A stretch of DNA of 64,000 nt from NCBI GenBank assembly GCA_030537195.1, contig JAUNOK010000001.1, positions 1-64,000 on the forward strand, given 5' to 3'. The first letter of the stretch is position 1. Each line of letters begins with the position of its first letter. Positions 1-64,000 of this stretch are shown piece by piece. Under the pieces are notes generated by a model. It saw only the letters and a list, made by a program, of their open reading frames with translations, had not been told where the DNA came from and made no database searches. The DNA comes from Eubacteriales bacterium. Lineage in GTDB: Bacteria > Bacillota > Clostridia > Lachnospirales > Lachnospiraceae. Both the position numbers and the translations under genes were made by a program.

Positions 1-627
1 AAAGGTAATGTTAAAGGATTTATTGTTTCTGAGATAGATGACTTGGCTTTTAATGGTTGTTCAAGTATAGAGATTCTTACATTACCAGATACAATTATGA
101 AAGTTGGTGAAACATCATTCTTGGAGATGGATAATTTACAGGCTGTCATATCTAAAGCTAAAGGAATTAATATAATTGTTACACAGAATGTAAAAATTGT
201 TACATCCAGAGATCAGTTAGATGATGGTCAGATAAATAATGATGATAATAAACCAACTTCATCTGATAATGGTTCTAATAATAATTCGGAACAAGTGAAT
301 AATGGAACAGATAATTCTTCAAGTAATTTGGTTGACTCTGCTGAAGGAATAATCGGAATTGATTCTAATAATGAGTCAGGAAGTATTGATATTAATGTTA
401 ATGAGACAAAGGCAGATGGAACTAAGGTAACAGGCGAAACAGTTTCTACAACAGACAATAAGAATGGTAATAAGGAAACATCTGCTAATTCTATCAATGA
501 AAAGACTCAGAATAAGACCACCAAGAAATCTTCAGCACCTAAGATTATCGCATACATAGTATGCGTAATTGTAATTATTGGTCTTGCGGCTGGTGCGATT
601 ATATTTATTAAGAAAAAGAGAAGATAA
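1..627 (+). CDS. BspA-type leucine-rich-repeat surface protein, C-terminal fragment
   Basis: The frame is open from base 1, so this is the 3' end of a gene that begins before the window. The first ~60 residues read like LRR_5/BspA repeats (phrases such as GCSSIEILTLPDTI and LEMDNLQAVI). A long N/S/D/T-rich linker follows, then one membrane helix near the C terminus (IIAYIVCVIVIIGLAAG) and a KKKRR cytoplasmic tail. There is no LPXTG motif, so anchoring is by the helix. Such proteins usually display repeats at the cell surface for adhesion. The next gene starts 3 bases after the stop, so it is probably cotranscribed with the kinase cassette. Fold assignment rests on pattern only. Confidence 0.75.
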   Translation, partial: KGNVKGFIVSEIDDLAFNGCSSIEILTLPDTIMKVGETSFLEMDNLQAVISKAKGINIIVTQNVKIVTSRDQLDDGQINNDDNKPTSSDNGSNNNSEQVNNGTDNSSSNLVDSAEGIIGIDSNNESGSIDINVNETKADGTKVTGETVSTTDNKNGNKETSANSINEKTQNKTTKKSSAPKIIAYIVCVIVIIGLAAGAIIFIKKKRR

Positions 628-630
628 GCT

Positions 631-1356
631 ATGTTTACAATACGGATTGCAGATACATTTATTCAGATTAATGAAAGATACCAATATATAAAGCAATATT
701 GCAGGAATTACATAGTTGATGATGTTACACCTGAGATGGTTATTGAAGTGAGTGATGAAGAGATTAATGCTGAGCAGAGTGACGAGTATGTGTGCTCTCC
801 CGATTATCTTGAAACACTTGCCGTATATAGAAAGATATGTGAACGCTTTGTTGATAAAGGAATTATTCTTGTACATTCATCTGTGCTTATGGTTGATGGT
901 GAGGCTGTTATGTTCCTTGCTCCGAGCGGAACGGGAAAGTCAACTCACACGAGATTGTGGTGTCAGGTGTATGGAGACAGGGTGACAATGATTAATGATG
1001 ACAAGCCTCTTGTCAGTGTAACAACTGATGACAATGGAGTGCATGTTAAAGTATATGGAACACCGTGGTGTGGCAAGCATGGAATTGAGAATAATATATC
1101 TGCGCCGGTTAAGGCATTATTCCTGCTTAAGAGAAATGAGACTAATGTGGCAAGGAAGCTTACTATACATGAAGCATTTCCATATGTGTTCAATCAGACA
1201 TATCGTCCGGATAATGCGGAGCTTATGAGAAAGACACTTATATTATCAAGGACAATGGCTGAGAATGTCGGATTGTTCGAGCTTGGATGTAACATGCAGG
1301 AAGAAGCTGCACATGTGGCTTACAGGGCAGCATATGGAGAAGAAGGAGAGAATTAA
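631..1356 (+). CDS. HPr-kinase-like serine kinase of a PqqD-linked cassette
   Basis: A 241-residue protein with a clear P-loop APSGTGKS at residues 97-104, a following INDDKP acidic motif (~121-126) and GTPWCGKHG (~143-151). These are the marks of the HPr kinase/PEP carboxykinase-like kinases found beside PqqD-like proteins, for example the kinase that phosphorylates the C terminus of the lasso peptide paeninodin. It lacks the usual HprK N-terminal domain, and no CcpA/HPr context is present here, so it is unlikely to be the catabolite-repression enzyme. It starts 3 bases after the LRR gene stop and ends 2 bases before the PqqD-like start, implying translational coupling. The substrate is unknown; a peptide is the best inference. 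Confidence 0.8.
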   Translation: MFTIRIADTFIQINERYQYIKQYCRNYIVDDVTPEMVIEVSDEEINAEQSDEYVCSPDYLETLAVYRKICERFVDKGIILVHSSVLMVDGEAVMFLAPSGTGKSTHTRLWCQVYGDRVTMINDDKPLVSVTTDDNGVHVKVYGTPWCGKHGIENNISAPVKALFLLKRNETNVARKLTIHEAFPYVFNQTYRPDNAELMRKTLILSRTMAENVGLFELGCNMQEEAAHVAYRAAYGEEGEN

Positions 1357-1358
1357 CC

Positions 1359-1625
1359 ATGAAACTGAAATCAGGAATTGTTATGGAAAAGACAGGAGAT
1401 GAATATATCGTAGTTGCTACAGGAGAGGCAGCCAAGTCTTTTAATGGAATTATAAGAAATAATAAGACAGCTAATTTCGTATTTGAACAGTTAAAGGAAG
1501 ATAAGACTGAGGAAGAACTGGTTGATGCACTTCTTGAGCGATATGATGTGAGCAGGGAAAAGGCACAGGCAGATGTTAAGGCTTTAGTTGCTAAGATAAG
1601 AGAGGCTGGACTTATTGATGGATAG
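1359..1625 (+). CDS. PqqD-like peptide chaperone
   Basis: An 88-residue protein with the PqqD-like winged-helix pattern: a short N-terminal beta segment (GDEYIVVATGEAAKSFNGIIRNN), then a helix ending TANFVFEQL, and EELVDALLERYDVS followed by a second recognition helix. PqqD-family (RRE) proteins bind leader peptides of ribosomally made peptides and present them to tailoring enzymes. Here it lies between a kinase and a peptidase with 2-base and overlapping junctions, so it probably guides a peptide substrate to one of them. No precursor peptide gene is visible in the window. Confidence 0.85.
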   Translation: MKLKSGIVMEKTGDEYIVVATGEAAKSFNGIIRNNKTANFVFEQLKEDKTEEELVDALLERYDVSREKAQADVKALVAKIREAGLIDG

Positions 1626-2082
1626 GGAAAAGCTCAAACCACTGTTCAAAGACGGGCATTATTACAGTGTTCCAAGAGGCGTGAGCATGTGGCCGTTGAT
1701 TAAGACACCTGATTGCGTTGTTCACATTGTTCCTGTTGACAGGAAACTGAAAAGATATGATGTTGCATTATATCACAGAGAAAGCACAGATCAGTATGTG
1801 CTTCATCGTATTCTTAAGGTAGAGGATGATTACTACATTTTTTATGGGGATAACTGCTGGCGTAAGGAGATTATTCCTAAGGATACGGTTGTCGGCATAG
1901 CTACTAAGTATTACCGCAAAGGCCGGTGGATTGACGCTGATGATATACGTCTTAAGATATATGCACATATATGGTGCGATGCGCTGCCGGTGCGTCGTGC
2001 GATTCTGAGATTGAGAGATGAAGCTAAGAAAGTATTAAGAAGAGTTAGAAAATTATGGACAAAGAACAGAAGCTCCAATTAA
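1618..2082 (+). CDS. Soluble S24/S26-type (signal-peptidase-like) serine peptidase
   Basis: About 154 residues. The motif RGVSMWPLI near the N terminus matches the serine box of S24/S26 peptidases (GxSMxP). VLHRIL further on has His at the position of the general base, as in SipW/Sec11-type signal peptidases, and YGDNCW matches the GDN box. There is no N-terminal membrane anchor, so it is probably cytoplasmic or membrane-peripheral. The ATG at 1618 is preferred over a TTG at 1615. It overlaps the PqqD stop by 8 bases and the ABC gene by 28. A role in removing a leader peptide before export is inferred from context. Confidence 0.8.
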   Translation: MDREKLKPLFKDGHYYSVPRGVSMWPLIKTPDCVVHIVPVDRKLKRYDVALYHRESTDQYVLHRILKVEDDYYIFYGDNCWRKEIIPKDTVVGIATKYYRKGRWIDADDIRLKIYAHIWCDALPVRRAILRLRDEAKKVLRRVRKLWTKNRSSN

Positions 2083-3755
2083 AGAAGATAGTTAAGAATC
2101 CAGCCATGAGCTGGATTTTTGGCGTGTCAGGAAAGTTAAAGCTGGGAGTGCTGCTTCTTGTGCTGCTTAATTCAGCAATATCAATAAGTGCGGTGGCATT
2201 TGCACTTGTGCTGAGGGAAGCAATCGACGGGGCAGTTTCCGGCAATAAGATGGTATTCCTTAAGTTCGTTATTATACTTGGACTTATTATGCTTGGGCAG
2301 ATTGCTGCGAGAGGCGTAATAAGATTCTTGGAAGAGTATGTACGTTCCGGCATGGAAAATGTTATTAAAACACGACTCTACGAAACTATTCTGTCAAGAA
2401 AATACAGCGCTATTACTGCATTTCACACAGGGGAACTGCTGAACAGAATTACTAATGACGCAGTTGTTGTGGCAGATGGGTTCGTACAGATTATTCCGGG
2501 AATTATTGCCATGCTTGTTAAGCTTGTTGGCGCGGCGGCAGTGCTTTTCGTGCTGGATTATAGATTTTCTGTGATATTCTTTGCCGGTGGTGGTCTTGTG
2601 CTTGTATTCACAACGCTGTTCCGTCGTGTTATGAAGAAGCTTCACAAGGATGTGCAGGCGGCTGATGGTGTGCTTCGTTCTTATCTGTCGGAGAATCTTG
2701 GAAGCCTTATGGTTCTTAAGACATTTGGCGCAGAAAGAAAGAGCATAGATACTTCTAAGCAGTACATGGATAAGCACAGATTCATGCGTATGAAAAGAAA
2801 CCGATTCTCTAATATATGTAATGTCGGTTTCGGACTTGTTATGAATGGCGGCTATATATTCGGTCTGTGCTGGTGCAGCTTCGGAATTCTGCATGGAAGT
2901 ATTACTTACGGAACGCTGTCGGCAGTGCTTCAGCTTGTTGACCAGTTGTGGGCGCCGCTTGCTAATATGACTGGCTATCTGCCAAAGTTCTATGGCATGC
3001 TCTCAAGTGCGGAGCGCTGCATGGAGCTTGAGTCTCTTGAGGAAGAGCATGTTGAGAGGCAGTTTAGCAGGGATTATTGCAAAGAGCTTTATAAGAACAT
3101 GACATCGATTGAATGTAAGAATATCACTTTCAGATATGAGGATGACATTATTCTTGAAAATGCTGATATATCTATTGGCAAGGGCGAGCTTATAACGATT
3201 ATGGGTAATTCCGGTGCGGGCAAGAGTACGCTTCTTAAGCTGCTTCTTGCTATATATGAGCCTGAAAAAGGAACGCTTGAACTTAAGACTGACAAGGAAA
3301 GTTATGCATTAACAGAAGAATACCGCAAGATGTTCGCGTATGTGCCTCAGGGCAATTTCCTTATGTCTGGCAATGTTACGAGTGCGATAGCTTCTCTTGA
3401 TGATACTAATGCTGACGTTGATATGGACAAGGTGAGGGCAGTTGCACATATTGCATGTGCAGACACATTTGTAGAGAAATTAGAGCATGGATATGACACG
3501 CTTATTGGTGAGCGTGGAATGGGCATCTCAGAGGGACAGGCCCAGCGTCTTGCTATCGCGAGGGCTTTGTACACGGATGCGCCTGTATTACTGCTTGACG
3601 AAGCAACTTCGGCACTTGATGAGCAGATTGAGAAGAAGGTGCTTAAGAATATAAGGGAACTTACGGATAAGACGGTTATTATTGTATCGCACAGAAAAGC
3701 AGTGCTTGAAGTATGTGACCGCTGCGTGGTATTGGAGGATAAACATTTTGAATAA
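2055..3755 (+). CDS. ABC exporter, fused membrane and ATPase domains
   Basis: 566 residues: an N-terminal six-helix exporter domain (~1-320) and a C-terminal nucleotide-binding domain. Visible motifs are Walker A GNSGAGKST (~383-391), Q-loop YVPQGN, a signature variant ISEGQAQR in place of LSGGQ, Walker B VLLLDEATS (~511-519) and the switch histidine in VSHR. It is a half-size type IV exporter expected to work as a homodimer. There is no C39 peptidase domain, consistent with a separate peptidase just upstream. It overlaps the genes on both sides, so it very likely exports the product of this cassette. Confidence 0.9.
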   Translation: MDKEQKLQLKKIVKNPAMSWIFGVSGKLKLGVLLLVLLNSAISISAVAFALVLREAIDGAVSGNKMVFLKFVIILGLIMLGQIAARGVIRFLEEYVRSGMENVIKTRLYETILSRKYSAITAFHTGELLNRITNDAVVVADGFVQIIPGIIAMLVKLVGAAAVLFVLDYRFSVIFFAGGGLVLVFTTLFRRVMKKLHKDVQAADGVLRSYLSENLGSLMVLKTFGAERKSIDTSKQYMDKHRFMRMKRNRFSNICNVGFGLVMNGGYIFGLCWCSFGILHGSITYGTLSAVLQLVDQLWAPLANMTGYLPKFYGMLSSAERCMELESLEEEHVERQFSRDYCKELYKNMTSIECKNITFRYEDDIILENADISIGKGELITIMGNSGAGKSTLLKLLLAIYEPEKGTLELKTDKESYALTEEYRKMFAYVPQGNFLMSGNVTSAIASLDDTNADVDMDKVRAVAHIACADTFVEKLEHGYDTLIGERGMGISEGQAQRLAIARALYTDAPVLLLDEATSALDEQIEKKVLKNIRELTDKTVIIVSHRKAVLEVCDRCVVLEDKHFE

Positions 3756-4851
3756 TGGAGAGTATCTTATCAGGCTTCTTGCAAATGTTGTGGCTGGCAA
3801 GCCGTTGCCTGAGCCTGACGATAATATTGACCTGTTAAAGGTGTATGAGATTGCTGAAAAACACAGTGTGCAGACAACGGCTTATTATGGTATTAAGAAG
3901 CTGCAATGTGCGATTCCTTCTGAGGCTTTAGGTAAATGGGAGGAAGCGCATCTGCGTGGGTTGTCTACCAGCATACGTTTTAAGGCGGAACTGAATAATG
4001 TGTGTGATGTGTTCACTAAGGAGAAGATTGTGCACATGCCGCTTAAGGGCAGCATAATTAAGGATATGTATTCATCGATTGATATGAGAACCATGTCGGA
4101 TATGGATATTCTTATTAAGCGTGAGGACGCGAAGAAGGTGCATGATATTCTTATTGGGATGGGGTACACATGTGAGATGTATGATATAAGTCATCAGGAT
4201 GTGTATTTCAAAGATCCTATATATAATATTGAGATTCATACATGCTTGTTTGATGATGGTGACGGGGTGACTTTCTATCGCGAATATGATAATATTCTAG
4301 ATAGGACGGTTACAGGAGATAATGAGTACGCACGCCTGATGACGGATGAGGATTTCTATGTGTATAATATTGCACATTTTGCGAAGCATTTTCAGCTCGG
4401 TGGCTCAGGAATACGTTCGGTTATGGATATGTATATTATGAAGAAGTCGCTTACTGGCATGGATATGGCTTATGTTAATGCTGAGTTCGCAAAGCTTGGG
4501 CTTAGTGATTTCTATACAAATGCATCGAAGCTGGTTGACTACTGGTTCGGAGATGGAGAACTTACTGCTGTTGTTAAGGATATGGCAGATTATATTCTTT
4601 CGAGTGGAACCTATGGCAATCTGCATAATGCATTTACGAATCAGCTTGAGAATAAGGGCAGATTCAGAATGTTTATGTACAATGCATTTCCACCGCTTAA
4701 CAAGATGCTGTATACATTTCCATTCCTGAAGAAAGTACCGTGGATGATGCCACTGTGTTGGATAGCAAGGTGGTTCTATGCGATATTTACTAAACCGAAG
4801 AATGTTGTTACTAAGGTGAAGATGTTCGCCAGGGTTAGTAAGGAAGTTTAA
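3748..4851 (+). CDS. Nucleotidyltransferase-family protein of the kinase/PqqD cassette
   Basis: 367 residues from a TTG start at 3748, chosen because GGAGG at 3734-3738 sits 9 bases upstream; the frame is open further upstream inside the ABC gene. The segment PLKGSIIKDMY...RTMSDMDILI (~98-122) is the LKG and SDxDIL signature of the uncharacterised nucleotidyltransferase family (NTP_transf_5). Members occur in lasso peptide clusters such as paeninodin, and beside exopolysaccharide genes. It overlaps the ABC gene by 8 bases and ends the cassette. It may add a nucleotide or sugar-like group to the peptide product; the actual reaction is not known. Confidence 0.8.
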   Translation: MNNGEYLIRLLANVVAGKPLPEPDDNIDLLKVYEIAEKHSVQTTAYYGIKKLQCAIPSEALGKWEEAHLRGLSTSIRFKAELNNVCDVFTKEKIVHMPLKGSIIKDMYSSIDMRTMSDMDILIKREDAKKVHDILIGMGYTCEMYDISHQDVYFKDPIYNIEIHTCLFDDGDGVTFYREYDNILDRTVTGDNEYARLMTDEDFYVYNIAHFAKHFQLGGSGIRSVMDMYIMKKSLTGMDMAYVNAEFAKLGLSDFYTNASKLVDYWFGDGELTAVVKDMADYILSSGTYGNLHNAFTNQLENKGRFRMFMYNAFPPLNKMLYTFPFLKKVPWMMPLCWIARWFYAIFTKPKNVVTKVKMFARVSKEV

Positions 4852-4870
4852 TAAGAGAAAGGGGAATTTT

Positions 4871-5830
4871 ATGAAGTATTCTAATGTTGTGGTTGCCGGA
4901 GGCGGAGTGCTGGGAAGTCAGATTGCTTTTCAGGCAGCATATTGTGGATTTAATGTAACTATATGGTTAAGAAGCGAGGGCTCTATTGGAAGAACCCAGC
5001 CTAAGATTGACCATCTTAAGCAGACTTATATTGATGCTATTGAGAAGATGGCGGAGGATAAGAATGCGTGGTGTGCAGGAATTGCAGATGAAGATACATT
5101 TGACAAGGAAGAATGTCTTAAGAAGGTTGAGAATGCATATGCTAATCTTAAGCTTGAACTTGATATGGCTAAGGCGGTTGCTGATGCAGACCTTGTGATT
5201 GAGTCTATGGCTGAGAATGAGAAGGACAAGATTGCTTTCTATGAGAAGCTTGCGCCACTTCTTCCAGAAAAGACTGTTATTGTAACTAATTCATCAACCC
5301 TTCTTCCATCGATGTTTGCAAAATATACTGGCAGACCAGATAGATATCTGTCATTACATTTTGCTAATTCTATATGGAAGAATAACACTGCTGAGGTTAT
5401 GACACAGGCTCAGACTGATGAGAAGTATTTTAATGAAGTTATGCAGTTTGCTAACGATATACGAATGATTGGACTTCCTGTAAGAAAGGAAAAGAGTGGT
5501 TATCTGCTTAATTCTATGTTGGTTCCATTCCTTCTTAGCGGACTTGACCTGTATGCTGCAGGTGTGTCTGACCCTGAAAGCATTGACATTGCATGGACAA
5601 GAGGAACAGGAGCTCCTAAGGGACCTTTCCAGATATTTGATACAGTAGGACTTAACACCGCATATAATATTGTTCATCAGTATCAGAGCGTTCCAGGATT
5701 ATTCTCACCACTTCTTAAGAAGATGATGATGCCATATAATTTCAAGAAGATGGAGGCTATTCTCAAGAAGTATATTGATGAAGGCAAACTTGGAATGTCT
5801 ACAGGAGAAGGCTTCTACAAATATAATTAA
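4871..5830 (+). CDS. 3-hydroxyacyl-CoA dehydrogenase family protein
   Basis: 319 residues with an N-terminal Rossmann dinucleotide site (VAGGGVLGSQIA) and the NAD-domain phrases DADLVIESMAEN and VTNSSTLLPS, followed by the helical dimerisation domain (SGYLLNSMLVPFL). The family oxidises L-3-hydroxyacyl-CoA with NAD, as in butyrate synthesis. The usual HFFNP catalytic-histidine region reads HFANSIW here, so the substrate may differ from crotonyl/acetoacetyl-CoA. GAAAGGGG precedes the ATG. It stands alone with no other butyrate genes nearby, suggesting a side role rather than the main butyrate dehydrogenase. Confidence 0.85.
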   Translation: MKYSNVVVAGGGVLGSQIAFQAAYCGFNVTIWLRSEGSIGRTQPKIDHLKQTYIDAIEKMAEDKNAWCAGIADEDTFDKEECLKKVENAYANLKLELDMAKAVADADLVIESMAENEKDKIAFYEKLAPLLPEKTVIVTNSSTLLPSMFAKYTGRPDRYLSLHFANSIWKNNTAEVMTQAQTDEKYFNEVMQFANDIRMIGLPVRKEKSGYLLNSMLVPFLLSGLDLYAAGVSDPESIDIAWTRGTGAPKGPFQIFDTVGLNTAYNIVHQYQSVPGLFSPLLKKMMMPYNFKKMEAILKKYIDEGKLGMSTGEGFYKYN

Positions 5831-5865
5831 GCTTATATTAATAAATGTTTTTAAGGACTGGTAAT

Positions 5866-6492
5866 ATGACGACTAGGGAAGAAGCACTTGCGTATGGACT
5901 TTCTTTTCCGGATACTTATCAGGAAGCGCCATTTCATGATGAGAACTGGCAGCTTGTAAGAGTTAAAGGATGCAAGAAAGCATTTTTATGGACATACGAG
6001 CGTAATGGATATATTAATCTTAATGTGAAGGTTTCACCTGAGTGGCGCGACCTATGGAGGAGTACATATTCTTCTGTAATTGCGGGCTGGCACCAGAATA
6101 AGGAACATTGGAATACTATTATTCTTGATGGAACTATTCCAGACGAAGATATTAAGCGTATGATTGCAGAAAGCTATGACCTTGTATCTGACAATCCGAC
6201 CAAGAGGATATACGAAGCTGTCAGGAAGATTCCGAGAGGACAGGTTGCAACTTATGGACAGATTGCACAGCTTGCTGGTGACAGGAAGATGGCGCGCGCA
6301 GTTGGCAATGCTCTTCACAAGAATCCTGACCCGTCTGGTATCCCGTGTTACAGGGTAGTCAATTCCAAAGGGGAACTTGCCGGAGAATTCGCATTTGGCG
6401 GAGCCTGGAAGCAGGCAGAGATGCTTATGGCAGATGGAATCGAGGTCGTTAACGGCAAGGTTGATCTGGATAAGTATGGGATGAAGATATGA
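5866..6492 (+). CDS. YjbR/MmcQ domain fused to an O6-alkylguanine-DNA alkyltransferase-like domain
   Basis: The first ~105 residues match the MmcQ/YjbR-like fold (EEALAYGLSFPDTYQEAPFH, then WNTIILDG). The last ~100 match the MGMT DNA-binding and catalytic domain (IPRGQVATYGQIA, MARAVGNALHKNP, IPCYRVV). The acceptor cysteine is present, but the classic PCHRV reads PCYRV, so the histidine that activates the cysteine is a tyrosine. The ATG at 5866 is preferred over 5845 because AAGGA lies 8 bases upstream. Likely a DNA alkylation damage repair or sensing protein. It ends just before a bidirectional terminator. Confidence 0.8.
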   Translation: MTTREEALAYGLSFPDTYQEAPFHDENWQLVRVKGCKKAFLWTYERNGYINLNVKVSPEWRDLWRSTYSSVIAGWHQNKEHWNTIILDGTIPDEDIKRMIAESYDLVSDNPTKRIYEAVRKIPRGQVATYGQIAQLAGDRKMARAVGNALHKNPDPSGIPCYRVVNSKGELAGEFAFGGAWKQAEMLMADGIEVVNGKVDLDKYGMKI

Positions 6493-6494
6493 TT

Positions 6495-6543
6495 AAAATA
6501 GTTTGGTATCTGTCATATATTGGAGATACCAAACTATTTTTAT
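6495..6543. terminator. Bidirectional terminator between alkyltransferase and GH140 genes
   Basis: A 17-bp perfect stem (AAAATAGTTTGGTATCT at 6495-6511 with its complement at 6524-6540) with a 12-nt loop. The A/T ends give a U-run in both directions, which fits its place between convergent genes. Confidence 0.9.
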
Positions 6544-6548
6544 GTATA

Positions 6549-7826
6549 TTATTTAATTAACAGAACTCTGTCTGTATCTTCGCCTTCAACTTTAGCGAAT
6601 TTCTTAGCTATGAAGGTATCTGAATTACATTTGCCAATATAGCTCTTAACACCGGTTACAGGACTCATCCACCACATGTCTTTTCCGATGTAATGATGCG
6701 TATCAAGTGTGAAATCATTTCCTAGATAATCGTATGCAATGAGGAATGTATCACCGGCAAATATAGCAACACGGTCGTGTTTCTCTTTCTGTCCTGATAT
6801 AAGTAATGAGTCATCGGCTTTTCCGTTAATAAAATCTACAGATTGCATAAGATCTTTAAGAAAATGCATCTGTCCGGAACCTTCGTGATGAATAGCCTCA
6901 TCCCAGTTGCATACAACACCATAGCTTACACCGTCATGACCGCCGGTATAGAATTGCATAACAGAGTTGTCGCCATATGTATGACCGCAGGCTCCTGCAA
7001 GAACAGACCAGTAAGCATATCTTCGAACATGCTTTGCAGTCCAGTAAGGCTCGCTTGGATCATGCAGACCCTGAATTATCCACTCATATGATGGCTCGGC
7101 ATCAAGAACTGGTTTATTGCTTATAGTTTGGTCATGTATAACATATTTCCAGTTATCTTCACCGTAGTAAGATGGATTGCCTGTATCATCCCATGCACCA
7201 AGATTACACTGGTCGTAGCGTCTGTGACCTGACTGGAACATGTTAAAGTCAAGCCAGTCATCATCAGGAAACCACATTGTTGATGAACATCTTCCAAATG
7301 GGTGGAATGTTATTAATTTGTCTGGTGTTGCAGACTTAAGATATGTACCTAATTTGCGATAAATGTTCTGGAAAGCGTCTGTTTCGGCTTTGATATCTCC
7401 GCCCAGTACCCATATTATATTAGAATAATCCTTATAACGGCTGGCAAGAAATCTGCCATAGTCCAATACATTTTCTTCTGTAATAACATTTGTCTTTAAC
7501 AGGCTTCCCCAGGATGGAAGAAGTGCCATATAAAGTCCCAAGTCATCCGCCATCTTAATGATACGGTCCACATGTTCCCAATATTCTTTTGTTCTATAGA
7601 TGCCGGCAGCACCCCAGTGCATACGGTTTACAGTTTCCATTCCTTCTGTTGAGTATATCAGAACCGCCTGAATTACATTGAAGCCCTTTTCGGCTCTGTT
7701 TCTCAGATATGTATATGCCTCGTCTTCAGTAAGATTGCCAAATATGAGCCATCCAGTGTCGCCAAGCCAGAAGAAAGGCTTGCCATCCTCTAACAGGTAG
7801 TGTTTGTTGTTGCTGATAGTAAGCAT
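6549..7826 (-). CDS. GH140-like (DUF4038) glycoside hydrolase, putative apiosidase
   Basis: 425 residues beginning with the DUF4038 pattern (HYLLEDGKPFFWLGDTGW, then a TIM-barrel-like body with NVIQAVLIY, IIWVLGGDI, PVLDAEPSYEW) and ending in the family's C-terminal beta domain (MWWMSPVTGVKSYIG). GH140 members remove apiose from rhamnogalacturonan II, and related DUF4038 proteins act on other plant glycans. There is no signal peptide, so it probably acts in the cytoplasm on imported oligosaccharides. The ribosome site GGAGG on the minus strand lies 10 bases before the ATG. It is monocistronic, between a terminator and a divergent gene. The exact substrate is not certain. Confidence 0.8.
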   Translation of the reverse strand: MLTISNNKHYLLEDGKPFFWLGDTGWLIFGNLTEDEAYTYLRNRAEKGFNVIQAVLIYSTEGMETVNRMHWGAAGIYRTKEYWEHVDRIIKMADDLGLYMALLPSWGSLLKTNVITEENVLDYGRFLASRYKDYSNIIWVLGGDIKAETDAFQNIYRKLGTYLKSATPDKLITFHPFGRCSSTMWFPDDDWLDFNMFQSGHRRYDQCNLGAWDDTGNPSYYGEDNWKYVIHDQTISNKPVLDAEPSYEWIIQGLHDPSEPYWTAKHVRRYAYWSVLAGACGHTYGDNSVMQFYTGGHDGVSYGVVCNWDEAIHHEGSGQMHFLKDLMQSVDFINGKADDSLLISGQKEKHDRVAIFAGDTFLIAYDYLGNDFTLDTHHYIGKDMWWMSPVTGVKSYIGKCNSDTFIAKKFAKVEGEDTDRVLLIK

Positions 7827-7922
7827 ATGATATTAACCTCCGAACATTCAAGATGGATATATTATAGCATAATTTACCCAAATGTTTTATAATAAAAATA
7901 ATTGTCAGAAACGGAGATTATT

Positions 7923-8114
7923 ATGTGGAAGATAAAACAGATATTTGACGGTGATTATGGGTGTGAAGAGCTGGCAGAAGGTCAGTCACCTAAGGTTTCT
8001 GTTACACTTGTTAATGAGAGTGGGCAGAAGAAGTATGTATATGTAGAAGACAAGTGGCTTATGGACAGAAGTCTTGATGAAGGTTCTGTATGGCCGGAGG
8101 ATATAGATGGGTAA
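7923..8114 (+). CDS. Small conserved-looking protein, 63 residues
   Basis: The ATG at 7923 follows CGGAGA with 6-base spacing; a TTG at 7902 lacks such a site. The product starts MWKIKQIFDGDYGCEE and contains a short beta-rich stretch (KVSVTLVNESGQKKYVYV). It has no signal peptide or membrane helix and no recognised domain. It overlaps the amidase lipoprotein gene by 8 bases, so the two are translationally coupled. Function unknown. Confidence 0.75.
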   Translation: MWKIKQIFDGDYGCEELAEGQSPKVSVTLVNESGQKKYVYVEDKWLMDRSLDEGSVWPEDIDG

Positions 8115-9105
8115 AGTGACAAGAATCATCTCAGTAGGTATGATGTTAACTGTACTATCAGCTATTATACTTGCGGGGTGTGGCAACAGACATTCTGGTA
8201 AAACAGGATTGAATAAATCGGACATTGCAGAAACTTTAAGCCAGACATCGGAATCAGAGAAAGATTCACAGATGAATTCTCAAAGTGAAGATAATACTGA
8301 TACAGAGATAACTGATGCAGAGACAGAAGATTCTGGAGTTCCGGTATATGAAGATATGGAACACATTTATATGAATACAACATGGGAATATGCAGACCAT
8401 TCGGCAATAAGTGATGGTTATGCTGTTCTATATAAAGCAGCAGGTGAGAGAAAGAATATTATAATTGGGGTCAATGCAGGGCATGGAACGGCAGGTGGTT
8501 CATCAGCAAGAACATTGTGCCATCCGGACGGCTCACCTAAGAGTACTGGAGGAAGTACGGCGGCGGGTGCAACAACAGCAACTGCTGTATCAGGAGGCAT
8601 GACATTCTATGATGGAACACCAGAAAGTGAAGTTACATTTAGAATGGCGCAGATTCTAAGGGACAAGCTTCTTTCACAGGGATATGATGTGCTGATGGTC
8701 AGGGACGGTGCAGACGTACAGCTTGATAATGTGGCGAGGACTGTGATATGCAACAATGTTGCGGACTGTCATATATCGCTACATTGGGATGGAGACGGAC
8801 TTAGTTATGACAAAGGCTGTTTCTATATTGCGGTTCCGGATGCAATTAAAGATATGGAGCCGGTTGCCACACACTGGCAGCAGCACAATGCACTTGGAGC
8901 ATCGCTTGTTAATGGGCTTGGTGATGTGGGTATGAAGATACATGGTTCAGGAAGTATGGCAATAGATCTTACGCAGACGTCATATAGCACAATTCCATCT
9001 GTAGATATGGAACTTGGAAATGCAAGTTCAGATCATAGTGATGAGACACTTGAAAATATAGCAGATGGTCTGATGGCGGGCATCAATGCATATTACGGGT
9101 ATTAA
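8107..9105 (+). CDS. N-acetylmuramoyl-L-alanine amidase (amidase_3) lipoprotein
   Basis: 332 residues with a lipoprotein signal peptide ending in LAGC (Cys25), then a ~85-residue S/T/E/D-rich linker. The amidase_3 domain runs from about residue 115: VNAGHG (zinc His), PESEVTFRMA (zinc Glu), ISLHWDGD (second His) and VDMELGN (catalytic Glu). It should hydrolyse the bond between muramic acid and the peptide stem at the outer face of the membrane. An inserted Gly/Ser/Thr-rich loop after the first His is longer than usual. It overlaps the small gene at 7923. Confidence 0.88.
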   Translation: MGKVTRIISVGMMLTVLSAIILAGCGNRHSGKTGLNKSDIAETLSQTSESEKDSQMNSQSEDNTDTEITDAETEDSGVPVYEDMEHIYMNTTWEYADHSAISDGYAVLYKAAGERKNIIIGVNAGHGTAGGSSARTLCHPDGSPKSTGGSTAAGATTATAVSGGMTFYDGTPESEVTFRMAQILRDKLLSQGYDVLMVRDGADVQLDNVARTVICNNVADCHISLHWDGDGLSYDKGCFYIAVPDAIKDMEPVATHWQQHNALGASLVNGLGDVGMKIHGSGSMAIDLTQTSYSTIPSVDMELGNASSDHSDETLENIADGLMAGINAYYGY

Positions 9106-9136
9106 ACAATCAAACAAAAACATAAGGAGATCAATT

Positions 9137-9901
9137 ATGGATAAGAAAACACAGATTATAGCAGTTGCAGGAAAAGGCGGAGTTGGTAAGACTTCTTTAG
9201 CGGGAGTTATTGTAAAGCTTCTTGTTGAGGCGCATCCTGATAAGAAGATACTTGCGATAGATGCTGATCCGGCTGTCGGACTTTCTACAGTGCTTAATGT
9301 TGATGTAGATAAGACTATAGATGATATAAGAAAAGAAGTAATCAAGAATGTTGAAGGCGGAGATACCAAGACAGCTGTGGAGCTGCTTGGAGAAGCCAAA
9401 TACGAGATAATGGATGCTGTTGTTGAGCAGGATGGATATGCATTTATCGCGATAGGAAGACCTGAGACAGCAGGCTGTTACTGCAAGATTAATTCATATC
9501 TTAAGGAAGTTATCACAATGCTTTCAGACAAGTTTGATTATGTTGTAATTGACGGTGAAGCTGGAATTGAGCAGATTAACAGAAGAGTTATGGAGAAGGT
9601 GACACATCTGCTGCTTGTTACTGATGCGAGCAAGAAGGGATGTCAGGTTGTGCAGACAATCAAGAAAGTCGCAGACGAGCTTGTAATGTATGACCGAATC
9701 GGAGTTATCGCCAACAGAATACCTGATATGGAAGTTGCAAAGCTTATGGATATCGGTGACCTTGAACTGCTTTCAGTAATACAGAGCGATTCCAAGCTTG
9801 CACAGGCAGATGTTCTTGGTGAAAATGTATTTAATCTCCCAGATGATGCAGTAATTGTTAAGGGTGCAAAGAAGGCACTTGTTAATATCGGAATATTGTA
9901 A
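9137..9901 (+). CDS. CooC-like MinD-family ATPase
   Basis: 254 residues from the ATG at 9137, preceded by AAGGAG with 7-base spacing. It has the deviant P-loop GKGGVGKT (residues 12-19) and IDADPAVGLS after strand 2. The CxC pair in AGCYCKINS (Cys114, Cys116) is the metal-binding signature of CooC-type nickel chaperones for carbon monoxide dehydrogenase. No carbon monoxide dehydrogenase gene is in the window; the following genes encode 2-hydroxyacyl-CoA dehydratase-like proteins. It may therefore deliver metal or energy to that system. The family call is strong, the partner is inferred. Confidence 0.85.
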   Translation: MDKKTQIIAVAGKGGVGKTSLAGVIVKLLVEAHPDKKILAIDADPAVGLSTVLNVDVDKTIDDIRKEVIKNVEGGDTKTAVELLGEAKYEIMDAVVEQDGYAFIAIGRPETAGCYCKINSYLKEVITMLSDKFDYVVIDGEAGIEQINRRVMEKVTHLLLVTDASKKGCQVVQTIKKVADELVMYDRIGVIANRIPDMEVAKLMDIGDLELLSVIQSDSKLAQADVLGENVFNLPDDAVIVKGAKKALVNIGIL

Positions 9902-9946
9902 TTCGCAAGTCAATGAGAATCATTACATACTAATTCGGAGGTAAAT

Positions 9947-11140
9947 GTGAAGGATTTAGCTAATCTTTATTATTTTGAGAAGCTGTTGGAGGATGTGAAT
10001 AACGACCTTGTAAGACAGGCACAGGCGAAAGGTGATATTGCAATCGGTGCTGTCTGTTTTCAGATACCAGAGCCGCTTATTAATCTGCCGGGAAGTTTTT
10101 CGGTGAGACTGCGTGCTCCACGTACCGGTTCTATAGAGATGGGAACATATTACATGAGCAGTATGCTCTGTGAGGGATGTCGTGCAATATTGGAGAGAGC
10201 AATCGAAGGTGGATTCAACTTTCTTGACTGCATAATTGCGCCGGATGCATGTGCGCAGATGAACAGATGTGTAGAGAATATTGAAAGACAGCACCTTATC
10301 GAGAAAGAGAAATTCTTCGTGGAATATTCAGATGTTCCGATGAAGAACGATGAGACAGCATTAAGACATTATGTTAAGCAGATGAGGCTTCATGTGCTTG
10401 AGCCGCTTAATAATGCATATGGAATAGATATATCGGATGATGCACTTAGAAAGTCAGTAGAATTGCAGAACAAGATAAGCAGGCTTATAAGAAGTATCGG
10501 TGATTATAGAAAAGAAGATAATCCAAGAATTACAGGATATGAATTCGCAGTGCTGTGTCTTGCAACCTACTGCTGTCCGAAAGAGGCACTTGTAGAGAAG
10601 CTCGAAGAGACACTTGAGGAGCTTAAGACAAGAGAACCTGATAACAAATGTAATTACAGGGCAAGGGTTGTAATGGTCGGTTCAGAGATTGATAACCCTG
10701 AGCTTATAAAGCTTGCTGAGGAAGCAGGTGCGCTGGTTGTGGCTGACAGATTCTGTTTTGGTTCACTTCCGGGAAGAGATGAGATTATTCTTAACGATAC
10801 GGAAGATGTTCTTACACAGATATGCAGACAGTATATGAAGTGGGGACAGTGTCCAAGATTCATGAATACAGAAAAGATTATCGAGAGACAGGAATATGTT
10901 GATGCGATAGCTAAAGAGTATAAGGCAGATGGTCTTATATATGAGCAGATTAAATTCTGTGATTACTGGGGCTATGAGAGGGCTTCGGCATTCCATGTCA
11001 TGAAAGAGAAATACGGATATCCGGTTCTTTCAATCGACAGACCTTATGCTGTCGGAACTTCGGGACAGTTAAGAACAAGAATACAGGCATTTGTTGAGAG
11101 CCTTGAGATTAAGCGTATCAATGCAGGAAGGAAATTATAA
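9947..11140 (+). CDS. 2-hydroxyacyl-CoA dehydratase family subunit (HgdB/FldC-like)
   Basis: 397 residues from a GTG start, supported by GGAGG 5 bases upstream. It carries the family's iron-sulfur-type cysteine pattern (MLCEGCRAILERA, APDACAQMNRC) and a second alpha/beta domain with ARVVMVGSEIDNPELIKLAEEAGALVV. In this family two such subunits hold [4Fe-4S] clusters and, once reduced by an ATP-driven activator, dehydrate 2-hydroxyacyl-CoAs; relatives reduce benzoyl-CoA or bear double-cubane clusters. It is separated from the next subunit by 2 bases. The substrate cannot be read from sequence. Confidence 0.82.
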   Translation: MKDLANLYYFEKLLEDVNNDLVRQAQAKGDIAIGAVCFQIPEPLINLPGSFSVRLRAPRTGSIEMGTYYMSSMLCEGCRAILERAIEGGFNFLDCIIAPDACAQMNRCVENIERQHLIEKEKFFVEYSDVPMKNDETALRHYVKQMRLHVLEPLNNAYGIDISDDALRKSVELQNKISRLIRSIGDYRKEDNPRITGYEFAVLCLATYCCPKEALVEKLEETLEELKTREPDNKCNYRARVVMVGSEIDNPELIKLAEEAGALVVADRFCFGSLPGRDEIILNDTEDVLTQICRQYMKWGQCPRFMNTEKIIERQEYVDAIAKEYKADGLIYEQIKFCDYWGYERASAFHVMKEKYGYPVLSIDRPYAVGTSGQLRTRIQAFVESLEIKRINAGRKL

Positions 11141-11142
11141 AT

Positions 11143-12681
11143 ATGTCTAAGAATATAGGAAGCGAGCCACTCGGCAGATTCTATACTGGCAAGAAGCCAA
11201 AGAGAAGAAGAGAATGGCGCGGATTTAAAGATACATGGTACGACTATGTAAGATGGCTTGGATACTGGAAGACTTTAATTACATTTATAATAAAACCTAA
11301 TAATATGAAGGGGTTCTTCAGATACCGCTGGATGATTAATTATCTTGCACTGCCTGATTTCATGGACAGACATACCGAAGGTATGAGAGGAACACAGCTT
11401 AGAATGGCACATCAGGCGCTGGGACTTATTGTTACCGATATATGCGGGATGCTTGGACAGATATTCAAGGCGGACCCGGCTATCGGCAATGACAAGAAGC
11501 TAAATAGTAAGATTGTCCTTTTTGATGAAAATATGATGAGTACCCTGATGGGCGGATTTCCTAACCTTACATGGTTATCAGTGGAGGTTCCTGCGGTGTA
11601 TACAAGCTCGATGATGTCACAGGACGGAGTGAGTTATTATGTTGATGTTACACATCAGTATGGCGTACCGTCAGACGTATGTCCTATGCCGGCAGCGGAG
11701 CTTGGAGTTGCGCTGGCTGATGATTTTCCGCTTATAGGCTGTTGTGCGGTGCAGTGTAATACGACATGTGACGGAAGCCTTATGGGTAACGGGATTGAAG
11801 CGAGGTCATTTAAGATTCCTACATTTCAGCTTGCTGTGCCTATAAGACACAGACAGGAAAGTGTGCAGGAGTATGCGGCAGAAGAGGTTGTTAATGCAAT
11901 CCATTTCATAGAGGAGCAGACTGGTGAGAAGTTCGACTGGGACGCATTCTTTAAGAGTATGAAGAGATTTAATGCTGAGACAGAGGAATTCCTGGAGTGG
12001 ATGGAGATTTCCAAGACAGATTATCCTCAGGTTATGGGTGTAACGCTTGCACTTTACAGATATGGCGTGTATCAGGCTGCCGGTGGAAGAAATCAGGCAT
12101 TCCTTGATATGGATAAGAAGCTTACTAAGATGGCACTTGATGCATATAAGAAAAAGGAGATGGCTGCGAAGGAGTACCGTCACAGAGCAATGACATGGGG
12201 CGTTCAGGCTGCATATTACACAGCACTTCCAATCTGGCTTCTTAACTGTTGGGGCGTTGTGACTATTGCGGATATGTTAAGCATGGTGTCTACAGAGATG
12301 GTCAACACAGAGGATAAACATCAGGCAATGTTAGACCTTGCATATCTGTATGAGAACATGATTATGAGAAACCGTTCTAACGGTGGTTATGAGACAGGCG
12401 TTGAGGCACTCTGGCGCTTCTGCGAAATGTTTAATATTGATATAGTAATCATGTATGTTCATATGGGCTGCAAATCAATGTCAGGTTATCATGGCATATT
12501 TGAGGAAGAAGCAAGAAAACACGGAATACATTTAATATGGGTGACACACAATCTTATGTGTCCAGAGGATGGAACGAGAAGAGACATGAGAACAGAGATT
12601 AACAGATATATGAGAACTGTTTTCAGGGAAGAACCGCTTGATCCGTCACTTGAGGATTTTGATGATTCCAAGAGCTGGTAA
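11143..12681 (+). CDS. 2-hydroxyacyl-CoA dehydratase family subunit (HgdA-like)
   Basis: 512 residues, longer than typical ~430-residue dehydratase subunits because of a basic N-terminal extension (KKPKRRREW). Cysteines cluster in IGCCAVQCNTTCDGS and around IVTDICGML. The C-terminal half has MYVHMGCKSMSGYH, the last conserved-cysteine region of the family. AGGAAGG precedes the ATG. It pairs with the 9947 subunit and the activator at 12723. The unusual length and the basic N terminus suggest a specialised member rather than a standard lactyl-, glutaryl- or phenyllactyl-CoA dehydratase. Confidence 0.78.
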   Translation: MSKNIGSEPLGRFYTGKKPKRRREWRGFKDTWYDYVRWLGYWKTLITFIIKPNNMKGFFRYRWMINYLALPDFMDRHTEGMRGTQLRMAHQALGLIVTDICGMLGQIFKADPAIGNDKKLNSKIVLFDENMMSTLMGGFPNLTWLSVEVPAVYTSSMMSQDGVSYYVDVTHQYGVPSDVCPMPAAELGVALADDFPLIGCCAVQCNTTCDGSLMGNGIEARSFKIPTFQLAVPIRHRQESVQEYAAEEVVNAIHFIEEQTGEKFDWDAFFKSMKRFNAETEEFLEWMEISKTDYPQVMGVTLALYRYGVYQAAGGRNQAFLDMDKKLTKMALDAYKKKEMAAKEYRHRAMTWGVQAAYYTALPIWLLNCWGVVTIADMLSMVSTEMVNTEDKHQAMLDLAYLYENMIMRNRSNGGYETGVEALWRFCEMFNIDIVIMYVHMGCKSMSGYHGIFEEEARKHGIHLIWVTHNLMCPEDGTRRDMRTEINRYMRTVFREEPLDPSLEDFDDSKSW

Positions 12682-12722
12682 GAAGTGTGGATGCTGCTGG
12701 TGCGGCAGGAAAGGATAAAAGA

Positions 12723-13517
12723 ATGAAATATTTCGGTGGTTGTGACGCAGGAAGTACATATACCAAATGCGTAATTATAGATGAGGATGGAAAGATAGTA
12801 TCTGCAGTTACTAAGAGAAGCAGAATTAACCCTGTGCTTAGTGCAAAGGATGCGCTTGATGAGGCTGTAAGCCAGGTTGATGGATTAAACAGCGCAGAGG
12901 AACTTACATATCTTATTGGTACAGGTTATGGAAGAAACAAAGTGCCATTTGCAGATGAGAATATATCAGAGATTAGCTGCCATGCTATGGGAGTTCATGT
13001 GACTGACCCTTCGGTTAAGGCAATAATTGATATCGGTGGTCAGGACGTCAAAGGTATTGCAATTGACACTGACGGAACTGTTCTTAATTTTGCGATGAAT
13101 GACAAATGTGCAGCAGGAACGGGAAGATTCTTTGAATCAATGGCAAGAGCATTTGAGATGTCGTTAGATGAATTTTCTAATCTGTCTCTTACAGCGAAGA
13201 ATGTGATTCCAATAACAGCACAGTGTGCGGTGTTTGCAGAGAGTGAGGTTATCTCATTGGTAGGTGAGGGCAAGCCTATGGAAGAGATAGCAGCAGGAAT
13301 ACAGCTATCAGTTGCCAAGAGATGCTTTGTTATGGCTAAGAAAGCCGGAGCAGTTGACAGCGTCACACTTACAGGCGGCTGTGCCAAGAATGAAGGTTTA
13401 AAGAAGGCAATAGAGAAGGTGCTTAAGATTAATGTAGTTGACCTTCCGACAGACCCACAGCTTATGGGCGCATTAGGTGCTGCAGAATATGCAAGACAGA
13501 AGGGAAGAAACGTATGA
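12723..13517 (+). CDS. 2-hydroxyacyl-CoA dehydratase activator (HgdC/BadF-type ATPase)
   Basis: 264 residues of the ASKHA fold: GGCDAGSTYTKC (phosphate 1), IDIGGQDVKGI (phosphate 2) and TGGCAKNEG (adenosine site). NDKCAAGTGRF (Cys ~129) and TAQCAVFAESE (Cys ~168) supply the two cysteines that bind the bridging [4Fe-4S] cluster in the homodimer. Such activators inject one electron into the dehydratase at the cost of ATP. The ATG at 12723 follows AGGAAAGG. Length and motifs are complete. It overlaps the next small gene by 4 bases. Confidence 0.9.
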   Translation: MKYFGGCDAGSTYTKCVIIDEDGKIVSAVTKRSRINPVLSAKDALDEAVSQVDGLNSAEELTYLIGTGYGRNKVPFADENISEISCHAMGVHVTDPSVKAIIDIGGQDVKGIAIDTDGTVLNFAMNDKCAAGTGRFFESMARAFEMSLDEFSNLSLTAKNVIPITAQCAVFAESEVISLVGEGKPMEEIAAGIQLSVAKRCFVMAKKAGAVDSVTLTGGCAKNEGLKKAIEKVLKINVVDLPTDPQLMGALGAAEYARQKGRNV

Positions 13518-13705
13518 TAGTATTAAAAGTACTGGCTATTATAGCAATCGTGTTTGTTGCACTTTTTCTTCTCACACTTGTTATATATTTCTTTAATCTT
13601 GATATGAAGTTTGCAGCAGCATTAATAAAGCCTCTTACTGCATATTATAACTGGTCAAAGAACAGGCGCGAGGCAAAGAAACAGCAGGAAAAGCAGAAAG
13701 AATGA
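13514..13705 (+). CDS. Small single-span membrane protein of the dehydratase locus
   Basis: 63 residues with one strong hydrophobic helix at ~3-28 (IVLKVLAIIAIVFVALFLLTLVIYFF) and a highly charged C-terminal tail (NRREAKKQQEKQKE). It begins in an ATGA overlap with the activator gene, so it is coupled to it. Possibly a membrane tether for the redox complex. No homolog recognised. Confidence 0.75.
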   Translation: MIVLKVLAIIAIVFVALFLLTLVIYFFNLDMKFAAALIKPLTAYYNWSKNRREAKKQQEKQKE

Positions 13706-13729
13706 TGACAGGAAAGGCAGAAACAGCCG

Positions 13730-14443
13730 ATGAATTTATATGATGCTGAAATAGAAAAACTAAAATGTATGCTTGAAAGCCACAATGTAAAGAAACTGCC
13801 ATTACAGAAAGAATGGGAGATGACGGATAAAGAGAATCTTATCCTTAAAAGTGAGATGGCTTATGAGCTTGGAGGCGGAAGCAATGCGGCAGTGAGTGCC
13901 ATCGCATTTACACAGGATGAGGAACTTGTACCAGAAGATGCAGTGTATCTGGTGGGGGATGACCTGTGTGAGATTAAGAATGATATCTCATATGCGAGAA
14001 TAACTGTAATCAGGCTGGACAGCGAATATATTAAGAAGCATGATGATAATGCATTGTATGCTTCAATGAGGGCAACTGATTATGTGCGATATCATGCATT
14101 TCCTAAAGGATATATGATGAGAATATCGGCAGTCAGGGAAAGAGAACCTGTAAGAGTAAGCAGAGAAGCAGTTTCACAGGGCATTAATTTTGCGGCTGTG
14201 GGGCTTGGACTTATTAATGCTTACAGGAAACGCCCAGAGGTTGAGGCTGTAAGTATATATTTTGTTACTGACCAGAAGACTGATTATGCATTTTTAAAGA
14301 ATGAGGCACACAGATGTGAGCAGATAACCGACTCGCTAAACCATATATTTAACGGTCTTACAATGGACTGTTCAACATGTTCAAGCCGGGAGTTATGCGA
14401 TGAAATCGATGGGCTCAGGGAATTACACAAGAAGCAGATATAG
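13730..14443 (+). CDS. Cys-motif protein of the dehydratase locus, possibly acetyl-CoA-synthase-related
   Basis: 237 residues, soluble. Notable stretches are MAYELGGGSNAAVS, SREAVSQGINFAAVGLGLINAY and VSIYFVTDQKTDYAFL, with a C-terminal cysteine cluster CSTCSSRELC (CX2CX4C) that could bind an iron-sulfur cluster or zinc. The body has a faint resemblance to part of the CO dehydrogenase/acetyl-CoA synthase beta subunit, which would fit the CooC-like gene upstream; this is a weak impression that profile comparison should test. AGGAAAGG precedes the ATG. It is the last gene of the run from 9137. Confidence 0.6.
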   Translation: MNLYDAEIEKLKCMLESHNVKKLPLQKEWEMTDKENLILKSEMAYELGGGSNAAVSAIAFTQDEELVPEDAVYLVGDDLCEIKNDISYARITVIRLDSEYIKKHDDNALYASMRATDYVRYHAFPKGYMMRISAVREREPVRVSREAVSQGINFAAVGLGLINAYRKRPEVEAVSIYFVTDQKTDYAFLKNEAHRCEQITDSLNHIFNGLTMDCSTCSSRELCDEIDGLRELHKKQI

Positions 14444-14450
14444 CGATTTC

Positions 14451-14467
14451 TGACGAAATGTGTCGAA
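14451..14467 (+). promoter_or_regulatory. Tandem Spo0A-like boxes upstream of the HD-GYP gene
   Basis: TGACGAA at 14451-14457 and TGTCGAA at 14461-14467 both match the Spo0A box TGNCGAA in the same orientation, exactly 10 bp apart. They lie 17 bp upstream of the -35 element at 14484, a position suited to activation. Confidence 0.6.
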
Positions 14468-14483
14468 AATAGTACTATTTTGA

Positions 14484-14512
14484 TTGACGCATGTATTGGA
14501 TTGATATATTAT
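14484..14512 (+). promoter_or_regulatory. Sigma-A-type promoter of the HD-GYP gene
   Basis: TTGACG at 14484-14489 and TATTAT at 14507-14512 with a 17-bp spacer. Transcription would begin near 14519, about 60 bases before the start codon. Confidence 0.65.
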
Positions 14513-14577
14513 TAACTTATATCAGAAGAGACGAAACAATGTAATAGATGCATGAGATGCTCGGGAAGGGGCTTGTT

Positions 14578-15672
14578 ATGAGAGAGAAGATACTGATTGT
14601 TGATGATGCCAAGATCAACAGAGAATTGCTTAAAGATATGCTTCATGATGATTATGAGATATTAGAAGCAGACAACGGACAGACAGGCCTTGAGATTGTT
14701 AAAGACGAAGGAACAACAATTACAGCTATATTGCTTGATATTATGATGCCGGTAATGGATGGATTTCAGTTTATGGAACAGCTTCATAATATGAAGATTA
14801 TGGATAAGATACCTGTACTTGTTATTAGCGGAGATAATACAGTTCAGAATGAAAAGAAATGTTTTGACTATGGAGTTTCTGATTTTATAGGAAGACCATT
14901 TAATGCGATTCTTGTTAAGAGAAGAATACAGAATATGGTAAGCCATTTTACATATAAGAACAGGCTTGAAGAAAAGGTTGAAGAGCAGACGGCTGTATTA
15001 AGAGAAGCTAATAAGGCCCTTAAGGAGCAGACTGAGAGACTTGAAAAGCGTAATCAGGATATTATGGATATGCTTGGTGCGATAGTTGAGTGCCGTAATC
15101 TTGAAAGCGGTGAGCATGTCAAGAGAGTTAAAGGTTATACAAGAATACTTGCGAATGAGTTTGGAGAAAGATACCCAGAGTATCATCTTGATAAGCATAC
15201 AATTGACATGATTGTGGCATCAAGTGCACTTCATGATCTTGGTAAGATAGCTATTCCGGATAATATTCTTATGAAGCCGGGGAAACTTACTAAAGAAGAA
15301 TTTGAGTGCATGAAGACTCATACAATCAGAGGATATGAGATATTTGAAACAATTGATGGTGACTGGGAACCTGTGTCTAAGCAGATAACACTTGATATTA
15401 TAAGACATCATCATGAAAGATATGATGGCAAGGGATATCCTGATGGACTGAGAGGTGATGATATTCCTATATCAGCCCAGCTTGTGTCACTTGCAGATGT
15501 GTACGATGCACTGATTAGTGAACGTTGTTATAAATCAGCGTACACTAAGGAAGAAGCGTATAATATGATAACTGGTGGACAATGTGGAGTATTCTCACCG
15601 AAGATTATGGATGTATTCAAGAGTGTGAGAGATAAGTTTGAAGAATTTGCCAGCAATCCGATAGTTGAATAA
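14578..15672 (+). CDS. Response regulator with HD-GYP cyclic-di-GMP phosphodiesterase domain
   Basis: 364 residues from the ATG at 14578, chosen because GGGAAGGGG lies just upstream; an in-frame ATG at 14548 lacks one. Residues ~1-120 are a receiver domain (ILIVDDAKINRELL, phosphoacceptor Asp in LLDIMMP ~53). A coiled segment (EEQTAVLREANKALKEQTERLEKR) follows. The HD-GYP domain has HDLGKIAIP (~219) and HHERYDGKGYPDG (~277-289), with the signature residues intact. It should hydrolyse cyclic di-GMP in response to phosphorylation. No cognate kinase is adjacent. Confidence 0.92.
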   Translation: MREKILIVDDAKINRELLKDMLHDDYEILEADNGQTGLEIVKDEGTTITAILLDIMMPVMDGFQFMEQLHNMKIMDKIPVLVISGDNTVQNEKKCFDYGVSDFIGRPFNAILVKRRIQNMVSHFTYKNRLEEKVEEQTAVLREANKALKEQTERLEKRNQDIMDMLGAIVECRNLESGEHVKRVKGYTRILANEFGERYPEYHLDKHTIDMIVASSALHDLGKIAIPDNILMKPGKLTKEEFECMKTHTIRGYEIFETIDGDWEPVSKQITLDIIRHHHERYDGKGYPDGLRGDDIPISAQLVSLADVYDALISERCYKSAYTKEEAYNMITGGQCGVFSPKIMDVFKSVRDKFEEFASNPIVE

Positions 15673-15684
15673 TTAAGCATTAAT

Positions 15685-15717
15685 AAAGCGGAGAGATTAA
15701 AAAGTCTCTCCGCTTTT
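15685..15717. terminator. Bidirectional terminator
   Basis: A 12-bp perfect stem, AAAGCGGAGAGA (15685-15696) with its complement at 15705-15716, and T-runs outward on both strands, between convergent genes. Confidence 0.92.
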
Positions 15718-15721
15718 GATT

Positions 15722-17203
15722 TTATCTGAAAAGTGAATTAACCATATCGGCATTATAAGAGATGCTTGTTGCATGGTCTACCTCAATAAGGTATAAAGCA
15801 TGCGCAGCAAGATGTTCAGCAGCCTGCTCAAGATCTCTGATACCTGTTGTATCTTTGCAGTAATCAAGAACTGCTTCAAGTCCGTCATCAAGTACTAAGC
15901 ACTCATCTTCGTGAAGACCGATTCTTTTAAGAACCTTAGGAAGAGAATACTTAAGGAATATTGTCTTCTTTTCTTCTCTTGTGTAGTCAGGAATATCGAT
16001 GACTGCAAATCTTGAAAGAAGTGGTGCACTTATCTTATCCTTATCATTAGCTGTGGCGATAGGATATACGCCGGAAGTTGGGATAAGACACTCCATGTAG
16101 TTATCTGTGAATCCAAGATTATCAAGGAGAGTAAGAAGTACATCAGCAGGGTTGGCATTACCATTGCTTGATGTAGCCTTATCAAGTTCGTTGATGATGA
16201 ATACAAGATTAGATTCACCAGCCATGTTAAATGACTCCATGATAATACCAGGCTTGGCATTAGAGTATATTCTTGAACTACCTGTAAGCTGTTCAGCATC
16301 ATTAATAGAACTCATGTCAAGTGTTGTCCAAGGCATCTTAAGAATCTTGGCAACAAGGTAGGCAATCTGTGACTTACCTGTTCCGGCAGGTCCTACAAGA
16401 AGGATACCGTATGCTGGAAGTGTATGTGTTCTGTTAATCTGAATAACAGTCTCAATGATTCTCTGCTTAACGCTCTCCATACCGAAAAGCTCTTCATCAA
16501 GAATTCTTCTTGCTTCTACAGGGTCAATTGATTCGAAATAATTGCTCTTCCACTTGATATTAAGCATAATGGAAAGAGCTCTCTGTGCATGTCTTTTCTC
16601 TTCAGGAGTTACCTCACTTGAACGTGCAACGACAAGATTACGTCTTGCCCATAAGCGGATATTCTCAGGAAGTGTGCTTCCGGCACAGTTAAGGAAATCT
16701 GAGATGCTTGTGAGGCTTGTAAGCTTCATATCATCAGCAGACTCATCAGGTTCTTCGCTGTTTTCTTCTGCAACAGCACTGCTTTCTAATAATCTTTCAA
16801 TCATGAACTGAAGGAAACCGTCTTCAGCAGATAACTTGTTACCGTTGCCAAATGCAACCTCCTGAATCTTGTATACATTATATCCTTCAGATGAGTTGGC
16901 ACCTGTAAGCTTTACTTTAACTCTGTTCTCGCCAAGCCATTTGATAAGGCTTGTAAATCTTGAATCAATCTTTAAGATGTTGCTTGTGAAAGATTCACCA
17001 TCAATCTGGAAATCAAATGCTGTCTTCTTATAAGGATTAGTGAATAATCCAAATGAAGTTTCATCCCACTGCTTCTCTGTATTATCAAGAACAAGAATAG
17101 GACTTTCAGGAGAAGCTGTCTGATTGTCAGATTGGAAAGTTGTATAAGTACATTCGAAACCGGCACTGCTGCCAGTGCTGGCATTAGCATCATAAACTAA
17201 CAT
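15722..17203 (-). CDS. Lon-like AAA+ ATPase without protease domain
   Basis: 493 residues from the minus-strand ATG at 17203, supported by an AGAGGA site; an upstream GTG at 17230 is less likely. The N-terminal ~170 residues match nothing recognised. A helical region and the AAA+ module follow: Walker A VGPAGTGKSQ, Walker B FIINELDKA (NE in place of the usual DE), an arginine-finger-like LLSRF and the sensor-2 region GIRDLEQ. Spacing and phrases resemble the Lon ATPase (FTDNYMECLIPTSGV), but the protein stops before any Ser-Lys protease domain. It may be a remodelling or chaperone ATPase. It is monocistronic. Confidence 0.8.
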   Translation of the reverse strand: MLVYDANASTGSSAGFECTYTTFQSDNQTASPESPILVLDNTEKQWDETSFGLFTNPYKKTAFDFQIDGESFTSNILKIDSRFTSLIKWLGENRVKVKLTGANSSEGYNVYKIQEVAFGNGNKLSAEDGFLQFMIERLLESSAVAEENSEEPDESADDMKLTSLTSISDFLNCAGSTLPENIRLWARRNLVVARSSEVTPEEKRHAQRALSIMLNIKWKSNYFESIDPVEARRILDEELFGMESVKQRIIETVIQINRTHTLPAYGILLVGPAGTGKSQIAYLVAKILKMPWTTLDMSSINDAEQLTGSSRIYSNAKPGIIMESFNMAGESNLVFIINELDKATSSNGNANPADVLLTLLDNLGFTDNYMECLIPTSGVYPIATANDKDKISAPLLSRFAVIDIPDYTREEKKTIFLKYSLPKVLKRIGLHEDECLVLDDGLEAVLDYCKDTTGIRDLEQAAEHLAAHALYLIEVDHATSISYNADMVNSLFR

Positions 17204-17309
17204 ATATTCCTCTTTCTGTGCATAGAGCACTTGTAATAATCTATCCTATAATAACATATTCTGGAAAGTTAGCAAGGAGAGGATTGATTGTTTACATACA
17301 AATGTTTAC

Positions 17310-18305
17310 TTAGTTAATTATTCTTATCTCACCATCAGTAACAAGTGGATATCTGGCGAGACTGTCACTGTTAAGATCTTCTTTATGCATATCAACTGCA
17401 CATATCTGATGATTGTCATATGCTGTGTAATAATAGATTCCTTTAGTGGCATTACAGCAGCATGTGTATATTGTTATCTCATATTTTCCATCATCTAACT
17501 GACAGCAGCCACGCTGCTGGTCCACACTTCCAAGAATATGAAAGAACTGGCTTACGCTGGATTTCTCATCGTCGGATGATACAGAATTCATCTTAGTGAA
17601 AGCCACTCTTACGAATCTTGACTGAGATGATAAGTCCCCTGGAAGTCCGAGTGCGCCCATACCACGGCTGTATCTGTTGAATTCCAGCCTGTCGGAAAAA
17701 CTGCCTGCAGGCTGTTTGGCAGATAAGCCCATATAATTATTAAGATTGAACATCTGTATATTGAATGGTGGATTGTTAGTAAGCACGCCAACAGGATTGT
17801 CATATATATGAAGTCCGTCTGACATGGATTCAACAGTTATACAGGTGTTTTTATCTGCAATAATCCAGTGAAGATTGGCGCATGGAAACATTTCATTGAA
17901 TTGTGTATTGGTAAGATTGATATATTGAAGTCTTTCCTTAGCCTCCTCAACTGTTGAACACTGCGATAATATCCATGGAATGAATTCGAATACGGCAACA
18001 TTTTCAACATTGGTCTCTCCATTAAGACCTCTTGGGTCAGGTTCGTTGTAAGCTGCATTGCCAACAAAGTTAAGACCGGCCATGCCAAGTCCCTTCTCGT
18101 TAAATGCTTCATAATACAGAGGATAATTGTCGGCAACATGAGCCATTCCAATCATTGCAAAATGATTATTCTTAACACCCATAAATCTGAAATTAATAGG
18201 ATAATTTCTTGGGGTAACAGTAACTTCGTCACCGTATGAAAATTCATAGTCGAGAGTTCTTCCCATATAGAAATCTTTAGTCTGATAAGTAGCTGCTGTA
18301 CACAT
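17310..18305 (-). CDS. bsh: Choloylglycine hydrolase family enzyme, probably bile salt hydrolase
   Basis: 331 residues with the N-terminal nucleophile Cys2 exposed after Met removal. The catalytic set lines up with bile salt hydrolases: Arg16 and Asp19 in GRTLDYEF, an Asn near 79 (GLNF), Asn177 in LTNNP and Arg230 in the SSQSR phrase following GLPGD. The family deconjugates glycine- or taurine-linked bile acids, or cleaves penicillin V; the GLPGD...SRFVR region favours bile salts. No signal peptide, so cytoplasmic. AGGAGGG precedes the ATG on the minus strand. Monocistronic. Confidence 0.87.
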   Translation of the reverse strand: MCTAATYQTKDFYMGRTLDYEFSYGDEVTVTPRNYPINFRFMGVKNNHFAMIGMAHVADNYPLYYEAFNEKGLGMAGLNFVGNAAYNEPDPRGLNGETNVENVAVFEFIPWILSQCSTVEEAKERLQYINLTNTQFNEMFPCANLHWIIADKNTCITVESMSDGLHIYDNPVGVLTNNPPFNIQMFNLNNYMGLSAKQPAGSFSDRLEFNRYSRGMGALGLPGDLSSQSRFVRVAFTKMNSVSSDDEKSSVSQFFHILGSVDQQRGCCQLDDGKYEITIYTCCCNATKGIYYYTAYDNHQICAVDMHKEDLNSDSLARYPLVTDGEIRIIN

Positions 18306-18483
18306 AAGCCCTCCTGATATGTCTGGAATATAGTAATATTCTGATTATTTATTAAGAAATAATACATCAAATGTGGTGGGGTGTATATAAGGTATCATTA
18401 TAATTTACTAAAAGTTAATGATATTCGCAAAAGTAATATCCTATATGGGTAGAAACTATAAAATTCACATATTTTTACTCATA

Positions 18484-18500
18484 TTCGACATTATTCGACA
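18484..18500 (-). promoter_or_regulatory. Tandem Spo0A-like boxes upstream of the binding-lipoprotein/hybrid-kinase operon
   Basis: TTCGACA at 18484-18490 and again at 18494-18500 are the reverse complement of the Spo0A box TGTCGAA, with 10-bp phasing. They end 22 bases before a short leader reading frame. The close position may mean repression, or activation from overlapping -35/-10 sites. No good promoter hexamers were found here. Confidence 0.55.
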
Positions 18501-18521
18501 CAGGAGGGGAGTATTATTTAT

Positions 18522-18560
18522 ATGAAACATATGAGCAGACCCTTTTGGAGGATAGAATGA
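18522..18560 (+). CDS. Possible 12-residue leader peptide
   Basis: ATG at 18522 reads MKHMSRPFWRIE then TGA; the stop overlaps the lipoprotein start as ATGA (18557-18560). AGGAGGGG at 18502-18509 lies 12 bases upstream, longer than ideal. The lipoprotein gene has its own GGAGG (18547-18551) inside this frame, so translation of the leader could tune or couple its expression. It may also be chance. Confidence 0.35.
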   Translation: MKHMSRPFWRIE

Positions 18561-20476
18561 AAAGGATAATAAGTATTGTGTTGATGGCAGTGATGCTGAC
18601 TAGTGTTATGTTATCGTGCCGGATGCCATTAAAAAACAGTGGAAAAGAAGAAAAACAGCGTATAGTTGTGCAGCTGGACCAGGATTACTGGTTGTCAAGT
18701 GTTGGAAGAATGCTAAAAGAACATTTTCCGGACGTTGAATTTGATTTCGTAATAAGCAGCAGTGGAGCACAGTATCTTAACGATGCAGCATTGAATGATG
18801 ATCTTGCAGACATAATAATAGATGCATCATCATGGACACAGACATCATCAACTGATGATGATTATGATATTAATCCTAAAGATTATCTGTATGATTTTTC
18901 CTGGACCGACATTACCAATATGTTTTATAAGGTGTATCTGGATGGATTCACTAATGAAGATGGTTCAGTGAACTGGCTTCCAGGTGCGGCGAGTGTGGAA
19001 GGAATACTTGCTAACACAGAGCTTTTTGAAAGATATGGAATACAGATACCATACAATTATGAAACATTTGTTGAAGCATGCAGCGAGTTTGAGAAGCACG
19101 GAATAAGAGGCTTTGTGACGGATTATAAGTATGATTATACAGATTCATATATGCTTCAGGCATGGTCAATACCATTACTTCAGAGTACAGAAGGCCGCAA
19201 CTGGCGTAATGAAGCAATGGAGGGGGAGATAGATTATCTGCCGGACGAAATCGGAACACAGTTATTTTCAAGATTAGAACAGGTATTAAAGGACACAGGA
19301 GCTAAGGCTGAAGATGTAAACAGGGGATATTCAAGTACATTCAGCCAGTTTGTATCAGGACAGATTGCAATGATACGTCAGAGTACCAATATTGCAGAAT
19401 ATCAGGAAGAAGGAATGAATAATCTTCTGCTTTTACCGTATTTTGGAGAGAAAGAGAGTGATAACTGGTATTTCAGTACACCAGGTTATTCAGTGGCAAT
19501 GAACGGAAAGCTTAAAGGTGACGGAGAGCGGGAGGAACTGGCACTTGATATTGTAAGATACCTGTTTAGCAGTGAAGTAATGAATGCAATGGCTGACAGA
19601 ATACAGTCATTTGTTGTGTACAATAAGAATGTAAATGTGGATGTGCAGTATATATTTGCCAACATAATTCCATACATAGAAAGCAATCGTATGTATACAT
19701 ATATAAGAAATGACAGTGTATGTAAGGCAAGTTATGCAGCGGTGCAGCAGCTGCTTACAGGTCAGACAGATGCTGCAGGTGCGGTAGGGATATTTAACGA
19801 TAATTATAATCTGGTAAAAGATAAGGCTGATATCATAACTACATTTGACAAAGAGTATAAGTGGAGACCGACAGATACGGGAAGTGAAGCATTTTCAGTG
19901 AGGGTTAATACATTAAGAAAAATATGTGGTGTGGATATGCTTATAGCACCTGCTGCCATGAATGCGGGTGATATATACAGAGGGGATTATACAGCAGCAC
20001 AGCTGCAGGCACTTCTTATGAGTGGTGGTGCGAAATTCTACACTAAAAATGCTACAGGCAGAGAGATAAAGCAGGTTGTAAAGTGCCTTGTTGAGGGCTG
20101 TGGAAGAGACGATGATCCGGTATCATGGGATACTCTTCCAGCCTCAAGTGGTTTTAAGATGAAGATATCAAAAGAAGAAGATGGAAGTATGCATCTTATT
20201 GATATACTTGTGAATGGGAAACCGATTGATGACGAAAAAATATATTCTTTCTGTTATGCTGACGTTTCTGGTCATACTTTGTTGGAACGTGCATATAATT
20301 ATGATATGTCAGAACATGGCGGAGTACATATGTATAAGCAGGAAACTGACATAGCAGAAGGGGAACAATATGATGGGTACATAGTCCGTACCGGCAGTGT
20401 GCAGAAACTATGGACACAGTATTTTTCAGAGGGAGGAAAGCTTGCCGGCCCTGAGGAATACATAGAGAAGGACTAA
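18557..20476 (+). CDS. Solute-binding lipoprotein with C-terminal 5'-nucleotidase_C-like domain
   Basis: 639 residues. The signal peptide ends in VMLSC (Cys21), a lipoprotein site. Residues ~30-430 look like a family 1 extracellular solute-binding protein (LADIIIDAS, WLPGAASVEGILANTELFERYGI). From ~440 the text changes to the pattern of the 5'-nucleotidase C-terminal domain: VDMLIAPAAMNAGDIYRGDYTAAQ, GREIKQVVKCL, ILVNGKPIDDEKIYSF. No metallophosphatase domain is present. No permease genes follow; a hybrid kinase lies 27 bases downstream, so it probably senses a ligand and passes it to that kinase. GGAGG supports the ATG at 18557. Confidence 0.75.
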   Translation: MKRIISIVLMAVMLTSVMLSCRMPLKNSGKEEKQRIVVQLDQDYWLSSVGRMLKEHFPDVEFDFVISSSGAQYLNDAALNDDLADIIIDASSWTQTSSTDDDYDINPKDYLYDFSWTDITNMFYKVYLDGFTNEDGSVNWLPGAASVEGILANTELFERYGIQIPYNYETFVEACSEFEKHGIRGFVTDYKYDYTDSYMLQAWSIPLLQSTEGRNWRNEAMEGEIDYLPDEIGTQLFSRLEQVLKDTGAKAEDVNRGYSSTFSQFVSGQIAMIRQSTNIAEYQEEGMNNLLLLPYFGEKESDNWYFSTPGYSVAMNGKLKGDGEREELALDIVRYLFSSEVMNAMADRIQSFVVYNKNVNVDVQYIFANIIPYIESNRMYTYIRNDSVCKASYAAVQQLLTGQTDAAGAVGIFNDNYNLVKDKADIITTFDKEYKWRPTDTGSEAFSVRVNTLRKICGVDMLIAPAAMNAGDIYRGDYTAAQLQALLMSGGAKFYTKNATGREIKQVVKCLVEGCGRDDDPVSWDTLPASSGFKMKISKEEDGSMHLIDILVNGKPIDDEKIYSFCYADVSGHTLLERAYNYDMSEHGGVHMYKQETDIAEGEQYDGYIVRTGSVQKLWTQYFSEGGKLAGPEEYIEKD

Positions 20477-20503
20477 GTATCTGCGGGAAAGGAAACTGGT
20501 CAA

Positions 20504-23407
20504 TTGAAGAAGAACGAGTATAGAAAATATTTTTTTGCAGCAGTAGGTGTGGCAATAGTTGTATTCATATGTATGGGTTTAATACTTATTAATTATTCAA
20601 TTAATGTAAAGAATGAACTGTATGAGACAAGTTCCAGAAATCTGAAAGAGGTATATACACAGGTCAGTGAGAAGTTCATGCAGATAACCGAACAGCAGTG
20701 GAAGCTTCTCGGGATGACAGGCGATTATATAGATGAGGCAGATGAAAATGTTGATGATATCAGAAATTTTCTTACAGAATGGAAGAATGAGTGGCATTAT
20801 ACGGAATTCTATTTTATAGACGACAATTGTAATTATCTGTCTTCTGCAGGGAAAAGAGGGTATCTTGAACTTGGAAGTACATGGAAGAATCTTGTTATAA
20901 ACAAAGAAAATGTTGTTGTTGATGGTTCACTTCCTGGTAGTGATGAGGTTATGTTTTTTGCAATTCCTGTCGTTCAGGCCAGAGTAAATGATTTTGATTA
21001 CAGCTTTATTGCGGTTTCATATAATACAGAAGCAATTAACAAGGAACTGGGAGTTAAGGCATTTGCAAAAGATACAAGCAGTTACATAGTATATGCCAAT
21101 GGAGATATTGTGTTGAAATCAGAAGGCAGTATGGATATAGGCGGAAATATATTCTATCATCTTAAAGATGCTGATATTCCAGGTAAATCACTGGACAGTT
21201 TTAGAAACAGTGTTAAAAATGGCGATTCCGGAGAGGTAATGTTCTGGCTTGGTAAAGACCAGTATTATCTGGTATATGTACCTGTTGGATTTGCAGACTG
21301 GGGACTTATATCAATGGTTCCTATTAATATTGCTAATTCCAGTGTTGTATCAATACAGCAGGGAACAGTGCTGATGGCGGCACAGATTGGGGGATTGCTT
21401 CTTATAGTTGCAACAGTAGTTCTGTATACATATTACAAAAGATATATGACTGAAAAGAATCACGAAATCGCAAGACGGGATATTCTGTTTTCTATCATGG
21501 CAAAGAATCTGGATGATGTGTACATTATGCTTTCATGGGGGACATGGCAGAAATTATACATAAGCAGTAATGTAGAACGTGTTTTTGGACTGAACAACGA
21601 TGATTATAATCAGCTGTCAAAGGAATTCAATGCACTTGAAAAGAAGGGAGATATCCCGGATTGGAAAGATATTGCCAGATTAAAGATAGGAGAATCGGTT
21701 ATTAATGAATACTGGATTAAACCAGTAGATTCCAATGAATACAGACTGTTCAAACAGGGCTGCTATCATATGGATAAAGATGGAGATGATGTTCTTGTAA
21801 TTATTCTTTCAGACCGGACTTATGAACAGCAGATAAGAGACCATATGGAGGATGCACTTCATACTGCAGAAGCGGCCAATCGTGCAAAGAGCCAGTTTCT
21901 GTCTAATATGAGTCATGATATAAGAACACCTATGAATGCGATTGTAGGGTTTTCACAGCTGCTTCTGCGTCATGAGAATAAGCCTGATAAAGTAAGAAAA
22001 TATGCGGAGAAAATAGTTATATCAAGTCAGCATCTGCTAAGTCTGATTAATGATGTGCTGGACATGAGTAAGATAGAATCAGGAAAGACTACTCTGAACT
22101 TAAGTGATGTCAATCTTGCGGATATTGTTGATGAGATAGATAACATTATAAGACCACAGGCCAGACAGAAGAATCAGACATTTGTAGTTAAATCCGATAA
22201 TGTTGAGTATTGCCGCATTACAGCTGATAAGTTAAGGTTAAGCCAGATACTTCTGAATATACTGTCCAATGCGGTTAAATATACTGGCGAGGGTGGACAT
22301 ATAACATTCGAAATAAAGGGAATGAACTTTAATAATCCACAGATTGCCAAATACAAATTCGTTATATCTGATAATGGAATTGGAATGAGTGAGGAATATC
22401 TGAAGGAAATATTCAAACCATTTACAAGGGAAGAGACAAGCCTTACAGAGATGGTCCAGGGAACAGGTCTTGGAATGGCTATAACAAAGAGCCTTATTGA
22501 TCTTATGGGTGGCATTATTAATGTGAACAGCATACAGGGGGAAGGAACTACCTATGAGGTTACAATGGAGTTCAGAATTGCCGATATTAATACTAACAAG
22601 GATTTCTGGAACAGATATAATATCGGTAATATTCTGATTGTTGATGACGAGATAGAGATATGTCAGAATATAGTTGCAACTATTAATGGAACGGGAATTA
22701 CGGCACAGTACGCTCTTGATGGTGCCAATGCTGCGGCAATGATAAAGGCTGCAGATGAATCAGGGCATCCATATGATATTGTTATTACAGACTGGAAAAT
22801 GCCGGGAATGGACGGAATAGATACAGTTATGGCAATAAATGATGAAAATCTTGAAAATGTACCTATGATATTCATAAGTGCATATGAGTGGGGAGAAATC
22901 AGGGAACAGGCTGCATCGCTTGGCGTGGCAGGCTTTATCAGCAAGCCGTTCTTTCTTGCTAATCTGCAGAATGGTATTGAAAATGTTGTTAATAATACAG
23001 AACATGAAACAAAGCAGAATCATATCCTGGCAGGGAAGAATTTTCTTGTTGCTGAGGATAATGTCATCAACGCAGAGATGTTCAAAGAACTGTTAAAGTC
23101 AGAAGGTGCAACATGTGACTGCGCAAGGGACGGAATGGCAGCAGTTGATGTATTCAAACATTCTAAGAAAGGTCAGTATGACATGATATTCATGGATGTA
23201 CAGATGCCTAATATGGATGGTTATGAGGCGACAAGAACTATAAGGAAGATTAAGCATCCTGATGCAAAGGATATTCCTATTGTAGCGATGACTGCCAACG
23301 CATTTGCCAATGATGTGCGTGCGGCTTTCGAGAGTGGAATGGATGCGCATCTTGCCAAACCGATTGATATGGACCGCATAAAGAATATAGTTGGAAATTT
23401 TACATAG
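20504..23407 (+). CDS. Hybrid sensor histidine kinase with two receiver domains
   Basis: 967 residues from a TTG start preceded by GGGAAAGGAAA. An N-terminal helix (~10-32), a dCache-like extracellular region (~33-290) and a second helix (~292-312) are followed by a PAS-like segment. The HisKA box SNMSHDIRTPMNA has its His near 471, and the ATPase domain shows NAVKYTGEGG, DNGIGMS and GTGLGMAI. Receivers are near 705-830 (Asp in ITDWKMPG) and 848-965 (Asp in FMDVQMPN). There is no Hpt domain or output domain, so phosphate must pass to another protein. The upstream lipoprotein is its likely sensory partner. A link to sporulation is suggested only by the boxes at 18484. Confidence 0.9.
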   Translation: MKKNEYRKYFFAAVGVAIVVFICMGLILINYSINVKNELYETSSRNLKEVYTQVSEKFMQITEQQWKLLGMTGDYIDEADENVDDIRNFLTEWKNEWHYTEFYFIDDNCNYLSSAGKRGYLELGSTWKNLVINKENVVVDGSLPGSDEVMFFAIPVVQARVNDFDYSFIAVSYNTEAINKELGVKAFAKDTSSYIVYANGDIVLKSEGSMDIGGNIFYHLKDADIPGKSLDSFRNSVKNGDSGEVMFWLGKDQYYLVYVPVGFADWGLISMVPINIANSSVVSIQQGTVLMAAQIGGLLLIVATVVLYTYYKRYMTEKNHEIARRDILFSIMAKNLDDVYIMLSWGTWQKLYISSNVERVFGLNNDDYNQLSKEFNALEKKGDIPDWKDIARLKIGESVINEYWIKPVDSNEYRLFKQGCYHMDKDGDDVLVIILSDRTYEQQIRDHMEDALHTAEAANRAKSQFLSNMSHDIRTPMNAIVGFSQLLLRHENKPDKVRKYAEKIVISSQHLLSLINDVLDMSKIESGKTTLNLSDVNLADIVDEIDNIIRPQARQKNQTFVVKSDNVEYCRITADKLRLSQILLNILSNAVKYTGEGGHITFEIKGMNFNNPQIAKYKFVISDNGIGMSEEYLKEIFKPFTREETSLTEMVQGTGLGMAITKSLIDLMGGIINVNSIQGEGTTYEVTMEFRIADINTNKDFWNRYNIGNILIVDDEIEICQNIVATINGTGITAQYALDGANAAAMIKAADESGHPYDIVITDWKMPGMDGIDTVMAINDENLENVPMIFISAYEWGEIREQAASLGVAGFISKPFFLANLQNGIENVVNNTEHETKQNHILAGKNFLVAEDNVINAEMFKELLKSEGATCDCARDGMAAVDVFKHSKKGQYDMIFMDVQMPNMDGYEATRTIRKIKHPDAKDIPIVAMTANAFANDVRAAFESGMDAHLAKPIDMDRIKNIVGNFT

Positions 23408-23453
23408 AATTTACATAACTTACATAATACATTTTACAATGCTCATTTAGAAT
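23400..23453 (+). promoter_or_regulatory. Pho-box-like TTACAT repeats and -10 before the phosphate locus
   Basis: TTACAT occurs at 23400-23405, 23411-23416 and 23420-23425, and TTACAA at 23434-23439. A TAGAAT -10 at 23448-23453 has no good -35, so the repeats take its place, as with PhoP/PhoB-activated promoters. The adjacent genes encode a phosphate transporter and a PhoB/PhoR-like pair. The motif match is by analogy only. Confidence 0.45.
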
Positions 23454-23499
23454 ACACATGATGTGTGAAAAAGTCGAATGAAAAAGGAGCTTATGTAAA

Positions 23500-25290
23500 A
23501 TGGATATTTTTGGTATATTAACGATGGTCGGAGGTCTGGCATTATTCCTGTATGGAATGAACGTTATGGGAGATTCTCTGGCAAAGCTTTCCGGTGGTAA
23601 ATTAGAACAGATACTTGAAAAACTTACATCTAAAAGAATTATGGCAGTTCTGCTTGGTATGGCCGTAACAGCAGTTATCCAGTCATCATCAGCAACAACT
23701 GTTATGGTAGTAGGTTTTGTTAATTCAGGTATCATGCAGCTTTCCCAGGCTGTAGGTATTATTATGGGTGCCAATATTGGTACTACAGTAACCTCATGGA
23801 TGTTATCACTTACAGGCATTAATGGCGCAGGATGGATTAAGCTTTTAAAGCCTTCTTCATTCTCTCCGGTGCTCGCAGCAATAGGTATTATAATGACTAT
23901 GACATGTAAGGATAATTCTAAGAAGAAAGATATAGGTAATATTCTTCTTGGATTCGCAATTCTTATGTCAGGTATGGAAACTATGAGTGGCGCTGTTGCA
24001 CCTCTTGCAGACAATGAGAAATTTACAGGTATGCTTACGCTGTTCTCTAATCCGTTATTCGGACTTCTGGCAGGTACAGTGCTTACAGCAGTTATCCAGT
24101 CATCGTCAGCTTCGGTTGGTATATTACAGGCGTTATGTATAACTGGTGCAGTTAATTATGCAACAGCACTTCCTATCATTATGGGACAGAATATCGGTAC
24201 ATGCGTAACAGCACTTATATCTTCTATAGGAGCTAAGAAGAATGCCAAGAGAGCATCTATGATACACCTTTACTTTAATATGATAGGTACAGTTATATTC
24301 ATGGTTGTATTCTACAGCCTGAATATGTTCGTACATTTTGATTTCTTATCAAAGCCGGCTAATGCAGCTGGAATAGCAGTAATCCATAGCTTGTTTAACA
24401 TTGGATGCGTTATTGTGCTGTTCCCATTCGCTAATCTGCTTGTAAAGCTTGCAACAATCTCAATTCCTGATGGAAAGCATGAGGAGGTTGTAAAGACTGG
24501 CGTGGCAGCAGAACTTGAAAAGCTGGATGAAAGATTCTTGGAGACTCCAGCAGTTGCTATGGAGTTATGTAAGAATACGGCTGTTAAGATGGCACATTTG
24601 TCACAGATGGCTCTTGATAAGGCACTTGGTATTATTAATAACTACTCTGATGCTGCATATAATGAGGTTGTGGCTATGGAAGAGGATGTTGATGAGTATG
24701 AGGATAAGCTTGGTTCTTATCTTGTAAAGGTTGGAAACTGTGACTTATCAAGACATGATAATCATACATTTTCAATTCTTCTTCACTGCATTAGTGATTT
24801 CGAGAGAATATCAGACCATGCGATTAATATTGCCAAATCTGCAAAAGAGATGAATAGCAGAGAATCTTCTTTTTCACAGAATGCAAGAAAAGAACTTGAA
24901 ACATTTGCCAAAGCGGTACATGATATAGTTGATAATACAGTACAGGTTTTCGAGAACCAGGATATTGAGGCCGCAAAACATATTGAACCTCTTGAACAGG
25001 TTATTGACGGACTTAACTTAGAGATTAAGCAGCGTCATATTAACAGATTACGAAAAGGCAAATGTACTATTGAAACAGGACTTATACTCGAAGATATTAT
25101 GACGAATTTCGAGAGGGTATCAGACCATTGCTCTAATATTGCCGTATGTATGATTGAGGTAAGAGATAATGGTTTTGAAACACATGGTTATCTGGAACAT
25201 CTTACGAATGAGGATAATCCTGAGTTTGCAAAGGAATGCAGACAGTATTATAAACAGTATCAGCTTCCTGAATTAAAGAAGGCTGACTAG
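23500..25290 (+). CDS. Na/phosphate cotransporter with C-terminal PhoU-like domain
   Basis: 596 residues. The membrane half (~1-330) contains the duplicated QSSSAT-type motifs (VIQSSSATTVM ~61 and VIQSSSASVG ~199) that mark Na/Pi-cotransporter family II. The C-terminal ~230 residues are helical and PhoU-like, with the paired phrases FERISDHAINIA and FERVSDHCSNIA. It should import phosphate with sodium, with the PhoU part perhaps tuning transport or signalling. AAGGAG lies 10 bases before the ATG. It leads an operon with the response regulator and kinase. Confidence 0.92.
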   Translation: MDIFGILTMVGGLALFLYGMNVMGDSLAKLSGGKLEQILEKLTSKRIMAVLLGMAVTAVIQSSSATTVMVVGFVNSGIMQLSQAVGIIMGANIGTTVTSWMLSLTGINGAGWIKLLKPSSFSPVLAAIGIIMTMTCKDNSKKKDIGNILLGFAILMSGMETMSGAVAPLADNEKFTGMLTLFSNPLFGLLAGTVLTAVIQSSSASVGILQALCITGAVNYATALPIIMGQNIGTCVTALISSIGAKKNAKRASMIHLYFNMIGTVIFMVVFYSLNMFVHFDFLSKPANAAGIAVIHSLFNIGCVIVLFPFANLLVKLATISIPDGKHEEVVKTGVAAELEKLDERFLETPAVAMELCKNTAVKMAHLSQMALDKALGIINNYSDAAYNEVVAMEEDVDEYEDKLGSYLVKVGNCDLSRHDNHTFSILLHCISDFERISDHAINIAKSAKEMNSRESSFSQNARKELETFAKAVHDIVDNTVQVFENQDIEAAKHIEPLEQVIDGLNLEIKQRHINRLRKGKCTIETGLILEDIMTNFERVSDHCSNIAVCMIEVRDNGFETHGYLEHLTNEDNPEFAKECRQYYKQYQLPELKKAD

Positions 25291-25306
25291 AACAGGAGAT
25301 GGGAAT

Positions 25307-25975
25307 ATGGCTCTTATTTACATAGTTGAAGATGATGAAAGCATAAGAGAGATAGAAACAATCGCATTAAAGAACAGTGGACATATGGTGAGCGCATTTG
25401 GCAGCTCTAAAGATTTCTTTAAGAAACTTGAGGAAATTCTGCCAGATCTTGTACTGCTTGATGTTATGCTTCCTGATGAAAGCGGATATGACATTATTAA
25501 GAAATTAAGAGCGCATGCGGCAACTAAGAGACTTCCGGTTATTATGGTAACAGCCAAGACTACAGAGCTTGACATGATAAAAGGACTTGATGATGGTGCT
25601 GATGATTATATTAAGAAGCCATTCTCTGTAATGGAGCTTATTACAAGAGTTAAGGCTCTGCTTAGAAGAACAGAAGCTGACGAAGCAGGGGTTCTTGATG
25701 TCGGAGAGATTGAACTTAATCATGAAAGACATACAGTGACAGTAGACGGAAAGCCAGTTGAGCTTACTTTTAAGGAATATGAATTGTTAAGATATCTTAT
25801 GGCTAATAAGAATATAGTCCTTTCAAGGGATTCTATAGTCCTTAAGGTATGGGGAACAGAATTTGAAGGGGAATCAAGAACAGTTGATATGCATATTAAG
25901 ACTTTAAGACAGAAGTTAGGTGATGCTGGTTCACGCATAAGAACTGTGCGTAATGTAGGGTACGTTATTGAGTAA
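25307..25975 (+). CDS. PhoB/PhoP-like OmpR-family response regulator
   Basis: 222 residues: receiver domain (IYIVEDDESI; phosphoacceptor in VLLDVMLPD; switch Lys in YIKKPFS) and a C-terminal winged helix (LTFKEYELLRYL, SRTVDMHIKTLRQKL, RTVRNVGYVIE). It binds direct repeats as a dimer and probably recognises the repeats at 23400. It starts 16 bases after the transporter stop and is followed by its kinase. The phosphate role is inferred from the neighbouring transporter. Confidence 0.93.
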   Translation: MALIYIVEDDESIREIETIALKNSGHMVSAFGSSKDFFKKLEEILPDLVLLDVMLPDESGYDIIKKLRAHAATKRLPVIMVTAKTTELDMIKGLDDGADDYIKKPFSVMELITRVKALLRRTEADEAGVLDVGEIELNHERHTVTVDGKPVELTFKEYELLRYLMANKNIVLSRDSIVLKVWGTEFEGESRTVDMHIKTLRQKLGDAGSRIRTVRNVGYVIE

Positions 25976-25998
25976 TCACTGGAAAAGTTGGTGAAGAT

Positions 25999-27315
25999 AT
26001 GAAGCAGAAGATCAATTTAAGACTTATTGGAATTGCCGTGGTTGCGGTTCTGGCTACAGCCATAGGCATAACATTTATATATTATGGATTGTTTAAGACC
26101 CAGGTGCAGGCAGGACTGAGAACTAATGCAGAAGTACTTATGGATACCGGAGTCTTTGATAAATCGTCTGAAGATGTGGATGTAAGGCTCCCTATTAATA
26201 ATCTGAGAATTACATGGATTGATTCTGATGGAACGGTACTGTTTGATAATGATAATGATGCTGAAACTATGCCTAATCATAATGACAGACCTGAAGTTCA
26301 GGAAGCATTTATTAAAGGTCATGGCAAATGTGTACGAAAATCAGACACAATGGATATGAGCACATTCTATTATGCATTAAGGCAGAAAGATGGTACTGTT
26401 ATCCGAGTTGCATGTGATGCCAGCAATATAATAAGTGTGTTTGGCAATGTATTTCCTGCTGTAATTGGAATTCTTATAGCGATTATAGTGGCATGTATTG
26501 TTATATCACATCTGCTTACCAAGACTCTTATTGAACCAATAGAGAGGATGGCAAAGAATATAGAAGATGTACAGGAAAAGCCTGTATACAAGGAAATTGC
26601 ACCATTTGCAGAAAAGATAAGGGTACAGCATGAAAATATTCTTGCTGCGGCAAGAAGCAGACAGGATTTTACTGCAAATGTATCACATGAATTAAAGACC
26701 CCGCTTACTGCAATTTCTGGATATGCGGAGCTTATTGAGAATGAAATGGTAAACCATGAACAGGAGATACATTTTGCACATGAAATAAAACGCAATTCAG
26801 AAAGACTGTTGTCTCTGATTAATGATATTATCAGGCTTTCAGAGTTAGACCACAGTGAGATGCCACGCCAGTATGATAATTTTGATCTGTATGAGTTTGT
26901 TAAGGATTGTGCAGAGTCACTGCAGGTTAATGCCCAAAAGCAGGGAATACATTTTTCATACAGGGGTTCTTCATGCATGATCCGTGGTAATAAGGATATG
27001 ATAAGGGAACTTATTGATAACCTTGTGCAGAATGCCATAAGATACAATAAAGAAGGTGGACATGTGGAAGTGTTTGCCGGAATTGTTGATGGTAAGCCAC
27101 AGTTAAGGGTTACTGATGATGGAATAGGAATTCCTAAGGATCAGCAGGAGAGGGTGTTTGAAAGATTTTACAGGGTTGATAAGAGCCGTTCCAAGGAGAC
27201 GGGAGGAACAGGGCTTGGCCTTGCTATTGTGAAACATATTGTTGAACTTCATGATGCAAGAATATACTTGGAGAGTGAAGTTGATAAAGGCACACAGATA
27301 CGTGTTGAATTCTAG
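25999..27315 (+). CDS. PhoR-like sensor histidine kinase
   Basis: 438 residues: helix at ~10-32, a short extracellular domain (~33-150), a second helix (~152-175), a linker, HisKA with VSHELKTPLTA (His near 229), and an ATPase domain with NLVQNAIRYN, DDGIGIP and GTGLGLAIV. It should phosphorylate the regulator encoded just upstream. The small extracellular domain resembles PhoR-type kinases. A terminator follows directly, ending the phosphate operon. Confidence 0.92.
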   Translation: MKQKINLRLIGIAVVAVLATAIGITFIYYGLFKTQVQAGLRTNAEVLMDTGVFDKSSEDVDVRLPINNLRITWIDSDGTVLFDNDNDAETMPNHNDRPEVQEAFIKGHGKCVRKSDTMDMSTFYYALRQKDGTVIRVACDASNIISVFGNVFPAVIGILIAIIVACIVISHLLTKTLIEPIERMAKNIEDVQEKPVYKEIAPFAEKIRVQHENILAAARSRQDFTANVSHELKTPLTAISGYAELIENEMVNHEQEIHFAHEIKRNSERLLSLINDIIRLSELDHSEMPRQYDNFDLYEFVKDCAESLQVNAQKQGIHFSYRGSSCMIRGNKDMIRELIDNLVQNAIRYNKEGGHVEVFAGIVDGKPQLRVTDDGIGIPKDQQERVFERFYRVDKSRSKETGGTGLGLAIVKHIVELHDARIYLESEVDKGTQIRVEF

Positions 27316-27323
27316 AATAATTA

Positions 27324-27358
27324 AGGGCGAAAGATTTTTGTATTTTTCGCTCTTTTTT
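27324..27358 (+). terminator. Terminator of the phosphate operon
   Basis: AGGGCGAAA (27324-27332) pairs with TTTCGCTCT (27344-27352) with one G-U, followed by a T-run to 27358. Confidence 0.85.
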
Positions 27359-27507
27359 GTTATATTATATTTAAAAGAAAAAAGAGAAATAATCTTTGAA
27401 AGAACGGAATATAATATATATTGAGTAATATTTATAATATACAATCAGCCAGAAATATGTTATATTTAAACATATGCAGGCAAAACTTGTTTGATGAGGT
27501 GAATGAA

Positions 27508-27906
27508 TTGCTTAATGAGAATAAGATTAAAATGATGACTAAGATGGCAATATATGAGAAGAACGAAGGAAAAAGCATGTTGAAGACTGCTAAGTATTTC
27601 AAAGGAGATTATATTGCATTTGGTATATTAAAGACAGTGATTGCAACTACATTTGCTGGTGTAATACTCATGGCAATGTACTTTCTGTGCAATGCAGAGG
27701 GCATGATTCAGGATATTAATAATCTTGATTATATCGGACTTGCCAAGAAGTTTGCATTATACTATGTTATTATGCTTATTATATTCTGTACAATTGCTGG
27801 ATTTGTATATTATTTCAGGTATGAGAATACCAGGAAAGGTCTTAAGAAGTATTTTTCAAGGCTTAATAAGCTGGAAAGATTCTACACAGGACAGAAGAAG
27901 AAATAA
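27508..27906 (+). CDS. Two-helix membrane protein upstream of cdaA locus
   Basis: About 133 residues if TTG at 27508 is used, which has GAGGTG 6 bases upstream; the frame is open back to a TTG at 27421. The N-terminal part is charged (KMMTKMAIYEKNEGKSMLKTAKYFKGDY), followed by two membrane helices (~50-72 and ~88-112) and a basic tail. It lies 15 bases before another membrane protein gene and then cdaA. No domain recognised; the pair may be membrane partners of the cyclic-di-AMP locus. Confidence 0.7.
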   Translation: MLNENKIKMMTKMAIYEKNEGKSMLKTAKYFKGDYIAFGILKTVIATTFAGVILMAMYFLCNAEGMIQDINNLDYIGLAKKFALYYVIMLIIFCTIAGFVYYFRYENTRKGLKKYFSRLNKLERFYTGQKKK

Positions 27907-27921
27907 TTATTGGAGGCTTAG

Positions 27922-28965
27922 ATGGCATTTTTATTAGAATTAAAAGAAGGTTTTAAGAAATTTTATAACAGATATAATACATATATTGTGCCGGCAGCAA
28001 AGTTTGTTGTTGCATTGATAGCATTTATTATGATTAATGCGAGCATTGGTTATATGGACAAGCTTAAGAATCCAGTGTTTGCATTGTTATTATCAGTTAT
28101 ATGTGCATTTTTACCAGGTGGATTCACACTGATAGTTCTTTCAGTGTTCATTCTTCTGCAGTTGTATGTTATAGCACCTGAATTTGCATTGCTTGTTTTA
28201 TGTATTATGCTTCTTATGTATCTGTTATATTTCAGATTTACACCTAAGAAATCATATCTGCTTATCATTACGGCAATGCTGTGCTGGATGAAGATTCCAT
28301 TCGTGCTTCCTGTAGCTGTTGGATTATGCTCATCGGCTCTTGCGGCAATTCCAGTAAGCTTTGGCGTTATTATGTATTACATAATAAGAACAGCAAGTGA
28401 TTATGAGGCTGCTATCTCTAATGATTCTTTATCAGAGAGTATGAAGCAGATATCATATCTTATAGAGAGTCTTATGAAGAACAGACAGATGCTTGTATTT
28501 ATTATAGCCGCAGCAATAACAATTATAGTGGTATATATAATCAGAAGACAGAAGATAGACCACTCATGGAAGATAGCAATTGTTGTTGGAAGTATAACAG
28601 AATTTCTTATTCTTGTTGTAGGACAGATTGCATTGAAGTCAGATTTTAATATTGTTCTTATAATTGTTGGTGTTATATTAGGCGTTGCAGTTGCATATGT
28701 ATGCAATATTGTATTCTTTGCATTGGATTATAAGAGAACAGAATACGTACAGTATGAAGATGATGAATATTATTATTATGTAAAAGCTGTTCCTAAGATT
28801 AATGTTGCTAATGCAGATGTAAGAATCAAGCATATTAATGCCAAGAAGACTAAGAAAGCATCTGATATAAGACAGATGAGAACTAATGATACAGCTAAAG
28901 ATAATGGATATGCAGCCTCTAATGAGGAAGAGGATGACATATTATTTTATGATGATGATAAGTAA
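27922..28965 (+). CDS. Polytopic membrane protein upstream of cdaA
   Basis: 347 residues with about seven to eight hydrophobic helices between ~20 and ~275, an internal polar break (~155-190, ASDYEAAISNDSLSESMKQ) and a charged C-terminal tail ending EEEDDILFYDDDK. TTGGAGG precedes the ATG. It sits between a small membrane protein and the cyclic-di-AMP synthase. No family was recognised. A role in cyclic-di-AMP or envelope regulation is only suggested by position. Confidence 0.75.
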   Translation: MAFLLELKEGFKKFYNRYNTYIVPAAKFVVALIAFIMINASIGYMDKLKNPVFALLLSVICAFLPGGFTLIVLSVFILLQLYVIAPEFALLVLCIMLLMYLLYFRFTPKKSYLLIITAMLCWMKIPFVLPVAVGLCSSALAAIPVSFGVIMYYIIRTASDYEAAISNDSLSESMKQISYLIESLMKNRQMLVFIIAAAITIIVVYIIRRQKIDHSWKIAIVVGSITEFLILVVGQIALKSDFNIVLIIVGVILGVAVAYVCNIVFFALDYKRTEYVQYEDDEYYYYVKAVPKINVANADVRIKHINAKKTKKASDIRQMRTNDTAKDNGYAASNEEEDDILFYDDDK

Positions 28966-29016
28966 TAGTCAGTAATTATGATAATTATTGATTAAAGGAA
29001 CGGAGGCGATATTACA

Positions 29017-29886
29017 GTGAATAATTTTATAAGAGATTATCTTGTTAAATTATATATTCCGCGTATAACATGGACGGATATTATAGAAATTGTGATTATT
29101 GCCTTTGTCATCTACAATGTCATGGTATGGATTAAGAATACCAAGGCGTGGGTTTTACTTAAAGGAATAATCATAGTTGTTCTGTTTGCTATATTTGCAT
29201 ATATTCTTAATCTTAAGACTATTCTGTGGATTGCAGGTAAGACAATCAGCGTTGGCATTATAGCTCTTGTTATCATATTCCAGCCGGAATTAAGAAGAGC
29301 TTTGGAGCAGCTTGGACGTAAAAAAATTCTGTTCGGACTATTCAGGTTTAGTGATGGTAAGGACAAGGGAGAAAGATTCAGCAGTAAGACCGCGGAAGAG
29401 ATTGTAAGGGCATGTTTTGAAATGGGGGCTGCTTATACAGGTGCTCTTATTGTTATTGAACAGGACATGGTTCTTGAAGAATATGAGAAAACCGGAATAG
29501 AAGTTGATGGTCTGGTTACAAGCCAGTTACTTATCAATATATTTGAACATAATACACCACTTCACGATGGTGCCGTTATTATAAGAGGAGACAGAGTTGT
29601 GGCGGCAACATGCTATCTTCCATTATCAGATAATAACAGTCTTAATAAGGCTCTTGGAACAAGACACAGAGCAGGTGTTGGTATTAGTGAAGTGACGGAT
29701 AGTATGACTATTATTGTATCTGAGGAAACCGGAAAGGTTTCTGTGGCTGTTGGAGGAGAACTTATTCATGATATTGATGCGGATTCTCTTAGAAACAAGC
29801 TGGAATACCTTCGCAGAAGAACTATAGATGTGAAGTCGTTCAAGATATGGAGAGGAAGGTTGAAGCATGAAGGAAAAGATGTTTAA
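29017..29886 (+). CDS. cdaA: Diadenylate cyclase CdaA
   Basis: 289 residues from a GTG start with GGAGG 10 bases upstream. Three N-terminal helices (~20-95) are followed by the DAC domain, with HDGAVII (~183-189) and GTRHRAG (~214-220), the two catalytic motifs. It makes cyclic di-AMP from two ATP at the membrane, controlling potassium, turgor and cell wall balance. The cdaR gene overlaps its end by 20 bases, the standard partner arrangement; here glmM is replaced downstream by HPr and a phosphoglucomutase. Confidence 0.95.
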   Translation: MNNFIRDYLVKLYIPRITWTDIIEIVIIAFVIYNVMVWIKNTKAWVLLKGIIIVVLFAIFAYILNLKTILWIAGKTISVGIIALVIIFQPELRRALEQLGRKKILFGLFRFSDGKDKGERFSSKTAEEIVRACFEMGAAYTGALIVIEQDMVLEEYEKTGIEVDGLVTSQLLINIFEHNTPLHDGAVIIRGDRVVAATCYLPLSDNNSLNKALGTRHRAGVGISEVTDSMTIIVSEETGKVSVAVGGELIHDIDADSLRNKLEYLRRRTIDVKSFKIWRGRLKHEGKDV

Positions 29887-31156
29887 GAACCTGAGTCTTA
29901 AGATTCTGTCGGCTATATTTGCGGTGGTTTTATGGACGGTAATTGTTAATGTATATGATCCGACTACGAGTTACACGTTCAGTAATGTGTCTGTACAGCT
30001 TATTAATACAGAAAGTCTTACAGATAAGAATTACAGTTATGAGATTGTAGATGGTGGAAAGATATCTGTTTATGTAAGCGGACCTAAGAGTATCGTTACT
30101 AATATTAAAGCAAGTGATATAGTGGCTACGGCAGATCTTAGTAAAATCAGCGCATTTGCTGATTATGTAGATATCCATGTGTCTGTTGTGAAAGATGGAC
30201 AGGTATTGAATAATGTGGAGGCTACACCTAAGACATCGGCAGTAAGACTTAGTATAGAAAACAGAGATACGAAAACTGTTAATGTTGTATCGGAGGTTAC
30301 AGGAGCAGCAGCTGATGGCTATGCTGTTATTAAGAGAACATTGAACCCTACATCGATTAAGGTTACAGGACCTTCCTCTGTTATAGAGACTGTGGATCAT
30401 GCCGGAGTATCGTTTGATGTAACTGGTGCAACGGCGGATGTTACCGGAACAGCAGATATACATCTGTATGATTCTGATAATAATGAGATTAATGATTCGT
30501 CACTGGAACTTACACAGACAAGTGTTAATTATACAGCACAGGTTGTGAGAACCAAAACTGTAAGTATTGAAGTGAAAACTTCCGGAAAGCCGGCAGATGG
30601 TTTCAGAGTTTCAGGGGTAACGCTTAATCATGATACGGTTATAGTATATGGAGATGCTAATACTCTTAATAGTCTTGAAAAGATTGTTATCCCTGCAAGT
30701 AATATTAATGTTGATGGATTGACAGAGAGTAAAGTGTTTAAGTTCGCATTGACGGATTATATTGATAAATCGCTTTCTATTCTTGATAACCCAAGGATAG
30801 AAGTTAATGTTAAGATTGAGAATACAAGCAGTAAGACAATAACACTTAATACATCTGATATTAAGGTTAGTGGACTCGAAACTGGAATGAGTTACAGTTT
30901 TGAGGATAGAACATTTTCAATTGATGTGGAAGGTTCAGAGGCGGCACTTGCGGCACTGGATGCATCAGGAATTACTCTGACAGCTGATTTGTCGACTTAT
31001 ACGTCTTCAGGAACAAGAAGCATTACAGTGTCTGTCAGACTTCCGGACGGGGTTACTTTGAAGAGTACACCTTCAGTTAATGTATTGTTTAGGGATAATA
31101 CAGAAGAGACTACTGGACCGACACAAGAAACAACATCAGCGACAACTATTAATTGA
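29867..31156 (+). CDS. cdaR: CdaR/YbbR-domain regulator of CdaA
   Basis: 429 residues: one N-terminal membrane helix (LKILSAIFAVVLWTVIVNV), then tandem YbbR repeats on the outer face (recurring phrases VTGPSSVIETVD, VIVYGDANTLNSLEKI, VEGSEAALAALD) and a short T/E-rich tail. CdaR proteins bind CdaA and adjust cyclic-di-AMP output. It overlaps the cdaA end by 20 bases. The repeat number looks like four, but boundaries were not measured. Confidence 0.92.
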   Translation: MKEKMFKNLSLKILSAIFAVVLWTVIVNVYDPTTSYTFSNVSVQLINTESLTDKNYSYEIVDGGKISVYVSGPKSIVTNIKASDIVATADLSKISAFADYVDIHVSVVKDGQVLNNVEATPKTSAVRLSIENRDTKTVNVVSEVTGAAADGYAVIKRTLNPTSIKVTGPSSVIETVDHAGVSFDVTGATADVTGTADIHLYDSDNNEINDSSLELTQTSVNYTAQVVRTKTVSIEVKTSGKPADGFRVSGVTLNHDTVIVYGDANTLNSLEKIVIPASNINVDGLTESKVFKFALTDYIDKSLSILDNPRIEVNVKIENTSSKTITLNTSDIKVSGLETGMSYSFEDRTFSIDVEGSEAALAALDASGITLTADLSTYTSSGTRSITVSVRLPDGVTLKSTPSVNVLFRDNTEETTGPTQETTSATTIN

Positions 31157-31168
31157 GAGGTGATTCAT

Positions 31169-31432
31169 ATGGTAAGTGAGAAGATACTAGTTGGAAGTGC
31201 ATTGGGAATACATCTTCGACCAGCAGGAGCAATGTGTGATACTGCTGTCAAATTTGATTCACATATAACATTTACATTTGGAAATAAGACTGTTAACGCA
31301 AAGAGTGTTATTTCAATTCTTGCATCAGGCGTTGGATGTGGCGATGAGATTACTCTTATTGCAGAAGGACCAGATGAAGAAGAAGCATTGAAAGCAGTTT
31401 CTGAGAGCTTTAGAAAAGCTTTACAGGACTAA
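31169..31432 (+). CDS. HPr-family phosphocarrier protein
   Basis: 87 residues from the ATG at 31169 (GAGAGG 8 bases upstream; a GTG at 31160 overlaps that site). GIHLRPAG carries the active histidine, and NAKSVISIL the regulatory serine expected in Gram-positive HPr. The surface sequence departs from ptsH of model Firmicutes (AMCDTAVKFDSHITFTFGN), so it may be a second HPr-like protein. No PTS genes adjoin it. It is followed by phosphoglucomutase after 24 bases. Confidence 0.87.
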   Translation: MVSEKILVGSALGIHLRPAGAMCDTAVKFDSHITFTFGNKTVNAKSVISILASGVGCGDEITLIAEGPDEEEALKAVSESFRKALQD

Positions 31433-31456
31433 TATAAAAGAAAAGAGGTAAAGGGT

Positions 31457-33184
31457 ATGGGTTATATGGAAACTTACAAAGCGTGGTGTGAGAATGAATA
31501 CTTTGATGAAGACACACGCGCAGAACTCAAGTCAATCGCAGGAGATGAGAAGGAGATTGAGGACAGATTCTATAAGGATCTTGAGTTCGGAACAGGCGGA
31601 CTTAGAGGTGTTATCGGCAATGGTACTAACAGAATGAATGTGTACATTGTAAGAAAAGCAACACAGGGTCTCGCTAACTTTATCATTAAAGAGGGAACAC
31701 AGGATAAGGGTGTTGCAATCTCTCATGATAACAGAAGAATGTCAAGAGAATTTGCACAGGAAGCTGCTCTTTGTCTTGCAGCTAATGGAATTAAAGTGTA
31801 TATTTTCCCATCTTTAAGACCAACTCCAGAGCTTTCTTTTGCAGTAAGAGAACTTCACTGCACAGCTGGTATTATGGTTACAGCAAGTCATAATCCACCA
31901 GAATACAATGGATATAAGGTATACTGGGATGACGGATGCCAGATAACAGCACCTAAGGATACACAGATTATTAACGAAGTTAAGGCTGTTACAGATTTTA
32001 ATGATGTTAAGACAATTGATGAAGAAGAGGCAAGAGTAAGAGGCCTTTATAACATTATCGGATACGATATGGATGATGCATTTATTGCAGCATTAAAGAA
32101 GCAGAGCCTTAACGGAGATATTATTAAGCAGGTTGCTGATGATATTAAGATTGTATATTCTCCATTTAATGGAACAGGTAATGTTCCTGTAAGAAGAATT
32201 TTAAGAGAATTAGGATTCAAGAATGTATATGTTGTTCCAGAACAGGAGAAGCCAGATCCTAACTTCACAACACTTGAGTATCCTAACCCAGAAGATCCTA
32301 AGGCATTCACATATGCATTAAGACTTGCTAAGGAAGTTGATGCAGATATTATTCTTGCAACAGACCCTGATGCAGACAGACTTGGTGTATATTCTAAGGA
32401 TACTAAGTCAGGTGAGTACAAGTCATTCACCGGTAATATGTCTGGTATGCTTATTGCAGAATACCTTCTTTCACAGAGAAAGGAAAAAGGACTTCTTCAT
32501 AAGAATGGAGCATTTGTAAAGACTATTGTATCTACTAATTTAGCTGATCTTATTGCTAAGGAATATAACTTAAAGCTTATTGAAGTCCTTACAGGATTTA
32601 AGTATATCGGTGAGCAGATTAAGTTCTTTGAGCAGAATAATACATATGAATATGAATTCGGTTTTGAAGAGAGTTATGGATGCTTAGTTGGAACTCATGC
32701 AAGAGATAAGGATGCTATCGTAGCTGTTATGGCATTATGTGAAGCAGCAGCATATTATAAGTCTAAGGGCATTACATTATGGGATCAGATGATTAATATC
32801 TTTGATAAGTACGGCTACTTCAAGGAAGGACAGAAGGCTGTTACTATGAAGGGTGCAGAAGGTGCTGTCCAGATTGCCAAGATGATGGATGATTTAAGAA
32901 ATAATCCACCTAAAAAGTTCGGTGCATGGGATGTTGTAGAGTTCAGGGATTACAAGAAAGATGAGTGTACAGTTATTGCTACAGGAGAGAAGAAGCCAAC
33001 AGGACTTCCAGAATCTAATGTACTTTACTTTGAACTTAATGACCATGCATGGTGTTGTGCAAGACCTTCAGGAACAGAACCTAAGATTAAGTTCTACATG
33101 GGAGTTAAGGGAACTGGTCTTGAGGATGCTGACAAGAAACTTGAAGAACTTACTCAGGCAGTATCAGATGCAGTTGGACTTTAA
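31457..33184 (+). CDS. pgcA: Alpha-phosphoglucomutase/phosphomannomutase
   Basis: 575 residues, the usual length of Firmicute PgcA. Motifs: GTGGLRGVIGNGTNRMN near the N terminus, catalytic serine in TASHNPPEYNG (~142), metal loop DPDADRLG, sugar loop EESYGCLVG and phosphate loop RPSGTEPKIKFY. It interconverts glucose-1-phosphate and glucose-6-phosphate, feeding UDP-glucose and surface polymers. AGAGGTAAAGG precedes the ATG. Codon use suggests good expression. Confidence 0.95.
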   Translation: MGYMETYKAWCENEYFDEDTRAELKSIAGDEKEIEDRFYKDLEFGTGGLRGVIGNGTNRMNVYIVRKATQGLANFIIKEGTQDKGVAISHDNRRMSREFAQEAALCLAANGIKVYIFPSLRPTPELSFAVRELHCTAGIMVTASHNPPEYNGYKVYWDDGCQITAPKDTQIINEVKAVTDFNDVKTIDEEEARVRGLYNIIGYDMDDAFIAALKKQSLNGDIIKQVADDIKIVYSPFNGTGNVPVRRILRELGFKNVYVVPEQEKPDPNFTTLEYPNPEDPKAFTYALRLAKEVDADIILATDPDADRLGVYSKDTKSGEYKSFTGNMSGMLIAEYLLSQRKEKGLLHKNGAFVKTIVSTNLADLIAKEYNLKLIEVLTGFKYIGEQIKFFEQNNTYEYEFGFEESYGCLVGTHARDKDAIVAVMALCEAAAYYKSKGITLWDQMINIFDKYGYFKEGQKAVTMKGAEGAVQIAKMMDDLRNNPPKKFGAWDVVEFRDYKKDECTVIATGEKKPTGLPESNVLYFELNDHAWCCARPSGTEPKIKFYMGVKGTGLEDADKKLEELTQAVSDAVGL

Positions 33185-33218
33185 TCAGTTCAGATTTAAT
33201 TAACAACAAAAACACAAT

Positions 33219-33277
33219 ATGAACACATTTCGTTGTTATATTACATGTATTGACAGTGAGATGTGTTCATTTGTTTT
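33219..33277 (+). terminator. Possible terminator after phosphoglucomutase
   Basis: ATGAACACAT (33219-33228) can pair with ATGTGTTCAT (33261-33270), followed by TTGTTTT. The 32-nt loop is long, so the call is tentative. Confidence 0.4.
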
Positions 33278-33326
33278 GTATGGAATCTTCATTGTCATAA
33301 TACAATGGTAAAAGGAGAGAATGATT

Positions 33327-34706
33327 ATGTATAATGATAATAACGAGAATGATTCACAGTACCGTTACAGTGGCAGTGATATACCATATAACAATACTAA
33401 TAACAACACAACTAATAGCAGCTTTAACAACAACAGTGCATTTTCAAGCACACCTTATGAACCTAAGAAGCATAAAAAACACAGCAGTGGATTTGCCAAG
33501 AGAGCAACATGTTTCGTACTTGCAGCAGTGCTTTTTGGCGTAATAGCAGGTTCTGTTATGTTTGGTGTTAATTATGCAGGTGGTAAGATTGTTGGAAGCA
33601 GCAAATCAGATGCAACAGGTGTTAATATATCAACAGTCAGCAGCAATATTTCTAATGTTTCCAAGGCAGATTCTTCACTTACAGAAGATACTAATCTTTC
33701 ATCATCAACTAAGATGGATGTAGAAGCAGTTGCTACAGCAGCTTTGCCTGCAATGGTTGAACTTAATGGTACAACTACAGTTACAAATTCAAGTTACTTC
33801 GGATATGGACAGAGCTATGAAGCAACTTCAAGCGGAACAGGTATAATTGTTGGGAAGAGTGATACAGAACTACTTATCGTAACTAATGCACATGTTGTAG
33901 ATAATATTGATAATCTGAAATGTGTATTCTCAGATGGAACAAGTGCTAACTGTTCCGTTAAGGGTTCTAAGTCAGATCAGGATATTGCAGTAGCAGCAGT
34001 TGCATTAACTGATATTTCTTCTGATACAGCTTCTAATATTGCAATTGCAGAACTTGAAGATTCATCAGATATTAATGTCGGACAGCAGGTTGTTGCTATT
34101 GGTAATGCATTAGGTGAAGGACAGTCAGTTACAACAGGTATAATCAGTGCCAAGGATCGTTCGATTACAGTTAACAATGTAACATTTACAGGTCTTCTTA
34201 TGACAGATGCAGCAATTAACTCTGGTAACAGTGGCGGTGCACTTCTTAATTCAGAAGGAAAAGTTATCGCTATTAACTTTGCCAAGACCAGCAGTGATGG
34301 TGTAGAAGGTATGGCTTATTCAATTCCTGTTTCTAATGTCAAGGATATTATTGATTCATTAATGACTAAGCAGACAAGAAACAAGGTTTCAGCAGATAAG
34401 GCAGCCTACCTTGGAATTGCAGCAGTAGATATTACAAGTAATTACGCATCATATTATGGATATCCTGTAGGAATTCTTATAAGAACAGTAGCTGATAATT
34501 CAGCAGCAGATAAGGCGGGATTGGAGACATACGATATAATTGTCGGATTTGATGACCAGACAGTTACAACTATGTCAGGACTTACTAATATGCTTCAGTA
34601 TTATGAGGCAGGTGAGAAGGTAACTATAGATTATTATCATATGGAAGGAAGCGAATATGTTCTTAAGAGTACTGAGGTAACACTTGGTTCTAAGAAATCA
34701 TCTTAA
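33327..34706 (+). CDS. HtrA/DegP-like membrane serine protease with PDZ domain
   Basis: 459 residues from the ATG at 33327, which has better spacing to AAAGGAG than 33321. An N/S/T-rich cytoplasmic segment (1-50) leads into one helix (~57-80), then a linker. The trypsin-like domain has His in VTNAHVVDN (~188), Asp in SDQDIAVA and Ser in NSGNSGGAL (~299). A C-terminal PDZ domain contains ADKAGLETYDIIVGFD. It degrades or refolds damaged proteins at the outer membrane face. It is followed 23 bases later by clpX. Confidence 0.92.
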   Translation: MYNDNNENDSQYRYSGSDIPYNNTNNNTTNSSFNNNSAFSSTPYEPKKHKKHSSGFAKRATCFVLAAVLFGVIAGSVMFGVNYAGGKIVGSSKSDATGVNISTVSSNISNVSKADSSLTEDTNLSSSTKMDVEAVATAALPAMVELNGTTTVTNSSYFGYGQSYEATSSGTGIIVGKSDTELLIVTNAHVVDNIDNLKCVFSDGTSANCSVKGSKSDQDIAVAAVALTDISSDTASNIAIAELEDSSDINVGQQVVAIGNALGEGQSVTTGIISAKDRSITVNNVTFTGLLMTDAAINSGNSGGALLNSEGKVIAINFAKTSSDGVEGMAYSIPVSNVKDIIDSLMTKQTRNKVSADKAAYLGIAAVDITSNYASYYGYPVGILIRTVADNSAADKAGLETYDIIVGFDDQTVTTMSGLTNMLQYYEAGEKVTIDYYHMEGSEYVLKSTEVTLGSKKSS

Positions 34707-34729
34707 GTATGTATTCCAAGTAGATATTT

Positions 34730-36133
34730 ATGGATAATACCAATGAGAATATAACAGAGGATAAGAATATTAATAACAATAATAATAACTCTGATGAATA
34801 TGAGAAGATATGTTTCGTATGCAGAAGGCCGGAATCAAGGGCTGGTAAGATGATTGTCATGCCTAATAACATATATATATGTCAGGACTGTATGCAGAGA
34901 ACTTTTGACTCAATTAACAGTAATGGTATCAATTATGAAGATATGATGAAGATGTCAAACATGCCCGGAATGGGCATGTTTGGCAATTTTGGCACCATGG
35001 ATTCGGATCCGGTTCCTGAAAAACAGAAGCTTAAGAAAAAGAAAGAGGATAAGAAAGAATTTCCGGCTCTGGATGTTTCAAAGCTGCCAGCACCTCACGA
35101 GATTAAGAGAAAGCTGGATGAATATGTAATTGGTCAGGACTATGCCAAGAAGGTAATGTCAGTTGCCGTATATAATCATTATAAGAGAGTCTCAGCAGAC
35201 GCTAGTCTGCTTGGCGACGTTGAGATTGAAAAATCCAATATGCTTATGATTGGACCAACAGGAAGTGGTAAAACATATCTCGTTAAGACACTTGCAAGAA
35301 TACTTCAGGTACCGCTTGCTATTACAGATGCAACAACACTTACAGAGGCTGGTTATATCGGAGATGATATTGAATCGGTTGTTTCTAAGCTTTTGCTTGC
35401 AGCTGATAATGATGTAGAGAAGGCTGAACATGGAATTATATTTATTGATGAGATAGATAAGATTGCCAAGAAGAAAGAGACAAGAAGCAGAGATGTAAGC
35501 GGTGAGTCTGTACAGCAGGGAATGTTAAAGCTGTTAGAAGGCAGCGAAATTGAAGTTCCAGTTGGTGCGACAAGTAAGAATGCAATGGTTCCACAGGTCA
35601 CAGTTAATACTAAGAATATTCTGTTTATATGTGGTGGAGCATTTCCAGATCTTGAAGATATTATCAAAGCAAGACTTAATAAATCATCATCGATGGGATT
35701 TAACGCAGATCTTAAGGATAAATATGATAACGAGAAGAATATCATGTCTTACGTTACAGTGGATGATCTTAGAGAATACGGAATGATACCAGAATTCTTA
35801 GGAAGACTTCCGATTGTATATTCACTTGACAGGCTCGATGAGGATATGCTTGTTAATATTCTTAAAGAACCTAAGAATGCAATTCTTAAACAGTATCAGA
35901 AGCTTTTAGAGCTTGACGAGGTAAAACTTGAATTCACAGATGATGCATTAAGAAGTATAGCAAGAAAAGCAATGGAGAAGGATACAGGTGCAAGAGCACT
36001 TCGTTCTATTATTGAAGATTTTATGCTTGATATAATGTATGAGATACCTAAAGACAGTAATATTGGGTCAGTAACTATTACTGCGGATGTTGTCGAGAAA
36101 AAAGGTGCTCCGGTAATAACTATGAGAGCATAG
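34730..36133 (+). CDS. clpX: ATP-dependent unfoldase ClpX
   Basis: 467 residues, longer than the usual ~420-430. The zinc-binding domain is CFVC...CQDC (~27-54). An extra Met/Gly- and Lys-rich segment (~70-110) follows before the AAA+ module: Walker A GPTGSGKT (~175), pore loop AGYIGDD (canonical AGYVGED), Walker B FIDEIDK (~237) and sensor-2 GARALRS. The ClpP-docking tripeptide reads MGF instead of IGF. No clpP adjoins it, and a weak ribosome site precedes the ATG. It probably is a second or divergent ClpX that may still bind ClpP. Confidence 0.85.
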   Translation: MDNTNENITEDKNINNNNNNSDEYEKICFVCRRPESRAGKMIVMPNNIYICQDCMQRTFDSINSNGINYEDMMKMSNMPGMGMFGNFGTMDSDPVPEKQKLKKKKEDKKEFPALDVSKLPAPHEIKRKLDEYVIGQDYAKKVMSVAVYNHYKRVSADASLLGDVEIEKSNMLMIGPTGSGKTYLVKTLARILQVPLAITDATTLTEAGYIGDDIESVVSKLLLAADNDVEKAEHGIIFIDEIDKIAKKKETRSRDVSGESVQQGMLKLLEGSEIEVPVGATSKNAMVPQVTVNTKNILFICGGAFPDLEDIIKARLNKSSSMGFNADLKDKYDNEKNIMSYVTVDDLREYGMIPEFLGRLPIVYSLDRLDEDMLVNILKEPKNAILKQYQKLLELDEVKLEFTDDALRSIARKAMEKDTGARALRSIIEDFMLDIMYEIPKDSNIGSVTITADVVEKKGAPVITMRA

Positions 36134-36216
36134 AGTCAGAATAGAATAATACAGAACATTTCTGAATACACATATAGCATGTACAAATAATGATTGTTAT
36201 ATGTTAAGGAGATGTT

Positions 36217-37932
36217 ATGGCGTGTGATTTTGATATAACTAAAGAGAATATATACGATTATATAATCGAAGATACCCCAGGGGCTAAAGAAGCAATAGAG
36301 GCACTTTCAGGGATATGTTCGCAGCGGGCTGATTCACAGTGGATAATAGCTCATGGCGAACTTCCTGAAAACAGGCAGCTTAACATAAGCTCTCTGGGGT
36401 ATTTTACTATTCCGAAGTTATATGGACTTATGGAGGCTGAGACAGATATAAGTGCACTTGATGAAATCGGGGTATTGAGAGTATTGGGACAGGAGAATCT
36501 TCAGGCAGATGGTAGTAATGTACTTATAGGTTATGTAGATACAGGAATTGATTATCTTAATGATGTATTCAAGGATGAACTTGGGAATACACGGATCCAG
36601 GCTATATGGGACCAGACAGATAAGACTGGTACAGATGGTGTTAATATGTATGCACATTTTGGCAGAGTGTATGAGGAAGAAGATATAGACAGGGCAATAG
36701 AGGCAGATAATAATGGAGAGGATCCTTATACATATGTTGCAGAACAGGATACGATAGGACATGGAACTATATTATCATCGATATCGGCCGGGTCATATGT
36801 TAATGGTTATGTTGGCGTTGCACCCAAAGCGGGCCTTCTGGTAGTTAAATTAAAAGAGAGTAAGCAGTATCTTAAGGATTTTTTTCTTATAAAAGACGAT
36901 GTACAGGCATATGAAGAAAGTGACATTATGCTGGCAATGAGATTTCTGGCTGATTATGCGACTCGACTTGGGAAGCCGCTTATAATAATATTTGGTCTTG
37001 GAAGTGCAAGTGGGTCAAGGACAGGAGCAGCTCCCCTTGCTGAGATGATGGAAAGTCTGACCAAAAGGCCGAACATATCAGTTATAACCTGTATGGGAAA
37101 CGAAGCTAATAACAAATGTCACTATAAAGGAACGGTAACATCGGCTCTTGTACCAGATGTTATGGAGGTAAATGTAGGTGGGACAGGAAAAGGTTTTGCA
37201 ATGGAGATATGGGCAGAAAGCCTTGATATATTGTCGGTGTCAATTGAATCGCCATCAGGGGAATATGTTCCAAGAATTCCGGCCAGAATGGGCGCAAGCA
37301 TGGAATATACATTTCTATATGAGGGCAGTACTGTCACTGTAGACTATCAGATAACTGAAAATGTGGCTGGAATGGAGGTTATATTCATCAGGCTGAAAAC
37401 ACCTGTTGAGGGAACATGGAAATTCTATATATACAGCCTTACCAATATTAAGGGAACTTATAATGCATGGCTTCCGCTAAAACAATTCTCTGGACAGGAT
37501 ATATATTTCCTGAAATCGGATCCGGATACGACACTGACTGTACCTGCGGCAGCTAACAGAGTTATAAGCGTGGGAGCATATAATCATTATACGGGTGCAA
37601 GTTATTATGAAAGCGGAAGAGGATATAGTGCTGACGGAAGAATAAAACCAGACTTTGTTGCACCAGGTGTCGGAGTATATGGAATAGCTCCGTCGGGAGG
37701 TGTAAAGGTGACAGGAACAAGTTATGCTGCTGCTTATGCGGGCGGATGTGTTGCACTTCTGTATTCATATCAGGTAAATGTAAGGGATACCCAGATGATT
37801 AATCATAATGATATTAAAGCACAGCTTATAAGGGGAGCTGTACGTTCAGAATATATGGTATATCCTAATCCTGTATCGGGTTATGGAAAACTGAATATAT
37901 ATACTACATTTAACATGATGAGAATATCTTAG
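36217..37932 (+). CDS. S8 subtilisin-family peptidase (Csp-like)
   Basis: 571 residues, no signal peptide. The catalytic triad is visible: Asp in IGYVDTGID (~107), His in TIGHGTI (~179) and Ser in GTSYAAAYAGG (~499). The large insert between His and Ser and the architecture resemble Clostridial Csp germination-type proteases and their vegetative relatives. It starts after AAGGAGATGTT. The remaining substrate pocket looks intact, so it should be active. With sporulation genes in this genome, a spore role is possible, but such proteins are also present in multiple copies in non-sporulating relatives. Confidence 0.88.
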   Translation: MACDFDITKENIYDYIIEDTPGAKEAIEALSGICSQRADSQWIIAHGELPENRQLNISSLGYFTIPKLYGLMEAETDISALDEIGVLRVLGQENLQADGSNVLIGYVDTGIDYLNDVFKDELGNTRIQAIWDQTDKTGTDGVNMYAHFGRVYEEEDIDRAIEADNNGEDPYTYVAEQDTIGHGTILSSISAGSYVNGYVGVAPKAGLLVVKLKESKQYLKDFFLIKDDVQAYEESDIMLAMRFLADYATRLGKPLIIIFGLGSASGSRTGAAPLAEMMESLTKRPNISVITCMGNEANNKCHYKGTVTSALVPDVMEVNVGGTGKGFAMEIWAESLDILSVSIESPSGEYVPRIPARMGASMEYTFLYEGSTVTVDYQITENVAGMEVIFIRLKTPVEGTWKFYIYSLTNIKGTYNAWLPLKQFSGQDIYFLKSDPDTTLTVPAAANRVISVGAYNHYTGASYYESGRGYSADGRIKPDFVAPGVGVYGIAPSGGVKVTGTSYAAAYAGGCVALLYSYQVNVRDTQMINHNDIKAQLIRGAVRSEYMVYPNPVSGYGKLNIYTTFNMMRIS

Positions 37933-37995
37933 GTTGAAATCATTGGGGTTATATGCTAAATTGTTCATACATGACGAAAAGAGGAGATAGTATAT

Positions 37996-38802
37996 ATGAA
38001 ATACAAGGCATTAGCACTGGATTTAGATGGTACATTAACTAACAGAGAGAAGAAAGTGCCGGAAGGTAATAAAGAAGCAATTGCTAAAGCAATAGATGCA
38101 GGTGTTAAGGTTATTCTTGCTTCAGGAAGACCAATCTTTGGAATAACACCAATAGCAAAGGAACTTGAACTGGATAAGAAGGGTGGATATATACTTGCAT
38201 ATAATGGTGGATGTATAATTGACTGCAAAACAGGAGAGCAGATGTCTGCAACAATAATGCCACAGGATTGTATAGCTGATATATGCAGTCTGGCAAGAGA
38301 TAATGGTGTATATGCAGTAACTTATGCAGATACCCAGATAGTTGCAGAAAGTGATTCTGATGAGTATGTAAAGAAGGAAGCAATATGCAACAGTACAACA
38401 ATAATGAAGGTTGATGATTTACATGCATATGTAGATTATCCAGTTGAGAAATTTCTTGTGGTAGGAGAGCATGAAAAGCTCCTTCCAGTACAGAAAGCTC
38501 TGTTAGATAAGCATGATGGAGTAATCAATGCATTTTTCTCAGAGAGCTATTTCTTAGAGGTTGTACCTGCAGGAGTTGCCAAAGATGCATCTTTGGATAA
38601 ATTGCTTGCAAGGCTTGATATAACAAGAGAAGAACTTGTTGCATGTGGTGATGGAATGAATGACATTCCAATGCTAAAGTATGCAGGGCTTGCAGCGGTT
38701 ATGGGAAATGCATATCCTGAAGTTAAGAAATATGCAGATGTCAATGCACCATCCAATGATGATTGTGGTGTGGCATATGTTATAAATAATTATATATTAT
38801 AA
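37996..38802 (+). CDS. Cof-type HAD hydrolase
   Basis: 268 residues: LALDLDGTLTNREK (nucleophile Asp), LASGRPIFGI (motif II), a C2-type cap (~85-190) and GDGMNDIPMLKYAG (motif IV). Cof/YidA-type enzymes dephosphorylate sugar phosphates or cofactors. GAGGAG precedes the ATG. It closes with a strong bidirectional terminator. The substrate is not predictable. Confidence 0.92.
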   Translation: MKYKALALDLDGTLTNREKKVPEGNKEAIAKAIDAGVKVILASGRPIFGITPIAKELELDKKGGYILAYNGGCIIDCKTGEQMSATIMPQDCIADICSLARDNGVYAVTYADTQIVAESDSDEYVKKEAICNSTTIMKVDDLHAYVDYPVEKFLVVGEHEKLLPVQKALLDKHDGVINAFFSESYFLEVVPAGVAKDASLDKLLARLDITREELVACGDGMNDIPMLKYAGLAAVMGNAYPEVKKYADVNAPSNDDCGVAYVINNYIL

Positions 38803-38814
38803 TATTGAATCATA

Positions 38815-38862
38815 AAAATATCCCCCTGGCAGTCTGATATTGACTACCGGGGGGATATTTTA
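38815..38862. terminator. Bidirectional terminator between HAD and LCP genes
   Basis: AAAATATCCCCC (38815-38826) pairs with GGGGGATATTTT (38850-38861), a 12-bp G/C-cored stem with A/T ends on both sides. Confidence 0.88.
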
Positions 38863-38866
38863 TTGA

Positions 38867-40477
38867 TTAATTAGAATTGTTATTGAGACTGTCAACATAT
38901 TCATCTACATCGAATACGTCACCATTCTGAATCTTACTCATAAGCTGGATAGCTGTATTAATGCTGTCTGCATAAGGATATACAACGGAAGCACCTCGAA
39001 GGCCTGTTATCTCAAGATAAGCAGGACCTTGTCCAGCAGGTGGCTGGGTTGTTCCTTCAATACTATATGTCTGGATATTCCATGCTGTGCTGTCGCTTAA
39101 CTGAAGTTTAACAAGATCAGATATTGTGCTTGTTGGTATATTAGTAAGGAACATATCACTAACAGCATCAAGTACGGCTGAATACTTGGTAAGTATTGCA
39201 GGTGAAGTAGCTTTCTGTAAGATGCCCTTGATAGCTGCTGTCTGGTTACGCCCACGTTGGAAATCACCAGCAGCGAAGGCCATTCGTTCTCTTGAAAATG
39301 CAACTGCCATCTCTCCGTCACATTCATTAGGTCCTTTGACGAAATGATATGGAATTGGAGAAGCTTCATCTCCACAAGTAAATTCTACTTCAGAATCAAT
39401 CGTGATTCCGCCAAGTGCATCTACTACAGCAATACATCCGGAGAAGTTAATCTTGACGTAATAATCAATATCGATGCCATACAGATTCTGTAGAGTATCC
39501 ATAGAAGCTTCTACACCGTAATTACCTGCATGTGTAAGCTTATCGTAACCCTGCCTTCCGTCAGGACCTGTAATCTTGATATAAGAATCTCTAGGTGTAG
39601 TAACAAGGAGAATCTGCTTGGTTTCCGGATTAACAACAGCGAGAATATTAACATCACTGAGTGCATTGTTCTGAAGCTTGAAATCATCACCGTCATCACT
39701 TGAGATACCAGATACATATATTATAAATGGATCTTTCTTTACGTTAACATTGGATTTCTGAACAGTAACAAGCTTTTTGTATTCGTACTGTTTGATAATC
39801 TTAACTTTGCTTTCAAAGTCTTCATATTGTGAAGACACTACCCTTAACATTGTATCATTCATTACAATAGCCTGAACTTCGCTGTTATCATAGAATGCAG
39901 CTACAAGGTCATCCCATGACTTATATTCTGACATTGTAAGTTCACTCTTGCCAAGTTCTGACTTAACGGATTCAAAAGCTGTCTTAACATTGTCATTACT
40001 TGCGGATGAGTTATATGCGAACTTGTAATTCGCAAGATCACTTATAGATGAAGCTTTATCATCAGCCAGTACACATATGTCAACAATATCTGTATTAATC
40101 TCAGGTAGATTAAGCTTGGTAAGAACAGAGTCAACCTTTGCTGAAACGAGATATATGAATACAATCACACCTGACATAAGTACTGCCAGAATCTTACCTA
40201 TAATATGTGCTTTCGTAAACTGTGACGTGAAATCGTACAGGAATATTAATAGTAAAAATGCATTGACTGCAATCAGATACTTCAGAGGAAGAATATCTAA
40301 CTTAAATATATTGAATAAAAGTAATCCGGATACAACAAGCTGTATCAGAACTAATATAAGACCAATAAGTGTTCCCCAGCCCCTTCGTTTTCTTCTCCGC
40401 TCTTTCTTGGAAAGAGTTTCTTTATTCTTAAACAGATATTTCATATCGCCTTTACTTCTGGTAAAAAAATTGGACAT
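38867..40477 (-). CDS. LytR-CpsA-Psr (LCP) family wall-polymer ligase
   Basis: 536 residues on the minus strand, AAGGAG before the ATG. A basic N terminus (RRRKRRGWG) precedes three helices (~35-60, ~68-88, ~94-115). The LCP domain starts near 280: TTPRDSYIKI, KLTHAGNYG, DIDYYVKINFSG and VAFSRERMA with the conserved Arg residues. These enzymes attach teichoic acid or capsular polymers to peptidoglycan on the outer face. The three-helix N terminus plus a ~160-residue insert makes it larger than a minimal LCP protein. Confidence 0.9.
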   Translation of the reverse strand: MSNFFTRSKGDMKYLFKNKETLSKKERRRKRRGWGTLIGLILVLIQLVVSGLLLFNIFKLDILPLKYLIAVNAFLLLIFLYDFTSQFTKAHIIGKILAVLMSGVIVFIYLVSAKVDSVLTKLNLPEINTDIVDICVLADDKASSISDLANYKFAYNSSASNDNVKTAFESVKSELGKSELTMSEYKSWDDLVAAFYDNSEVQAIVMNDTMLRVVSSQYEDFESKVKIIKQYEYKKLVTVQKSNVNVKKDPFIIYVSGISSDDGDDFKLQNNALSDVNILAVVNPETKQILLVTTPRDSYIKITGPDGRQGYDKLTHAGNYGVEASMDTLQNLYGIDIDYYVKINFSGCIAVVDALGGITIDSEVEFTCGDEASPIPYHFVKGPNECDGEMAVAFSRERMAFAAGDFQRGRNQTAAIKGILQKATSPAILTKYSAVLDAVSDMFLTNIPTSTISDLVKLQLSDSTAWNIQTYSIEGTTQPPAGQGPAYLEITGLRGASVVYPYADSINTAIQLMSKIQNGDVFDVDEYVDSLNNNSN

Positions 40478-40520
40478 AACTTACTCCTTAATACTTTAGG
40501 ATTAAAAAAATAACGAATAC

Positions 40521-40549
40521 ATTCTACCATGATTTGGTCAAAAAGTAAA
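40521..40549 (-). promoter_or_regulatory. Promoter of the LCP gene
   Basis: On the minus strand TTTACT and TAGAAT are separated by 17 bp with TGG just before the -10, an extended -10 form. It lies 44 bases upstream of the start codon. Confidence 0.6.
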
Positions 40550-40582
40550 ACTTAATTATCTTAAGTTTAGAAAACAACATAG

Positions 40583-42109
<1,527 letters not shown>

Positions 42110-42157
42110 TCATTACAATATAATGTAATAAAGTCTTATTAATATGATTTAATTATG

Positions 42158-42197
42158 AGGTTCTGCGGACAATAATATGTCTGCAGAACCTTTTTTT
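42158..42197 (+). terminator. Terminator of gdhA
   Basis: AGGTTCTGCGGAC (42158-42170) pairs with GTCTGCAGAACCT (42179-42191) with one G-U, followed by T7. Confidence 0.93.
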
Positions 42198-42263
42198 ACT
42201 TGGCAGATTGCAAAAAATGATTTATATTATATGGTTGTAGAAGTATAAAATGTGGAGGTCTGT

Positions 42264-42824
42264 ATGAGAAAGAATATAGCAAGAGTATTGCTGTACATAG
42301 CATGTGCAGTACTTGTTGTTTTTTATATATTAGTATTATGGTGGGGAAAGAATCCTAAGGTTGGAACAGAATACAGAATGTATTATCTGACACATGAACT
42401 TACTGACTGGCCCGGATATGGCAATCTGAAATATACATTTGGAACGAAAGAGATATGTACAGAGCATAAGGACCGTAATGGTAATGAACTTAGTAATGTC
42501 TGCAGCCGAAAAGGTCAGGGATGGCAGAAATCAAAGAGATACGAAGGAACGAAGAATACAGCTAAAGATTCATATATATACTATATCCCGGAACAATCAT
42601 CTGATGAGGTGTATCTGATGTGTGATATCACTGAGTATAATACAGTTGCATCTGATGACAGGGGAATAGAGGTGTATGTGAATGATGAACTGATTGGTAA
42701 TATAGATAATAAGGGAACAGCTAAGCTAAAGATAGGGCATGTCAGTGCAGATGAACTTCTTACAGTCAGATTTCATGCTGAGAATGCGACCTATACGCTT
42801 TATAGTATAAGCCTTGATGAGTGA
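42264..42824 (+). CDS. Membrane-anchored extracytoplasmic protein next to YfhO gene
   Basis: 186 residues from the ATG at 42264 (GGAGG 5 bases upstream). One N-terminal helix (~6-28, LLYIACAVLVVFYILVLWW) anchors a beta-rich domain outside the cell; the last ~60 residues (VYVNDELIGNIDNKGTAKLKIG) look like an immunoglobulin-like or jelly-roll fold. The only two further cysteines lie in KEICTEH and NVCSRKG and could form a disulfide. It is probably part of the surface-polymer operon with YfhO and the PIG-V-like enzyme. Function unknown. Confidence 0.75.
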   Translation: MRKNIARVLLYIACAVLVVFYILVLWWGKNPKVGTEYRMYYLTHELTDWPGYGNLKYTFGTKEICTEHKDRNGNELSNVCSRKGQGWQKSKRYEGTKNTAKDSYIYYIPEQSSDEVYLMCDITEYNTVASDDRGIEVYVNDELIGNIDNKGTAKLKIGHVSADELLTVRFHAENATYTLYSISLDE

Positions 42825-42877
42825 CAGAATATCCAAAGATGACAGATTTTATGTAAGTGATAGAAAGGTAGAATTAT

Positions 42878-45598
42878 ATGAAGAAATCAGGATCGAAATC
42901 ATTATTACAGAGAATTAAGCCATATGCCATACCAGGAATCGTAACTGGTCTGGTTGTGGTTGTAATACTTATACTTAAAGGTATATGGCCTTTTGGAAGC
43001 AGCAGAATAGATTATTTTGATAATATGCAGCAGGTTGCACCGCTTTATGCACATCTGTGGGACTTCATGCATGGCAAGGCGTCAATATGGTTTGACTGGT
43101 ATACAGGTCTTGGAACCAATGTATCAATGAGTATATCAGCATTCTCAATGATTACACCATTCAACCTGCTGTTATATTTTGTTCCAAGAAATTACATATT
43201 AGAGAGCATATCAATACTTACACTGGTTAAGATGATATTCATGTCAGTTGCGATGTATGCTCTTATTAATAAGAGATATAACAATCTTGTATACGGATTA
43301 AAGGTAACATTTGCATGCATGTATGCCTTCTGTGGTTATGTGATTCTCTATGGCTCATGCTTTACACCATGGATGGATATAGTTGCATTTTTCCCTCTCC
43401 TTATCATGGCATATGACAGAATGTTTGAGACAGGAAAGAAAATGTTCTATATATGTATGGTTGCACTCTGCTTTATAATTAACTATTACTTAAGTGCAAT
43501 GTCACTTATATACATATTCCTTATCTGCGGAATCAGAATGATTATCATGCAGGAGAGAAAGCAGTGGAAGGAAACTGCATGGAATGTTGGTATAGGAACA
43601 GCAGCTGGTATTGGACTTTCAGCATTTGTTCTTGTTCCTGTATTTGCACAGTTATCATCTTCACAGAGAGGTGGCGCATCTAAGGGATTGTTATCACAGT
43701 ATGCTGGCTGGATAACAAGTTCTATTGTAACAGATGGTGCAATGGCAGCACTACAGCGTTGGATGATGCTTTACGGACTCGCATTCGTAGTTGCAATAAT
43801 TGTTATGGGTATAAGAAAGTATAAGTCAGACAGAAGAGAACTTATCTATACAATAGCAATGCTTGTGGTTGCGTTAGGTCCTGTGGTTATGGAAGCTACT
43901 AACCTTATGTGGCATTTTGGCTCATATAATGGCTATACATTAAGAAATGGCTATGTTGTATCATTTACACTCATATGCATTGCTGCAGGAATGGCTGAGA
44001 AGATGTTTACAAATGTATCTTTAAAAGGCACTTTCTATCTTAAGCAGGCAGCTGTTGTGGCAGTGCTTGGTGCAGTATATGTAATGGTATATAACATCTT
44101 ACCAATTAATAATGAAAAGCTTGCAATGGCATTCTTTATTGTAATATTTGTAGTGATGCTTGGTATATACATGTTCATGCTTATAAGAAAGAAGAAAGAA
44201 TTTAACTGTAAGTCAGTTATTCTTGTTGTTGCACTCGAATTATTTATCGGAGCATATGCACTTATTGGACCACCTAAGTTTTATACATATGAGGATTATC
44301 AGATTGGTGATTATGTACAGTATGCCAATGATGCATCAGACAGTCTTGATATAGAGGAGTCTGCTACAGACAGAATTGTGAATCCGGATATAAGTCTTAA
44401 TGCCAATTATCCACTTATATTAAGAAGAGGAGCTTTATCAAGCTTTACAGCAGCATTACAGGACGATACACAGAGCTATGCCAAGAGATGGGGATATTCT
44501 AAATATTTCCTGTGGCTGTTAGATTCAGGTGGAACAGTGTTCAGTAATGCAGTATTGCATGTTACGCAGGCAGTTAATATTAATGAACTTGACAGTGCTT
44601 TATATACATTAGAAAAGAAAGAGGGCGATTACAGTCTTTATAATACTAATTATAATCTGCCATTCGGCTTTTGTGTTGACAGCAGTTTCAGCAAACTTGA
44701 TATGACCAATGTTGACTGGATTACGTATCATAACAGAATGTATAAGGCAATGACTGGTGATAAAGAAACATTTGTAACAAGAATATATCCACAGGCAGAG
44801 ACTGTTGGCAATGTTAAGTCAATGACTATTAATGTTGGAAGCAGAAGTGCTATATATATGAATATTGCGGATGTCAAGAAGCCTAATGCTGATGCTAATG
44901 CGTCAAAGCTTGAAAGCAGCATACATATATATGTGAATGGAGAGGCGGTTGTTGTTCCTACACTTGGAGATGTCAACAACACAGCGTATTTTACAGATTA
45001 CAATAATAATCTTCTTTATCTTGGAATATTTGAAGATGAGGATGTCCAGATTAAGATTGAATATGATAAGTCTAAGTATATGAACCAGAGTAAGATGACA
45101 ATAGGACTTCTTAATATGGAGAAGATGGAAAAGCTTTGTAATGATTTTGCTGATAAGCAGACAGAAGTTTCATATACTAACAATACTCTTACAGTCAAGA
45201 TTAATAGCGATGGAACTAAGGACTACGCTCTTATACCAATTATTAAGAGTAAAAACTGGACTGTAACACTTGATGGAAAGACAGTTAAGACTAAAGAGAT
45301 AGCAGGGTTATTTACAGGTGTCCAGGTTCATGAAGGCGAGAATACGTTAGTATTCACATTCGTACCAAAGGGCAGAAATGCAGGGCTCCTTATAACACTT
45401 GTAACATTATTAATAATTGTGGCATGCCTTATAATTAATCATAAGAGAACAATAAATGTTCCGGTATGGGCTAAGAATTGCGCACAGTATGTATATGTCG
45501 GACTATTTGCAATAGTTGTGGTTGCGATGTTTGCAGTACCTGTAATCAGTACAATTCCAGCCGCAATATATCATATAATCCGTATAATAGTGAAATGA
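42878..45598 (+). CDS. YfhO-family polytopic membrane protein (GT-C-like)
   Basis: 906 residues. About twelve or more helices occupy ~15-470, with the family's first outer loop YFDNMQQVAPLYAHLWDF and FDWYTGLGTNVS. A large extracellular domain (~475-850) contains two beta-rich parts, and a final pair of helices closes the protein. YfhO relatives are GT-C-type glycosyltransferases that modify lipoteichoic acid or other surface polymers. GAAAGG lies before the ATG, and the next gene follows 8 bases after the stop. Confidence 0.88.
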   Translation: MKKSGSKSLLQRIKPYAIPGIVTGLVVVVILILKGIWPFGSSRIDYFDNMQQVAPLYAHLWDFMHGKASIWFDWYTGLGTNVSMSISAFSMITPFNLLLYFVPRNYILESISILTLVKMIFMSVAMYALINKRYNNLVYGLKVTFACMYAFCGYVILYGSCFTPWMDIVAFFPLLIMAYDRMFETGKKMFYICMVALCFIINYYLSAMSLIYIFLICGIRMIIMQERKQWKETAWNVGIGTAAGIGLSAFVLVPVFAQLSSSQRGGASKGLLSQYAGWITSSIVTDGAMAALQRWMMLYGLAFVVAIIVMGIRKYKSDRRELIYTIAMLVVALGPVVMEATNLMWHFGSYNGYTLRNGYVVSFTLICIAAGMAEKMFTNVSLKGTFYLKQAAVVAVLGAVYVMVYNILPINNEKLAMAFFIVIFVVMLGIYMFMLIRKKKEFNCKSVILVVALELFIGAYALIGPPKFYTYEDYQIGDYVQYANDASDSLDIEESATDRIVNPDISLNANYPLILRRGALSSFTAALQDDTQSYAKRWGYSKYFLWLLDSGGTVFSNAVLHVTQAVNINELDSALYTLEKKEGDYSLYNTNYNLPFGFCVDSSFSKLDMTNVDWITYHNRMYKAMTGDKETFVTRIYPQAETVGNVKSMTINVGSRSAIYMNIADVKKPNADANASKLESSIHIYVNGEAVVVPTLGDVNNTAYFTDYNNNLLYLGIFEDEDVQIKIEYDKSKYMNQSKMTIGLLNMEKMEKLCNDFADKQTEVSYTNNTLTVKINSDGTKDYALIPIIKSKNWTVTLDGKTVKTKEIAGLFTGVQVHEGENTLVFTFVPKGRNAGLLITLVTLLIIVACLIINHKRTINVPVWAKNCAQYVYVGLFAIVVVAMFAVPVISTIPAAIYHIIRIIVK

Positions 45599-45606
45599 GG
45601 CATTAA

Positions 45607-46761
45607 ATGAACAGACTAAAAGATAATGAGAATTATAAGCTTCTGTTAAAGATTATAATTATATTTGCAATATCAAGACTGATTATGCTTATCATGGTTC
45701 CTGTGTATAATGGAATTATGGGAACACACAGGTCATTTCTGGTTCTTATGAATGAGTGGGATGCAAAGAAATACGCATATATAATCAATCATGGTTACAC
45801 TCATCCTACAGATATTGATCCGCAGGCTAACTGGGCGTTTTTTCCATTATATGTTATTGTGTGTGCTGCATTAAAAGCAGTAACAGGTGGATTTATTAAC
45901 ACTTATGTTATTGGAATGATAGTGTCTAATATATGCATAATTATTGCTGCATTCTTTGCAGTTAAAGGACTTAAGAAGCAGACATCTATTAAAGAAGAGC
46001 ATGCCATGATTATGCCAGTGCTGCTTTTTATGGCACCTTACACATTCTATTGCAGTTCTGTATATACGGAAGCAATGTTTATAATGTTTATTGTACTGTT
46101 TTTCTATTTCCTTTTCGAAAAGAAATATATGGCAGCAGGAATTATGGCGGCGTGCTCTAGTGGTACAAGAATCGTTGGCTGTATACTTGTATTTGCATTA
46201 GTTGTACAGCTTTATATTGACATGGAAGGAACTAAGATAAGCTTTGGCAGAATTAAGACATTTGTAATCGATATGCTTAAAGCACCAAAGAAGATGCTGT
46301 CTGTGCTTGTGTGCCCACTTGGTGCATTTGCATATATGACATTTCTTAATTTCTTCTGTGGTGATGCATGGGCGTATAAGAATGTCCAGATTGCATGGAG
46401 AGATGATGAGTATTTCCCAATTGTTGGAGTACTGTGGAAGGCGTGTACAGGACAGATTGAGCCAAGGTATACATATATGGGATGGTTCTGTATTGCGATA
46501 CTGATACTTTATGGATATATGTTCTACAGAAAATATTACTCAATGGCAGTATTTGGAATTATATCACTTCTTGTTCCATTGACATCACATGTTATGAGTA
46601 CATGCAGATTCACGGCAGGAACATATGTTGTATTTGTCGGACTGTATGATATACTTTCAAGGTGTAATAAGGTTGTAAGATGGATTATTATGACAATCCT
46701 GATTGCAATAGAAATATATCTTTTATTCTTATGGTACAATTCGGACTGCTGGCTTATGTAA
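45607..46761 (+). CDS. PIG-V-like membrane mannosyltransferase
   Basis: 384 residues, about eight to nine helices. The first outer loop NEWDAKKYAYIINHGY contains the acidic pair typical of GT-C enzymes, and WAFFPLYVIV matches the FFPLY motif of PIG-V-like mannosyltransferases. It would use a lipid-linked sugar at the outer face of the membrane. The position 8 bases after the YfhO gene suggests joint surface glycan decoration. The sugar is not established. Confidence 0.82.
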   Translation: MNRLKDNENYKLLLKIIIIFAISRLIMLIMVPVYNGIMGTHRSFLVLMNEWDAKKYAYIINHGYTHPTDIDPQANWAFFPLYVIVCAALKAVTGGFINTYVIGMIVSNICIIIAAFFAVKGLKKQTSIKEEHAMIMPVLLFMAPYTFYCSSVYTEAMFIMFIVLFFYFLFEKKYMAAGIMAACSSGTRIVGCILVFALVVQLYIDMEGTKISFGRIKTFVIDMLKAPKKMLSVLVCPLGAFAYMTFLNFFCGDAWAYKNVQIAWRDDEYFPIVGVLWKACTGQIEPRYTYMGWFCIAILILYGYMFYRKYYSMAVFGIISLLVPLTSHVMSTCRFTAGTYVVFVGLYDILSRCNKVVRWIIMTILIAIEIYLLFLWYNSDCWLM

Positions 46762-46853
46762 CATAATAAATGTTATATAAGCATAAAATTATATAAACAG
46801 GCATAAGATATAACAATGCATTTTAATGCAGATAAGAAAGGAAGAGATGAGGA

Positions 46854-48140
46854 ATGTACGACGAGATTGTGGACAGACTTAACAGAATAAGCCAGTTTGC
46901 GCCATCTACCGGAGTAGAAAGGGGCAGACGGGTATTGCGTAATTGTGGCAATCCAGAGAAGGATTTGAAGATAATTCATGTTGCCGGAACTAATGGCAAA
47001 GGTTCTACATGTGCATATATTGCACAGATTCTGCAGTGCAATGGTTACAAAACAGGACTTTTTACGTCGCCTCATCTTGTGGATATCAGAGAGCGAATTA
47101 AGATTAATGGACAGATGATATCAAAGAGTGATTTTGAGGAAGCATATAATGCTGTTGAGAACTGTAGAACACAGGAACTGGCGTATTTTGATTATATGCT
47201 TGTTATGGCAATGTATTATTTTAAGAAGCAGAATGTTGATTATGTTGTTATGGAAACCGGTCTTGGAGGAAGACTTGATGCAACCAATGCAATTGAGAAT
47301 CCTGTGATATCGGTAATAACAACTATTTCTCTTGAACATACTGCTATTCTTGGAGATACTGTTGAGAAGATTGCAGCTGAGAAGGCTGGAATTATAAAGC
47401 CGGGAGTTCCAGTTGTATGCAGTGGTGTTGTCAAAGAGGCAGCACAGGTGATAAAGTCTCATGCAGACGAGATGGGAAGTGACTGTTACATAGTTGATGA
47501 GAATACATTTGAACTGGTACAAAATACATATGGTTATATTGATTTTTTAATTCATAATGAGTATTATAAGAATGATTGTTTCCGACTGGCTACGAATGCA
47601 CTGTATCAGATGGAGAATGCAAGTATTGCATTAACAGCATGTGCTGTTCTTGCCGATAAAGGAGAACTTATACTTAATGAGGAACTGGTCAGAAAAGCAG
47701 TTCTTGAAACACGCTGGTCAGGAAGAATGGAACTGGTAAGAAATAACCTGTATGTTGATGGGGCACATAATCCACAGGGAATACAGAGCTTTATTGAATC
47801 AGTGAACAGTCTTTATGAAAGCAATAAAACAGAAGATGCAACACTGCTTTTTTCTGTTGTAAGCGATAAGAATTACGACCAGATGATTAAGATACTATGC
47901 GGCTGTAAGCATTTCAGAAAAGTCTATGTTACTATGACAGGAGGCTTGAGGAAACTTTCAGCTAATATAATAAAGCAGGCATTTGAAGCATATACAACAG
48001 GAATTGATGTCGTTGTATTCAGGAGTGTGGAGGATGCTTTGGACAGATGGGATAACAGACTGATGTTTGCAACGGGTTCATTATATTTAGTTGGAGATGT
48101 GACCCGGGCATTGGAAAGAAAGGAAGATAATCATGATTAA
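46854..48140 (+). CDS. folC: Folylpolyglutamate synthase/dihydrofolate synthase
   Basis: 428 residues: P-loop VAGTNGKGST (~43-52), TSPHLVDIRERI, ETGLGGRLDATN, TISLEHTAILG and C-terminal VDGAHNPQG. These are the full set for FolC/Mur-ligase enzymes that add glutamate to folates (and possibly to dihydropteroate). Other folate synthesis genes are absent nearby. The stop overlaps the start of a 47-residue gene by 8 bases, which suggests coupling. Confidence 0.95.
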   Translation: MYDEIVDRLNRISQFAPSTGVERGRRVLRNCGNPEKDLKIIHVAGTNGKGSTCAYIAQILQCNGYKTGLFTSPHLVDIRERIKINGQMISKSDFEEAYNAVENCRTQELAYFDYMLVMAMYYFKKQNVDYVVMETGLGGRLDATNAIENPVISVITTISLEHTAILGDTVEKIAAEKAGIIKPGVPVVCSGVVKEAAQVIKSHADEMGSDCYIVDENTFELVQNTYGYIDFLIHNEYYKNDCFRLATNALYQMENASIALTACAVLADKGELILNEELVRKAVLETRWSGRMELVRNNLYVDGAHNPQGIQSFIESVNSLYESNKTEDATLLFSVVSDKNYDQMIKILCGCKHFRKVYVTMTGGLRKLSANIIKQAFEAYTTGIDVVVFRSVEDALDRWDNRLMFATGSLYLVGDVTRALERKEDNHD

Positions 48141-48276
48141 TTTTGATGAAGAAATACAGAAGTTCCAGCCGAGTCTTGAGGTTGAGGATGCAGAAGATGC
48201 TATATATAACAACGATGTTCCGGATATTACAGATTTGATAACACAGATTCTTAATGGTAAGAATTCAGATAAGTAG
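48133..48276 (+). CDS. Small acidic protein, 47 residues
   Basis: ATG at 48133 after AAGGAAG (48119-48125), ending TAG at 48276. The product begins MINFDEEIQKFQPSLEVED and ends ILNGKNSDK; it is strongly acidic, with two predicted amphipathic helices. The junctions (8-base overlap with folC, 14 bases to the next ATG) and the good ribosome site argue that it is translated. No homolog recognised. Confidence 0.7.
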   Translation: MINFDEEIQKFQPSLEVEDAEDAIYNNDVPDITDLITQILNGKNSDK

Positions 48277-48290
48277 TGAGGGGTGGACAT

Positions 48291-49682
48291 ATGAGATGTT
48301 TTAAATGTGGAAGCATCCTTACAGATGGTGATACATGTCCACAATGTGGCGAGTATGTAGGAATCTATAAGAGAACAGCCAGAGTATCAGATGCGTATTA
48401 TAATGCAGGTCTGTATAAGGCCAGAGTAAGAGATTTAACCGGTGCGGTTGAAAGCCTTAAGATAAGTCTTATGATTAACAAGTACAATACTAATGCAAGA
48501 AACCTTTTAGGACTTGTATATTGTGAGATGGGTGATGTTGTCGAGGCATTAAGCCAGTGGGTTGTAAGCAAGAATTTTACACCAGAGGGCAATATTGCAG
48601 GAACTTACATCAAGAAGATTCAGACTAATCAGAACCGATTTGAGATGGTTACAGGTACTATAAGAAAATACAACCTTTCGCTTAACTATGCCAAGGAAGG
48701 TAATACGGACATGGCAATTATTCAGTTAAAAAAGGTGGTTGCCAATAATCCACAGCTTATTAAAGCACATTTGCTGCTTGCTCTTATATACATTAAGCAG
48801 GACGAGCTTTCAAGGGCCAAGAAGCTGCTGAATGCGGTGCTTGCAATAGATAAGAATAACACTCTTGCACATATGTATATGGCAGAGATAGCAGAAAGAA
48901 ATGCGGCAAAGAAGGCAGAGACGACAGGTTCTTTCCTTCCTAAGAGAAAGGAAAAAGAGATTGAGAAGAAGCCTCTTAGTGGCAATGATGTAATTCTTCC
49001 TAAGTCATCATATAAGGAGCCAAGCAACGGTGCAATAACAATAATTAATGTTCTTGTTGGTGTTGTTATTGGTGCGGCACTTATATGGTTCCTGATTATT
49101 CCGGCAAAGAATAAGGGCCTTACACAGGATTATAAAAAGAGTATTCAGGAATATAGTGAGCAGTTATCTTCAAGTAATGTGGAACTTAATTCTATGCAGA
49201 AGGAGCTTGAGGATGTGAAAGCACAGAAGGATGCACTTGAGCAGCAGCTTGGAGTGGTGAATGGAACAGGTGGAAACAACAAGTTGTTAGTATCCATAAT
49301 AGAGGCGGCAAATGATTATATTGCTAATAAGCCTGATGATGCGGCTAATAAGCTTGTTGATATAGATGTCAGTGCACTTCCAAGTGAGTCGGCTAAGAGT
49401 CTGTATAATACAATAGCTACAGCTACACTTCCGGCAGCAGCACAGAATTTCTATAATACAGGAATGACAGAGTATTACAAGTCCAACTATGAAGTTGCGG
49501 CAGAGAATCTTGTCAAAGCATACAAATGTAATAACAGTGCGGATTCAGCTTATTATGCAGCTAAGTCATATGTTGCTCTTGCAAAGACTGATGATGCTAA
49601 GAAATACTATCAGTATATTGTGGATGATTATTCGACAAGCGGATATTATAAAGAAGCCAGCGATTACGTTAATTCACATTGA
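48291..49682 (+). CDS. Zinc-ribbon, TPR and coiled-coil membrane protein
   Basis: 463 residues from the ATG at 48291. An N-terminal zinc ribbon (Cys3, Cys6, Cys16, Cys19) precedes cytoplasmic TPR repeats (~35-205: LSLNYAKEGNTDMAIIQLKKV and neighbours). One helix (~252-272) is followed by a coiled coil (~285-325, ELNSMQKELEDVKAQKDALEQQ) and further TPR-like repeats outside. A scaffold that senses or organises proteins across the membrane is a fair guess. The transcription unit ends in a terminator before spoIIAA. Confidence 0.85.
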   Translation: MRCFKCGSILTDGDTCPQCGEYVGIYKRTARVSDAYYNAGLYKARVRDLTGAVESLKISLMINKYNTNARNLLGLVYCEMGDVVEALSQWVVSKNFTPEGNIAGTYIKKIQTNQNRFEMVTGTIRKYNLSLNYAKEGNTDMAIIQLKKVVANNPQLIKAHLLLALIYIKQDELSRAKKLLNAVLAIDKNNTLAHMYMAEIAERNAAKKAETTGSFLPKRKEKEIEKKPLSGNDVILPKSSYKEPSNGAITIINVLVGVVIGAALIWFLIIPAKNKGLTQDYKKSIQEYSEQLSSSNVELNSMQKELEDVKAQKDALEQQLGVVNGTGGNNKLLVSIIEAANDYIANKPDDAANKLVDIDVSALPSESAKSLYNTIATATLPAAAQNFYNTGMTEYYKSNYEVAAENLVKAYKCNNSADSAYYAAKSYVALAKTDDAKKYYQYIVDDYSTSGYYKEASDYVNSH

Positions 49683-49699
49683 TGAGGTACTAAAAGATA

Positions 49700-49737
49700 A
49701 GCCCCCGGCAAAGATGATTCTTTGTCGGGGGCTTTGT
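49700..49737 (+). terminator. Terminator before the spoIIA operon
   Basis: AGCCCCCGGCAAAGA (49700-49714) with TCTTTGTCGGGGGCT (49719-49733) forms a 15-bp stem with one G-U, followed by TTG TCG rather than a pure T-run. Confidence 0.8.
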
Positions 49738-49784
49738 CGTAGAATCAGTGAAGTGTAAGAACAGAGAGGAAAGAGGAGATTATT

Positions 49785-50156
49785 ATGTCAAGACAGATCA
49801 ATACAACTGATGAGCAGGATGAAATCCAGCATATGGATTATATATACATGGTTAACGAGGACAAGCTTATAATCCGCATGAATGCAGAACTTGACCATCA
49901 TCTTGCGGAGGAGATGAGACAGGTTATAGATGATGTAATAGATAAGAGGGGGGTAACACATATAGTGTTTGATTTTACTAAAGTGGATTTTATGGATAGT
50001 GCGGGAATAGGTCTCATTATGGGACGTTATAAGAAAGTTATGGATAAAGGTGACATAACAATCATTGGAGTCCGTGAAAGTGTTAAGAGAATACTGCTTA
50101 TATCAGGACTTCATAAGATAGTTAATATATATGAGCTTAAAGGACAGGAGGCATAA
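49785..50156 (+). CDS. spoIIAA: Anti-sigma-F factor antagonist SpoIIAA
   Basis: 123 residues of the STAS fold. FMDSAGIGLIMGRYK carries the serine (~72) phosphorylated by SpoIIAB, and IVFDFTKVD precedes it. An N-terminal extension of ~12 residues (SRQINTTDEQDEIQ) is unusual. Unphosphorylated, it frees sigma F in the forespore. It starts after AGAGGAGATTATT and is followed 2 bases after its stop by spoIIAB. Confidence 0.94.
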   Translation: MSRQINTTDEQDEIQHMDYIYMVNEDKLIIRMNAELDHHLAEEMRQVIDDVIDKRGVTHIVFDFTKVDFMDSAGIGLIMGRYKKVMDKGDITIIGVRESVKRILLISGLHKIVNIYELKGQEA

Positions 50157-50158
50157 GC

Positions 50159-50587
50159 ATGATAGAGAATAACAATGTTGAATTATTATTTGAGGCCAAG
50201 TCGGAAAATGAAGCATTTGCAAGGGTTGTTGCGGCAGCCTTCGTTACATACTTAGATCCTACAATGGAAGAATTACAGGATATAAAAACAGCAGTTTCTG
50301 AGGCGGTGACCAACGCAATCGTCCACGGTTATGATAATGGACCTGGCAAGGTGAGAATGAGGCTTAAAGGAATACAGAATCAGGTCATAATAGAAGTGCA
50401 TGATGATGGTATTGGTATGGGAAATGTGGCAAAAGCAATGGAACCACTGTATACAACCAAGCCGGAACAGGAACGTTCAGGAATGGGGTTCTCTTTTATG
50501 GAGGCATTCATGGATGACTTGAGAGTTGCGTCAGCACCAGGGAAGGGAACCACAGTGCTAATGAGAAAGAAAATCGGAAATGACTGA
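50159..50587 (+). CDS. spoIIAB: Anti-sigma-F factor/serine kinase SpoIIAB
   Basis: 142 residues of the GHKL ATPase fold: N-box TAVSEAVTNAIVHGY, G1 box HDDGIGMG and G2 box RSGMGFSFM. It holds sigma F inactive and phosphorylates SpoIIAA. The ribosome site AGGAGG overlaps the end of spoIIAA. The next gene starts 50 bases later. Confidence 0.95.
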   Translation: MIENNNVELLFEAKSENEAFARVVAAAFVTYLDPTMEELQDIKTAVSEAVTNAIVHGYDNGPGKVRMRLKGIQNQVIIEVHDDGIGMGNVAKAMEPLYTTKPEQERSGMGFSFMEAFMDDLRVASAPGKGTTVLMRKKIGND

Positions 50588-50637
50588 AAAGGAATGAATA
50601 ATTAAGAATAGAGGAATAATTGATAGGATGTGATGCT

Positions 50638-51369
50638 ATGGATCAGACTAAGGATTGTACCAGGGAATTGATCGCTAAAGCACACAATAATGACAAAGAA
50701 GCCAGAGAAAGGCTGGTGACAGATAATCTCGGGCTTATATGGAACATAATAAGAAGATTTAAGGGGAGAGGAGTAGAGCAGGAGGATCTTTTTCAGATAG
50801 GATGTATAGGGCTTATAAAGGCAATTGATAATTTTAATCTGGATATGGATGTTGCGTTCTCAACGTACGCTGTTCCTATGATAACAGGCGAAATAAGAAG
50901 ATTCCTGCGTGATGACGGAATGGTAAAGGTCAGCCGTTCAATTAAAGAAAATGCGGTAAAAAGCATGAGGGCAGCGGGACAGCTCCGTGACCAATTAGGC
51001 TGTGAACCTACAGTAGAGCAGATAGCAGCAGCCTGTGAGCTGTCAGTTGAAGATATAACACTGTCAATGTCCGCCTCAATGGAGGTTGAATCAATATATA
51101 AGACAATATATCAGGGAGATGGAAGCGAGGTCATGCTGATGGACAAGTTAGAAGACAAGGCGGACATTGGCGAGACCGCGTCAAGCAAAGTGGCTATTGC
51201 ACAGCTTATGGAGACACTTTCCCAGCGTGAAAAAGAGCTTATCAGGATGCGTTACTATGACGACTACACCCAGATGCAGGTCGCCAAGGAGTTCGGAATA
51301 TCACAGGTGCAGGTGTCACGGATGGAGAAGAAGATATTAAGTGGCATGCGCAAGCGGCTTTTTGCATGA
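50638..51369 (+). CDS. sigF: Forespore sigma factor SigF
   Basis: 243 residues from the ATG at 50638; AGGATGTGAT just upstream differs at one base from the anti-16S consensus AGGAGGTGAT, so it is favoured over a TTG at 50620. Region 2 (ARERLVTDNLGLIWNIIRRF, EDLFQIGCIGLIKAIDNF, FSTYAVPMITGEIRRF) and region 4 (LSQREKELIRMRYYDDYTQMQVAKEFGISQVQVSRMEK) are complete. It directs the first forespore genes. The three-gene order equals the spoIIA operon. Confidence 0.96.
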   Translation: MDQTKDCTRELIAKAHNNDKEARERLVTDNLGLIWNIIRRFKGRGVEQEDLFQIGCIGLIKAIDNFNLDMDVAFSTYAVPMITGEIRRFLRDDGMVKVSRSIKENAVKSMRAAGQLRDQLGCEPTVEQIAAACELSVEDITLSMSASMEVESIYKTIYQGDGSEVMLMDKLEDKADIGETASSKVAIAQLMETLSQREKELIRMRYYDDYTQMQVAKEFGISQVQVSRMEKKILSGMRKRLFA

Positions 51370-51373
51370 TACG

Positions 51374-51625
51374 GTTCATTCAGATATTAACTACCCCGCC
51401 GCTATGTCCGTCTATGGCATACGCTCTCAGGATTTCTGCATCTAGTGGGAGTAAATGCCGCCATCTGTATAGTTTATTACGGTGTGGATAAACAAACGCG
51501 CTTCGCTTGAACGAGTTTATCCGCACCGCCCTTTTACAGACAGCGGCATTAACTCCCACACGATTCGAAATATTCGAGCGTACACCATAGACGGACACAG
51601 CGGCGTAGTTATATGCTGAATGAAC
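51374..51625. repeat. 252-nt imperfect inverted repeat: candidate structured RNA or MITE
   Basis: The two halves fold back almost end to end. Arms: 51374-51383 with 51616-51625 (10 bp, perfect); 51384-51394 with 51605-51614; 51397-51426 with 51576-51605 (30 positions, 3 mismatches); 51445-51469 with 51535-51559 (25 positions, 3 mismatches); apical 51481-51493 with 51515-51527 (13 pairs incl. one T-G). Five mismatches are A-C/C-A, which are U-G or G-U on the minus strand; one top T-G becomes A-C there. Small hairpins can form in the central gaps (51428-51438, 51565-51577). No T-run follows on either side, so it is not a simple terminator. Confidence 0.8.
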
Positions 51626-51661
51626 ATAATATGCGAAAGATAAAATGGCGTGGCACCTTCA

Positions 51662-51691
51662 TGAATAATTCTGCGGGCATGTACAATACTA
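51662..51691 (+). promoter_or_regulatory. Sigma-G-like promoter of spoVA
   Basis: TGAATA (51662-51667), 17-bp spacer, AATACTA (51685-51691). This matches the sigma G pattern TGAATA...CATACTA except for one base. spoVA operons are known sigma G targets. It ends 18 bases before the spoVAA ATG. Confidence 0.65.
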
Positions 51692-51709
51692 GAGTGTGGA
51701 GGGATTGTT

Positions 51710-52312
51710 ATGTCAGAGAAGATTTATTTGAAGATTGATCAACAGAGGTATGTTAAGAAGCCGAAGGTTACTATTGGGGATGTTATGACGGTATATTGCA
51801 GAGATAAAGATATGATTGAAAAAATCGGACATCTGACGCTTGTTGAATTTACACTTGGTAAATATGACAGGAAAGTGTTTGATGCTCTTGATGTTATGGG
51901 AATTATCCAGAAGGATTATCCTGACGCTGATATTGAATGTCTCGGAGAGTGTGACTTTGTTGTTGAGTATAAGAAGCCGGAGAAGGAAGGTGCTATGCAC
52001 TGGATTAAGGTTGCTGTGATATGTCTTATAACTATGGTTGGAAGTGGATATGGAATTATTGCTTACAACAATGATGTGAGTACTACGGATATATTTGACA
52101 GAGTATATGAGCTTCTTGGGGCGTCTGTATATGAACCGGCTAATATAATGGAGATTGCCTATGCTGTAGGCTTGTTTGTCGGTATTGTTATATTCTATGA
52201 CCATTTTGCAGGACAGAAGCTGTCGAAAGCGCCGACACCGCTTGAGGTTGAGATGGACAAATACGACAAAGATGTATCAGAATCTGTTATTGACAGGAAA
52301 GGTGGAAAATGA
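51710..52312 (+). CDS. spoVAA: Stage V sporulation protein AA
   Basis: 200 residues: a cytoplasmic N-terminal domain (EKIYLKIDQQRYV, VEFTLGKYDRKVFDALDVMGIIQ) and two helices (~105-125, ~146-165). SpoVA proteins move dipicolinic acid into the developing spore and out at germination. GTGGAGGG precedes the ATG. It overlaps spoVAB by 4 bases. Confidence 0.93.
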   Translation: MSEKIYLKIDQQRYVKKPKVTIGDVMTVYCRDKDMIEKIGHLTLVEFTLGKYDRKVFDALDVMGIIQKDYPDADIECLGECDFVVEYKKPEKEGAMHWIKVAVICLITMVGSGYGIIAYNNDVSTTDIFDRVYELLGASVYEPANIMEIAYAVGLFVGIVIFYDHFAGQKLSKAPTPLEVEMDKYDKDVSESVIDRKGGK

Positions 52313-52716
52313 TTGCAGTTATTATTCTTATAGGGTTTATGTCGGGCATGTTTACAGCTGCGGGACTTTTTGCACTTATAACAAGTGTCGGTGTCATTAA
52401 CAGGTATGCTGACGTCAGTGGAACAAGTGAACATGTCTTTCTGTACGAGGAATGTATAATAATCGGTGCGACAGCCGCCAATGCTGTATATGTTCTTGGA
52501 ATTCCGGTTAGAATAGGAATGGCAGGCTGTATTATATTCGGGCTGATATCAGGAATATTTATAGGCACATTTTTAATAAGCCTTGCAGAGACAGTCAAAG
52601 CACTGCCTATATTTGTTCACAGGTCAAAAGCCGGCACAGGGCTTGGTTTTATTGTGGCGGCAATAGCGGCAGGCAAGGCACTCGGACAGCTAGTATATTA
52701 CTTATATATGTATTGA
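52309..52716 (+). CDS. spoVAB: Stage V sporulation protein AB
   Basis: 135 residues, almost entirely hydrophobic, with four helices and conserved-looking RSKAGTGLGFIVAAIAAGKALGQL near the C terminus. It starts in an ATGA overlap with spoVAA. It belongs to the same dipicolinate channel system; its separate function is not known. Confidence 0.92.
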   Translation: MIAVIILIGFMSGMFTAAGLFALITSVGVINRYADVSGTSEHVFLYEECIIIGATAANAVYVLGIPVRIGMAGCIIFGLISGIFIGTFLISLAETVKALPIFVHRSKAGTGLGFIVAAIAAGKALGQLVYYLYMY

Positions 52717-52743
52717 TTTTGCATTGCAAAAAAAGGAGGGTTT

Positions 52744-53235
52744 ATGAAGGACATTAATTCTGGCGGCGGTACCAAAACCGATATTGAAAAACGAAATGCA
52801 AGTTATAATGCTTATGTTGAAAATGTTACACCAAAGGGAAGCTGTGTGGCAAAATGCTTCAAGGCATTTATTGTTGGTGGCTGTATATGCGTTGTGGGGC
52901 AGATTATTTTAAATGTATGCAAATCAATTAAAGTGCCTGACACGGATGCAGCGTCTTACACAACACTTATACTTGTGTTGTTAAGCGTAATTCTTACGGG
53001 GCTTAATATATATCCATCTATAACTACATTTGGTGGAGCCGGAAGCCTTGTACCTATTACAGGATTTGCAAACAGTGTTGCTGCACCGGCCATTGAGTAT
53101 AAGAAAGAAGGTAAGGTCTTTGGTATTGGCTGTAAGATATTCACTATTGCAGGACCTGTTATTCTGTATGGAATATTTTTCAGCTGGTGTGCAGGGCTTA
53201 TATACTGGGCTTTGAAGCTTATCCATGTGCTGTGA
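52744..53235 (+). CDS. spoVAC: Stage V sporulation protein AC
   Basis: 163 residues. Helices start at ~40 after a polar N terminus; the characteristic TFGGAGSLVPITGFANSVAAPAIEYKKEGKVFGIG is present. SpoVAC forms the mechanosensitive dipicolinate channel. AAAAAAGGAGGGTTT precedes the ATG. The next gene is not spoVAD but a methyltransferase. Confidence 0.94.
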   Translation: MKDINSGGGTKTDIEKRNASYNAYVENVTPKGSCVAKCFKAFIVGGCICVVGQIILNVCKSIKVPDTDAASYTTLILVLLSVILTGLNIYPSITTFGGAGSLVPITGFANSVAAPAIEYKKEGKVFGIGCKIFTIAGPVILYGIFFSWCAGLIYWALKLIHVL

Positions 53236-53310
53236 TTCTTGATTAAGAAACGGCTGTATGGTAGAATCATAAGAACTATTTTATACAAATGCGCAGAATA
53301 CGAGGAAACT

Positions 53311-54099
53311 ATGGGAACTTTTTTAGAAGATTATTATAATAAATTTAATGAAGAGAAAAGACTGACTTCAAGACATGGACAGATTGAATTCCGTACATCA
53401 ATGCATTATATACATGACTGTATTAATGTGTTAAAGAACGAAGGCAGAGATAATATAAAGATTATGGATATAGGTGCGGGAACAGGAAGATACAGCGTTG
53501 CACTGGCTGAGGAAGGCTTTGATGTGACTGCGGTTGAACTTGTGAAGCACAATCTTGGAATATTAAAGTCCAAGAACTCATCAGTTAAGGCTTATCAGGG
53601 CAATGCACTTAAGTTAAAACGTTTCGATGATGAAACATTTGACATAACCCTGCTGTTCGGACCGATGTATCATCTGTTCGGACAGGAGGATAAAGTTAAG
53701 GCTTTAAAGGAGGCTGCCCGCATTACTAAGAAGGGCGGCTTTATTCTTGTTGCCTATGTTATGAATGAGTATGGTGTTATTACATATGCATTTAAGGAAA
53801 GACATATTAAGGAGTGCATGGAGCAGGGCAGGCTGACGGAGAATTTCCACACAATATCTTCTGAGCAGGACCTGTACGATTATGTGCGCCTTGAGGATAT
53901 CGCAAAGGTTAATGAGGCGGCAGGATGTGAACGTGTGAAGATTGTCACACCGGACGGACCGGCTAATTACATAAGGCAGTTTGTGAACCAGCTTGACGAG
54001 GATGAGTTCGAGCTGTTCTACAGATATCATCTTGCAACCTGTGAAAGAGTTGATTTACTTGGTGCTGCGGCACATACGCTTGATATATTAAGAAAATAA
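53311..54099 (+). CDS. Class I SAM-dependent methyltransferase inside the spoVA operon
   Basis: 262 residues from the ATG at 53311, chosen for GAGGA upstream; the frame is open back to ~53239. Motif I IMDIGAGTGRYSVALAEEGF, motif II TAVELV, LLFGPMYHLF (motif IV) and FILVAYV (motif VI) give the Rossmann methyltransferase fold. The substrate is unknown. It lies between spoVAC and spoVAD in the same direction and is not part of the standard spoVA gene set, so it may be an inserted gene or a spore-specific modifier. Confidence 0.87.
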   Translation: MGTFLEDYYNKFNEEKRLTSRHGQIEFRTSMHYIHDCINVLKNEGRDNIKIMDIGAGTGRYSVALAEEGFDVTAVELVKHNLGILKSKNSSVKAYQGNALKLKRFDDETFDITLLFGPMYHLFGQEDKVKALKEAARITKKGGFILVAYVMNEYGVITYAFKERHIKECMEQGRLTENFHTISSEQDLYDYVRLEDIAKVNEAAGCERVKIVTPDGPANYIRQFVNQLDEDEFELFYRYHLATCERVDLLGAAAHTLDILRK

Positions 54100-54188
54100 T
54101 ATGTGATACATTTGCATAAATAATACATTTCCAGGACAGACTACTTAAAAAGACTAATGGCACATGAGTATGTGCGGAAACGAGGATT

Positions 54189-55202
54189 ATGACTGGAAAG
54201 CAGAGTCTGTTATTTGACAAAGATGTATATGTGAGATGTGGTGCGACAGTTGTTGGAAAGAAAGAGTCTGACGGTCCGCTTGGTGAAATGTTTGATGTGG
54301 CGGTAGAGGATGACATGTTTGGTAAGAAAAGCTGGGAAGAGGCGGAAAGCCACATTCAGGAGATGGCGGTTGATAAGCTGCTTATCAAGAGTGGAATGGC
54401 TGTGTCGGATATAGATTACATCTATGCAGGCGACCTTCTAGGACAGCTTATTGCAACATCTTTTGGACTTATGAAATACGAAGTGCCAATGTTTGGACTG
54501 TACGGAGCGTGTTCTACGATGGGTGAAGCATTGTCACTTGGTGCAATGTGTGTTAATGCAGGGTATGCAGAAAATGTGATTGCCCTTGCATCAAGCCACT
54601 TTGCAAGTGCTGAGAAACAGTTCCGTTATCCGCTTGAATATGGAAACCAGAGACCACTTGCATCTACATGGACTGTTACAGGAGCTGGAGCATACATCGT
54701 TGGTGATAAGCCTCTGGACAAGAAAAAATGTGTCCTCATAAAGGGTATTACTACAGGAAAGATAGTTGATTACGGCGTTAAAGATTCTATGAATATGGGA
54801 GCTTGTATGGCTCCAGCGGCAGCAGAGCTTATAGAAGCTAACTTCAAGGACCTTGATGTTGATAAGGAATATTATGACGCAATATTTACAGGGGACTTGG
54901 GGGAGATTGGCAACAGAATATTGTCTGAGCTTCTGAAAGAAAAAGGTATTGATGTTGCAGATAAGCTGTTTGACTGCGGAATGTTGATATACGAGGGAGA
55001 AACTAAGTGCTCAGGAGGAAGCGGCTGTGGCTGCAGTGCAGTTGTTCTTGGAACCTATATTATGGATAAGCTTGTAAGAGGTGAGTATAAAAGAGTTCTG
55101 TTCGTTCCTACAGGGGCATTATTATCTACAGTAAGTTACAATGAAGGAAAAAGTGTGCCGGGCATAGCTCATGGCGTAATTCTTGAAGGAAAGGAGAGTT
55201 AA
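54189..55202 (+). CDS. spoVAD: Stage V sporulation protein AD
   Basis: 337 residues of thiolase-like fold (KQSLLFDKDVYV, DIDYIYAGDLLGQLIATSFG, MFGLYGACSTMGEAL, GSGCGCSAVVLG). SpoVAD binds dipicolinic acid before uptake. GAGGATT precedes the ATG. spoVAE follows 4 bases after the stop. Confidence 0.95.
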   Translation: MTGKQSLLFDKDVYVRCGATVVGKKESDGPLGEMFDVAVEDDMFGKKSWEEAESHIQEMAVDKLLIKSGMAVSDIDYIYAGDLLGQLIATSFGLMKYEVPMFGLYGACSTMGEALSLGAMCVNAGYAENVIALASSHFASAEKQFRYPLEYGNQRPLASTWTVTGAGAYIVGDKPLDKKKCVLIKGITTGKIVDYGVKDSMNMGACMAPAAAELIEANFKDLDVDKEYYDAIFTGDLGEIGNRILSELLKEKGIDVADKLFDCGMLIYEGETKCSGGSGCGCSAVVLGTYIMDKLVRGEYKRVLFVPTGALLSTVSYNEGKSVPGIAHGVILEGKES

Positions 55203-55206
55203 AGCC

Positions 55207-55566
55207 ATGGATTTTGTTAAAGCATTTGTCTGTGGAGGAATAATATGTGTCCTTACACAGATTCTTATGGAGAAGACAAAGCTTATGCCAGGAAGAATAA
55301 TGGTTATTCTTGTAACGACAGGAGTTGTTCTTGGTGCGGTTGGAATATATGAACCATTCGTTAAATTTGCAGGTGCGGGCGCAACAGTTCCACTTACTGG
55401 ATTTGGCAATGTTTTATGGAAGGGCATGAAGAAAGCTATAGATGAGCAGGGGTTTCTTGGATTGTTCACAGGCGGATTTACCTCATGTGCAGTCGGAGTA
55501 TCGGCAGCACTTATATTTGGATTCATAGCATCGCTTATATTTGATCCAAAGATGAAGAAAGAATAG
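55207..55566 (+). CDS. spoVAE: Stage V sporulation protein AE
   Basis: 119 residues, membrane-embedded, three to four helices, with FVKFAGAGATVPLTGFGN, the block also seen in SpoVAC. GGAAAGGAGAG lies upstream; the ATG at 55207 is preferred to an upstream in-frame start at 55183 inside spoVAD. It completes the AA-AB-AC-AD-AE order; spoVAF is not present. Confidence 0.93.
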   Translation: MDFVKAFVCGGIICVLTQILMEKTKLMPGRIMVILVTTGVVLGAVGIYEPFVKFAGAGATVPLTGFGNVLWKGMKKAIDEQGFLGLFTGGFTSCAVGVSAALIFGFIASLIFDPKMKKE

Positions 55567-55584
55567 AGATAAGATTCATAAATA

Positions 55585-55630
55585 AACAGAAGCGGCTGGG
55601 ATTCTAATCTCCCAGTCGCTTCTGTTATAT
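55585..55630. terminator. Bidirectional terminator between spoVAE and the PBP gene
   Basis: AACAGAAGCGGCTGGGA (55585-55601) with TCCCAGTCGCTTCTGTT (55610-55626), 17 bp with one G-U, between convergent genes. Confidence 0.9.
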
Positions 55631-55643
55631 AAATATTTAATTA

Positions 55644-58322
55644 TTAAGGTCTTTTATTCGATGATGTTTCATCTGACTTGGTTGATTCTGATGAAGATGA
55701 AGTCTCTGTGTTATTCTTGGTGCCTGTAGAAACTGTTCCTGAAGGCTTTGTTGATGCACTGTGGATAGTACATAACTTTGATAACTCGGTATCTGTAATT
55801 GAGATATCAGCATCCCATGTCTTGAATTCAGAACCTTCTTTATCATCACCAAGCTTGTCAGCAGATGATTTCTTTCTCATAATCTTAGTTGTAACACTTG
55901 GGCATCCGGAAGTTGCAATATCACCGGATTCGTTACATATTGAAACCTTAACGTGTGTAGTACAGTATTCAGTAGGAACTGTGTCCTCAGTAAAGTATTC
56001 TGTTATTATGCAGTTTCCGTTAGGATCCTGATCACATAAACCTTCAACAGGAAGAAGTCCTGACTTGGAGCATACAGTTGCTTCTACTATACCAGAAGGC
56101 TGTTCGTAGGTTCCGGTTGGAAGATTAAGGTTCTCATGGATAGTCTGCATAATTGAACGCCATATAGTATTGTGATTAACAACATTGCCAAGTGCCTTGG
56201 AATTATCGTCATATCCAACCCAGATAGTTGCTGTGTAGTATGGAGTAAATCCACAGAACCATCTGTCACTGTCGTACTGTGTTGTACCTGTCTTACCTGC
56301 TACAGGCTGGCTTGAGAAGTTAGCTGTACGGGCAGTACCATCTGTAGCAACAGAACGTAAGCCCTGAATGAGAAGCCAGTCAGAATTCTCATTAAGTACC
56401 TTATGTGTTTCTGGCACAGAATTATCAATAATGACATTACCATCTGAATCAAGTACTTTAGTGTAATAAATAGGCTTTGTATAAGTTCCTTTATTAGCTA
56501 TGGCTGCATAAGCGGCACACATATCAATATTGGAAACGCCTCGTGTCATACCACCAAGAGCAAGAGACTGTACAACATCATGTGCACCATTAATAGCATT
56601 CTTAGGAGAAACCAGTGTTGAAATACCGAATTTCTCAAGGTAATTATAACCAACCTGAGGTGTAAGCTTGGTAAGAATTTTAACAGCAGGTACATTCTGG
56701 GAGATTGTAAGCGCTTCTCTTAATGTAAGAAGACCTCTGTATTCACCTTTGGTGAAGTTGGTAACAAGCTTGGCATCAGTACCTGAATAATAATATGGCG
56801 CATCGTCAATAGCTGACGCAAGGGAATATGTTCCAGTATCAAGAGCTGGTCCATATACAGCAAGAGGTTTAATACTTGAACCTGGCTGCCTTGCAATGTC
56901 GTTAGAGGCACGGTTTAAGCTTCGGTTGAGTGTTTTATCACCTCGGCCGCCGACCATTACTTTAACTTCGCCTGTAGCCTGATCCATTATTGTGAATGAA
57001 ATCTGTGGCTGTAATGTAAATGTAAGTGTTTCTGAATAAACTTCACCGCCTTCTTTAAGAAGTGCTTCCTTATATGCTTCGACATAATTTCTTGCAGCAT
57101 CTTCATCAGTCATTGTAAGACTGAAGTTAGTGTCACCAAGTGTTTTGGTGTACCATGTAGCCATGGAATTATGTGAATAATATGAAAATGAACCATCAGT
57201 CTGCTTGATTGTTAAAGCATAGTTGATTGAAAAATGTGTATTATCAGCATAATTGCCTGGGTCATTGATTACATCATCAGCAACTTCCTGCATCATTGTA
57301 TCCTGCGTTGAATAAACCTGAAGTCCACCACGATATATTAAGCTTGTTGCCTGTGATTCAGTATATCCTTTCTGAGTCATAAGATCAGATGTCAGCTGGT
57401 TAATAAGTTCATCAACGAAATACGAATAGGTAGTGGTAGATGTACCAGCAAGTTCAATTCCTTCAAGTCTGGCATATACATCATCGGAAACTGCTTCATC
57501 GTATTCTTCTTCTGATATATATCCCTGTTCTTTCATATTGAGAAGAACCTGGCTCTGTCTGTCTCTGTTTCTGTCTGCATGTCTTATAGGATTAAGACCG
57601 GTAGGACTTTTAGTGATGGATGCAATTACGGCACATTCGCTGATTGAAAGTTCTGAGACATCTTTGTTAAAATATCCTCTTGCAGCGGCCTGAACACCGT
57701 AATAGCCGTTACCTAAGTTGATAGTATTAAGATAGTTCTCAAGGATAGCATCTTTAGACATTACAGTTTCAAGTTTTACTGCAAGATACTGTTCCTGAAC
57801 CTTTCTTTTAATCTTTTCTATCTGTGATTCGTTATAGGCGTTAAATACGTTATTCTTAAGAAGCTGCTGTGTTATTGTACTTGCTCCCTGAGACATTTCT
57901 CCAGATGAGATTGCAATTGAGGCAGCTCGTAAGATTCCTCGCATATCAATACCATTATGTTCATAAAAACGTTCATCTTCAATAGCTATAAATGCATGCT
58001 GAAGGTCTTTAGGAATCTGGTCAATGGTAACATATGTCCTGTTGGCTCCGGCGGAAGAAAGAGACTGTATTTCATTCTCATCCGCGTCATATATCCTGGT
58101 AGCAAAGCCCTCAGGAGAAACATTGATTGATGCTATATCAGGTGCATTCTCTATAATTCCCTGAAAAGAGCCAAATACAAGGCATGAGCCAGCTACAACT
58201 ATAGCTATAGCCCCGACTAAAGCCAGTTTTATGAAAAATATACCTAATTTGGTGCCCAGCTTGGTAGTAGCTGAATTAAGCAGCTTTTTCTTTTGTTTTA
58301 TGCCTTTACCACCATAATTCAT
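55644..58322 (-). CDS. Class A penicillin-binding protein (PBP1A-like)
   Basis: 892 residues, AAGGAGG before the minus-strand ATG. A helix (~27-51) precedes the GT51 transglycosylase (IAIEDERFYEHNG with Glu115, STITQQLLKN) and the transpeptidase (RQPGSSIKP ~484, TISQNVPAVK, VAGKTGTTQYD ~670). It polymerises and crosslinks peptidoglycan. A Ser/Thr-rich extension (~60 residues) forms the C terminus. Monocistronic. Confidence 0.95.
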   Translation of the reverse strand: MNYGGKGIKQKKKLLNSATTKLGTKLGIFFIKLALVGAIAIVVAGSCLVFGSFQGIIENAPDIASINVSPEGFATRIYDADENEIQSLSSAGANRTYVTIDQIPKDLQHAFIAIEDERFYEHNGIDMRGILRAASIAISSGEMSQGASTITQQLLKNNVFNAYNESQIEKIKRKVQEQYLAVKLETVMSKDAILENYLNTINLGNGYYGVQAAARGYFNKDVSELSISECAVIASITKSPTGLNPIRHADRNRDRQSQVLLNMKEQGYISEEEYDEAVSDDVYARLEGIELAGTSTTTYSYFVDELINQLTSDLMTQKGYTESQATSLIYRGGLQVYSTQDTMMQEVADDVINDPGNYADNTHFSINYALTIKQTDGSFSYYSHNSMATWYTKTLGDTNFSLTMTDEDAARNYVEAYKEALLKEGGEVYSETLTFTLQPQISFTIMDQATGEVKVMVGGRGDKTLNRSLNRASNDIARQPGSSIKPLAVYGPALDTGTYSLASAIDDAPYYYSGTDAKLVTNFTKGEYRGLLTLREALTISQNVPAVKILTKLTPQVGYNYLEKFGISTLVSPKNAINGAHDVVQSLALGGMTRGVSNIDMCAAYAAIANKGTYTKPIYYTKVLDSDGNVIIDNSVPETHKVLNENSDWLLIQGLRSVATDGTARTANFSSQPVAGKTGTTQYDSDRWFCGFTPYYTATIWVGYDDNSKALGNVVNHNTIWRSIMQTIHENLNLPTGTYEQPSGIVEATVCSKSGLLPVEGLCDQDPNGNCIITEYFTEDTVPTEYCTTHVKVSICNESGDIATSGCPSVTTKIMRKKSSADKLGDDKEGSEFKTWDADISITDTELSKLCTIHSASTKPSGTVSTGTKNNTETSSSSESTKSDETSSNKRP

Positions 58323-58350
58323 ATATTGTCCTCCTTAATAAAGTCATGAT

Positions 58351-58379
58351 ATTATAACATAAAAAGATATGACAGGCAA
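58351..58379 (-). promoter_or_regulatory. Promoter of the PBP gene
   Basis: On the minus strand TTGCCT, 17-bp spacer, TATAAT with TGT before the -10 (extended -10). It overlaps the yigZ promoter on the other strand. Confidence 0.6.
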
Positions 58380-58397
58380 TCAATAAGGCTGTATAAT
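58369..58397 (+). promoter_or_regulatory. Promoter of the YigZ-family gene
   Basis: ATGACA (58369-58374), 17-bp spacer, TATAAT (58392-58397), 34 bases before the start codon. Confidence 0.7.
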
Positions 58398-58430
58398 AAC
58401 TAACATACATATATAAGAAGGAATCGGATA

Positions 58431-59069
58431 ATGAAGAAGATAATATCAGGTGGAACAGGTGAATATACAGATAAGAAATCAAGATTCATAGCTAACATTT
58501 ATCATATAGAAGATGAAGATATGGCAATGAAGATAATAGAACAGTTAAGAAAGAAATACTGGGATGCAAGACATAACTGCTATGCATATGTTCTTGGAGA
58601 TAAAAGTGAGATACAGCGATTTTCAGATGATGGAGAGCCATCAGGCACAGCAGGCAAGCCTATACTTGAGGTACTTACCGGTAATGAATGTGGCAACTGT
58701 CTGTGTGTAGTGACAAGATATTTCGGTGGAGTGCTGCTTGGAACAGGGGGACTGATACGGGCATATACCAATGCTGCAAAAGAGGCGCTTGAAGCATGTA
58801 AAACAGGAGAGCTTACTGAAGGCGTGCATGCATATCTTGATGTCGATTATAACTATGTAGGTAAAGTGCAGTATCTGTGCGCACAGAATAATATTACAAT
58901 AGTTAATACTGAATATGCTGATGGCGTGACATTTGAACTTATGATGGAGAATACTGACAGGAATATTCTTGAGAAGAATATGACAGAAGCATCTTCTGGA
59001 AAGATAAGCTTAAGAGATGCAGAGAATATGCAGATGTACAGGGATGATGCAGGGAAATTGTGTATATAA
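58431..59069 (+). CDS. YigZ/IMPACT-family protein
   Basis: 212 residues: KKSRFIANIYHIEDEDMAMKIIEQ, DARHNCYAYVLG, SDDGEPSGTAGKPILEVL and VVTRYFGGVLLGTGGLIRAY are the family blocks; the C-terminal DUF1949-like domain follows. Relatives of IMPACT/YvyE; the molecular role is poorly known, possibly translation-associated. AGAAGGAA lies before the ATG. Confidence 0.92.
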   Translation: MKKIISGGTGEYTDKKSRFIANIYHIEDEDMAMKIIEQLRKKYWDARHNCYAYVLGDKSEIQRFSDDGEPSGTAGKPILEVLTGNECGNCLCVVTRYFGGVLLGTGGLIRAYTNAAKEALEACKTGELTEGVHAYLDVDYNYVGKVQYLCAQNNITIVNTEYADGVTFELMMENTDRNILEKNMTEASSGKISLRDAENMQMYRDDAGKLCI

Positions 59070-59462
59070 TGCATAAATTATGAATAAATCATTAACAATG
59101 GTAAAAAATAACAATAACATGGTCGGATTTTGCTAAAATGAGTAATAAATATGTAAAAGTGATATAAAAACTTATAAAAATCCAAATGGTGATAGTGCAT
59201 TTTTTACATAAAATCATGAAGATTATATGAAGAAAAACTATTCTTACGAAATGATTTTTGATAAAAAGTTCAAAAAAATGAAAAAATTATGAATACGGGA
59301 AACCGCATAAATACTGGGTTTTCACAGAAAAAGCAAAAAAAATACAATAATTGTTAAAATTAGCCTTGTTAAAATAGTACAAAAATGCTAATATATCAAT
59401 GTCTAAAAAACGAAACGGGGTGAGAATCCCCGCGAACCAAATTAAGGAGGGTTTTAAGGTTT
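59070..59462. other. AT-rich intergenic stretch before the sugar ABC operon
   Basis: 393 bases with no gene seen. The first ~290 bases are very AT-rich without clear structure. It then holds the promoter at 59366-59394, a small G/C hairpin at 59416-59432 and the ribosome site. Confidence 0.8.
59366..59394 (+). promoter_or_regulatory. Promoter of the sugar ABC operon
   Basis: TTGTTA (59366-59371), 17-bp spacer, TAATAT (59389-59394). The leader would be ~60 nt, containing a CGGGG/CCCCG hairpin (59416-59432) before AAGGAGG at 59444-59450. Confidence 0.65.
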
Positions 59463-61106
59463 ATGAAAAAGACATTAAAGAAGTTTGCTGCAGTAGGTTT
59501 ATCACTTACTTCAGTTATGGGCCTCGTAGCTTGTGGCTCTAACAGCGGCAATCAGGACACAACAAAAGCAACAGTTGATTGGGCTAACGTACAGAAGCCA
59601 GAGCAGTTCACAGTTATGGTTGATGGTACAGTAGTTAAGGAAACTAACGGTGCTCAGCAGTTCTATGATTATCTTGGCGAGCTTACAGGCCTTGATATTA
59701 AGTGGATCCGTCCAGAACATTCTAGCTACTATGATTCAGTTAAGAATGCATTCGCTTCTGGCGATATCCCTGATGTAGTTCTTCTTAGCTCAGATTACCT
59801 TGCTAACTTCGCAGCTAATGGATATCTTTGGGATATGACAGATGCTTGGAATCAGTCAGCAACTAAGAACTCAGGAAGACTTATCGATCAGGCTGAGATC
59901 ATCGAGTCAGGAAATATGGTAGCTGGTCCAGATGGAGAGAAGGCTCTTTACGGATTCTCACCAGCCCGTGGTAACGGATGCTGTACATACATTAAGTCTT
60001 CAGCTTTAACAGCTGCTGGATACAATGCTGATGAAGTTGCATCTAAGACTCTTACATTCGATGAGTACTACAAGATGCTTAAGGATATCAAGGCTAATTC
60101 AGCTAACCAGAACTTCGTTATTTCTTGTTCAGGTCTTATCGCTGGTGGTAATACAGGTACTCCAGAAGCACCATATACTAACTACCTTCCAGAATTCTAC
60201 CAGAACGCTAACTTCACATTCTACTATGATGAAGCAGCTAAGGAATACAAGGATGGATTTGCTCAGCAGGATATGAAGGATGCTCTTGCAAGACTTAAGA
60301 CAGCTGTTGATGATGGTATCCTTGATAAGGCTTCACAGAACCAGACAACATCTAACGCTCGTGATAAGTGGAATTCTAAGGATGCTTCTACAGCTTCTTC
60401 AGTATTCACATACTGGGCTGGTACATGGGCTTATACACTTCAGAACTCTATCGCTGATAAGACTGATAAGATAATCGCTATCAAGCCTATTAAGGAACTT
60501 GGTGCATACAAGGAGCGTCTTGCTACTGCTTGGTGTATTACATACAAGGCATATGAGAATGGTAAGGCTGAAGGAATCTTCAAGTATTTCATCGATACTA
60601 TGCTTGATGGTGGAGATATCCAGATTGCATGGCAGTATGGTGCTAAGGGAACTCACTGGGATGATAAGGCTGAGACAGTAACAGTTTACAATTCAAAGGG
60701 TGAAGTTGATGAGAAGAAGACTAAGACATACGAAGAAGGCGTATTCCACTTCCTTACAACACCTGAAGATAATACAAAGCTTATGTCTAAGAACCACATT
60801 GATAAGAGCTTAGCTATCGCTACATTTGGTGATAACACAGATCCAGGTAACAAGAGTGTTGACCCACTTATCACAGAGAACTATGCAATGTTCAATGCTA
60901 ACAGCAAGCTTGAAACTCCACTTTGGAACACAGAAGTACTTAGCAACAATATCTCTGATATCAATACTAAGAGACTTGAAGTTGTTTCACAGGTAGTTCT
61001 TGGTGAGAAGTCTTATGATGAAGCTATGGCTGATTACAAGAAGCAGGTTGGTGCTAAGTGTGATGCAGTAGTTGAGTCATTAAACGAAACACTTAATAAG
61101 AAGTAA
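59463..61106 (+). CDS. Extracellular solute-binding lipoprotein of a sugar ABC importer
   Basis: 547 residues. Signal peptide ends LVAC (Cys24), a lipoprotein site. The mature protein has the large family 1 (LipO/YtcQ-type) pattern: FTVMVDGTVVKETNG, IPDVVLLSSDYLANFAANGYLWDMTD, DEYYKMLKDIKANS and GAYKERLATAWCITYKAYENGKAEG. It captures an oligosaccharide for the two permeases downstream. Codon bias is extreme, implying very high expression. No ATPase gene is in the window; such importers usually share one. Confidence 0.93.
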   Translation: MKKTLKKFAAVGLSLTSVMGLVACGSNSGNQDTTKATVDWANVQKPEQFTVMVDGTVVKETNGAQQFYDYLGELTGLDIKWIRPEHSSYYDSVKNAFASGDIPDVVLLSSDYLANFAANGYLWDMTDAWNQSATKNSGRLIDQAEIIESGNMVAGPDGEKALYGFSPARGNGCCTYIKSSALTAAGYNADEVASKTLTFDEYYKMLKDIKANSANQNFVISCSGLIAGGNTGTPEAPYTNYLPEFYQNANFTFYYDEAAKEYKDGFAQQDMKDALARLKTAVDDGILDKASQNQTTSNARDKWNSKDASTASSVFTYWAGTWAYTLQNSIADKTDKIIAIKPIKELGAYKERLATAWCITYKAYENGKAEGIFKYFIDTMLDGGDIQIAWQYGAKGTHWDDKAETVTVYNSKGEVDEKKTKTYEEGVFHFLTTPEDNTKLMSKNHIDKSLAIATFGDNTDPGNKSVDPLITENYAMFNANSKLETPLWNTEVLSNNISDINTKRLEVVSQVVLGEKSYDEAMADYKKQVGAKCDAVVESLNETLNKK

Positions 61107-61154
61107 TTTAGACAATAATAATTATTAGATGTCTCGTACATCTGATGTCAGTAT

Positions 61155-61180
61155 GGCGGCGCAGAGAAATCCGCGCCGCT
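61155..61180 (+). terminator. G/C hairpin between binding protein and permease genes
   Basis: GGCGGCGC (61155-61162) pairs with GCGCCGCT (61173-61180) and no T-run follows. It may be a leaky terminator or an mRNA-stabilising hairpin that raises binding-protein level over permease level. Confidence 0.55.
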
Positions 61181-61256
61181 TGTATTGACAAAAAGGATTT
61201 GCTTATGAAATTTATTTAATAGGCATACGATAATAATTAGGAAAGAAGGTAAAAAA

Positions 61257-62753
61257 ATGCAGTGTCCATCTTGTAACACAGAGCTTCCTAAGAAAGCTAA
61301 AATATGCCCTAAGTGCGGTACAGCAGTAGGAAAGCCAAAAGGAAATATCAAATTGATGGCCATCATCGGACTTATTATCATGCTCATTGCCAGTCTTTTA
61401 CCTCTTGTTCAGTCAGGAGAGAAGATTAAAGAAGGCGTATATCCTACAGCATATGCTTTCAGTTACATGAATATCAGTATGCCAGTATTATGGTATTTAT
61501 TCATCGCATGTATCGTTGTTGGTATCATTCTTATTGTAGCCAGAAAAGAGTTCTTTTCTATCATTACTACAGTAATCGCAGCTGTTCTTACAGTTGTTTC
61601 TGTATTTGCAGTTCAGTTTACACTTGTTAATGGTAAGGTAGCAGGTGGTGGACTTAAGTATGTTAATGTTAACCTTACAGATATTCTTAGCAATGGATAT
61701 AATGGTAACACATATCACATAGGTTGTGGTTTCATTGTACTTGCAATTGGTATTATTATAGCAGTTGCAGGATGCTTTATTGATATTGTTAAGCCTTTCA
61801 AGAAAGATCTTCATGTTGATGCAAAGTATCTTTCTAACTCATTAAATCAGAGCCTCACAAGTAAGATGTTCTACTACAGAGGTTTCTACCTTATGTTTGT
61901 GCCAGTTTTCGTTATGATTTTATTATTCAACTACTGGCCAATGCTCGGTGTTCGTTTCGCGTTCACAAAATATGTTATTGCTAATCCATATTATATCGGT
62001 CTGTATCATTTCCAGACAATGTTTACTAACGATATTTATTTCTGGCAGGCATTTAGAAACACATTAATTTTGTCATTAATTAAGTTGTTCTTAAATACAG
62101 GCGCAGCTGTTATTATCTCACTTCTTCTGAATGAGATTACTAACATGATTTTCAAGAAGACAGTTCAGACAATTATCTATCTTCCTCACTTCATGTCATG
62201 GGTAGTTGTTGCTTCAGTATTTAAGATGTTACTGGCTCCTTATGATTCAGCTCCAGTCAACTCAATTCTTATAAATATGGGTGCTATAAGCAGTCCTATT
62301 GATTTCATGAACAGTACAACTTACTGGCGTGGAACATTCTACATCATGAATGTTTGGAAGGATACAGGATGGGGAACAATCCTCTTCTTAGCTACATTAT
62401 CAGGTATCAGCCCAGACCTTTATGAAGCAGCACAGATTGATGGTGCTAACAGATTCAAGAGACTGATATATATTACATTACCAGCTCTTGCTAATACAAT
62501 TATTACAGTATTCATTCTTAACCTTGCTAAGGTTATGAACCTTTTCGAATCTGTATTCGTATTACAGTCACCTATTACATATGCTAAGTCACAGGTTTTA
62601 CAGACATATGTATATACTAAGACATTTGGTGGTGGTAACTCAGATTATGGTTATACAACTGCCGTAGGTTTATTTAAGTCTTTCGTTGGTATGATCTTAG
62701 TTCTCGGTTGTAACTGGGCAAGTAAGAAAGTACGTGGACGAGGAATTGTATAG
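61257..62753 (+). CDS. Sugar ABC permease (LplB/YtcP-type) with N-terminal zinc ribbon and extra helices
   Basis: 498 residues against ~300 for a usual LplB. It begins with a zinc ribbon (Cys3, Cys6, Cys17, Cys20), then about four helices (~33-180) not found in standard permeases. The permease itself (~205-498) has FYLMFVPVFVMILLFNYWPM, YLPHFMSWVV and the ABC ATPase-coupling EAA loop EAAQIDGANRFKRLIYITLP. The N-terminal addition may sense metal or regulate transport. AGAAAGAAGG precedes the ATG. The second permease follows 13 bases after the stop. Confidence 0.9.
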   Translation: MQCPSCNTELPKKAKICPKCGTAVGKPKGNIKLMAIIGLIIMLIASLLPLVQSGEKIKEGVYPTAYAFSYMNISMPVLWYLFIACIVVGIILIVARKEFFSIITTVIAAVLTVVSVFAVQFTLVNGKVAGGGLKYVNVNLTDILSNGYNGNTYHIGCGFIVLAIGIIIAVAGCFIDIVKPFKKDLHVDAKYLSNSLNQSLTSKMFYYRGFYLMFVPVFVMILLFNYWPMLGVRFAFTKYVIANPYYIGLYHFQTMFTNDIYFWQAFRNTLILSLIKLFLNTGAAVIISLLLNEITNMIFKKTVQTIIYLPHFMSWVVVASVFKMLLAPYDSAPVNSILINMGAISSPIDFMNSTTYWRGTFYIMNVWKDTGWGTILFLATLSGISPDLYEAAQIDGANRFKRLIYITLPALANTIITVFILNLAKVMNLFESVFVLQSPITYAKSQVLQTYVYTKTFGGGNSDYGYTTAVGLFKSFVGMILVLGCNWASKKVRGRGIV

Positions 62754-62766
62754 GAGGGAATAGATA

Positions 62767-63633
62767 ATGAGTGATAATCAGACACTAGTTTATAAAAAGA
62801 AAAAGAAAAAATTCAAAGTATTCCCAATTGTTAATGCAATTTTATTCATTATCATTGCATGCGCAATTATGATTCCTATTTACAGAGTAATTATTAGTTC
62901 AATTGATGCTTATTCATCATATGGATTCACATGGCTTCCTCAGAAGTTCTCTTGGGGTGGTTACCGTGCTATTGTAACTAGATCAAACCTTTATCGTCCA
63001 TTCTTAATCTCAGTTGTTACAACTATTATAGGTACATTCGTTGGACTTTTAGTTGTTACACTTGGTGGTTATGTATTAATCCAGTGGGAGATGCCAGGAA
63101 GAAACTTCTTCGCTTATATGCTTCTCTTCACAATGATTTTCGATGGTGGTATGATTCCTAAGTTCCTTGTTATCAAGCAGTTAGGATTAATTAATACTTT
63201 GTGGGCAGTTATTCTGCCAATGGCTATTAACGTATATAACTTAGTACTTATGAGGAACTTCTTCGAGGGTATTCCTGAATCACTTTTCGAAGCAGCTCAG
63301 ATTGATGGATGCTCACCAATGGGTATCTTCTTCAAGATTGTACTTCCTCTTTCAAAGGCAGCTCTTGCATCAATTGGTTTGATGTTCGCAGTAAGCTTCT
63401 GGAATGATTATACAAACTTCAAGTTATATATTAATAAGAATAGTCTCTACAACTTCCAGATTCAGTTAAGAAGTATGGTTGTTGATAGTGATATTCCTAA
63501 TGATGGTGCTGTTAACCCAACAACAATTTCTAATGCAGCAACTATCGTAGCTATCCTTCCTTTCATGATCATCTACCCATTCTGTCAGAAGTACTTCGTA
63601 CAGGGTGTTAACGTAGGTGCCGTTAAGGAGTAA
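62767..63633 (+). CDS. Sugar ABC permease (LplC/YtcP-type)
   Basis: 288 residues, six helices. The EAA loop is EAAQIDGCSPMGIFFKIVLP. VIISSIDAYSSYGFTWLP and a C terminus ending QKYFVQGVNVGAVKE are typical of the carbohydrate uptake family CUT1. It pairs with the 61257 permease. Length is normal, with no zinc ribbon. GGAGGGAATAG precedes the ATG. Confidence 0.94.
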   Translation: MSDNQTLVYKKKKKKFKVFPIVNAILFIIIACAIMIPIYRVIISSIDAYSSYGFTWLPQKFSWGGYRAIVTRSNLYRPFLISVVTTIIGTFVGLLVVTLGGYVLIQWEMPGRNFFAYMLLFTMIFDGGMIPKFLVIKQLGLINTLWAVILPMAINVYNLVLMRNFFEGIPESLFEAAQIDGCSPMGIFFKIVLPLSKAALASIGLMFAVSFWNDYTNFKLYINKNSLYNFQIQLRSMVVDSDIPNDGAVNPTTISNAATIVAILPFMIIYPFCQKYFVQGVNVGAVKE

Positions 63634-63655
63634 TGTTAATATTTTGAATTTATTT

Positions 63656-63685
63656 AAGGCGAGTCCATGTGGACTCGCCTTTTTG
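63656..63685 (+). terminator. Terminator of the sugar ABC operon
   Basis: AAGGCGAGTCC (63656-63666) with GGACTCGCCTT (63671-63681), tetraloop ATGT, then TTTT. Confidence 0.94.
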
Positions 63686-63830
63686 CGCGAGTAGCGATGA
63701 GAATATACAATCAAATGCATCAGTCATGAGCAATAAAACTGTATTTTTATTCGGTATTACCAGTCAAATAGTGGAACAATACTGTTTAACATGTTACAAT
63801 AAAACAAATATTGGTTAGGAGGGAAAAAGC

Positions 63831-64000
63831 TTGAATAAGAGTTTTGAAATTAAAGGATACATTAATAATGTATTAAAAGAAATCGGACTTGAAGGAGCAG
63901 ATACATTTGATAAGGCTCTTTTTCTTAATGCTTTGGGGAAACTTGAAGCAGCAGAGCATAGTGATGAATATAAGGATGTTATTACAGAAGAATTAGATAA
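63831..64000 (+). CDS. Start of an unidentified gene, truncated by the window end
   Basis: A TTG start at 63831 lies 6 bases after AGGAGGG, and the frame is open to the end (56 residues). The product starts MNKSFEIKGYINNVLKEIG and looks cytoplasmic and helical, with Asp/Glu-rich repeats. Nothing more can be said of its family. A separate transcription unit is likely, because a terminator precedes it. Confidence 0.65.
   Translation, partial: MNKSFEIKGYINNVLKEIGLEGADTFDKALFLNALGKLEAAEHSDEYKDVITEELD

Follow-up and report, generated by a model that had tools for sequence, protein, structure and literature searches.

The locus and the identity of its genes

The window, by which we mean the whole 64,000-nucleotide stretch analyzed, starts at base 1 of contig C20 within the gene of an LRR surface protein, the upstream side of which is hidden. 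The stop codon of this gene lies 3 bases before the start of the first of five ORFs that follow on one strand between positions 631 and 4851, all of them open and full length (Table 1). The tight packing described in the initial annotation is borne out by the ORF coordinates, with a gap of 2 bases between the kinase and PqqD-like genes and overlaps thereafter. The peptidase may start at TTG 1615 or ATG 1618, and the last ORF is listed from a TTG at 3682, with the TTG at 3748 the more likely start, having GGAGG ahead of it. An Rfam search of bases 1-20000 of the window gave no match.

Table 1. Genes at the start of the window
Feature	Position	Strand	Evidence
LRR (BspA-type) surface protein gene, 3' end	1..627	+	LRR_5 5.8e-5, below cut-off; cut by contig start
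HprK-like P-loop kinase (LppK-like), 241 aa	631..1356	+	NCBIfam matches below cut-off; conserved residues
PqqD-family RRE (LppB-like), 88 aa, Asn-35 and Asp-72	1359..1625	+	Pfam PqqD 1.9e-17
Soluble S26 signal-peptidase-like leader peptidase (LppS-like), 155 aa	1615..2082	+	Ser-24, His-64, candidate Asp-79
MsbA-like ABC exporter (LppD-like), 566 aa, without peptidase domain	2055..3755	+	ABC_membrane 4.1e-26, ABC_tran 2.2e-26
NTP_transf_5 protein (LppN-like)	3748..4851	+	Pfam NTP_transf_5 1.6e-46

Pfam confirmed the PqqD-like, ABC exporter and NTP_transf_5 labels first given to these genes, at the values in Table 1. The kinase gave nothing over the Pfam cut-offs and only weak P-loop matches in a profile search of the PDB. 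Its nearest NCBIfam models are ScmC (1.4e-8, 34.4 bits against a cut-off of 125) and HprK-related kinase A (HprK_rel_A; 0.0046, 16.1 bits against a cut-off of 200), but because both scores fall below cut-off the earlier label "HPr-kinase-like" has to be taken as a distant one. His-82, Gly-100, Lys-103 and Asp-124 of the kinase are invariant in 12 aligned sequences. The RRE likewise scores below the curated cut-offs of PqqD_rel_X (20.9 against 35) and SCM_PqqD_rel (19.0 against 100), and the window shares with the HPr-rel-A and SynChlorMet systems (TIGR04352, TIGR04353, TIGR04249 and TIGR04248) a related kinase and PqqD-like protein, with all scores under those cut-offs.

The soluble peptidase, originally assigned to S24/S26, belongs with S26 and not S24. 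It has no match in Pfam and resembles archaeal-type signal peptidase I in NCBIfam (3e-5, below cut-off) and, in the PDB, the chains of signal peptidase I/SEC11. Ser-24, His-64 and Asp-79 are invariant in 11 aligned sequences, the first two at the expected spacing and Asp-79 as a candidate third residue that may correspond to Asp-93 of LppS (see below), and an AlphaFold2 model of the protein has a mean pLDDT of 86.4.

Likeness to the LPP operon and to lasso peptide clusters

The Linear Polyphosphorylated Peptide (LPP) family of RiPPs was published for Bacillota in May 2026 from work on the lppA-K-B-S-D-N operon of Paenibacillus alginolyticus (Popov et al. 2026, PMC13381572). Experiments in that study showed that LppK places several phosphates onto one serine and that LppS, with catalytic residues Ser-29, His-68 and Asp-93, cuts off the leader with the assistance of LppB, while deletion of lppN brought no change in the host (PMC13381572). 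The gene set and order in the window equal lppK-B-S-D-N, with the kinase and peptidase labels resting on scores below curated cut-offs. The likeness extends to a SipW-like leader peptidase, to the lack of a cyclase and to the RRE, in which Asn-35 and Asp-72, invariant in 12 aligned sequences, align with Asn-33 and Asp-70 of LppB, the two residues with which YxxP leaders are bound (PMC13381572). On these grounds of sequence we consider it likely that the cassette is an LPP maturation operon of clostridial type with the order K-B-S-D-N, probably tied to surface proteins. The initial annotation had proposed a distinct phosphopeptide or nucleotidylated peptide export system in which the S24/S26 peptidase removes the leader. 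Its core, a non-lasso phosphopeptide system with an S26-type leader peptidase, agrees with the LppK and LppS experiments, and the proposal is thereby supported in part; the cassette is of a kind already named (PMC13381572), and nucleotidylation and export are putative steps.

The kinase, PqqD-like B1 protein, exporter and nucleotidyltransferase are also common to paeninodin- and pseudomycoidin-type lasso peptide clusters (PMC9266682, PMC7533575), from which a lasso cluster or its remnant might be read into the window. We give this reading almost no credence. As first noted, the cassette has neither an asparagine-synthetase-like cyclase nor a transglutaminase-like peptidase, and this holds genome-wide, with no match to PF13471 and a single, housekeeping-like Asn_synthase gene on another contig. 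Where the lasso clusters have a macrolactam synthetase and a transglutaminase-like B2 peptidase, the window has an S26 peptidase, and its RRE carries Asn/Asp in place of Gly-42 and Gln-79 of the paeninodin-type PbaB1, which go with WxxP leaders. Such Asn/Asp residues are, however, frequent in further RREs of lasso and PQQ systems (PMC13381572), and the RRE profile gives LppB (6.1e-6) and PbaB1 (7.9e-6) similar scores, with the lasso protein TbiB1 scoring best (2.7e-9). An AsnB-like ORF was present in none of 80 loci from relatives, as judged by a single housekeeping AsnB query run without a positive control. A lasso remnant was rejected on the absence of a B2 peptidase and of a second Asn_synthase gene in the genome and on the Asn/Asp residues of the RRE.

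These 80 named loci were gathered with the kinase alone, and many are cut by contig ends. Kinase, PqqD-like and S26 genes lie on one strand within 7 kb in 53 of them, all five genes are present in 20, and exactly the order of the window is found in 15, a co-occurrence beyond chance. Among the carriers are Faecalibacterium prausnitzii, Coprococcus catus and Ruminococcus flavefaciens. In the nearest relative, as ranked by kinase identity (60-61%), both the kinase and NTP_transf_5 are broken, and the stretch retrieved gave no match for PqqD, S26 or the ABC protein.

Precursors in relatives and the search for one in the window's own genome

The conserved short ORFs that the initial annotation proposed to look for exist in relatives, as 107 distinct small precursors of 25-72 residues (100 of them 30-60 residues), of which 62 came from loci fetched for a precursor match and 45 from loci chosen by the kinase. 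They follow the pattern MKxxYxxPEMEVIEFExEDVITTSG..., with a serine 19 residues past the tyrosine in 81/107. Short precursors with a serine 18-19 residues past the tyrosine are a further likeness to the LPP family, whereas the leader published for that family, YxxPxVLxHQxIxFETxxS, is unlike the clostridial one (PMC13381572). No credible match to the family was found in Pfam or NCBIfam. Many precursor genes lie directly 3' of genes for large secreted proteins, and some are scattered in the genome.

Precursors are present in 45 of the 49 genomes of cassette loci, a subset of the 80 named loci in which eight genomes had supplied sequences to the precursor profile (A4); as none of these eight is among the four genomes without a match, 37 of the 41 other genomes are positive. 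In a panel of 195 genomes the profile matched 11 at E ≤ 1e-3, all of them among the 51 kinase-positive genomes (Fisher 1.6e-7, or 3.8e-5 without four seed genomes), in a test that takes all 51 and repeats a version in which the kinase threshold had been set after the list was seen.

In the window itself no precursor was found by profile or by YxxP motif scans, which gave chance-like matches only. The A4 profile matched nothing in the window's genome at E ≤ 10, and a six-frame scan of 1.23 of its 2.57 Mb gave no recognizable precursor. A DNA pattern for MK(K/N)xYxxP had 5 matches in this genome against 5 in a backwards control; of the matches whose loci were read, one opens into a frame of 315 residues and another into a frame of 12 codons, and a script found no in-frame peptide at the rest. 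A profile of the C-terminal domain of the relatives' secreted proteins (A6), used as bait in the same genome, found one protein with two copies on contig C22 and no precursor-like ORF behind it. The earlier statement that no precursor is visible is therefore right for the window but not for the system, the small precursors of relatives often being encoded elsewhere in the genome.

These searches would fit an intact LPP cassette that has lost its precursor and is now a relic in the window's lineage, as would the nearest relative, the genome of which is also without a precursor match. Against this, all five ORFs remain open and full length, a tail-bearing lipoprotein (see below) is kept, and the contig edge hides the upstream side of the LRR gene. 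We regard a relic as unlikely, if still deserving some weight.

For a functional LPP maturation operon, the gene identities, order and signature residues observed, with the precursor family of relatives and its linkage, suggest a route of which each step in the window's organism is put forward by inference. The PqqD-like RRE would bind a short precursor, the gene of which was not found in the window's genome by the scans above, at its YxxP motif, and the kinase would phosphorylate a serine about 19 residues past the tyrosine of this motif. The soluble S26 peptidase, assisted by the RRE, would then remove the leader, the ABC protein would presumably export the short modified core, and the NTP_transf_5 protein may add a further group, perhaps a sugar.

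A possible link to surface proteins

Precursor genes are coupled to a secreted protein gene in 47/103 cases, compared with 144/2168 control genes, where a protein was counted as "secreted" if Kyte-Doolittle values showed a hydrophobic stretch near its N terminus, and not by a trained predictor; 39/103 have no long ORF close upstream. At some loci the precursor tail is repeated at the C terminus of a stalk-like lipoprotein (...ELPFVPx). The lipoprotein-precursor tail match scores 699 against 470 ± 34 for shuffled pairs, with none of 2000 shuffles reaching it, and 20/27 pairs have no clear tail match. The clostridial system differs from that of P. alginolyticus in that its precursors are in many cases dispersed and linked to large secreted proteins and that, at some loci, they share their tail with a lipoprotein, none of which appears in the sections consulted of the published LPP description (PMC13381572). 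The window differs from the published system too in that no capsule locus was seen there and no precursor was found in its genome.

Given this coupling and the tail copied on the lipoprotein, we lean toward a clostridial LPP product that works with cell-surface proteins. Such a link would fit the direct junction of the window's LRR and kinase genes and the presence, on the same contig, of a lipoprotein with the signature tail ...IELPFVPAY. The 3' part of the LRR gene encodes a Ser/Asn-rich linker, a C-terminal membrane helix and KKKRR. Against the link, the protein does not match the profile made from the C-terminal domain of the relatives' secreted proteins. A PF13306 search for the other part of the gene gave 18 matches, none adjoining a contig end except the window's own. 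The adjacency of the two genes could also mean that the target of the cassette is the co-operonic LRR protein itself and not a small peptide, but the kinase and peptidase are cytosolic and this target is secreted, and relatives have YxxP precursors of the type on which the LPP operon acts (PMC13381572), making it highly improbable.

For an LPP product working at the cell surface, a more detailed and, as a joint claim, rather doubtful proposal is that its tail (for example ELPFVPx or DDGLxWSPLTPI), carried also by the stalk-like lipoprotein, is a docking tag bound by the co-encoded large secreted protein, and that the phosphopeptide is perhaps joined through its serine phosphate to a surface glycan by the NTP_transf_5 enzyme. 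If true, LRR, beta-helix and lectin-like proteins would all be kept on the surface of gut Clostridia by a single short linear code, and one central enzyme set would serve many scattered protein-peptide pairs.

A family of tiny genes emerges from the analysis, with no credible match to any Pfam or NCBIfam model, and the linkage of the relatives' precursors, as read from their sequences, hints at a job for this peptide family. The position of precursors next to large secreted proteins, the tail that a lipoprotein has in common with them and the use of one enzyme set by several dispersed precursors raise questions that deletion and binding assays can address. As F. prausnitzii, C. catus and R. 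flavefaciens carry the system, it could give common bacteria of the gut and rumen an additional surface-assembly or signaling mechanism.

The five-gene cassette and the LPP family

The five cassette genes (Table) lie on one strand and, in the ORF calls, either overlap slightly or stand 2 bases apart, as the initial annotation had described. The window starts at base 1 of its contig, C20, so that of the gene 5' of the kinase just the 3' part remains. This gene encodes an LRR surface protein that has a linker rich in Ser and Asn and, at its C-terminus, a membrane helix; its stop codon lies 3 bases ahead of the kinase start. The reported absence of a cyclase and of a transglutaminase-like peptidase held throughout the window's genome, where PF13471 has no match and the single Asn_synthase gene, on a different contig, is housekeeping by appearance; this genome has one PqqD match. 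For the peptidase, first described as a soluble S24/S26 enzyme, the analysis agrees with a soluble protein and points to S26, and residues S24 and H64 are kept across the 11 aligned sequences.

The sections of Popov et al. (PMC13381572, May 2026) cited here describe loci for Linear Polyphosphorylated Peptides (LPPs) in which lppA, the precursor gene, is followed by lppK-B-S-D-N, encoding an HprK-like kinase, a discrete RRE, a SipW-like signal peptidase, an MsbA-like exporter and an NTP transferase. The window cassette has the same enzyme kinds in the same order and, as judged from sequence, is an LPP operon by both measures. The same sections report that in a Bacillus subtilis host the precursor carried 1-4 phosphates on core Ser3, the leader was removed by LppS and deletion of lppN caused no visible change, and that LppS cleavage in vitro depended on LppB, whose N33 and D70 hold the leader Pro and Tyr. 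Residues N35 and D72 of the window RRE, invariant among 12 aligned sequences including its own, align to these two (counted by hand on the alignment). In paeninodin RREs, Gly takes the place of that Asn (PMC13381572). The LPP assignment rests on gene content and these residues rather than on RRE closeness, since our RRE profile scored LppB and the paeninodin-type PbaB1 about equally and the lasso protein TbiB1 best. The earlier proposal of a distinct, non-lasso phosphopeptide system with a leader-removing peptidase is consistent with this match, but not its newness, as the cassette itself is a kind known since May 2026.

Features of the cassette, its precursors and partners (L, fetched loci; C20 and C22, contigs of the window's genome)
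Feature	Location	Assignment or tail
Cassette	631-4851	five genes
Gene 1, P-loop kinase		distant HprK relative
Gene 2, PqqD-family protein		PF05402, 1.9e-17
Gene 3, soluble peptidase		S26, SipW/Sec11 type
Gene 4, ABC exporter		MsbA-like
Gene 5, NTP_transf_5 protein		PF14907, 1.6e-46
Lipoprotein-like ORF	C20:253856-254242 (= L298:9856-10242)	KPDPIELPFVPAY (IELPFVPAY)
Protein with two A6 matches	C22, near 23385-24125 (L286/L288)	papain-like, secreted (by eye)
Five tandem precursor paralogues	L081:685-1336	
F. prausnitzii precursors	L134:12167-12807; L274:131-289	
Tail pair	L269	DDGLNWSPLTPI/DDGLEWSPLTPI
Tail pair	L213	DEDGWTVIIVKP/DEDGWTTIIVKP
Tail pair	L270	PIELPLVPLR in both
Tail pair	L215	EYELPFIP in both
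Tail pair	L093	ELPFVPA in both
Tail pair	L074	IELPVIPI in both
Tail pair	L103	weaker likeness

A precursor family in cassette relatives

Relatives were collected with the kinase alone as query, which matched 51 of 195 related genomes (the panel) at E ≤ 1e-3; the 80 named loci are the best 80 of at least 584 confirmed kinase relatives. The co-occurrence that the initial annotation had proposed to look for was found, with kinase, PqqD and S26 genes on one strand within 7 kb in 53 of the 80 loci, all five genes in 20 and the exact cassette order in 15. An AsnB-like ORF was seen in 0/80 (single-sequence search, without a positive control). Nine loci with more distant kinase relatives (L050, L052, L053, L054, L058, L060, L063, L065 and L067) carry beside the kinase a 346-415 aa protein with a radical SAM look (Cys motif judged by eye), in most cases a PqqD-like protein, precursor-like ORFs that are larger and rich in Gly and Cys, and at times secreted proteins of very large size (up to 2755 aa); these clusters are possibly a sister group with radical chemistry.

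The statement that no precursor is visible held for the window. The suggested check for conserved short ORFs, run in relatives, revealed a family of tiny proteins among those ORFs that have YxxP at their start: MKxxYxxPEMEVIEFExEDVITTSG plus a short variable tail, with no credible Pfam or NCBIfam match. A 17-sequence profile of this family (A3) matched 11 of the 195 panel genomes at E ≤ 1e-3, all 11 among the 51 kinase-positive ones (Fisher 1.6e-7; 3.8e-5 without the four seed genomes), and 40 of those 51 had no match at this threshold. With a 76-sequence profile (A4, E ≤ 1e-3), 45 of the 49 genomes of cassette loci were matched, one of them nine times. Precursors (E ≤ 0.01) lay inside the fetched stretch in 32 of the 80 named loci (21 of 69 non-seed loci) and were absent from it in 48; the reversed sequences of the 80 loci, as a control, gave 0 matches. 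In G129, G169, G178 and G188, which belong to a single family, the kinase-PqqD-S26 triad stands beside housekeeping-looking genes, and the precursor matches are on other contigs, 6-11 of them at E ≤ 1, of which 2-5 reach E ≤ 1e-3.

Over 176 loci we counted 107 distinct precursors of 25-72 aa (30-60 aa in 100). Of these, 93 have the leading Tyr, 71 a Pro three positions after it (Y+3), 85 an Asp at Y+14 and 81 a Ser at Y+19. Because the published LPP acceptor Ser is at Y+18, counted from the numbering in the cited sections of PMC13381572, the Ser at Y+19 is by analogy the likely acceptor in the clostridial precursors. Five tandem paralogues stand directly ahead of the kinase on a short metagenomic contig labelled Synergistaceae, and Faecalibacterium prausnitzii has three precursors with the same leader type and with cores rich in Gly and Cys; two of the three lie 3' of its kinase.

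Surface partners and shared tails

Among 103 precursors not too near a contig edge, 47 lie at most 130 bp downstream of an N-hydrophobic ORF of at least 250 aa, compared with 144 of 2168 control genes of the same loci behind such an ORF (p 1.3e-25). Another 8 follow a long ORF without an N-terminal hydrophobic stretch, 9 follow one that is open at the edge of the stretch, and the remaining 39 lack a long upstream neighbour; where there is an upstream ORF (64 cases), the median gap is 18 bp. A domain scan of nine upstream secreted proteins gave LRR_5, pectate lyase, transglutaminase and lectin/glycosidase-like matches in one each, DUF6273 in two, of which one has InlB-type repeats, and nothing in three. 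A C-terminal domain profile from ten upstream proteins had 27 matches among 534 N-hydrophobic ORFs. Of these, 18 lie directly before a precursor, a count that is partly circular because ten of the proteins built the profile; the 13-sequence profile of this domain (A6) had no convincing Pfam match.

The third recurring partner is an anchored low-complexity protein, with 34 examples from 34 loci; in 14 of the proteins the C-terminus reads ELP[FVL][VI]P followed by a few more residues. At some loci the last residues of the precursor are almost identical to those of this partner (Table). Tail scores added up over the 27 pairs that share a strand and lie within 3 kb came to 699, vs 470 ± 34 with shuffled partners (0/2000); five lipoprotein-precursor pairs rank 1st of 34, and a clear tail match is absent in 20 of the 27. 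The cited sections of PMC13381572 mention neither the pairing nor the shared tails; words for clostridia, ruminococci, surface, lipoprotein, leucine-rich and dispersed are all absent from its main text, and we recognised no other description of the secreted-protein pairing and shared tails among open-licence literature. Together, this coupling and the shared tails suggest that a surface partner reads the precursor tail, perhaps as anchor, cap or signal.

The window's own genome and a proposed pathway

In the window's genome no precursor came up with A4 at E ≤ 10 or in six-frame translations covering 1.23 of its 2.57 Mb. On the same contig, outside the window, a protein of 128 aa begins with a lipobox-like segment, continues in a low-complexity body and ends in the signature tail. 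The strict form of that tail motif is present once in the scanned DNA of this genome and 0 times in its reversal, and no precursor was found beside the ORF. On contig C22, a protein with two A6 matches (1.0e-16 and 5.8e-9) is followed by a gene with an exopolysaccharide sugar-transferase look. From these matches the surface side seems to be present in this genome; the enzymes are intact, and its own peptide is missing, diverged or hidden behind the contig edge. Loss in this lineage is possible, since the relative with the most similar kinase (60-61% identity; L033/L076) has a broken cassette, with truncated kinase and NTP_transf_5 genes and no PqqD, S26 or ABC match in the fetched stretch, and its genome has no precursor match.

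Most likely, the RRE would bind the YxxP leader, the kinase would phosphorylate the Ser near Y+19, the peptidase would trim the precursor and the exporter would release a short peptide whose modified Ser sits close to the N-terminus and whose C-terminal tail is free. A possible role of the NTP_transf_5 protein is to extend the phosphate; in the cited part of PMC9266682, pseudomycoidin PsmN is linked to hexoses on phospho-Ser. What this analysis shows of the mechanism is its anatomy alone. Within the LPP family, the clostridial variant differs in its own leader, scattered precursors, surface-protein pairing and a tail copied on lipoproteins, and it is worth following because these traits offer a way to test what LPPs do.
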